Positions 1-32,028 of a stretch of DNA of 32,028 nt are shown piece after piece. This DNA is from Geminicoccaceae bacterium (GTDB lineage Bacteria; Pseudomonadota; Alphaproteobacteria; Geminicoccales; Geminicoccaceae): assembly GCA_023512415.1 (NCBI GenBank), contig JAILZQ010000017.1, positions 1 to 32,028 of the forward strand, given 5' to 3'. The notes beneath the pieces are model-generated. The model did no database searches and had not been told where the DNA came from. It saw nothing but the letters and a program-made list of their open reading frames with translations. Position numbers and translations under genes: made by a program. The stretch's first letter is position 1. Each line of letters starts with the position of its first letter.

Positions 1-406
1 GGGCGAGCCACCCCCCTTCCGGGAGCGGTCGGACCGCGAGCTCGGTCATGGTCGCCCCCTTGACCTCGACCGCCGGCGCGTGGCGGGCCGGATCGATCGG
101 CTCCCCCCAGGCGGTGGCCTCGAGCCGCTCGCCGTCGATCCGCACCGCGAAGCGGCCGAACAGCATGTGGCGTGTCGCGGTCTCGTAGAGAAGAGCGTTG
201 AGCCAGTCGACCAGGAGCGTCTCGCGGTCGGGGGCGGTGCAGGTGATCGCCGCGGTCACGCGCGGCGCCACGAGCTCGGGGTCGACCATCACCGCGGTGA
301 GGGCCCGGCCGGCCTGGGCGAAGGCCTCCTCGAGGGTCGGGCCGATGCCCCGCACGCCGATGTCGGCACCGTGGCGGAAATGCTCGAAGCGCGCCGCAAC
401 CGCCAT
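1..406 (-). CDS. Archease family protein, C-terminus cut by window edge
   Basis: About 135 residues are visible, starting at ATG 406-404 and running off the left edge without a stop. The N-terminus (MAVAARFEHFRHGADIGVRG) carries the archease-type FEHxxHxADIG signature, followed by an LEEAFAQAGRALTAVM helix and a DRETLLVDWLNALLYE stretch typical of the family. Archeases are small SHS2-fold proteins that assist the RNA ligase RtcB in guanylylation and turnover during RNA repair. The gene begins 6 bases after the stop of the SDR gene on the same strand, so the two are probably co-transcribed. No rtcB is inside the window; it would have to lie to the left or elsewhere. The family call comes from motif recognition only. 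Confidence 0.8.
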   Translation of the reverse strand, partial: MAVAARFEHFRHGADIGVRGIGPTLEEAFAQAGRALTAVMVDPELVAPRVTAAITCTAPDRETLLVDWLNALLYETATRHMLFGRFAVRIDGERLEATAWGEPIDPARHAPAVEVKGATMTELAVRPLPEGGWLA

Positions 407-412
407 CGGCGC

Positions 413-1168
413 TCAACCCTCCATGATGCCGGTGACGGTGAGCCCGCCGTCGACCCCGAGGGTGTGGCCGGTGGTGAAGGAGCACGCCTCCGAAGCGAGC
501 CAGACGACCGCCCGGCCGACCTCGATCGGCTCGCCGAAGCGCGGCAGGGCCATGCGCGCGGTGAAGGCCTCGCTCGGCCGGTCGGCCGCGGTCTTCTCGG
601 TGCGGATCGGACCCGGTGCCACACAATTGACGAGGATGCCGTAGGGCGCGAGCTCGATCGCCATGGTCTGGGTCAAGGCGATGATGCCGGCCTTGGAGGC
701 GCTGTAGGCCGCCCGGCCGCGGCCGCCGAACCGGCCGGAGTTCGAGCTGATCGTGACGATCCGCCCGCCCCGGCCGCGCGTCACCATGACGCGGGCCGCC
801 GCCTGGCAGGAGACGAAGGTGCCCGTGAGGTTGAGCTCGAGGAGCTCCGTGAAGAAGCGCTTGGGCATTTCGAGGAAAGGCAGCCGGGCGGTCGAGCCGG
901 CATTGGCCACGAAAATGTCGAGCCCGCCCAACCGCTCGACGGCGGCGGCGCAGGCCGCTTCGGCCTCGGCCGGCTCGCGCACGTCGAAACGGAAGGCCTG
1001 CGCACGACCACCTGCGGCCTCGAGCTCCGAGGCGACCCGACCGGCCGCTTCGAGGTCGATGTCGGTGACCAGCACCGCCGCACCCGCCTCGGCGAGCGCC
1101 CGGGCGATTCCCCGACCGACACCGGCCCCCGCACCGGTGACGATCGCCACCTTTTCGCTCAACCACAC
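413..1168 (-). CDS. SDR-family NAD(P)-dependent oxidoreductase
   Basis: This 251-residue classical short-chain dehydrogenase/reductase starts at GTG 1168-1166. The Rossmann glycine motif TGAGAGVG is at residues 11-18, an acidic residue D36 at the end of beta-2 suggests preference for NAD(H), NAG is at 89-91, and the catalytic residues are S142, Y155 and K159 (YSASK). The C-terminal segment SFTTGHTLGVDGGLT is the usual SDR ending before the last strand. Such enzymes oxidise alcohols or reduce ketones in the cytoplasm; many are annotated FabG-like or 3-hydroxyacyl dehydrogenases, and the substrate cannot be read from sequence. It precedes archease by 6 bases and is divergent from the TRAP operon, with 131 bases between them. 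Confidence 0.9.
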   Translation of the reverse strand: MWLSEKVAIVTGAGAGVGRGIARALAEAGAAVLVTDIDLEAAGRVASELEAAGGRAQAFRFDVREPAEAEAACAAAVERLGGLDIFVANAGSTARLPFLEMPKRFFTELLELNLTGTFVSCQAAARVMVTRGRGGRIVTISSNSGRFGGRGRAAYSASKAGIIALTQTMAIELAPYGILVNCVAPGPIRTEKTAADRPSEAFTARMALPRFGEPIEVGRAVVWLASEACSFTTGHTLGVDGGLTVTGIMEG

Positions 1169-1299
1169 GTCGTGCCCGGGCCCCTTCCTCGGCCGAACCT
1201 CGCGCCCCGCCGGGTCGCGCGGCGCAGGCGGCAGTAGACATTTCGCTTAAGCTCCACCAAGTTGCGCGTCAACGCCAACGCCACACGGGGAGGTGGGTG

Positions 1300-2454
1300 A
1301 TGAGCGAGACCCGGGTCGTCGTACAGGAGCGGGACGCGGACCAGGCGAAGACGCGCCGCCGCTTCCTCAAGGCCGGGGCGGTGGTCGCCGCGGGCGGTGC
1401 GGCCACCATCGCCATGCCGAACGTGAGCCGCGCCCAGACCACGGTGCTCAAGATGCAGGGGGCTTGGGCCGCGACCGACATCTTGAACGACATGGCGATG
1501 GAATATGTCGACCGTGTCAACAAGATGTCGGGCAACCGGCTGAGGATCGAGTATCTTCTCGCCGGGGCGGTGGTCAGGCCGTTCTCGATCATGGACGCGG
1601 TGCACGAAGGCGTGCTGGATGCCGGTCACCACGTCACGGTCTATTGGTACGGTAAGCACAAGGCCGCCTCGCTGTTCGGCACGGGGCCTTATCTCGGCTG
1701 GAACGCGACCCAGGGCCTGGCCTGGATCCACAAGGGCGGCGGCAAGCAACTCTATAACGAGCTCATCCACGACATCTTGAAGCTCAACGTGGTGGGCTTC
1801 TTCGCCACGCCCATGCCGACCCAGCCGCTCGGCTGGTTCAAGAAGCCGATCAAGAGCGTCGCCGACCTCAGGGGCCTCAAGTACCGGACGGTCGGGCTGG
1901 CGGCCGACCTCTTCCAGAAGATGGGCATGTCGGTCGCCCAGTTGCCCGGCGGCGAGATCCTGCCGGCCATGGAGCGCGGCGTGATCGACGCCTTCGAGTT
2001 CAACAACCCGACGTCCGACATGCGGTTCGGCGCCCATGACGTCGCCAAGAACTACATGATGGGGAGCTACCATCAGGCGACCGAGTATTTCGAGATCATT
2101 TTCCACAAGCCGAAGTTCGACGCCCTGCCGGCTGAGCACAAGGCGATCCTCGAGCACGCCGCGGAGGCCGCGAGCACGGCCAACACCGCGACCGCCCTCG
2201 ACAATTACTCGCGCGACTTCTTCGTCCTGCAAGAGAAGCACGGTGTGAAAGTGTACCGCACGCCGCAGGACATCCTCGACGCCCAGATGAAGGCCTGGGA
2301 CGAGGTGCTGGCCGACCTCTTGAAGGACCCGTTCTTCAAGAAGGTGGTCGACAGCCAGAAGGCCTGGGTCAAGCGGGTGGTGGCCTACGAGCTGTTCAAC
2401 GCCGCCGACCAGCGGCTGGCCTACGAGCACCATTTCGGCAAGCTGGCGCTGTGA
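1300..2454 (+). CDS. TRAP transporter solute-binding protein, Tat-exported (DctP superfamily)
   Basis: This 384-residue periplasmic binding protein opens a TRAP operon. The N-terminus has a twin-arginine signal TRRRFLKAG (residues 18-26), a hydrophobic stretch and probable cleavage after SRA at 43-45. The body has the family's conserved DLRGLKYRTVG with R196, the arginine that normally contacts a substrate carboxylate. Overall it resembles the FcbT1/mannitol-chloroaromatic group (COG4663). Where many relatives have an acidic residue followed by tryptophan, this one has E233-F234 in AFEFNNPTSD, so the ligand may differ. I chose ATG 1300 over an in-frame GTG at 1297 because GGGGAGG (1287-1293) is spaced better from it. 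Binding proteins of this type deliver organic acids or related anions to the DctQM permease using an ion gradient. Confidence 0.9.
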   Translation: MSETRVVVQERDADQAKTRRRFLKAGAVVAAGGAATIAMPNVSRAQTTVLKMQGAWAATDILNDMAMEYVDRVNKMSGNRLRIEYLLAGAVVRPFSIMDAVHEGVLDAGHHVTVYWYGKHKAASLFGTGPYLGWNATQGLAWIHKGGGKQLYNELIHDILKLNVVGFFATPMPTQPLGWFKKPIKSVADLRGLKYRTVGLAADLFQKMGMSVAQLPGGEILPAMERGVIDAFEFNNPTSDMRFGAHDVAKNYMMGSYHQATEYFEIIFHKPKFDALPAEHKAILEHAAEAASTANTATALDNYSRDFFVLQEKHGVKVYRTPQDILDAQMKAWDEVLADLLKDPFFKKVVDSQKAWVKRVVAYELFNAADQRLAYEHHFGKLAL

Positions 2455-2460
2455 TCCCGG

Positions 2461-2485
2461 GGCCGGAGGGCGCCGCCCTCCGGCC
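2461..2485 (+). terminator. Perfect GC hairpin after the TRAP binding-protein gene
   Basis: A perfect inverted repeat of 12 bases per arm around one central base begins 6 bases after the binding-protein stop codon. As RNA it would fold as a stem of about 10 bp with a small loop. No U-tract follows, so it is more likely a stability element or partial attenuator than a complete intrinsic terminator. Confidence 0.6.
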
Positions 2486-2504
2486 GCCCGTCGCCACGGC
2501 TTTG

Positions 2505-2530
2505 AGCGGGGCGGCTGCGGCCGCCCCGCT
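2505..2530 (+). terminator. Second perfect GC hairpin between dctP and dctQ genes
   Basis: Arms 2505-2515 and 2520-2530 are exact reverse complements (11 bp) around a 4-base loop, TGCG. It lies 20 bases after the first hairpin and 46 bases before the dctQ start. Tandem hairpins behind a binding-protein gene commonly protect its mRNA 3' end and lower permease expression. There is no U-run. Confidence 0.6.
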
Positions 2531-2576
2531 TCGCGTGTCACCCTGACCCGGCCAACGAGAACGACGAGGGTACTCC

Positions 2577-3167
2577 GTGGAGCGCTTCGTCCGCACGGTC
2601 GACAAGCTCAATCTTTGGGTCGGCCACAGCTTCGCCTGGACCATCCTGATCTTGACCTTCGGCGGCGCCTACGAGGTCTTCGTGCGCTACCTGCTCCGTG
2701 CGCCCACGACCTGGGCGTTCGACATGAGTTACATGATGTACGGGGCGCTGTTCTTGATGGCCGGTGCCTACACCCTCTCGCGCAACGGCCACGTCCGGGG
2801 TGACGTGATCTACCGGCTCTGGCCGCCGCGGGTCCAGGCGAGCGTCGACCTCGTGCTCTACCTCCTCTTCCTGCTGCCCGGCTCGGCGGCGCTGCTCTAT
2901 TCGGGTTGGACCTTCGCCCGCCGCTCCTGGCAGCAATGGGAGGTCTCGATCTACAGCCCGGCCGGCATGCCGGTCTATCCGATGAAGACCTTGATCCCGA
3001 TCGCCGGCCTGCTGCTCCTCCTCCAAGGGACGGCCGAGATCTGCCGCTGCCTGCTGTGCCTGCGCGACGGCCGATGGCCGCGCCGGCTGCACGACGTCGA
3101 GGAACTCGAATCCGCCATCCTCCACGAGCAGGAGGCGATGCGCGCCCGCGGGGAGACGGTCCGATGA
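2577..3167 (+). CDS. TRAP transporter small permease subunit (DctQ-like)
   Basis: This 196-residue integral membrane protein has four predicted helices (about residues 13-33, 51-70, 87-108 and 131-150), the usual DctQ topology. Recognisable family features are the EVFVRYLLRAPTTWAFD segment after helix 1 and RNGHVRGDVIY after helix 2. It pairs with the large DctM subunit to form the inner-membrane transporter fed by the binding protein. The start is GTG 2577, supported by GACGAGGG ending 6 bases upstream. The stop overlaps the dctM start in an ATGA arrangement, implying translational coupling. The C-terminal tail (about residues 155-196) is charged and cytoplasmic, and longer than in minimal DctQ proteins. 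Confidence 0.9.
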   Translation: MERFVRTVDKLNLWVGHSFAWTILILTFGGAYEVFVRYLLRAPTTWAFDMSYMMYGALFLMAGAYTLSRNGHVRGDVIYRLWPPRVQASVDLVLYLLFLLPGSAALLYSGWTFARRSWQQWEVSIYSPAGMPVYPMKTLIPIAGLLLLLQGTAEICRCLLCLRDGRWPRRLHDVEELESAILHEQEAMRARGETVR

Positions 3168-4492
3168 CCGACCCGCAGGTCGCCATCCTCCAGATGGTGC
3201 TGTTCATCGTCGCGATCTTCTTGGGCTTCCCGATCGCCTTCACGCTTTTGGCACTCGCCGTCTTTTTCGGCTACTACGCGATGGGGCCGAGGATCTTCAG
3301 CCTCCTCGTGCAGAACACGTTCGACATCATGTCGAACGACGTACTGGTCGCGGTCCCGCTGTTCCTCTTCATGGGCTACGTGGTGGAGCGCGCCAACATC
3401 CTCGACCGGCTGTTCCACGCGATCCAGCTCGCCATGCGCCGGGTGCCGGGCTCGCTCGCGGTGGCCACCCTCGTCACCTGCGCGCTGTTCGCCACCGCCA
3501 CCGGCATCGTGGGCGCGGTCGTGACGCTCATGGGCCTTTTGGCGTTACCGGCGATGCTCCGAGCCGGCTACGACGTCCGCCTGTCCTCGGGCGTGGTCGC
3601 CGCGGGCGGGACGCTCGGGATCCTGATCCCGCCTTCGATCATGCTGATCGTCTACAGCGCCGCGGCCGGGGTCTCGGTCGTCAAGCTCTACGCCGCCGCG
3701 CTTTTTCCGGGATTCCTCTTGGCCGGGCTCTACCTCCTCTACGTGGTGGGCCGCGCGACCGTCCAGCCGCACCTGGCCCCCCGGCTGCCTCATCAGGAGC
3801 TGGCGGAGGTCTCCCGGAGCGAGGTCTGGCTCGCGCTCCTGACCTCCTTCTTCCCGCTCGCCATCCTCATCCTCTCGGTCCTGGGTGCGATCCTGTTCGG
3901 TCTCGCCACGCCGACCGAGGCCGCCTCGATCGGGGCCCTGGGCGCCCTCCTGCTCGCCGCCGCCTACCGGGCGCTCGACTGGGGGCGGCTCAAAGAAGCG
4001 GTGTTCTTGACCGCGCGGACCTCGGCCATGGTCTGTTTCTTGTTCATCGGCTCGTGGAACTTCTCGAGCGTCTTCTCCTATCTCGGCGGCGAGAAGGTCA
4101 TCGAGCATTTCATCCTCGGGCTCGATCTGAACACCGTGACGTTCCTGATCCTCACGCAGTTCATCATTTTTTTGCTGGGCTGGCCGCTCGAATGGTCGGA
4201 GATCATCATCATCTTCGTACCGATCTTCCTGCCGCTTCTGAAGCACTTCAACGTCGATCCGCTGTTCTTCGGCATCCTCGTGGCGCTCAACCTCCAGACC
4301 TCGTTCCTCACCCCACCCATGGCGATGTCGGCCTACTACCTCAAAGGTGTGGCACCACCGCAGGTCCAACTGACGCAGATCTTCGGCGGCTGCATGCCGT
4401 TCCTCGCGATGGTGTTCCTGTCGATGGTGCTGGTCTACGTGTTCCCCGGCATCGTGTTCGCCTTGCCCGACCTCCTCTACGGCGTCCGTTGA
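3164..4492 (+). CDS. TRAP transporter large permease subunit (DctM-like)
   Basis: This 442-residue, roughly 12-helix membrane protein belongs to the DctM/ion-transporter superfamily and resembles the large permease of the COG4664 group that accompanies FcbT1-type binding proteins. Visible family segments are FLGFPIAFTLL near the N-terminus, VLVAVPLFLFMGYVVERANI, the glycine-rich GGTLGILIPPSIMLIVYS with its conserved IPPS turn, and LVALNLQTSFLTPPMAMSAYYLKGV near the C-terminus. It catalyses ion-coupled solute translocation across the inner membrane. Its ATG overlaps the dctQ stop by 4 bases. The amidase gene starts only 4 bases after its stop, which ties the hydrolase to transport. Confidence 0.93.
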   Translation: MTDPQVAILQMVLFIVAIFLGFPIAFTLLALAVFFGYYAMGPRIFSLLVQNTFDIMSNDVLVAVPLFLFMGYVVERANILDRLFHAIQLAMRRVPGSLAVATLVTCALFATATGIVGAVVTLMGLLALPAMLRAGYDVRLSSGVVAAGGTLGILIPPSIMLIVYSAAAGVSVVKLYAAALFPGFLLAGLYLLYVVGRATVQPHLAPRLPHQELAEVSRSEVWLALLTSFFPLAILILSVLGAILFGLATPTEAASIGALGALLLAAAYRALDWGRLKEAVFLTARTSAMVCFLFIGSWNFSSVFSYLGGEKVIEHFILGLDLNTVTFLILTQFIIFLLGWPLEWSEIIIIFVPIFLPLLKHFNVDPLFFGILVALNLQTSFLTPPMAMSAYYLKGVAPPQVQLTQIFGGCMPFLAMVFLSMVLVYVFPGIVFALPDLLYGVR

Positions 4493-4496
4493 GCCG

Positions 4497-5831
4497 ATGG
4501 CGCCCGAACCCACCGCCCGCGCGCTGCGCGCCGCCCTCGAGGAAGGGCGGATCACCGTCCGCGAGCTCGTCGAGACCTGCCTCGCCCGCATCGAAGCCGA
4601 CGAGCCGCGGATCCGGGCCTGGGCCCATCTCGACCGCGACTACGCCCTCGCCCGAGCGGACGCGCTCGACGAGGCGCGCCGCCGGGGCGGGCGGCGGGGC
4701 CCGCTCTTCGGCCTGCCGGTCGGGGTCAAGGACATCGTCGACACCGCCGATCTGCCGACCGAGCACGGCTCGCCGATCTTCGTGGGCCGCCGGCCGACCG
4801 CCGATGCCTGGCTGGTCGGCCGGCTGAAAGCCGCCGGGGCGGTGATCCTCGGCAAGACGGTCACGACCGAGTTCGCCGCCTTCACCCCCGGCCCCACCCG
4901 CAACCCGCACGATCCCGAACGCACCCCCGGCGGCTCGTCCTCGGGCTCGGCCGCCGCGGTCGCTGCGGGCACAGTGCCCTTGGCGATCGGCTCGCAAACC
5001 AACGGCTCGGTCATCCGCCCGGCCGCCTTCTGCGGCGTCGTCGGCTTCAAGCCGACACACGGGCTCGTGCCGCGCACCGGCATGCTCGAGCAATCGCCGA
5101 CCCTCGACCATGTCGGCGTCTTCGCCCGCGACCTCGCCGACGCGGCGCTGCTGGCCGAGACGCTCGTGGGCTTCGATTCGGACGATCCGGCGACCCGGCC
5201 GCAGGCGGCCCCGCGGCTCGTGCGGGCGGTCGAGGAGGGACTGCCGGTCCGGCCGCGGCTCGCGATCGTCCGGGGTCCGACCTGGGATCGGGCGGAGCCC
5301 GCCATGCGCGAGGCGATGGCCGAGCTCGCCGACGCGCTCGGCGAGGTGGCCGTGCCGCTCGAGCTGCCGCCGGCCTTCGCCGAGGCGATCCAGGTGCACC
5401 GGACGATTTGGACGGCCGAGCTCGCCTTCCGCTTCGGCCGGCTCGTGGCCGAGCGGGGCGCGCTCGTGAGCGAGCGGTTCCGCGAGCTGGTCGGGGAGGG
5501 CGAGCGCGTCGACGCGGTCGCCTACCAACGCGCCCTCGCCCGCCGCGCGGACTTCCGCCACGAGCTCGCCGCTCTGTTCCACGAGATCGACGCCTTCGTC
5601 ACACCGGCGGCACCCGGCGAGGCGCCGAAGGGGCTCGATTCGACCGGTGATCCCGCCTTCTGCACGCTTTGGACCCTGTGCGGCACGCCGGCCCTGACCC
5701 TGCCGCTGTTCACCGGCCCCTCGGGTTTGCCGATGGGCCTCCAGCTCGTGGCCGATGTCGGCGACGACGAGCGGCTGTTCCGGGTCGCCGCCTGGCTGCG
5801 CACCACCCTGGCCGAGGAGACCACCCCGTGA
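4497..5831 (+). CDS. Amidase-signature family hydrolase
   Basis: This 444-residue enzyme has the complete amidase-signature catalytic triad: K78 (GVKDIVDT), cis-serine S147 in PGGSSSGS, and nucleophile S171 in SQTNGSVIRPA, exactly 24 residues after S147 as in well-studied members. GVVGFKPTHGLVPRTG follows, as is usual. It hydrolyses an amide bond to acid plus ammonia or amine; the substrate is unknown. It is not clearly GatA, being shorter and sitting outside any gat context. Being 4 bases downstream of the TRAP large permease, it most likely acts in the cytoplasm on the imported compound or its product. The start is ATG 4497; the stop overlaps the GTG of the next small gene. Confidence 0.88.
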   Translation: MAPEPTARALRAALEEGRITVRELVETCLARIEADEPRIRAWAHLDRDYALARADALDEARRRGGRRGPLFGLPVGVKDIVDTADLPTEHGSPIFVGRRPTADAWLVGRLKAAGAVILGKTVTTEFAAFTPGPTRNPHDPERTPGGSSSGSAAAVAAGTVPLAIGSQTNGSVIRPAAFCGVVGFKPTHGLVPRTGMLEQSPTLDHVGVFARDLADAALLAETLVGFDSDDPATRPQAAPRLVRAVEEGLPVRPRLAIVRGPTWDRAEPAMREAMAELADALGEVAVPLELPPAFAEAIQVHRTIWTAELAFRFGRLVAERGALVSERFRELVGEGERVDAVAYQRALARRADFRHELAALFHEIDAFVTPAAPGEAPKGLDSTGDPAFCTLWTLCGTPALTLPLFTGPSGLPMGLQLVADVGDDERLFRVAAWLRTTLAEETTP

Positions 5832-5992
5832 CCGAGAAGATCGCGGCACTCGTCGGGCTCGCGCTGTTCGCGGCCTATGTCGGGCTGATCGCGTTCAAGG
5901 TGATGGCCTGGCCGTTGATCGTGATCGGCGGCATCGTGGTGGCGATGGCCGCCTGGCACGCCCTCGAGGAGGAGTGGCTCGGCCGCGGATGA
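5828..5992 (+). CDS. 54-residue two-helix membrane protein, unknown function
   Basis: A short reading frame starts at GTG 5828, overlapping the amidase stop (GTGA), so it is probably translated by coupling. The 54-residue product has two hydrophobic segments, about residues 5-23 and 26-44, joined by KVMAWP and followed by an acidic tail, ALEEEWLGRG. I do not recognise a family. Its place at the end of a TRAP-amidase unit suggests a small accessory membrane protein of that operon. The convergent ureohydrolase stop is 9 bases away, so there is no room for a long terminator. The two-helix pattern and the overlap support a real gene. Confidence 0.6.
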   Translation: MTEKIAALVGLALFAAYVGLIAFKVMAWPLIVIGGIVVAMAAWHALEEEWLGRG

Positions 5993-6001
5993 AGGCCGCG
6001 C

Positions 6002-6970
6002 TCAGCCGGCGCGTCGCGCGACCGTCGTGGCGAGCACGCACAAAAGCTCGAAGATCAGATTGACGGCGGTCCACGCGGTGAGCCCGCTCGGGTCGAAGGG
6101 TGGCGAGACCTCGACCAGGTCGGCGCCCACGAGATCGAGCCCGTCGAGCGCGCGGATCATGCGCTGCGCCTCGCGGGTGGTGATCCCGCCGATCTCCGGG
6201 GTGCCCGTGCCCGGGGCGAAGGCCGGATCGAGCGCGTCGATGTCGAAGCTCACATAGACCGGGCCGTCGCCGACGATCGCCCGGGCCTCCGCCATCACCG
6301 CCTCGGGCCCGCGGTCGGCGAGCTCCTCGACGAAGACGATCCGCACCCCGTGCGCCCGGGCCCAGGCCACGTCCTCGCCGTCGTAAGCCGAGCCGCGGAT
6401 GCCGATCTGGACCACCCGTCGAGTGTCCAAGAGCCCCTCCTCGGCGGCACGGCGGAAGGGTGTGCCGTGGGTATAGCGGAAGCCGCCGAAATAGCTGTCG
6501 TAGAAATCGGTATGCGCGTCGAAATGGATCATACCGACCGACCGCTCGCGAGCCAACGCGCGCAAGATCGGCAGCGAGACGAGGTGATCGCCCCCGAGGC
6601 TCATCGGCACGATACCGCGCTCGACGACCCGGCGGACGAAGCCCTCGATCCGCTCGAGGCTGTCGCGAACGTCGGCCGGGTTGACCGGGCTGTCGCCGAG
6701 ATCGGCGCAGCGGGCGAGGTGGAACGGCCGCACGCCGCTCGCTTGGTTGATCAGCCGGATCTGGGTCGAGGCGTCGCGCAGCTGGCGGGGGCCGTGGCGA
6801 GCGCCGGGCCGGTTGGTCGTGCCGGTGTCCATCGGGACGCCGAGGATGCCGATCTGGACGGCCTCGGCCTCCTCGACGGCGAGCCAAGGCAAGCGCGCGA
6901 AGGTCGGGATGCCGGCGAACCGCGGCAGCTCCATACCGGAAACGGGCAGGAAGGATCGGCTGGCACTCAT
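6002..6970 (-). CDS. Ureohydrolase of the agmatinase/guanidinobutyrase type
   Basis: This 322-residue arginase-superfamily enzyme has every manganese ligand motif: GGDH (126-129, ligand H129), DAHTD (151-155; D151, H153, D155) and DIDALDP (D243, D245). EVSPPFDPSG (287-296) is also conserved. The stretch YFGGFRYTHGTPFRRA after the DAHTD motif resembles agmatinase, guanidinobutyrase and guanidinopropionase rather than arginase. Members remove urea from a guanidino compound in the cytoplasm. The frame is open further upstream, but that extension is arginine-rich low-complexity sequence. ATG 6970 gives the family's normal length, with PRFAGIPTFARLP near the N-terminus. It converges on the amidase unit with a 9-base gap, which hints at shared nitrogen metabolism without proving it. 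Confidence 0.87.
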   Translation of the reverse strand: MSASRSFLPVSGMELPRFAGIPTFARLPWLAVEEAEAVQIGILGVPMDTGTTNRPGARHGPRQLRDASTQIRLINQASGVRPFHLARCADLGDSPVNPADVRDSLERIEGFVRRVVERGIVPMSLGGDHLVSLPILRALARERSVGMIHFDAHTDFYDSYFGGFRYTHGTPFRRAAEEGLLDTRRVVQIGIRGSAYDGEDVAWARAHGVRIVFVEELADRGPEAVMAEARAIVGDGPVYVSFDIDALDPAFAPGTGTPEIGGITTREAQRMIRALDGLDLVGADLVEVSPPFDPSGLTAWTAVNLIFELLCVLATTVARRAG

Positions 6971-7124
6971 CGGAACCCCGGCTCGCCGTTCGCCCCGATC
7001 GTCGCGGCCGCCGTGGCGGATGTAAAGTCGGCGAGCGGCCCGGCCCGCGCCGGGGCCTGTCATCCGGCTTTCACCGGCTGCTCTTAGGCTCGCGCGGGCA
7101 TCGGATCGACGGAGCGGGCGACGC

Positions 7125-8090
7125 ATGCTCTGGAGCGTCCGAGCGTCGGTGCCGTTCCTCGATCCGCCGCCGGGCGGGCCGAACGGGGGCATCGTCGACC
7201 AGCTGATCGCCGAGCGCGCGCCGCGTCTCGTGGCGAGCCCGCTCGGCCGCTGGCTGCTCGCCCGGGTGTTGTGCCCGCTCGTCTCCTATCGCGAGGCGGT
7301 GACGCTGGCCGAACTGGTCCGGCCGATGCCGGGTCGCGCGATCTTCCGGTTCCTCGAGGATCTCCTGGAAATCCGCACCCTCGTCACCGGCCTCGAACAC
7401 CTGCCGGCGAGCGGCCCCGCGATCCTGGTCGCCAACCATCCGACCGGGCTCGCCGACGGAATCGCGGTCGCCGCGGCGTTGCGGCGCCGGCGCGACGATC
7501 TCTGGTTCCTCGCCAACGCCGACGCGCTCCGGGTCGCCCCGGGCCTGGCCGAGCTCATCGTCCCGGTCGAGTGGGTCCAAGCGAAGCGCAGCCGGGCCAA
7601 GGCCCGCGAGCTCCTGGTCGCGGTCGCCCGGTTGCTGGGCGACGGCCACGCGCTCGTGATCTTCCCCTCGGGGCGGCTCGCTTATCTGAGCTGGCGCGGC
7701 CTCGCCGAGCGACCCTGGCAGGCTGCGGCGGTCGGCCTCGCCCGCCGGTTCGAGGTTCCGATTGTGCCGCTGCAGATCCTCGCGCGCAATTCCGCGCTCT
7801 TCTATCTGCTCTCGCAGCTCGGCAAAGAGCTGCGCGACATCACCCTGTTCCACGAGCTCCTCGACAAGCGCGGGCGAACCTTCGAGCTCCGCCTCGCAGC
7901 GCCACTCGATCGAGCCGAACTCGAAGGCGAGCCGCTCGAGGTGGCGGCCCGCTTGCAGCGCTTCGTCGAGACCGGCTTGCGCGACCGGCGGCTGCTCCTG
8001 CCTTCGCCGCCCGGCCGGACGGTTCGCCACGCCGAAGCCCACGGGAGGGTCGGGCGGCCCGCGTCGGCAGCCCCGCGCGGCCTGCATTGA
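7125..8090 (+). CDS. PlsC-like lysophospholipid acyltransferase family protein
   Basis: This 321-residue protein has the layout of a glycerolipid acyltransferase. ILVANHPTGLAD (100-111) corresponds to the catalytic block I, and LVIFPSGRLAY (177-187) to block III, usually FPEGxR. VPIVPLQILARNS (211-223) matches block IV. The expected reaction is acyl transfer to a lysophospholipid or related acceptor at the inner membrane. The catalytic block reads H105-x5-D111, one residue longer than the classical Hx4D. The C-terminus from about residue 295 is low-complexity and may be poorly conserved. The start is ATG 7125 with a modest GGAG upstream. The gene is divergent from the ureohydrolase, 154 bases away. 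The exact substrate is unknown. Confidence 0.75.
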   Translation: MLWSVRASVPFLDPPPGGPNGGIVDQLIAERAPRLVASPLGRWLLARVLCPLVSYREAVTLAELVRPMPGRAIFRFLEDLLEIRTLVTGLEHLPASGPAILVANHPTGLADGIAVAAALRRRRDDLWFLANADALRVAPGLAELIVPVEWVQAKRSRAKARELLVAVARLLGDGHALVIFPSGRLAYLSWRGLAERPWQAAAVGLARRFEVPIVPLQILARNSALFYLLSQLGKELRDITLFHELLDKRGRTFELRLAAPLDRAELEGEPLEVAARLQRFVETGLRDRRLLLPSPPGRTVRHAEAHGRVGRPASAAPRGLH

Positions 8091-8095
8091 CACCG

Positions 8096-8124
8096 CGCCC
8101 GCCGGCCCAAGCGGCCCGCGGGCG
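8096..8124 (+). terminator. Candidate hairpin terminator after the acyltransferase
   Basis: Five bases after the acyltransferase stop, arms 8096-8107 and 8113-8124 pair over 12 positions with a single C-C mismatch around a 5-base loop. There is no U-tract, so Rho-independent termination is uncertain, but the position fits a transcript end. Confidence 0.4.
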
Positions 8125-8658
8125 GACGCGCCGGCTGGCCATCGAGGGACGAGGGGGGTCGCGCGTATCCGGCGACGTCTCTCGACACGGCGGCTCGAGC
8201 ACGGCGCGGCGCGAACGGGACGGCGGGGAGCGGGCTCGGGCCGATCGGCCCGCACCATGATCCGACGGGCCGTCGTCGAAGCAGGGCGCCACCGCGGCCA
8301 GGCCATGCGGGCGGCTCACCCGAACCAGGAGCCCTCTGGCCGTCGCCGTTCGCCGCAGGTGTTCCGCGGTGCCCGGGCACCACGGCCGCTCGGCCCGACG
8401 GTTCCGGGGCGCGGCCGAGGCCGATCACCACGCCTCGCCCCGCCGGCGTGTCGCTAGATGGTCCGCGCCGGGAGGCGAAGGGTCGGGGATTGCCGCCCAC
8501 CCCGCCCCGCGCTCCTCTGCCGTCCACCGGCGCCCCCGCCCGACGGACCGTCGCCGGTCGCTCCGGCGGCCTCGGGAGGGTCCCGTGGATCGGCGGGTCT
8601 CGCACCCGCCCGGTGAAGCGGGACGCGGGCACGTGCCGGTCTCCCACCGCAACCCGGA
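8125..8658. other. Gene-free GC-rich block between acyltransferase and HerA-like gene
   Basis: About 530 bases contain no frame that reads like a protein. All long open frames here give arginine-, proline- and glycine-rich low-complexity translations and lack plausible starts. No tRNA, RNase P, tmRNA or riboswitch signature was recognised. Two 14-base words in it (8141-8154 and 8195-8208) recur exactly in the second gene-free block near 18.4 kb. It could be decayed sequence or an unrecognised structured RNA. Confidence 0.5.
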
Positions 8659-10335
8659 TCACCGTCGACGCCAAGCTTGGACCAGCGCGTCGAGCAGATC
8701 GCCGGGGTCGCCCCTCTCCTGCCACGCCGTGCTGAAGGAGGGCGTGGCGCCGCGCGGACGCCGCTCCGGCGCGAGTTCGGGGAAGCGCACGCGCAAAGGG
8801 ATCGGTACGGCTTGGCCGAGGACGATCGCCTCACCGTCACCCAGCGAGGGCAGGAAATCGAGCAAGCCGTTGGCGTCGTCGCGCAAGAGTGCCTGGACGA
8901 GGTCCTGGTCCTGCGGGCTCGTGATGCGGAAGGCGAAGATCGTGTTGCACTGGGAGAGGACCGAAGGCTCGAGATCGCTCGGCCGCTGGGTCACGACCCC
9001 GAGCGCCACCCCGTGCTTGCGGCCCTCCTTGGCGATCCGGCCCATCGCCAGGCGGGTCGGCAGGAAGCCGCGGCCGGCATCGGCCGGTGCGTAGCGGTGG
9101 GCCTCCTCGCAAACGATCAGGATCGGCAACCGACCGCCGCTCCAATAGGCGAGGTCGAAGGCGAGGCGCAGCAACAGCGAGACGACGACACTCAACACCT
9201 CGTTGGGGATGCCCGACAGGTCGACCACCGTGACCGGCCGGCCGGCCGGTGGAACACGGAAGACGGTGGCCAGGGTCTTGGCCATCGTGTCGTGCACCGC
9301 GATTCCCCCGAACATGAAGCCGAAGCGCGGGTCGCGGGCGAGTGCCACGAGGCGGGCGCGCAGCCAGCGATAGGGTGCCGGGCTCTCGGCCTTCTCGAGC
9401 CGCCCCAGGGCCTCGTCGATCACCCGCTCGAGGTCGGCCAGCCGATAGGGCACGGGCGTGTCGATCGTCGCCACGAACTCGCTCGACCGGGAGTCCCGGT
9501 AAAGCCGTTTGGCCTTCGGCACGAGATCGACGAGCAACTCGGCGGCCTGCCGCGCCGGCCCTTCCGGAACGCCGCCGCAGACCACCTCGACGAGCTCGTC
9601 ACCGGTCAACAGCCAGTAGGGTAGATGGAGGCTCTCGGGGCCGAGCAGCACGGCCTCCCGGGCGAAGGCGTTGCCGTACTCGCCGTGCGGGTCGAGGATC
9701 AGCACGTGCGCCTCCGGATGCCCGGCGATCAGCCCTTGGACGAGCGCGGCGACGGCGCAGGACTTGCCACACCCCGTCGAGCCGATCACCGCGAAATGCC
9801 GGCCGAGGAGCGCATCGGGGTCGATCTCGACGGGGACCGGATGCTCGGCGGTCGGATGCAGGCGGCCGATCGGCAGGCCGCTGCCCCGGGTCCCCGCGCA
9901 CAAGCGCCCGAGGTCTCCCGGCTCGGCCTCGGCCACCTCGTCACCGAGCGCCGGGTAGGCGCTCAGCCCGCGGCGAAACGGACCGACGCTGCCGTCGGGT
10001 CCGGTCGGGCATTCGCCCAAGAGCACGAGTTCCGCCAGGCGGATCTCGTCTTCGCGGCCGGGTAGCGGGATCGACAGCCCCGAAACCAGACCGAAAGCGA
10101 GAGTCCGCGGCAAGCGGATCTTCACGAGATGGCCCTTTTCCACCCGCGCTCGGCGGGTCCCGGCCGCCGCCCCGGGGTCGAGGGTCGCGACCACCTGCGC
10201 GCCCGACACCGCCACCACCTTGCCGATCACCAGACCGCCCGGCACCCCGACCTCCGCCAGCTGAGCGCCCGGATCTCCGCGACCCACGCGCTTGCCGCCG
10301 CGCTTACCATCCGAAGGTTGACGAAGGGTAAACAT
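8659..10335 (-). CDS. HerA-like FtsK/HerA superfamily ATPase (DUF87 type)
   Basis: This 558-residue P-loop motor ATPase has an N-terminal beta-rich region (about residues 33-110) resembling the HAS barrel of HerA proteins. Walker A GSTGCGKS is at 185-192, the DPHGEY motif at 215-220, Walker B with paired glutamates LIVCEEAH at 406-413, and the sensor-like VTQRPSDLEPSVLSQCNTIFAFR at 448-470. Archaeal HerA is a hexameric DNA translocase that works with the nuclease NurA in end resection; bacterial versions are less well understood. No nurA is nearby. ATG 10335 is used, but a CtrA-like repeat lies within codons 2-7, so the true start may be the in-frame GTG at 10287, just before GRGDPGAQLAEV. 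It is divergent from the GGDEF-EAL gene. Confidence 0.85.
   Translation of the reverse strand: MFTLRQPSDGKRGGKRVGRGDPGAQLAEVGVPGGLVIGKVVAVSGAQVVATLDPGAAAGTRRARVEKGHLVKIRLPRTLAFGLVSGLSIPLPGREDEIRLAELVLLGECPTGPDGSVGPFRRGLSAYPALGDEVAEAEPGDLGRLCAGTRGSGLPIGRLHPTAEHPVPVEIDPDALLGRHFAVIGSTGCGKSCAVAALVQGLIAGHPEAHVLILDPHGEYGNAFAREAVLLGPESLHLPYWLLTGDELVEVVCGGVPEGPARQAAELLVDLVPKAKRLYRDSRSSEFVATIDTPVPYRLADLERVIDEALGRLEKAESPAPYRWLRARLVALARDPRFGFMFGGIAVHDTMAKTLATVFRVPPAGRPVTVVDLSGIPNEVLSVVVSLLLRLAFDLAYWSGGRLPILIVCEEAHRYAPADAGRGFLPTRLAMGRIAKEGRKHGVALGVVTQRPSDLEPSVLSQCNTIFAFRITSPQDQDLVQALLRDDANGLLDFLPSLGDGEAIVLGQAVPIPLRVRFPELAPERRPRGATPSFSTAWQERGDPGDLLDALVQAWRRR
10316..10332 (-). promoter_or_regulatory. CtrA-like direct repeat at the HerA-like gene start
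   Basis: On the minus strand this reads TTTACC-CTTCG-TCAACC, matching the TTAACC-N5-TTAACC form of the alphaproteobacterial CtrA box with one mismatch per half-site. It overlaps the first codons if the ATG at 10335 is the start, which favours a downstream start for the HerA-like gene. Confidence 0.4.
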
Positions 10336-10370
10336 CCCGCGCGCCGAGCGGCGGCACGGTGCACCTGCGG

Positions 10371-10387
10371 TTAACCTTTCGTTGAGG
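10371..10387 (+). promoter_or_regulatory. CtrA-like direct repeat upstream of GGDEF-EAL gene
   Basis: TTAACC-TTTCG-TTGAGG has one perfect CtrA half-site and a second with two mismatches at the canonical 11-base period. It ends 44 bases before the GTG of the c-di-GMP gene and is A/T-rich against a very GC-rich background. Confidence 0.4.
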
Positions 10388-10431
10388 AAGTCGCCTTAGG
10401 TTCGGGGGCGAACCCGCGCGGAGCCCGACAG

Positions 10432-12261
10432 GTGATCGCCACCCTTCGAACCCGAGCCTTCGGCCGACGCTCGCTCCTCGCCCGCTACACGGCCGAGCTC
10501 GTGCGCCTGCACGACCAGGGGCTCGCCGCGATCGCCATCGAGCGCGGCCGGACCCTGGTCGGGCTCGACGCCCAGCTCCGCGCGCTCGTCGACCAAGCCT
10601 TCGACGGAATCCTCGTGGCCGACGGGACGCTCTCGATCCGTCTCGCCAACCGCGCCGCGGCGGCGATGTTCGGCTGGGAATCGTCGAGCGGCATGCTCGG
10701 CCGCCGGCTGGGGGATCTCCTGCCGCAGCTGCCGCTCGAGGGCGGTCAGGCGATGCCGCTCCCCGGCGGGCAATGGGAGACCGAGGCGCGCCGCCGCGAC
10801 GGATTCTGGTTACCGGTCGAGCTGTCGCTGTCGACGGTGCGAGCCGAGCCGGAGGAACTCTTGCTCGTGACCCTGCGCGACGTGTCCGAACGGCGACGCC
10901 AGGAGGCGCGTCTGCGTCACCAGGCGACCCACGACTCGCTCACCGGGCTCGCCAACCGCGCCTTCCTCTACGAGACTTTGGAGCGGGAGCTCGCCGGCTT
11001 CGAGGACCGCACCGACCAGCTCGCGCTCCTCTTGCTCGACCTCGACCGCTTCAAGGAGGTCAACGACACGCTCGGCCACGATGTCGGCGACCGGCTCTTG
11101 CAGACCGCGGCCCAGCGCGTCCGCGACTGCCTGCACGCGGAGGAGCTCGCCGCCCGCCTCGGCGGCGACGAGTTCGCCGTCCTGTTGCGACCGCCCTGCA
11201 GCACCGAACGAGCGGTCGAGTTGGCACACCGGCTGGTCGAGACGATCCAGCAGCCCTTCCGCCTCGCGGCCGACGTCACGGTCGAAGTGGACGCGAGCGT
11301 CGGCGTGGCGCTGGCGCCCCGCCACGCCCGCGAGGTCGGCGAGCTCGTGCGCTGCGCGGACGTCGCGATGTACGCCGCCAAGCGTGGCACCGGACCGGTC
11401 CAGCTCTACGATCAGAAAGCCGATCCGCACAGTCTGCGGCGTCTCGTCGCCACCACGGCGATCCGCCGGGCGATCCACGAGGGCCAGTTCAAGCTCGCCT
11501 ACCAGCCCAAGTTCGCGCTCGCCACCGGCCGGATCGTCGGCGCCGAGGCGCTCTTGCGCTGGGACCATCCCGAGCACGGACCGATCGCTCCGGCCGAGTT
11601 CGTGCCGCTCGCCGAGCGGACGGGCTCGGTCGTCGCCTTGACCCACTGGACCGTTCGCACCGCCCTCGCCGACCTCGCCCGCTGGCGCGCGGAGGGCAGC
11701 CGCGTCGGGGTCGCGGTCAACCTCGCCGCCCGGGCCCTGCACGACGAGCGGTTGCCCGAGCTGGTCGCCAAGGAGCTGCGCCGCAACGCCATCGAGCCCG
11801 CGGCGCTCACCCTCGAGCTCACCGAGACCACCCTGGTCGCCGACAGCCAGCTCGTCGAGCGGGTGCTGGCTCGCCTGCGCGGACTCGGGGTGCGCCTCGC
11901 GATCGACGATTTCGGCACCGGCTACTCCTCGCTCGCCCTCCTCCAGCGGCTGCGCGTCGACGAACTCAAGATCGACCGCTCCTTCGTGGTCGGCACCGCT
12001 TCGGGCGCGCCGATCGTGCTCGCGCGCACGGCGATCGAGCTCGCCCACAATCTGGGCCTCGTCGCGGTCGCCGAGGGGATCGAGACGGTCGAGCAGTTGC
12101 GCATGCTGCAAGCGGCGGGCTGCGAGCAAGGTCAAGGTTACCTGCTCGGCAAGGCGATGCCGCCGGACCGGTTCGCCCGGCTGCTCGCTGCCGAGCGGCA
12201 GGCCGCCGCGACCCGAGATGTGCTCGGATGCGGTGCCGCCTCGGCTCAGACGGCGAAGTAG
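10432..12261 (+). CDS. PAS-GGDEF-EAL cyclic di-GMP turnover protein
   Basis: This 609-residue cytoplasmic protein has no membrane segment. A PAS domain spans about 47-155 and a GGDEF diguanylate cyclase domain about 163-328, with intact GGDEF at 244-248 and DLDRFKEVNDTLGH at 203-216. An EAL phosphodiesterase domain spans about 342-588 with EALLRW at 372-377, LTETTL, DDFGTGYSS at 492-500 and EGIET at 548-552. Both catalytic signatures look complete, so it could make or degrade c-di-GMP, with PAS as the sensor. No RxxD inhibitory site sits 5 residues before GGDEF. The start is GTG 10432, with GGAG 8 bases upstream. The 3' end overlaps the convergent metH stop by 16 bases. Confidence 0.95.
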   Translation: MIATLRTRAFGRRSLLARYTAELVRLHDQGLAAIAIERGRTLVGLDAQLRALVDQAFDGILVADGTLSIRLANRAAAAMFGWESSSGMLGRRLGDLLPQLPLEGGQAMPLPGGQWETEARRRDGFWLPVELSLSTVRAEPEELLLVTLRDVSERRRQEARLRHQATHDSLTGLANRAFLYETLERELAGFEDRTDQLALLLLDLDRFKEVNDTLGHDVGDRLLQTAAQRVRDCLHAEELAARLGGDEFAVLLRPPCSTERAVELAHRLVETIQQPFRLAADVTVEVDASVGVALAPRHAREVGELVRCADVAMYAAKRGTGPVQLYDQKADPHSLRRLVATTAIRRAIHEGQFKLAYQPKFALATGRIVGAEALLRWDHPEHGPIAPAEFVPLAERTGSVVALTHWTVRTALADLARWRAEGSRVGVAVNLAARALHDERLPELVAKELRRNAIEPAALTLELTETTLVADSQLVERVLARLRGLGVRLAIDDFGTGYSSLALLQRLRVDELKIDRSFVVGTASGAPIVLARTAIELAHNLGLVAVAEGIETVEQLRMLQAAGCEQGQGYLLGKAMPPDRFARLLAAERQAAATRDVLGCGAASAQTAK

Positions 12262-15200
12262 CGCGCCTGCGGGTGGTGCAGGACGATCGCCGAGGTGCTC
12301 TGCTCGGGCCAGAGCTGGTCCTCCTCACCGAGCTCGACGCCGATGCGGTGCGCTTCGAGCAGCTCTAGCAGCGGCCGTTGGTCGGCGAGATTGGGGCAGG
12401 CCGGATAGCCGAAGCTGTAGCGGCTGCCGCGATAACCCTGCTTCAAGAGCTCGCGCATCTCGCGCGCGTCTTCGTGGCCGAAGCCGAGTTCGGCGCGGAT
12501 CCGGGCGTGCACGTACTCGGCGAGCGCCTCGGCGAGCTCCACCCCGAGCCCGTGCAGCCTTACATAGTCCTGGTAGCGGTTCTGGGCGAACCAGGCGCGG
12601 GCCACTTCGGAGGCGCGCTGGCCCACCGTGACCACCTGGAGCGCGAGGACGTCGCGCTCCGCCGCGCGGATGTCACGCAAAAAATCGGCGATACAGAGAC
12701 CGCCCGGCTTCGCCTGACGTGGCAAGTGGAACCGGACCAGTTCGCGCTCGCCTCCCGGCTCGAACAGCACGACGTCGTTGCCGTCTCCCGCTGCCGGAAA
12801 ATAACCGTACGCGGCTTTGGGCTCGAAGACGTCCTCTTCTTCGGCTCGTGCCACGAGATCCGCGAGGATGGGGCGAAGCTCCTTCTGCGCCCAGGCGAGG
12901 AATTCTTCCGGCCGCCGACCTTGCTTCTCGTAGCCCCAGTGGAACTGATAGAGCATCGATTCGTTGAGATAGGGCAAGAGGGCCTTGACCGGGACGCGCT
13001 CGATGATCCGGGCACCCCAAAAGGGCGGCTTGGGGACCGGCACGTCGCGGGTGAGGGCTTCGCGGCGCAGGCGGATCTCCTCGAGGTCGACGGGCCGCTG
13101 CGGTCGCGCCCTGCCGTCCAGATGCGCGAGCGTGCGCGGCTTCTTGCCGGGTCGGCCGCGAGCCGCTGCCTTCCTCGCCCGCTCCGCACAATAGGCGGCG
13201 ATCTCGCCGCTCATCACCTTGTCCATGAGCACGAGGCCGTCGAACGCGTCGCGCGCGTAGGCCACCGGCCGTTCCCCGTAGGCCCGGAAGCAATCCTCCT
13301 CGACGAAGGCCCGCGTGAGCGCCGCCCCGCCGAGCAGCACCGGGATCCGGACCTGGCTCCTCGCCATTTCCTCGAGGTTCTCCTTCATGATCACCGTCGA
13401 CTTGACCAGCAGCCCCGACATACCGATCGCATCGGCCTTGTGGACCTCGGCCGCCTCGAGGATGTTGGCGAGCGGCTGCTTGATACCGAGATTGACGACC
13501 TTGTAGCCGTTGTTGGTCAAGATGATGTCCACGAGGTTCTTGCCGATGTCGTGGACGTCACCCTTCACGGTGGCCAGCACGATGGTTCCTTTGTGTCGGC
13601 CTTCGAACTTCTTCATTCGTGGTTCGAGATACGCGACCGCGGCTTTCATCGTCTCGGCCGACTGGAGGACGAAGGGAAGCTGCATCTTCCCGGCGCCGAA
13701 CAGCTCGCCCACCGTCTTCATCCCGTCGAGCAAGAGCTCGTTGATGATGGCGAGCGGCTCGTAGCGCGCGAGCGCCTCCTCGAGATCCGCCTCGAGGCCC
13801 TGGCGGTCGCCGTCGACGATCCGCTGCTTCAACCGCTCTTCGACCGTCTCCGGCCGTTTGCGCTCGGCCGCGCCCGCCTTGCGGCCGGCGAACAGCGCGA
13901 TGAAGGCCTGCAGCGGGTCGTGCCCCGGCCGCCGCCGATCGTAGACGAGGTCGAGGGCCGCCTCGACCTCGGCCTGCGGGATCTTGTGGAGGGGTACGAT
14001 CTTCGACGAGTGGACGATGGCCGCCGTCAGGCCGCGTCGCCGGGCCTCGTCGAGGAACACCGAATTGAGCACGTGACGGGCCGCGGGTGCGAGGCCGAAG
14101 CTGATGTTGGACAGCCCGAGGACGATCTGGACCTCGGGCCATTCGGCGGCGATCCGCTCGATCGCTTCGAGGGTCCAGAGCCCCAGCTTGCGGTCGTCCT
14201 CGTTGCCGGTGCAGATCGTGAAGGTGAGCGGGTCGATCAACAAGTCCGAGAGCGGCAAGCCGAACCGGCCGCAGGCGAAGTCGACCAGCCGCCGGGCGAT
14301 CCTCACTTTGTCATCGGCGGTCTTGGCCATGCCGCGCTCGTCGATCGTGAGCGCGATCACCGCGGCACCGAACTTCCGCGCGAGCCGCATCCGCGCTTCG
14401 GCCGGCCCCTCGCCGTCCTCGAAATTGATCGAGTTGAGGACCGCCTTGCCACCGTAGAGCTCGAGCGCCGCTTCGAGCACCGGGAGCTCGGTCGAATCGA
14501 TCACGAGAGGTGCGTCGACTTGGCCGCGCATCCGGCTCACGAGCTCGACCATGTCGGCGACCTCGTCGCGGCCGACATAGGCCGTGCACACGTCGAGCGC
14601 GTTGGCACCTTCGCGGACCTGCTCGCGGCCGATGGCCACGCAAGCATCCCAGTCGCCGGCCGCTTGGAGCTCGCGGAACCGTTTGGAGCCGTTGGCGTTG
14701 CAGCGCTCGCCGATGTCGAGATACGCGTTTTCCTGACGGAGCGGCACCGCCGAGAAGAGCGACGCGAGAGAGGGGACGGGGCGGACGTTGCGCGCCCCGG
14801 GTCGTGGCCGGAAGCCGTCGGGAGCCAGCCGGCGCAGCATCGAATCGAGCGCAGCGATGTGCGCCTCGTTGGTGCCACAACAGCCACCCAGGAAGGTGAT
14901 GCCGTCCTCGACCACGAACCGCTCGAGCCAGAGCGCGAGCTCGGCCGGGCCGAGCGGGTAGAAGGTCCGCCCCTCGCGGAGCTCGGGCAGGCCGGCATTG
15001 GGTTGGACCGAGATCGGTCCCGGCCAGTTCTGCGCGAGATACCGAACGTGCTCGGCCATCTCCTTGGGTCCGGTGGCGCAATTGAGCCCGAGGACCGGCA
15101 CGTCGAGGGCCCCGACGATCGCCACGGCCGCGGCGATGTCGGTGCCGACCAACATGGTGCCCGTGGTCTCGACGGTCACCTGCACCATGAGCGGGACGGA

Positions 15201-15743
15201 CCGACCGAGCGCCGCGAAGGCGGCCCGGCAGCCGTTGACCGCCGCCTTGATCTGCAGGGGGTCCTGGCAGGTTTCGATCAACAGGGCGTGGACGCCGCCC
15301 TCGAGCAGACCGCGGGCCTGCACGGCGAGCGCCTGTTCGAGAGTCCGGTAGTCCACGTGGCCCAGGGACGGCAGCCGGGTCCCGGGGCCGATCGCGCCGA
15401 CCACGAAGCGCTCGCGCCCGTCCTTCGGCAGCTCGGCGATCGCCTCGAAGGCGAGCTCGGCCGCCCGACGATTGATCTCGAGAGCCCGATCGGCCAGGCC
15501 GAACTCGCCGAGCGTGAGCGGCGAGCCGCCGAAGCTGTTGGTCTCGATCGCGTCGGCCCCTGCCGCCAGGTACGCCGCGTGGATCTCGCGCACGAGATCG
15601 GGCCGAGAGAGGTTCAACACCTCCGAGCAATTCTCCTGGCCCCAGAAATCGTCGAGCGAGAGGCCGCGGGCCTGGATCTGGGTCCCCATGCCGCCGTCGA
15701 ACAGGACGAGGCGTTCGCGCGCATAGTCGAGGAAATCGGCCAT
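12246..15743 (-). CDS. metH: Cobalamin-dependent methionine synthase
   Basis: This full-length MetH has 1165 residues. Homocysteine-binding domain: about 1-310, zinc cysteines C222 (GLNCATGP), C288 and C289 (GGCCG). Methyltetrahydrofolate domain: about 335-600, with GERCNANGS at 345-353. Cobalamin cap and Rossmann domains: about 630-860, with DVHDIGKN at 729-736 where H731 is the lower cobalt ligand. C-terminal AdoMet-dependent reactivation domain: about 900-1165, with SRYSFGYPACPNL near 1107-1119. It transfers a methyl group from methyltetrahydrofolate to homocysteine in the cytoplasm. It lies 15 bases downstream of metF in one operon, so the two enzymes make and use the methyl donor together. 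It is slightly shorter than E. coli MetH (1227 residues) but has all modules. Confidence 0.98.
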   Translation of the reverse strand: MADFLDYARERLVLFDGGMGTQIQARGLSLDDFWGQENCSEVLNLSRPDLVREIHAAYLAAGADAIETNSFGGSPLTLGEFGLADRALEINRRAAELAFEAIAELPKDGRERFVVGAIGPGTRLPSLGHVDYRTLEQALAVQARGLLEGGVHALLIETCQDPLQIKAAVNGCRAAFAALGRSVPLMVQVTVETTGTMLVGTDIAAAVAIVGALDVPVLGLNCATGPKEMAEHVRYLAQNWPGPISVQPNAGLPELREGRTFYPLGPAELALWLERFVVEDGITFLGGCCGTNEAHIAALDSMLRRLAPDGFRPRPGARNVRPVPSLASLFSAVPLRQENAYLDIGERCNANGSKRFRELQAAGDWDACVAIGREQVREGANALDVCTAYVGRDEVADMVELVSRMRGQVDAPLVIDSTELPVLEAALELYGGKAVLNSINFEDGEGPAEARMRLARKFGAAVIALTIDERGMAKTADDKVRIARRLVDFACGRFGLPLSDLLIDPLTFTICTGNEDDRKLGLWTLEAIERIAAEWPEVQIVLGLSNISFGLAPAARHVLNSVFLDEARRRGLTAAIVHSSKIVPLHKIPQAEVEAALDLVYDRRRPGHDPLQAFIALFAGRKAGAAERKRPETVEERLKQRIVDGDRQGLEADLEEALARYEPLAIINELLLDGMKTVGELFGAGKMQLPFVLQSAETMKAAVAYLEPRMKKFEGRHKGTIVLATVKGDVHDIGKNLVDIILTNNGYKVVNLGIKQPLANILEAAEVHKADAIGMSGLLVKSTVIMKENLEEMARSQVRIPVLLGGAALTRAFVEEDCFRAYGERPVAYARDAFDGLVLMDKVMSGEIAAYCAERARKAAARGRPGKKPRTLAHLDGRARPQRPVDLEEIRLRREALTRDVPVPKPPFWGARIIERVPVKALLPYLNESMLYQFHWGYEKQGRRPEEFLAWAQKELRPILADLVARAEEEDVFEPKAAYGYFPAAGDGNDVVLFEPGGERELVRFHLPRQAKPGGLCIADFLRDIRAAERDVLALQVVTVGQRASEVARAWFAQNRYQDYVRLHGLGVELAEALAEYVHARIRAELGFGHEDAREMRELLKQGYRGSRYSFGYPACPNLADQRPLLELLEAHRIGVELGEEDQLWPEQSTSAIVLHHPQARYFAV

Positions 15744-15758
15744 CGGCTCGCCCCGCGC

Positions 15759-16679
15759 TCAACCGGCCGCGCCCTGCCGGGCGGCCTTGAGGATCTGGAC
15801 GATGGCGAGCGGCAGCTCGGCGCGGTTCAAGGCGTAGACGTGGATCGCCTCGAAGCCGGCGGCGGCGAGCCGGCGCACCTGCTCGGTGACGACCGTGGCG
15901 GCGATCATGCCGTGCAGCGCCGAGCCCTCGGGCACGCCCTCGAAAAGATCGGCGAGCCAGGTGGGGATGCTGGCGCCACAGGCGGCGGAAAAGCGGCGGA
16001 TCTGGGAAAAGCTGTGGATCGGCATGATACCCGGCACGAACTCACAAGCGATGCCGGCGCGCGCGACCGCGTCGCGGAAGCGCAGGATCCGGTCCGTGTC
16101 GAAGCAGTACTGGCCGATCGCCCGGACCGCGCCCGCCTCGACCTTGCGCTTGAGATTGTCGAGGTCGAAGGCGGCCGACGGGGCCTCGGGGTGGACCTCC
16201 GGGTAGCAAGCGACGCTCACCTCGAAGCCGCCCATCCTTTGGATCGCGCGGACCAGGTCGACGGCGTAAGCGTAGCCGTCCGGCCGCGGCCGATAGGGGC
16301 CCGTCTCCTTGGGCGGATCGCCGCGCAGGGCCACGATCCGGGTGATCCCGGCGGCACGGTAGCGCTCGAGCAGCGCGTCGATCTCCGCGCGCGGCGCGAA
16401 GGCGCAGGTGAGATGCGCCGCGACCGGAACCCCGAAGCGGGCCTGGATCGCCACCGCCAAGGGGAAGGTGCCGCTCTCGCCGCTGCCCCCGGCACCGCAG
16501 GTGACCGACAAGAAGCGCGGCCCAGTGGCCGCGAACAGCTCGAGGTTCTGCCAGAGTCGCTCGGTCGCTTCCGGGCTCTTGGGCGGGAACACCTCGATCG
16601 AGAGGCGGACCTGCGGCAATGGTTCGTCGAGCCAGCCGGCCGCGCGCAGGCGGCTCGCCGCCCCCCGCCCGGAGCTCAT
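15759..16679 (-). CDS. metF: 5,10-methylenetetrahydrofolate reductase
   Basis: This 306-residue flavoprotein reduces methylene-THF to methyl-THF, the donor for MetH. Recognised motifs are EVFPPK (29-34, E29 the catalytic glutamate), SVTCGAGG (58-65), AHLTC (88-92), LRGDPPKE (118-125, D121), YPEVHPEA (159-166), and DNLKRKVEAGA followed by IGQYCFD (188-194). IMPI at 218-221 is also typical. The length matches bacterial MetF. The ATG overlaps the stop of the upstream ArsR-methyltransferase gene (ATGA), and metH follows after 15 bases, so all three should be co-transcribed and translationally coupled at this junction. Confidence 0.97.
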   Translation of the reverse strand: MSSGRGAASRLRAAGWLDEPLPQVRLSIEVFPPKSPEATERLWQNLELFAATGPRFLSVTCGAGGSGESGTFPLAVAIQARFGVPVAAHLTCAFAPRAEIDALLERYRAAGITRIVALRGDPPKETGPYRPRPDGYAYAVDLVRAIQRMGGFEVSVACYPEVHPEAPSAAFDLDNLKRKVEAGAVRAIGQYCFDTDRILRFRDAVARAGIACEFVPGIMPIHSFSQIRRFSAACGASIPTWLADLFEGVPEGSALHGMIAATVVTEQVRRLAAAGFEAIHVYALNRAELPLAIVQILKAARQGAAG

Positions 16680-17668
16680 GCCGCGACCCTCGGCGCACCG
16701 GCCCGCACCCGGCCGGGCTGGCGCCCGGGGGCCAGCGCCGACCAGACGACGCTCGTGAGCTCACGTCCGGGCAAGCGGAACGGCGGTCGCGCGATGAGCC
16801 CGAGCTCGCCGAACCAGGCGGCCATCTCCTCGTCGCTGAAGCCGAGCCGCCGGTGTCGACGTTCGCTCCGGAGCTCCTCGCGGTCGTGGGCGGCAAGATC
16901 GACCACCACGAGCAGCCCGCCCGGCTCGAGCACCCGACGGGCCTCGGCCAGAACCTGGCGGGGGTCGTCGGCGAAGTGCAGGACCTGGTGCAGGGTGACC
17001 GCGGCGAAGCTCGAATCGGCGAGCGGCAGCCGGTACATGTCGGCGTGCCGCACCGAACAGTGGCGCAGGCCGGCGCGGTCGAGATTGGCCCGTGCGAGGG
17101 CGAGCATGCGGTGCGAGACGTCGACCCCGAGCGCTTCGCCGACGAACGGCCCGAGAACTTCGAGCATCCGCCCCGTCCCGGTCCCGATGTCGAGCAGGCT
17201 CGCGGGCCGGGTTTCGGCGAACAGCCGGCTGAGCACGCTCTCGACGCGGCTGCCCTCGGCGGCCAGGTCGCGCTCGCTGTCCCACTCCGCGGCGCGCCCG
17301 TCGAACCATTGCTCGATCCGACCGCGACGCGCCTCGCGCACGGCGGCGAGCCGGGCCCGGTCGAGGGCGAGGGTCGGATCGTCGGTCGGCAGGAGCCCGG
17401 CGAGCGCCCGGGCGAGCGCTGCTCCGGGCCCGCGGCTCGCCCGACGATAGAAGACCCAGCTGCCCTCGCGGAACCGCTCGAGCAGGCCGGCCTCGCTCAA
17501 CAGCCGGAGATGGCGGGAGACCCGCGGTTGGCTCTGGCCGAGCACCTCGACGAGTTCGCTCACCGTCCACTCTCCCTCGGCGCAGACCGCGAGGAGCCGC
17601 AACCGGGTTCGCTCGCCGGCGGCCTCGAGGCCGTCGAGCAGCCGATCGAGCTCGGTCTCCGTCGCCAC
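16676..17668 (-). CDS. ArsR-family regulator fused to a SAM-dependent methyltransferase (SahR-like)
   Basis: This 330-residue two-domain protein combines an N-terminal ArsR winged helix (about 1-80; recognition helix in SQPRVSRHLRLLSEAGLL, 46-63) with a C-terminal class I methyltransferase fold (about 110-315; SAM motif LLDIGTGTG at 158-166, VLEPGGLLVVVD at 246-257). The GTG at 17668 is chosen over an upstream ATG at 17704 because GAGGGAG sits 6 bases before it. The same fusion, next to metF and metH, is known in Alphaproteobacteria as the SahR type, which senses S-adenosylhomocysteine and represses methionine-cycle genes. The domain fusion is seen; the SahR role is inferred from architecture and neighbours. 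It overlaps the metF start. Confidence 0.85.
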   Translation of the reverse strand: MATETELDRLLDGLEAAGERTRLRLLAVCAEGEWTVSELVEVLGQSQPRVSRHLRLLSEAGLLERFREGSWVFYRRASRGPGAALARALAGLLPTDDPTLALDRARLAAVREARRGRIEQWFDGRAAEWDSERDLAAEGSRVESVLSRLFAETRPASLLDIGTGTGRMLEVLGPFVGEALGVDVSHRMLALARANLDRAGLRHCSVRHADMYRLPLADSSFAAVTLHQVLHFADDPRQVLAEARRVLEPGGLLVVVDLAAHDREELRSERRHRRLGFSDEEMAAWFGELGLIARPPFRLPGRELTSVVWSALAPGRQPGRVRAGAPRVAA

Positions 17669-17694
17669 CGCGCGCTCCCTCGAAAGCTCGGCGC

Positions 17695-17714
17695 ATATGT
17701 ACATCTCGTTATAT
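17695..17714 (-). promoter_or_regulatory. AT-rich candidate operator/promoter of the methionine operon
   Basis: A 20-base A/T-rich island lies 27 bases upstream of the regulator's GTG, flanked by very GC-rich DNA. It begins and ends with ATAT (minus strand ATATAACGAGATGTACATAT), an imperfect inverted repeat. An autoregulatory ArsR/SahR site or the -10 region are both plausible; the inner bases are not palindromic. Confidence 0.35.
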
Positions 17715-18522
17715 CTCGCGGCAAGTGCACCGCCCGCCGGCCGTGCCCGCCCCGAATGCCGGCGCAGCGGGCCGCGTGCACGCCGAGGCCGCGCGTTCCG
17801 AGTGCTTTCTCCGACGTCCGGGCGGCTCGACCTCGGCGGATCGAGCCGACGAGCGAAGCGGAGGGGCCGGCCCCGGGCAACCGCGGCCGACCGAAGCTCG
17901 CGCGATCGGATCGGAGCGAGCCGAGCGAACCGCCGCCCCGGAGCGATGCGTCGGAGGGGGCGAGCGAGGCCGCCGGGCCTTCCCTTCGACGCGGTCCCTG
18001 CCATCCCGTCCGGCCCCGGGCGGGGCAACGACCGGCGAGGGCGGACGGAGCCACCCGTCGGCGCGTCGACGGACGGCCGAGGGACCGCAGGGCCCGGCTG
18101 CCGGGCGGGCGCTCGGCGCTCGTCCGCCCGTCGCCACCCCTGCCGGAGGGCCGCTCGTACCGTTCGGGCAGGCCCGCGCGGGTCCACGACGCGGCCGCAC
18201 CGAACGGCGCCCCTGCGGACCCGTCCGAGGGTCCGGTCGGCCAGGAGCGGGAGGCGCTCCCCGTCTCGGCCGGCGCCCCACCGACCCGGCCGCCGGGCCG
18301 CCTCACGGCGCAGGTCGCAGGCGGCGAGCCCGGGCGCGAGCGCGGGGCTCCTCCGCGGGTCGAGCACGGCGCGTCGGCGAGCCGGGTGCGCAGCATGGCG
18401 ACACCCCAGGCGAACGGGCCCCGAGCGGACCAGCGCGATCGCGCGACGGTTTCGGCCACCCGAGCCGGTATCGAGGGACGAGGAACGGCGCGCCTCGGCC
18501 CGCAGGCCGAAGGCTCGCTCCG
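17715..18522. other. Gene-free GC-rich block upstream of the methionine operon
   Basis: Roughly 800 bases have no convincing coding frame. Long frames exist on both strands, but the translations are proline-, arginine-, glycine- and alanine-rich and carry no conserved motif. No tRNA or known riboswitch was recognised. It shares two exact 14-base words (18360-18373 and 18470-18483) with the 8.1-8.7 kb block. It may hold the distal promoter of the methionine operon, decayed genes, or an unknown RNA. Confidence 0.5.
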
Positions 18523-18810
18523 TCAGCCGGGCCGCCGGTCGTCGAGCCGGCCGAGCGAGCGCGCGGCGGGCTCGTCGAACAACCAGGCGAAGAGCGCCTC
18601 CTCGACCTCGCGCCGGAGCTCGCCCGGGTAGAGCGCGAGGGCGTCGATGGCGGCCGCGACCCGCCCGGGGTCGCCCGCCCGCAAAGCCCGGTCGAACCGG
18701 CGGAAGACGAGCGAGTCGCCACCGAGCAGCGCCCGCAGACGCTCGCGCAAACGGTCGATCCCGACGATCCGTGGCGTCGTGCCGAACTCCACCGGCCGCT
18801 CCCCGATCAC
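18523..18810 (-). CDS. Small conserved-looking protein of unknown function (95 aa)
   Basis: This frame reads like a real, mainly helical soluble protein, unlike the low-complexity frames beside it. It has RLRERLRALLGGDSLVFRRFDRAL (about 20-43), a GDPGRVAAAIDALALYPGELRREVEEALFAWLFDE helical run (about 47-81), and a short basic tail. No signal peptide or membrane helix is present, and I recognise no family. The start is GTG 18810; a CtrA-like direct repeat begins 10 bases upstream in the shared intergenic region with mlaA. The gene is divergent from mlaA-mlaC and stands alone. Function unknown. Confidence 0.6.
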   Translation of the reverse strand: MIGERPVEFGTTPRIVGIDRLRERLRALLGGDSLVFRRFDRALRAGDPGRVAAAIDALALYPGELRREVEEALFAWLFDEPAARSLGRLDDRRPG

Positions 18811-18819
18811 GACCCGCTC

Positions 18820-18836
18820 TCAACCTCGCGTCAACC
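18820..18836 (+). promoter_or_regulatory. CtrA-like direct repeat between the 95-aa gene and mlaA
   Basis: TCAACC-TCGCG-TCAACC is an exact 6-base direct repeat with 11-base period, each copy one mismatch from the CtrA half-site TTAACC. It lies in the divergent intergenic region, 9 bases from the leftward GTG and about 160 bases from the mlaA start. Confidence 0.4.
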
Positions 18837-18995
18837 TTTTAGCGGCATCTTCCGATCCGGCGGACGGTGCCGGCCGGGTTCGCGTACGCGGTTGTGCCGC
18901 TCGGCGACGGTGAGCCCGGGTTGCCGAGCCCGGGGCGTGGATCTAGGTCTGGCGGCGGCCGGACCCGGCGGCGCCGAGCGGCCGAGCGAGGGGTG

Positions 18996-19751
18996 ATGGA
19001 GACCGAGGAAACAGGCTTCGCCGTCGCGCCCCGGGCGATCGTGCTCGGTCTGCTCTTGGTCGGGCTCGCGGCGGTTCCGACCGCCCGCGCCGTGGAGCCC
19101 TTCGATCCGCTGGAGCCGGTCAACCGGGTCGTGTTCGGCCTCAACGAGCTGGTCGACGTGATGCTCCTGGGTCCGGTCGCCGAAGCCTATGGCGAGCTCC
19201 CCTCGCCTGTCCGCACCGGCGTGCGCAACGTCCTCGACAATCTGAGCGCGCCCGTCACCTTCGTGAACGATCTCCTCCAGGGCGAGACCGACCGGGCCGG
19301 CACCACCTTCGCTCGCTTCTTCATCAACAGCACGCTCGGGCTTTTCGGCCTGTTCGACCTCGCGGGCGAGCTCGGCCATCCCGCGCACGAGGAGGATTTC
19401 GGCCAGACGCTCGCGGTCTGGGGTGTGGGCGAGGGCCCCTTCTTGATGCTGCCGCTCTTGGGCCCCTCGACGCTGCGGGACACCGCCGGCCTCGCCGTCG
19501 ACCAGCTCCTCATCGATCCGTGGACCGCGGTCGCCGGCGACGAGCTGCGGGCGGCGCGGGCCGGCTCCGAGGCGGTCGACACCCGCCACCGCCTCGACCC
19601 GGTGATCCGCGACGTGCGCCGCAACAGCCTCGACCCCTACGCCACGGTGCGTTCGGCTTACGTCCAGCGGCGCGCCGCCGAGATCCGCAACCGTCGACCG
19701 GCCGCGGGGGATCCCCGCTACGAATCGATCTTCCGGGAGGAGGAAGAGTGA
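18996..19751 (+). CDS. mlaA: MlaA/VacJ family phospholipid-trafficking protein without a lipobox
   Basis: This 251-residue protein matches MlaA over nearly its whole length: FDPLEPVNRVVFGLNELVD (36-54), FARFFINSTLGLFGLFDLA (106-123), DFGQTLAVWGVGEGPFLMLPLLGPSTLRD (134-162) and SLDPYATVRSAY (211-222). MlaA normally is an outer-membrane lipoprotein that, with porins, removes phospholipids from the outer leaflet and passes them to MlaC. Here the signal region (about 10-32, ending PTARA) has no lipobox cysteine, so type I cleavage is expected. ATG 18996 is used (an adjacent in-frame GTG at 18993 is possible); GAGCGAGGGG precedes it. The stop overlaps the mlaC GTG. Confidence 0.88.
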   Translation: METEETGFAVAPRAIVLGLLLVGLAAVPTARAVEPFDPLEPVNRVVFGLNELVDVMLLGPVAEAYGELPSPVRTGVRNVLDNLSAPVTFVNDLLQGETDRAGTTFARFFINSTLGLFGLFDLAGELGHPAHEEDFGQTLAVWGVGEGPFLMLPLLGPSTLRDTAGLAVDQLLIDPWTAVAGDELRAARAGSEAVDTRHRLDPVIRDVRRNSLDPYATVRSAYVQRRAAEIRNRRPAAGDPRYESIFREEEE

Positions 19752-20392
19752 CGGCGAGAACGGAGCGAGGCGGCTGGGGCGCCCTCGCCCGCCGGCGGCT
19801 CGCCGGCTTCGTCGTAGCGACGGTCGCGGTCGGGCTCGCCGGCGGCGGTCCGGCCCGGGCCGAGCCGAGCGCCCCTGCGGCGCGCTTCGTCGACGGACTC
19901 GGTCAGAAGGTGCTCGCCGTGCTGCGCGACGGCCGGCTCGACCGGACGGCACGGTTGGAGCGACTGGCCCGGCTGATCGACGAAGCCACCGACCTCGCGA
20001 TCGTGGCGCGTCTCGTGCTGGGCCGGTACTGGCGCGAGGCGAGCGAAGCGCAACGCCGGGACTTCGTGGCGCTGTTCCGCGCGCTGATCCTCAAGACGAT
20101 AGCCGAGCGGCTCGACGAGTACGGCGGCGAGACCTACGAGATCGTCGGCGTGCAGCCCGTGGACGAACGCGACTCGCTCGTCTCCACCCGCATCCTCCGG
20201 CAGGGCGGCACGCCGATCGCCGTGGATTGGCGGGTGCGCGCCGAAGGCGGCCGGCTCCTGTTGATCGACTTCGTCGCCGAGGGAGTGAGCATGGTCGTGA
20301 CCCAACGCTCGGAGGTGGCCGAGATCGCCGGCCGGTCCGGAATCGACGGACTGCTCGCGGAGATGCGGCGCCGGCTCGACCGCTCGGCTTGA
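19748..20392 (+). CDS. mlaC: MlaC/Ttg2D family periplasmic phospholipid carrier
   Basis: This 214-residue secreted protein belongs to the MlaC (toluene tolerance Ttg2/HpnM) family. The signal peptide spans about 1-38 and ends GGGPARA before EPSAPAARFVDGLG. Family features are LARLIDEATDLAIVARLVLGRYWREASEAQRRDFVALF (about 75-112), ETYEIVGVQPV, a VSTRILRQGGTPIAVDWRV strand pair and LLLIDFVAEGVSMVVTQRSE. MlaC carries phospholipids across the periplasm between MlaA and the inner-membrane MlaFEDB complex. The GTG start overlaps the mlaA stop, with a strong GGAGGAGGAAG upstream, so the pair is coupled. The inner-membrane mlaFEDB genes are not in this window. Confidence 0.88.
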   Translation: MTARTERGGWGALARRRLAGFVVATVAVGLAGGGPARAEPSAPAARFVDGLGQKVLAVLRDGRLDRTARLERLARLIDEATDLAIVARLVLGRYWREASEAQRRDFVALFRALILKTIAERLDEYGGETYEIVGVQPVDERDSLVSTRILRQGGTPIAVDWRVRAEGGRLLLIDFVAEGVSMVVTQRSEVAEIAGRSGIDGLLAEMRRRLDRSA

Positions 20393-20428
20393 GCGCAGCT
20401 TCGGGGCCGGGTCGCGCGGGCGGGCGGT

Positions 20429-23161
20429 TCAGGCAGCGAGTGCTGCGACCTCTTCGGCGACCGGCAGGGTGAAGCACAGCGCGGCGCCACCGAGCGTCGA
20501 ATCCTCGACCCAGATCCGGCCGCCGAAGCGCTCGACGATCTGCCGGGAGATGGTGAGGCCGAGCCCGGTGCCGGTCGGTTTTTGGGTGTTGAGGTCGCCC
20601 GTGAGCTGGTGGAACTTTTCGAACACCGCCTCGCGCTGGGACGGGGGCACGCCCGGCCCGTTGTCCTCGACCCGGACCTCGAAGACCGCGCCCCGGCGGC
20701 GCAGCTCGACCCGCACCCGCCCCCCGGGTCGGGGCACGAACTTGCAGGCGTTCGAGAGCAGATTGAGAACCACCTGGACGATCCGGTCGCGGTCGCAGAC
20801 CACGGGCGTGGGCTCGGCCGGGATCGCGACCTCGAGGGCGACCCCCCTCTCCGTGAGGATCCCCTGGCCGGCACGGATCGCGGCGCGCACGAGTTCGCCC
20901 AGATCGGCCGGGGCCACCTGCCAATCCATCCGGCCGGACTCGATCTTGGAGAGATCGAGCACGTCGTTGATCAGCCGGGTGAGCCGCTCCGATTCGCTCG
21001 TGATGATCCGCAGGAAATGCGCCCGCTCCTCGGCATCGAGGTCGGGGTTGTCGAGCAGGATCTCGGAGAAGGAGCGGATCGAGGTCAACGGCGTCCTGAG
21101 CTCGTGACTCACGGTCGCGAGAAAATCGTCCTTGAGCCGGTCGAGTTCGCGCAGCCGCTCGTTGGCACGCCGGAGCTCGGCGGTGGCGGCTTCGAGCTCG
21201 TGCGATTTCTGCTCGAGCCGCCGACTGTACTCCAGGACCTTCTGCGTCTCGTCGAGGATTTCCATGAGCGTATCGGGTCCGACGGTCTCGCCGCGCACCG
21301 CCGAGGCCACCACCGCCCGCGCCGAGGCGGCGCCGATCGCCCGGGCGAGCTGGCGTTCGGCGCGCTCGACGAGCCGTGCATCGGCCGGCTCCTCGGGCCC
21401 GAGCGGACGGCCCCGACGGGCCGCCTCCTCCCGCCAGATCGCCTCGGCCGCGGGCCGGCCGAGGAAGCGCACGAGCAGCTCCTCGAGCGCACCGACTTTG
21501 GCCTCGCCGCGCCAGAGCCGCGGCGTGCGCCGGCTCTGCTCGACGTCGACGAACAGGATCGCCTGCAGCCGCTCGAGGTCGGAAGGCCGGGTGAGCAGGC
21601 TCACGAGCACGACGAGCCCGGTGTTCACCGAAAGGCTCCAGATCGCGCAGTGGGCCACCGGGTTGAGCCCCGCGAGCCCGAAGAGCGCGGTCGGGCGCAA
21701 CAGATCGAGGCCGAACGGGCCTTCCGCCACGAGGCTCTGCGGCAACATGCCGGCAGTGACGAAGGAGGGGAGCACGAGCGTGTAGAGCCAGACGAGGAAG
21801 CCGGCCAACAGCCCGGCCACCGCGCCGTTGCGGTTGGCCCCCTTCCAGGCGATGCCGAGCACGAGCAGCGGCGCGAACTGGGCCACACCGGCGAAGGCGA
21901 TGTAGCCGATGCTCACGAGGCCCATGGCCTCGCCGACGCCTTGGAAGAAGAGGTAGCCGCCCAGAAGCGCGAGAAGGATGCCGGCCCGCCGCACGCCCAG
22001 GATCAAGCGTGTGAGATCGGGCTTGCGGGCGAGGCCCAGACCCTTCATCCGCAGGAGAATCGGCATGACGAGATCGTTGGAGATCATGGTCGAGACGGCC
22101 ACCGTCTCGACGATGACCATGGCGGTCGCAGCCGACAGCCCGCCCAAGAACGCGAAGATCGCGAGCCAGCTCTGGCCGTGCACGAGCGGCAGGGCGAGCA
22201 CGAAACTGTCGGCCTCGCCCACCGTGCCACCCAGGATCAGGCCACCGAGCGCGATCGGCAGGACGAAGAGGTTGATGACGAACAGATAGAGCGGGAACAG
22301 CCAGCTGGCTCGCTTCAGGTGCGCGATGTCGAGGTTCTCGATGACCACGACCTGGAACTGGCGCGGCAAGAGCAGTGCGGCGAGGCCGGAGAGGAGGGTG
22401 AGGACGAACCAGTCGGCGGCGCCGAGTCGGGTTCCGGTGAAGGCCAGCCGATCGCTCAGACCGGCTTCCCCGGCGCGCGCCAAGAGGTCGAACGGGCCGC
22501 CGAACAGGCCCCAGGTGACGAACAGGCCGACCGCCAAGAAGCAGAAGAGCTTGACGATGCTCTCGAAGGCGATCGCCAGGACCATGCCCTGATGGTGTTC
22601 GGTGGCGTCGATGTGCCGGGTGCCGAAGAGGATCGAGAAGGCGGCGAGCAGGACGGTGACGATCAAGGCGGTATCGGCCCCGATGCCGGCCAACACGTCC
22701 TGCCCGCCGCCGTGCGCGATCAACAGCCCGACGCCGGTGGCAACCGCCTTGAGTTGGAGGGAGATGTAGGGGATCGAGCCCACGAGCGCGACGATCGTGA
22801 CGAGCCCGGCCACGGCCCCGCTCTTGCCGTAGCGGGCGGAGGCGAAGTCGGCGATCGAGGTGATCCCGTAGGCCTTGGCGATCACCAGGATCTTGCGAAC
22901 GAAGCCGAGGAACAGCAGGGCCAGGAGCGTGGGCCCTAGATAGACCGGCAAGAAGCCCGCGCCTTGCGCGGCTGCCACGCCGACGCTGCCGAAATAGGTC
23001 CAGGCGGTGCAATAGACGGCGAGCGAGAGGGTGTAGACGTAGGGGTTGGCGATCACCGACCGGCCGGCCTCGGCGCGCCGATCGCCCCAAGAAGCGAGGG
23101 CGAAGAGCAGGCCCAGATAGAGCAGCGAGACCAGGATCGCGGTCGGGGCGAGCCAGCCCAT
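20429..23161 (-). CDS. Sodium/solute symporter-type sensor histidine kinase (CbrA/CrbS-like)
   Basis: This 910-residue hybrid has an SLC5/SSS-type transporter region of about 13 helices (1-525), including GFLPVYLGPTLL and TSIADFASARYGKSGAV. A cytoplasmic linker (525-640) and a coiled coil (640-680) follow. The HisKA domain has phosphoacceptor H686 in TVSHELRTPL. The ATPase domain has N804 (N box), DNGPG at 833-837 and GTGLGL at 864-869. Proteins of this build, such as CbrA and CrbS, control carbon/nitrogen balance or acetate use and may sense a transported solute. It is last in an operon with a receiver, an exonuclease fusion and a small membrane protein, which starts 3 bases upstream. No clear PAS domain is visible in the linker. 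The solute is unknown. Confidence 0.93.
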   Translation of the reverse strand: MGWLAPTAILVSLLYLGLLFALASWGDRRAEAGRSVIANPYVYTLSLAVYCTAWTYFGSVGVAAAQGAGFLPVYLGPTLLALLFLGFVRKILVIAKAYGITSIADFASARYGKSGAVAGLVTIVALVGSIPYISLQLKAVATGVGLLIAHGGGQDVLAGIGADTALIVTVLLAAFSILFGTRHIDATEHHQGMVLAIAFESIVKLFCFLAVGLFVTWGLFGGPFDLLARAGEAGLSDRLAFTGTRLGAADWFVLTLLSGLAALLLPRQFQVVVIENLDIAHLKRASWLFPLYLFVINLFVLPIALGGLILGGTVGEADSFVLALPLVHGQSWLAIFAFLGGLSAATAMVIVETVAVSTMISNDLVMPILLRMKGLGLARKPDLTRLILGVRRAGILLALLGGYLFFQGVGEAMGLVSIGYIAFAGVAQFAPLLVLGIAWKGANRNGAVAGLLAGFLVWLYTLVLPSFVTAGMLPQSLVAEGPFGLDLLRPTALFGLAGLNPVAHCAIWSLSVNTGLVVLVSLLTRPSDLERLQAILFVDVEQSRRTPRLWRGEAKVGALEELLVRFLGRPAAEAIWREEAARRGRPLGPEEPADARLVERAERQLARAIGAASARAVVASAVRGETVGPDTLMEILDETQKVLEYSRRLEQKSHELEAATAELRRANERLRELDRLKDDFLATVSHELRTPLTSIRSFSEILLDNPDLDAEERAHFLRIITSESERLTRLINDVLDLSKIESGRMDWQVAPADLGELVRAAIRAGQGILTERGVALEVAIPAEPTPVVCDRDRIVQVVLNLLSNACKFVPRPGGRVRVELRRRGAVFEVRVEDNGPGVPPSQREAVFEKFHQLTGDLNTQKPTGTGLGLTISRQIVERFGGRIWVEDSTLGGAALCFTLPVAEEVAALAA

Positions 23162-23164
23162 GGC

Positions 23165-23359
23165 TCACTCCTCCCCTTGTCGCTCGATCAGCCAGGCGGC
23201 CGCTCCGATCACCACCGCCCACACGCCGAACAGGTAGAAGGGCAGAAGCGGGACATCGCCCGCCACGATGCGCTCGACCACCGCGAGGGTCGGGAAGTTG
23301 AAGAGCACGAGGGCCACGAGCGCGAGCGCCGCCAGTCGAGCGACGGGTCGATCAAGCAC
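23165..23359 (-). CDS. 64-residue two-helix membrane protein upstream of the sensor kinase
   Basis: This small protein starts at GTG 23359, overlaps the exonuclease-fusion stop by 8 bases, and ends 3 bases before the kinase ATG. It has hydrophobic segments at about residues 8-28 and 36-57 and ends in IERQGEE. Short membrane proteins encoded just before SSS transporters or SSS kinases (the DUF4212 and CbrX types) are known, and this one may be an accessory subunit. I cannot assign it to either family by motif. Tight coupling on both sides supports a real gene in the operon. Confidence 0.72.
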   Translation of the reverse strand: MLDRPVARLAALALVALVLFNFPTLAVVERIVAGDVPLLPFYLFGVWAVVIGAAAWLIERQGEE

Positions 23360-25433
23360 GGCGGGCCACCTCCCCGCGACGCGCCCGCTGCCGGCGGATC
23401 TCGACCATCGAGCGGCTCGCGCGGATCGCCTCGCCGAGCGTCGCCATCCCCCGCAGCTCGAGCATGCCGATCAGCCGGACCAGGATCTCGGCGGTGGCGA
23501 GGCTGTCGCCGAGTGCGGTGTGCCGGCCGCGGATCTCGACCCCGAGGCGGGCGGCCACGCCGTCCAGACTGTGGTCGCCCTCCTGGTCCTGCAGCAGGGC
23601 GGAGATCAAGAGCGTGTCGAGCACCGGTTGATCGAGACGGATCCCGGCGCCCGCTTCGTATTTGTGCAAAAAGGCCAAGTCGAAGGCGGCGTTGTGGGCG
23701 ACCAGCACGGCACCCTCGGCGAAGCGGGCGAAGCGGGCGAGGACGAGCTCGGGCGGCGGCTTGCCGCGGATCATCTCGGGCGTGATGCCGTGGAAGCGGA
23801 TCGACGCCTCGGGGATCGGCCGGCCGGGATCGACCAGGCAGTCGAAGACCTCGCCGTGGATCACCCGGCCGTTGACCACCCGGACCGCGGCGAGCTGGAG
23901 CAGGTCGTCGGTCTCGGCATCGAGGCCCGTGGTCTCGCAATCGAGCACCACGTAAGTGAGCGAACGCAAGGGGCGCGCCTCGAGAGCGCCGGCCGAAGGC
24001 GCGAGGTCGAAGTCGTAGAATTCGGGCCGGGCCGGGAGCACCGGCGCGACGCGGACGGGGTGGAGGCCGGTCGGGGGCGGCAGCGGGAAGTGGAGGGCCG
24101 CGCCGTCGGCGGTGGCCGCCACCCAGGGCTCCGCGCCGTGCCGCTCGGCGATCTCGCGGGCCGTGAAGGGCAGGCCGAAGCGGTCGAGCTTGCCGTCGAG
24201 CCAGGCGTCGAGTTCGGCGCGGGTCGGCACCGGACCGGTCCAGGCGAGGCGCAGCGTGACCCCGCTCGGCCGCGCGCGGGCCGACAGCCGGGCCTCGCGC
24301 ACGCCCCGCCCGGCGAGTTCTTCGAGGAAGCTCGCGAGCAGGCTCACGAGCGTCGCGCAGTCGGCGCTCGCCCACACGCTCTCGCCCTCGCCGCCGAGCT
24401 GGACCGGCACGCCGAGCGTGGCGAGCCGCTCGGCCAGGACGTCGCGCAGGTCGCCGCTCGCAACGTCGTACAGCGGCCATTGGCGGAGTGTCAGGGCGCG
24501 GGCCTCGCCGGCGAGCTCGGCCAAGAGCTTCTCGAGCCGGCCCGCCTCTTCCTCGACCACCCGGGCGAACCAACCGCTCTGCTCGTCCGGCTGGCTGTCG
24601 CGCAGGACTTCGGCGGCGGCGCGGATCGATGCGACCGGGCCGCGCCAGGCGGTCTCCAGCTGGTCCAACAGCCGGCCGGTACCGCTCGCCACCTGCAGCC
24701 CGGCCTCGGCGATCGCCAGCACGAAGCCCTCGCTGCCGGGCAGCTCCTCGCCCACCAGGCTCAGCCGGCAGCGCAGCAGCCGGCCGGTCTCGCCGGCCGC
24801 GGCGATGAACGGCTCGCCGGCCCGCGCCGGGCCGCCGGCCGCCGTCCGGCGCAACAGGTCGACGTGGTAGGCGAGCGTCTCGCGCGAGACCACCTCGAAG
24901 ATCGAGCGGCCGAGGCCGAGCCCGGCAGGCGACCCCAGAAGGGTCACCGCGGCGTCGTTGTAGAGCAGGATCCGCCCGTCCGGGGCGCAGTGGACGAGCC
25001 CCTCGCCGACGTCCTTCAGAATCGCCGCGAGCCGGCGCCGATCGGCCTCGGCGGCGGCCTTGGCCCGGGCGCGCTCTTCGGCGAGCCGTTGCTCCGCCCC
25101 CGCGACCCGCTCGAGCAGCTCGTCGAGCCGCCCGGGCAGGGCGCCGAGCGCGTGCCGCGCCGGCAGCGCGAGCTGCTCGCGCCGGCCGGTCCCGAGCACG
25201 GTCTCGATCGCCCGGGCGAGCGCGCGGGCCGGCGCCAACACGAGGCGGTCGACCGCCGCCGCGGCGGCGAGGCAGCCCGCCGCGAGCAGCGCGCCGATCG
25301 CGAGTGCCGCACCGCCGGCCGCCGGTGCGGTGCCGTGGAGTTGGGCCGAGGCGAAGATGCCGAGGCCGAAGGCGGCGGCCGCCAGGGTGCCGCTGGAGAG
25401 CCAGAGCAGACCGCGGGGCTCCGGCAACGTCAC
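23352..25433 (-). CDS. Membrane-anchored PAS/pseudo-kinase fused to a DEDDh 3'-5' exonuclease
   Basis: This 693-residue protein starts at GTG 25433, 5 bases after the response regulator stop. It has two N-terminal membrane helices (about 10-32 and 38-61), a coiled coil (about 100-135) and a PAS domain (about 133-245). A histidine-kinase-like helical segment follows (about 253-312); it keeps RGPVASIRAAAEVL but has T261 where the phosphoacceptor histidine should be. The ATPase-like region (about 325-455) lacks clear G boxes. The C-terminus (493-640s) is a DnaQ-type exonuclease with D498, E500, D585, H638 and D643. DnaQ domains remove 3' nucleotides; here the domain may be regulated by a membrane sensor. 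It overlaps the next small gene. Confidence 0.85.
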   Translation of the reverse strand: MTLPEPRGLLWLSSGTLAAAAFGLGIFASAQLHGTAPAAGGAALAIGALLAAGCLAAAAAVDRLVLAPARALARAIETVLGTGRREQLALPARHALGALPGRLDELLERVAGAEQRLAEERARAKAAAEADRRRLAAILKDVGEGLVHCAPDGRILLYNDAAVTLLGSPAGLGLGRSIFEVVSRETLAYHVDLLRRTAAGGPARAGEPFIAAAGETGRLLRCRLSLVGEELPGSEGFVLAIAEAGLQVASGTGRLLDQLETAWRGPVASIRAAAEVLRDSQPDEQSGWFARVVEEEAGRLEKLLAELAGEARALTLRQWPLYDVASGDLRDVLAERLATLGVPVQLGGEGESVWASADCATLVSLLASFLEELAGRGVREARLSARARPSGVTLRLAWTGPVPTRAELDAWLDGKLDRFGLPFTAREIAERHGAEPWVAATADGAALHFPLPPPTGLHPVRVAPVLPARPEFYDFDLAPSAGALEARPLRSLTYVVLDCETTGLDAETDDLLQLAAVRVVNGRVIHGEVFDCLVDPGRPIPEASIRFHGITPEMIRGKPPPELVLARFARFAEGAVLVAHNAAFDLAFLHKYEAGAGIRLDQPVLDTLLISALLQDQEGDHSLDGVAARLGVEIRGRHTALGDSLATAEILVRLIGMLELRGMATLGEAIRASRSMVEIRRQRARRGEVARRA

Positions 25434-25438
25434 GCTCC

Positions 25439-25810
25439 TCAGCCGACGTCGAGCATGCGCTTGACCTGCTCGACGAGCTCGCGGGTCGAGAAGGGCTTGG
25501 TCACGTAGGCGTCGGCGCCGAGCGCCAGGCCGCGCTCGCGCTCCGCCTCGCGTCCGCGGGCCGTGAGCATGATGATCTTGGTCCCCCGCCATTCGGGCTT
25601 GGCGCGGATCCGCTCGCAGACCTCGTAGCCGTCGAACTCCGGCATCATGACGTCGAGCAGCATGAGGTCGGGCGGCTCACCCTCGAGCGCCCTCAAGGCT
25701 TCGCCGCCGCTCCTCGCCACCTGCACCTCGAAGCCGGCGCGCCGCATCAAGAACTCGAGGCTCAAGACGATGTTGGGCTCGTCGTCGACCACCAGCACAC
25801 GTTTGGCCAT
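25439..25810 (-). CDS. Single-domain response regulator (CheY-like receiver)
   Basis: This 123-residue receiver has no output domain. The acidic pocket is D9-D10-E11 (VVDDEPN), the phosphoacceptor is D53 (LLDVMMPEFDG), and the switch residues are T83 and K105 (YVTKPFSTRELVEQVKRML). The start is ATG 25810 with a GGGGAGG 6 bases upstream. It is the first gene of the leftward operon with the exonuclease fusion, the small membrane protein and the SSS kinase, so that kinase is its likely phosphodonor. Without a DNA-binding domain it must act by protein contact or in a phosphorelay; the target is not visible here. It is divergent from ettA, with about 200 bases between. Confidence 0.94.
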   Translation of the reverse strand: MAKRVLVVDDEPNIVLSLEFLMRRAGFEVQVARSGGEALRALEGEPPDLMLLDVMMPEFDGYEVCERIRAKPEWRGTKIIMLTARGREAERERGLALGADAYVTKPFSTRELVEQVKRMLDVG

Positions 25811-26013
25811 CGTCGCCTCCCCGCCCGGCGCGGGTGAGCCCGCTCGGGGGTCCGGTTACACCCGTTTCCGCCAATAACCCCTCCCGAGCAAGGCCCTAAG
25901 GGACGCGTTGCCGCGCCCGGCCGGGGCGACCGCTTCCGCGACCGCCGGGGATGCGCTAGAAGGTGCGCCGCTCGTCCCACCCTCCCCTTCCCACCGATCC
26001 TTCGAGGAGCCGC

Positions 26014-27696
26014 ATGGCCGCCTACCAATACATCTTCGTGATGCGACGGCTGACCAAGATCTATCCGGGCGGCAAGAAGATCCTGGAGAACGTCACCCTC
26101 GCCTTTCTTCCCGGTGCCAAGATCGGCGTGCTCGGCATCAATGGTGCGGGCAAGTCGACCTTGCTGCGGATCATGGCCGGCATCGACAAGGATTTCTCGG
26201 GCGAGGCTTGGGCCGCGGAAGGGGTGAAGGTCGGCTTTCTGGAGCAGGAGCCCCGGCTCGACCCGAGCAAGGACGTGCTCGGCAACGTGATGGACGGGGT
26301 CGCCGAGACCAAGGCGCTGCTCGACCGGTTCGATGCGATCTCCGCCCGCTTCGCCGAGCCCTTGGACGAGGAGGAGATGAACGCGCTCCTGGCCGAGCAG
26401 GCCGAGCTCCAAGAGAAGATCGACGCCTGCCAGGGCTGGGAGCTGCAGCGCCAGCTCGAGATCGCCATGGACGCGCTGCGCTGCCCGCCGGGCGATGCCG
26501 ACGTGACCCGGCTCTCGGGTGGCGAGCGGCGGCGAGTGGCGCTTTGCCGTCTTTTGCTTTCCCAGCCCGACCTGCTCTTGCTCGACGAGCCGACCAACCA
26601 TCTCGACGCCGAGTCGGTCGCCTGGCTCGAGCGCTACCTCAAGGAGTACAAGGGCACGGTCGTGGCCGTCACCCACGACCGCTACTTCCTCGACAACGTG
26701 GCGGGCTGGATCCTCGAGCTCGACCGCGGCCGGGCCTATCCCTACGAGGGGAATTATTCGGGGTGGCTCGAGCAGAAGCGCAAACGGCTCGAGCAGGAGG
26801 AGCGCGAAGAGGTCGCCCGGCAGCGGACGCTCGCCCGCGAGCAGGAATGGATCGCCGCCTCGCCGCGCGCCCGGCAGGCCAAGGCCAAGGCCCGCGTGCA
26901 GGCCTACGAGGAGCTCTTGCGCCAGGCCCAGGAGCGGGCGCCGGGCAGCGCCCAGATCGTCATTCCGCCGGGCCCGCGCCTCGGCGATCTCGTGGTCGAG
27001 GCCGATGGCCTGGCCAAGGGCTACGGCGATCGGTTGCTGTTCGAGAACCTCTCCTTCCGCCTGCCGCCCGGTGGGATCGTCGGCGTGATCGGCCCCAACG
27101 GCGCCGGCAAGACGACCTTGTTCCGGATGATCGTGGGGCAAGAGAAACCCGATGCCGGCAGCCTTCGGATCGGCGACACGGTCGTGCTCGGCTATGTCGA
27201 TCAGAGCCGCGACGCGCTCCACCCCGATCGGACGGTGTGGGAGGAGATCTCGGAGGGCAAGGACGTGATCCAGCTCGGCAAACACACCATGCCGAGCCGG
27301 GCCTACGTCGCCGCGTTCAACTTCCGCGGCGCCGATCAGCAGAAGAAGGTCGGGCAGCTCTCCGGCGGCGAGCGCAACCGGGTCCACATGGCCAAGCTGT
27401 TGAAGTCCGGTGCCAACGTCATCCTCTTGGACGAGCCGACCAACGATCTCGACGTCGACACGCTGCGGGCGCTCGAGGACGCGCTGTTGGACTTCGCCGG
27501 CTGTGCGGTGATCATCAGCCACGACCGCTGGTTCCTCGATCGGATCTGTACCCACATCCTCGCCTTCGAGGGCGATTCGCGGGTCGTTTGGTTCGAGGGC
27601 AACTACCAGGACTACGAGGCCGATCGGCACCGCCGGCTGGGCAACGCCGCGGACCAGCCGCACCGGATCCGCTACAAGCCCTTGCGGGTGGCGTGA
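26014..27696 (+). CDS. ettA: Energy-dependent translational throttle protein EttA (ABC-F)
   Basis: This 560-residue soluble twin-ABC ATPase closely follows EttA along its length. First cassette: Walker A GINGAGKS 41-48, signature LSGGERRR 167-174, DEPTNHLD 191-198. An arm insertion is at about 95-139, and the linker (about 250-315) has the basic ABC-F character. Second cassette: GPNGAGKT 360-367, LSGGERNR 449-456, DEPTNDLD 473-480, [10 protein letters not shown] 501-510. [11 protein letters not shown] and YKPLRVA at the end match the EttA subfamily. EttA binds the ribosomal E site and gates early elongation according to the ATP/ADP ratio. The start is ATG 26014, with GAGGAG 4 bases upstream; an in-frame upstream extension was rejected. 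It is probably the first gene of its transcript. Confidence 0.96.
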
Positions 27697-27755
27697 CCTG
27701 TGACCGCCGCGATCGCTAAAGTGCGAGCCGCGGCGCGGCGGTACGGAGGGATGCC

Positions 27756-28220
27756 ATGGCGAAGGATCGATGGGACTGGAACGGGCTCGCTGCGGCGCTC
27801 GCCGCCCCGCTCCTCCTCGCAGGCTGCGTCGACCCGCTCGTCAACCGCCCTACGGGCGAGGCCGAGCGCTGGAGAGGCCGGGCCGAAGCGGTAGAGACCG
27901 CGGAAGGCCGTTGCCCTCCGGTCGAGTTCGAGCTGTTCCGCGACGCCCTCGCGATCGGCGGCACGGCGCGCGAGGTGGGTGCCGCGGAGACCGGGCTCGC
28001 CGCGACCGGCGGCTGGTGGGTGGAGGGCACCGTCAACCCGAACGGCAGCTTCTTGTTCACCCTGCGCCGGCAGGGGCCGCTACTCGTCGAGGGTCCGCGG
28101 CCGGCTTCGGTCTGGCGCGGACGGTTCGGTACGGGCGAAGTGGTGGCGGTCGAACAGCCGCCCTCCTGCGGCCGCCGGGTGCGGCTCGTGCGCGAGGCGG
28201 GGGGAGCACCGGCCTCCTGA
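27756..28220 (+). CDS. Small lipoprotein of unknown function
   Basis: This 154-residue protein has a lipoprotein signal: a hydrophobic stretch from about residue 10 and a lipobox LLAGC with C24, so it is probably anchored to a membrane facing the periplasm. The mature part looks beta-rich, with alternating patterns such as WWVEGTVNPNGSFLFTLRR (87-105). Two more cysteines, C53 (GRCPP) and C138 (PPSCGRR), could form a disulphide. I recognise no family. The start is ATG 27756, with GGAGGG 5 bases upstream. It follows ettA by 59 bases and precedes the channel gene by 8 bases, so it probably shares a transcript with the channel. Confidence 0.75.
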   Translation: MAKDRWDWNGLAAALAAPLLLAGCVDPLVNRPTGEAERWRGRAEAVETAEGRCPPVEFELFRDALAIGGTAREVGAAETGLAATGGWWVEGTVNPNGSFLFTLRRQGPLLVEGPRPASVWRGRFGTGEVVAVEQPPSCGRRVRLVREAGGAPAS

Positions 28221-28228
28221 GGCGGCCC

Positions 28229-29434
28229 GTGGCGCTGCGCGCGCGCATCTACGAGCTGATCGAGGACGAGGAAGCGAGTGGCCCCGCCGTCCACGCGGTA
28301 CGGGGCGGTCTGGCCCTCGCGATCCTCGCGGCCTCGCTCCTCGTGGTGGTCGAATCGGTCGAGCCTTGGGCCGAGCGGATCGGCTTCGCTCTGGCAACGG
28401 GCGAACTCGCCTTCATGCTCCTCTTCACGCTCGAATACGCGCTCCGGCTCTGGGTCGCCGTGGAAGACCGGGCCGGCCGCTACGGCCATCCGATCCTGGG
28501 CCGGCTGCGCTGGGCCGCCACTCCTTCGGCCGTGGCCGACCTCGTGGCCGTGCTGCCGTTCTGGCTGGCGCCGCTCCTGCCGACCGATCTCTTCCTGCTG
28601 CGGCTTTTGCGGCTGCTCCGAATCCTCAAGATCGTGCGGCTGTCGCCGGCGCTCGCCACCTTCCAGGTCGTGCTGCACGCCCAGCGCCGTCAGCTCGCGG
28701 CGGTGGGCCTCTTGCTCGCCATCCTCCTCCTGCTGCTCGCCGGTGCCATGCACGCGATCGAGGGCCGGGTGCAGCCCGAGGCCTTCGGCTCCATCCCCAA
28801 GGCCCTCTATTGGGCGGTCGTGACCCTCGCCACGGTCGGCTACGGCGACGTCGTGCCGGTGACCCCGCTCGGCCGACTGGTGGCGGGCGGTGCCGCCCTC
28901 TTGAGCCTCGCCACGATCGCCTTCCCGACCGCGATCTTGGGCGCCGGCTTCGTGCGCGAGATGCAGCAGCAGGATTTCCTCGCCCGCGCCGGCATGGTCG
29001 CCCGGGTGCCGCTGTTCCGCCACCTGCCGCCCGCCCAGCTCGCCGAGATCACCGCCCTCCTCCACCAGCGCAACCTGCCGCCGCGCTACACGATCATCCG
29101 ACGGGGCGAGCATCCCGAGGCCATGTACTTCATCGACCAGGGTCGGGTCGTGATGCGGGTGGGAGAGCGGCGGATCGTGCTCGGGCCCGGCAGCTTCTTC
29201 GGCGAGCTCGCGCTGCTCGAGGGCCGACCGCGCGAGGCCACGGTCATCACCTTGACCTCCTGCCGGCTCCTCGAACTCGACGCGAGCGACTTCCACCGGC
29301 TGATCGGTGGCGATCCGGAGCTGCGCCGGAACCTCCTCGCCGAGGCGCGCGAGCGGGCGCGCAGCATCGGCCACCCCCTGCCGGGCGAGGCCGAGGCCGG
29401 AGCGGGATCCGGCGGTCGGGCCTCGGACAGCTGA
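28229..29434 (+). CDS. Voltage-sensor potassium channel with cyclic nucleotide-binding domain
   Basis: This 401-residue inner-membrane channel has six helices: S1 about 23-43, S2 52-75, S3 99-115, S4 119-138, S5 155-175 and S6 213-243. S4 has positive charges at every third position: R125, R128, R131, K134, R137. The pore filter is TVGYGD (202-207), diagnostic of potassium selectivity. The C-terminal domain (about 258-370) is a cyclic nucleotide-binding fold with FFGELALLEGRPREATV (323-339), where E325 and R335 sit at the phosphate-cassette positions. The build resembles bacterial MloK1-type cyclic-nucleotide-gated channels. The start is GTG 28229, supported by GAGG 6 bases upstream; no better start precedes it. 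An adenylate cyclase gene lies about 0.9 kb downstream on the other strand. Confidence 0.92.
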   Translation: MALRARIYELIEDEEASGPAVHAVRGGLALAILAASLLVVVESVEPWAERIGFALATGELAFMLLFTLEYALRLWVAVEDRAGRYGHPILGRLRWAATPSAVADLVAVLPFWLAPLLPTDLFLLRLLRLLRILKIVRLSPALATFQVVLHAQRRQLAAVGLLLAILLLLLAGAMHAIEGRVQPEAFGSIPKALYWAVVTLATVGYGDVVPVTPLGRLVAGGAALLSLATIAFPTAILGAGFVREMQQQDFLARAGMVARVPLFRHLPPAQLAEITALLHQRNLPPRYTIIRRGEHPEAMYFIDQGRVVMRVGERRIVLGPGSFFGELALLEGRPREATVITLTSCRLLELDASDFHRLIGGDPELRRNLLAEARERARSIGHPLPGEAEAGAGSGGRASDS

Positions 29435-29445
29435 GACGTCTCAGC
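29430..29445. repeat. Perfect 16-base palindrome spanning two convergent stop codons
   Basis: GCTGAGACGTCTCAGC is its own reverse complement. It contains the TGA of the channel gene (29432-29434) and the TCA (TGA on the minus strand, 29441-29443) of the dehalogenase gene. It may act as a weak bidirectional hairpin terminator in the 6-base gap, although a perfect palindrome needs to open its centre to form a loop. Confidence 0.6.
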
Positions 29446-30322
29446 CGGCGAGGAAGCGCGCCAGGGCCGAGGCGGTCGCCTCGGGCACCTCCTCGGGTAG
29501 GAAATGGCCGCACGGCAGGGCCTCGCCCTCGACCGGCCCCGCGGCCTTCTCCCGCCAGGTGGCGAGCACGTCGAACCGGCGGTGCATCAACCCCTTCTCG
29601 CCCCAGAGGACCAAGAGCGGGCAGGCGATCCGCCGATCGGCGTCGGCCGCGTCGTGCTCGAGGTCGATCGTGGCCGCGGCGCGGTAGTCCTCGCAGCTCG
29701 CATGGATCGTGGCGGGGTCGCGGAACGCCGTCCGATAGGCGTCGAGCGCGGGCCGCTCGAAGGGCTCGAGGTCGTGCGTGCCCGACCAGCGGGCCAACAG
29801 CGTCTCGAGCCAGAGGTCGGGGTCGGCGCCGATCATCCGCTCGGGCAAGGGCGCCGGCTGGGCCAAAAAGAACCAGTGGAAATAGCCCAGGGCGAGCTCG
29901 CGATCGGTCGCGGCGAAGACCGTCCGGGTGGGCACGATGTCGAGCACCGCGAGCCTCTCGACCCGTTCGGGACGGTCGAGGGCGAGGCGGTGCGCCACCC
30001 GGCCACCACGATCGTGGCCGGCGAGGGCGAACCGCGGATAGCCGAGCGTGGCCATGAGCTCGACGAGATCACTCGCGCTCGCCCGCTTGGCGTAGGTCCG
30101 GTGCTCGGGGTCGCCGGGCGGCTTGGCCGAGGCCCCGTAGCCGCGCAGGTCCGGGCAGACGACGGTGTGGCGGGCCGCCAGCAGGGGTGCCACCCGGTGC
30201 CACATGGCGTGGCATTGCGGGTAGCCGTGCAGCAGGAGGACGGGCGGCCCCGAGCCGCCGATACGGACCGCGATCTCGCCGACCGTGCAGCGGATCCGGC
30301 GCAAGGCGAAGCCCTCGAACAT
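29441..30322 (-). CDS. Haloacetate (fluoroacetate) dehalogenase family alpha/beta hydrolase
   Basis: This 293-residue alpha/beta hydrolase has the residue set of fluoroacetate dehalogenases. The nucleophile is D104 in GHDRGGR, the carboxylate-binding arginines are R105 and R108, D128 is the supporting acid and H273 the base (PCGHFLPEE). The halide pocket is H149-W150 (GYFHWFFLAQP) and Y213 (EDYRAAATIDLE). Spacing follows the structurally known enzyme almost exactly, with a constant offset. Members replace the halogen of 2-haloacids (fluoro- or chloroacetate) by hydroxyl in the cytoplasm, EC 3.8.1.3. The start is ATG 30322, overlapping the upstream cyclase stop (TGATG), so the two are coupled. 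A frame extension upstream lies inside the cyclase gene and was not used. Activity is inferred, not shown. Confidence 0.87.
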   Translation of the reverse strand: MFEGFALRRIRCTVGEIAVRIGGSGPPVLLLHGYPQCHAMWHRVAPLLAARHTVVCPDLRGYGASAKPPGDPEHRTYAKRASASDLVELMATLGYPRFALAGHDRGGRVAHRLALDRPERVERLAVLDIVPTRTVFAATDRELALGYFHWFFLAQPAPLPERMIGADPDLWLETLLARWSGTHDLEPFERPALDAYRTAFRDPATIHASCEDYRAAATIDLEHDAADADRRIACPLLVLWGEKGLMHRRFDVLATWREKAAGPVEGEALPCGHFLPEEVPEATASALARFLAG

Positions 30323-31695
30323 CAGCCCTCCCCCGCGAGCACGAGGAGGTCGACCGGCCGCTCGAGCCCCTCGACGCGGCGCCCGGGGCACGACGCCCAA
30401 ACCGCCGCCGGGCGGGCACCTTGGGCTTCGGCGAGCTGCCAGGCCTCGAGCTCGATCACGGCGGTGGCTCCCTCGCGTTTGCAGTGCTTCTCGAGCTTGG
30501 CGGCGCGGTTCACCGCCTCACCGATCACCGTGTACTCCAGACGCTCGGCGTCGCCCACCGTGCCGAACAGCACCCGGCCCGTCGCGAGCGCGGCGTTGAC
30601 GGGCGGGGCGGGCAGGCCGCGCGCCAGCCGGTCGGCCCGCCAGCGCGCGGCCTCGGCCACGAGCTCCTCGACCGCGCGCAACGCTTGGGCGGCCCAGCTC
30701 GGGCTCGGCCGGGTGGCGCCGAAGCTCGCGAGGATCCCGTCGCCGAGGAACTTGTCGATGCTGCCGCCGTGTTTGCGGACCACGCCGACGATGCAGGCCT
30801 GGTACTCCGAGAGCAACTCCATCACCGCCCGGGGCGGTGCCGCCGCGACGAACCGGCTGAAGCCACGCAGGTCGACGAACAGGATCGCCGCCTCGCGCAG
30901 CTCGGCCTGGCCCGGCCGCAGCTCGAGGCTCTCGTTGCGGATCCGGCCCGCCACCTCGGGCGCGAAAAAGCGGGAGAGATCGGCCGCCGCCTGCTGCTCG
31001 GTGGCGGCGCGGACGAGGAGCTTGCGGCCGCGGTGCAGCGCGAGGGCGAGGATCGCGGTCGTCGCGAGGATCGAGAGGACCTTGTCGACCTCGGCGCCGA
31101 TCAGGATGGCGTAGGACATCGCGTACTCCGGAAAGCTCCGGGTGACACCGACCGAGGGCTGCTCGGCGAGCGCCCAGCCCAGGAGCACGAGCCAGCCGAG
31201 CGCGCCGAGGCCACCCGTGAGCAGGACGAGGCCGGGCTCGAAACGCAGCGCGCGGAGCGCGATCAGAACGAAAAGGTACATGAGCGTGGGCGCGCGAAGA
31301 TACATCGCCGCCGGCTGGCCGTATTGGAGATGGAAGCTCCAGATCGTGACCATCAGCACCGTGACGTCGATCGCCGCCGAGGCCACGAGGAGTCCGCGGC
31401 GAAGGCGGCCGTGCAGGGCCAGGGTCGATCGGGCCAAGGTGAACAGGAGGTAGAAGCCCAAGGCGATCGGCACGGGCTCGAACGGCACCGTCGGGGGAAA
31501 TGCTTTGGGGGTGAGGGTGTAGACTGCCGCGAAGAAGACGAGCGCCGCGGCCTGCACGAGGCTCACCAGGACCTCCGAGGAGTCCTGCTCGTGGCGGATC
31601 GCAGCTGCGACCGAAGGAGGCACCCGCTCGGGCGAAGGCCCCCCGAGCACCAGCCCGCCGAACCGAGCGAGCGCCCCTCCCGTGATCCCGATCAT
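30322..31695 (-). CDS. Membrane-bound class III adenylate/guanylate cyclase
   Basis: This 457-residue protein has about six membrane helices (between residues 43 and 222) followed by a cytoplasmic class III cyclase domain (about 265-425). The metal-binding aspartates are D275 (ILFVDLRGFS) and D319 (DKFLGDGILASFG). Later motifs are GRVLFGTVGDAERLEYTVIGEAVNRAAKLE (373-402) with N396. The usual transition-state arginine position holds K400, as far as I recall also seen in related rhizobial cyclases. It should make cAMP (or cGMP) from the nucleotide triphosphate at the inner membrane; the sensor input is unknown. ATG 31695 is chosen because GGGGAAGGGGAAG lies just upstream and the longer frame reads into the tRNA. 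The stop overlaps the dehalogenase start. Confidence 0.9.
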   Translation of the reverse strand: MIGITGGALARFGGLVLGGPSPERVPPSVAAAIRHEQDSSEVLVSLVQAAALVFFAAVYTLTPKAFPPTVPFEPVPIALGFYLLFTLARSTLALHGRLRRGLLVASAAIDVTVLMVTIWSFHLQYGQPAAMYLRAPTLMYLFVLIALRALRFEPGLVLLTGGLGALGWLVLLGWALAEQPSVGVTRSFPEYAMSYAILIGAEVDKVLSILATTAILALALHRGRKLLVRAATEQQAAADLSRFFAPEVAGRIRNESLELRPGQAELREAAILFVDLRGFSRFVAAAPPRAVMELLSEYQACIVGVVRKHGGSIDKFLGDGILASFGATRPSPSWAAQALRAVEELVAEAARWRADRLARGLPAPPVNAALATGRVLFGTVGDAERLEYTVIGEAVNRAAKLEKHCKREGATAVIELEAWQLAEAQGARPAAVWASCPGRRVEGLERPVDLLVLAGEG

Positions 31696-31962
31696 CGGCT
31701 TCCCCTTCCCCAGGCGCACGACGATGGTCGCCCGGTTGGACTGCCGGCAAGGCCGCGCTCGCCCACGGCGCTTCACGATCGCGCGCTCGTACCCATCGGC
31801 GGCGCCGAACCGGATCGCCTCGGACCGAGCACCGGCCGATCCGTGCTCCAAAGGAAGGTCGACGGCCTGGCGGCGAGCGATGCGGGCGCTTCGATGCTGC
31901 ATTGCAGCAGAGCCGCTGGCGGATCGGCCGGGGGCGCCCACATGACGTGGCGCGGCCGCCGC

Positions 31963-32028
31963 GGAGGGGTGGCCGAGTGGCTGAAGGCGGCGGTTTGCTA
32001 AACCGTTATAGGGCCTCAAAGCCCTATC
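31963..32028 (+). tRNA. tRNA-Ser (anticodon GCU), 3' end cut by window edge
   Basis: The 5' acceptor strand GGAGGGG (31963-31969) is followed by T8, a D arm GGCCGAGTGGCTGAAGGC typical of serine tRNAs, and an anticodon stem-loop with stems 31990-31994 and 32002-32006 and loop TTGCTAA. The anticodon GCT is at 31997-31999 and reads AGC/AGU codons. A long class II variable arm (GGGC/GCCC stem) begins at about 32007. The T arm and 3' acceptor strand lie beyond the window. Confidence 0.95.

Follow-up and report, generated by a model that had tools for sequence, protein, structure and literature searches.

A putatively membrane-anchored pseudo-kinase-exonuclease fusion as a possible enzymatic output of a two-component system

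Introduction

What controls an exonuclease that is built into the same polypeptide as a membrane-anchored sensor kinase, and what could such an enzyme act upon? The question is raised by a gene (23352-25433, minus strand) in a 32,028-nucleotide stretch of DNA from a Geminicoccaceae bacterium, which is referred to here as the window. The outputs of two-component systems are mostly transcription, cyclic-di-nucleotide turnover and chemotaxis. In the window, a chain ending in a DEDDh 3'-5' exonuclease is encoded between the genes for a stand-alone response regulator (RR) and for a histidine kinase that resembles a sodium-solute symporter.

Domain organisation of the fusion protein

The gene encodes 693 amino acids from a GTG start codon, directly 5' of which lies GGAG. 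Pfam recognises a PAS domain (residues 134-201, E 3e-5) and RNase_T (PF00929, residues 495-651, E 8e-34), together with a partial HisKA match (264-307, E 6e-4) that stays under the Pfam cut-off. An AlphaFold2 model based on 69 aligned homologues (mean pLDDT 87.8) begins with two helices at the N-terminus and a long stalk, continues with PAS, a helix pair of the DHp type and a CA-like alpha/beta region, and ends in the exonuclease. The two N-terminal helices are hydrophobic (residues 6-32 and 37-60, 25254-25418 on the minus strand, as are all parts of the gene; model helices 6-32 and 37-82) and probably constitute a membrane anchor, which would place the protein at the membrane. They are followed by a helical stalk or coiled coil (residues 61-140, 25014-25253; model helix 99-140) and by the PAS domain, delimited by Pfam (PF00989), model and alignment (residues 134-243, 24705-25034). 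Within the latter, N159 is kept in 365 of 366 homologues and an LGLGR motif is conserved near positions 172-176. The DHp-like pair, to which the partial HisKA match belongs, covers residues 248-318 (24480-24692; helices 248-279 and 282-318), and a CA-like pseudo-domain of the HATPase fold, assigned from its fold match and residue counts, covers residues 322-451 (24081-24470). The model then shows a disordered linker (459-481) containing RPEFYDF (residues 469-475, 24009-24029), a signature that precedes the nuclease and is a hallmark of the family. The exonuclease domain itself comprises residues 493-660 (23454-23957), as defined by the Pfam match, structural comparison and catalytic residues.

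When the full model was submitted to Foldseek, the N-terminal half matched multi-domain sensor kinases (WalK, the VicK-like 4i5s, ThkA-TrrA and NifL) and the C-terminal half the exonucleases of PolC, epsilon and DinG. Since nuclease matches filled the fold list, the kinase part was also modelled and searched separately. The initial annotation, made from the DNA letters, had read the gene as a one-chain fusion of two helices, a coiled coil, PAS, a HisKA-like pair, an ATPase-like region and a DnaQ exonuclease. Pfam and the model recover all of these parts; the predicted structure includes PAS and HisKA-type folds, and each half has counterparts among solved structures.

Elsewhere in the window, a methionine-synthesis cluster (12246-16679 and 16676-18823, both minus strand) consists of consecutive genes for cobalamin-dependent methionine synthase, methylenetetrahydrofolate reductase and an ArsR-methyltransferase regulator. 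A stand-alone HerA-type helicase (8659-10335, minus strand) is related to models tagged as anti-phage-associated, and in a protein encoded at 27770-29434 (plus strand) an ion channel domain of the voltage-gated type is joined to a cyclic-nucleotide-binding domain at the C-terminus. A simple scan for promoters and terminators gave nothing above chance.

A large and conserved family

The fusion is not a one-off but belongs to a large conserved family, for which 366 distinct full-length homologues were assembled, mostly from Proteobacteria. The recurrence of the same fusion in all of them rules out an artefact of assembly or sequencing, including the joining of two separate genes by a sequencing error that had been envisaged at the outset. 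Within the order, homologues occur in 20 of the 31 genomes, and at E <= 1e-150 the fusion was found in 52/295 genomes of Rhodobacteraceae, 91/400 of Burkholderiaceae and 139/200 of Rhodocyclaceae, some of the last carrying it two or three times. Rhodobacter capsulatus, Stappia, Aquincola, Zoogloea and Pseudomonas are among the named records. Where plasmid records are annotated, the protein goes by "exonuclease domain-containing protein", "3'-5' exonuclease" or "DNA polymerase III subunit epsilon".

An intact nuclease behind a dead kinase

The catalytic DEDDh residues are D498, E500, D585, H638 and D643. All five, as initially claimed, are present in the window protein, and they are invariant in the 366 homologues. 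Structural comparison (VIA-align) aligned the domain with the PolC exonuclease over 192 residues (Z 25.3, rmsd 1.9) and with epsilon at Z 21.4, which puts it in the RNase H-like fold. Judged by its residues, the nuclease is catalytically intact and predicted to cleave phosphodiester bonds in the 3'-5' direction.

The kinase part presents the opposite picture. In the column of the phosphoacceptor, where a kinase has histidine, the 366 homologues show Glu (232), Asp (86), Thr (8) and a single His. The register is fixed by a conserved arginine three residues further on (R264, 347/366) and agrees with a profile alignment of the fusion against the active symporter-kinases encoded next to it (probability 97.7, E 2e-12), in which the kinase motifs THELRTPL and DNGPG lie over TEGSRASL and WTGPV, respectively. 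The initial annotation thus had the right position in T261; the threonine it noted is a peculiarity of one clade, the family norm being Glu or Asp. The N-box asparagine is found at 368 in 2/366 sequences and at 372 in 2/366, and the G1 aspartate at 398 in none, tryptophan occupying that site in 361/366 (W398 in the window protein). The degenerate character suspected for the ATPase-like region is thereby borne out: the CA-like part is folded and has lost its ATP-binding residues. Modelled alone (pLDDT 87.1), the PAS-DHp-CA part matches the CA domain of PrrB (Z 14.6, 130 aligned, rmsd 2.6), the PAS domain of PpsR (Z 14.1) and DivL (4q20, Z 12.3), as well as DHp-plus-CA entries such as CusS. Residues and model together suggest that a sensor kinase gave up autophosphorylation and the binding of ATP while retaining its fold. 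An active kinase is ruled out by the loss of the phospho-His, the N-box Asn and the G1 Asp.

A response regulator that follows the DHp helices

Directly upstream of the fusion lies the gene for the RR, a receiver domain only, of 123 amino acids (25439-25810, minus strand; PF00072, E 1.5e-30). Its end is separated from the fusion start codon by 5 nt, within the 0-10 nt typical of the family. The residues for phosphorylation are in place (D9/D10, D53, T83 and K105 in the window), with D53 conserved in 290/293 and K105 in 292/293 members.

Of the 366 members with DHp helices, 306 have the RR beside the fusion, whereas not one of 38 relatives without these helices does (Fisher p 6e-27, a statistic that ignores kinship although the counts include related sequences). 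For the other 60 full-length members there is no RR in the available DNA, which in some of them stops at a contig end. The DHp-less relatives, most of them from Rhodobacteraceae, represent 11 clades on the exonuclease tree, and the RR is absent from each. Within Rhodobacteraceae, it accompanies 43/46 full-length fusions and 0/20 of the PAS-only members examined. The RR thus tracks the DHp module. Moreover, since it is absent even where the CA-like part has been retained without DHp helices (L280/L281, L106, L031, L049, L111), it appears to be tied to these helices rather than to CA. Co-occurrence of this kind suggests that the signal most likely enters through the stand-alone RR and not through PAS alone. 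Mean-field coevolution analysis of 293 RR-fusion pairs (about 190 effective) yielded credible contacts inside the proteins, such as 266-300 within DHp; couplings of the RR were not enriched at the DHp helices, and the top inter-protein pairs, most of which involved CA or nuclease positions, looked like noise.

Symporter-kinase, DUF294 and acetate genes

Downstream of the fusion, the 910-amino-acid symporter-like histidine kinase (20429-23161, minus strand; HisKA and HATPase_c by Pfam, no receiver) has intact H, N and G boxes in the profile alignment and is by its residues of the active type. The SSF match itself was obtained with the Paracoccus denitrificans counterpart, the window kinase belonging to the same family by profile. 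Between the two genes, a small hydrophobic ORF of 64 amino acids without Pfam match (23165-23359, minus strand) overlaps the fusion stop codon and ends 3 nt before the start of the symporter-kinase. Similar ORFs, with a motif like FNFPLL...GIPLLYxYLF, directly precede 66 of 159 symporter-kinases, including PDEN_RS25400. By analogy with the DUF485/DUF4212 proteins that adjoin symporters, the product possibly serves the symporter-kinase as a small subunit.

The co-occurrence with symporter-type kinases, a survey of which had been proposed at the outset, extends to 32 of 80 named fusion loci. Across the 80 loci, a cNMP-CBS-DUF294 protein (58/80), an acetate-type symporter (48/80) and acetyl-CoA synthetase (23/80) occur as well. 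In P. denitrificans PD1222, the genes for DUF294, the small membrane ORF, the symporter-kinase, the RR and the exonuclease follow one another in a single run with overlapping ends. DUF294 is a GlnD/GlnE-like transferase (PMC3710099), and its active-site motif G-S-x-G-R-x-E...D-Q-D-N is essentially invariant among 229 sequences. The genome from which the window derives has a single DUF294 gene, located on another contig and not beside the fusion.

Two further neighbours were seen at named loci: a membrane protein of some 170 amino acids, conserved but without Pfam match, whose gene is separated from that of the exonuclease by a few hundred bases (L099:1803-2321 and 21 others), and an adenylate kinase gene about 5 kb upstream of the exonuclease in 10 Rhodobacterales loci (e.g., L081:3994-4680). 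An anti-phage system was set aside as an interpretation, since PADLOC matched generic DEDDh models only and the neighbours are metabolic.

Relatives with other architectures

The same exonuclease also occurs in simpler settings. It is joined to two transmembrane helices alone (TM2-exonucleases, L139 and L140), to PAS (L137, L138, L141, L142 and others) or, in one chain, to an EamA-family transporter (L143:643-2148, plus strand; L145:1495-3003, minus strand), in the last case with DUF294 adjacent. Short forms exist as well (L331, L114, L115), two of which, L331 and L115, are soluble. Altogether 27 PAS-exonucleases with neither DHp-CA nor RR were found, spread over many alphaproteobacteria, with DUF294 beside 23 of them; DUF294 likewise adjoins EamA-exonucleases, TM-exonucleases and short forms, so that most alternative architectures have it. 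In DHp-CA-less relatives from scattered genomes (L137-L140, L143-L145, L331), the DUF294 gene is on the opposite strand and often tail to tail with that of the exonuclease. Judging from these gene structures, PAS and pseudo-kinase are dispensable in relatives of the PAS-, TM- and EamA-exonuclease kinds. Tethering and the DUF294 neighbour, being shared by the alternative architectures, emerge as the constant features, and the pseudo-kinase as the part that accompanies the RR.

How might the nuclease be controlled, and what might it cleave?

We favour, with a probability of roughly 0.55, a reading in which the fusion is the membrane-anchored enzyme output of a two-component system whose RR gates the nuclease via the dead kinase. 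The neighbouring symporter-like kinase would phosphorylate the stand-alone RR, which, phosphorylated or not, would dock on the DHp-like helices of the fusion, for which the binding of DivK~P by DivL provides the precedent. The resulting change in a putative pseudo-kinase dimer could then open or restrain the nuclease, with PAS as a possible second input. In this way a solute, in many hosts presumably acetate or a related carboxylate, would control a membrane-held enzyme that cleaves phosphodiester bonds in the 3'-5' direction. What the computations contribute is the fusion itself, the intact nuclease residues, the dead kinase residues, a phosphorylatable RR and the tracking of DHp by the RR. 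The initial annotation had suggested a nuclease gated by membrane signals. Its core stands, in that a tethered DEDDh domain is fused to PAS and an inactive kinase and gating is plausible; the input has to be revised, the RR rather than only PAS being the most likely one.

PAS might instead sense a ligand or redox cue, together with the membrane helices, and gate the nuclease directly, DHp-CA relaying its movement and the RR serving otherwise. The PAS core is the best-conserved part of the N-terminal half, and in the 27 PAS-exonucleases without DHp-CA or RR it evidently functions without an RR. Yet direct gating leaves the tight link between the RR and the DHp-CA form unexplained, and relatives such as the TM- and EamA-exonucleases do without PAS; we regard it as unlikely. 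It is also conceivable, if quite improbable, that the nuclease is constitutively active and that the pseudo-kinase is a dimer or membrane scaffold placing it near the transporter. What recurs across architectures is indeed membrane attachment (TM2, PAS with TM2, EamA) and not the sensing domains, but a scaffold would have no need of an adjacent phosphorylatable RR or of its association with DHp, and some relatives are short and soluble (L331, L115). Histidine-kinase-like folds can, in addition, dephosphorylate RRs, which would make the pseudo-kinase a phosphatase or sink and the nuclease incidental. This is highly improbable: position 265, four after the histidine site, is mostly Ala, Arg, Gly or Ser and not the Thr or Asn of phosphatase-competent kinases, DivL, which shows a comparable loss, has no phosphatase activity towards DivK (PMC4211667), and the nuclease residues are invariant.

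As for the target, RNA, DNA and a nucleotide messenger are all candidates, and membrane-held turnover of mRNA that reshapes carbon metabolism is a tentative possibility, modelled on PP_0353 of Pseudomonas putida. This bacterium requires the RNase_T-family protein PP_0353, whose gene shares an operon with that of the CBS protein PP_0354 under the control of MxtR/ErdR (CrbS/CrbR), for normal growth on pyruvate, and the authors of the study suggest a role in mRNA degradation (PMC9927547). That proposal is, however, a speculation of these authors, who assayed no RNA substrate (PMC9927547), and the closest folds (PolC exonuclease, DinG and epsilon) act on DNA, so the fold does not decide. A distinctly improbable but coherent scheme would pair the exonuclease as eraser with the CBS-DUF294 protein as writer, the RR and pseudo-kinase setting the balance. 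DUF294 would add a nucleotide to a protein, such as the symporter or acetyl-CoA synthetase, or synthesise a nucleotide signal, and the DEDDh enzyme at the membrane would take it away again. DEDDh enzymes cleave the aryl ester p-nitrophenyl-TMP, which is chemically akin to a tyrosyl-nucleotide bond. The adjacency of DUF294 to the exonuclease in nearly every architecture (at 58/80 named and 23/27 PAS-only loci) and the near-invariant motif of this GlnD/GlnE-like transferase (PMC3710099) speak for such a pair; that the only DUF294 gene of the window genome is on another contig speaks against it.

Significance and comparison with known systems

If gating by the RR is correct, the widespread pathway that links a transporter-like kinase, by way of a single-domain RR, to a pseudo-kinase-exonuclease would be a new, enzymatic and membrane-located class of output, and the fusion would join DivL as a second natural dead kinase that serves as an RR reader. 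It would also offer a handle on why acetate/pyruvate systems retain an exonuclease and DUF294, a question raised by the phenotype of P. putida PP_0353. Paracoccus denitrificans PD1222 has a genetically tractable copy in one compact cluster. No published account of the family was found in a literature search that returned PP_0353 and the symporter-kinase papers only and covered subscription journals thinly. The component parts are all of known kinds, and their combination in a nuclease-ended pseudo-kinase, presumably read by an RR, appears to be undescribed as far as the searchable literature shows.

Among known systems, DnaQ/PolC-type DEDDh exonucleases have the fold and all five catalytic residues in common with the fusion, which differs in being apparently tethered to the membrane and joined to a pseudo-kinase and in having no polymerase, helicase or UvrC partner domain. 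PP_0353 and PP_0354 resemble the fusion loci, by description, in combining an RNase_T exonuclease with a CBS protein, a symporter-type kinase and carboxylate use, but the description of PP_0353 makes no mention of a sensor fusion (PMC9927547). A stand-alone Pseudomonas exonuclease beside DUF294 (L115, 235 amino acids) is 31% identical to the window exonuclease. CrbS/CrbR and RpuS/RpuR (PMC5715377, PMC9100948) likewise unite a symporter-like domain with a histidine kinase and with acetate/pyruvate physiology. Their RR drives transcription, whereas the one described here is a receiver only (123 amino acids), has no DNA-binding domain and neighbours a nuclease fusion as the candidate output. NifL, a histidine-kinase-like regulator that also came up in the structural comparison (NifL-NifA complex 9qq6), acts by binding to the transcription factor under its control and, unlike the fusion, has no nuclease. 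The closest parallel for the proposed mechanism is DivL of Caulobacter, a kinase-dead histidine kinase with neither kinase nor phosphatase activity, which uses the RR docking surface to bind DivK~P and acts as a sensor of RR phosphorylation (PMC4211667). Both proteins are PAS-containing dead kinases without phospho-His, the histidine being replaced by Tyr in DivL and by Glu or Asp (Thr in the window) in the fusion family, and a single-domain RR partner, shown for DivL, is proposed for the fusion. DivL, however, regulates the kinase CckA, whereas the output of the fusion would be the nuclease covalently attached to it.
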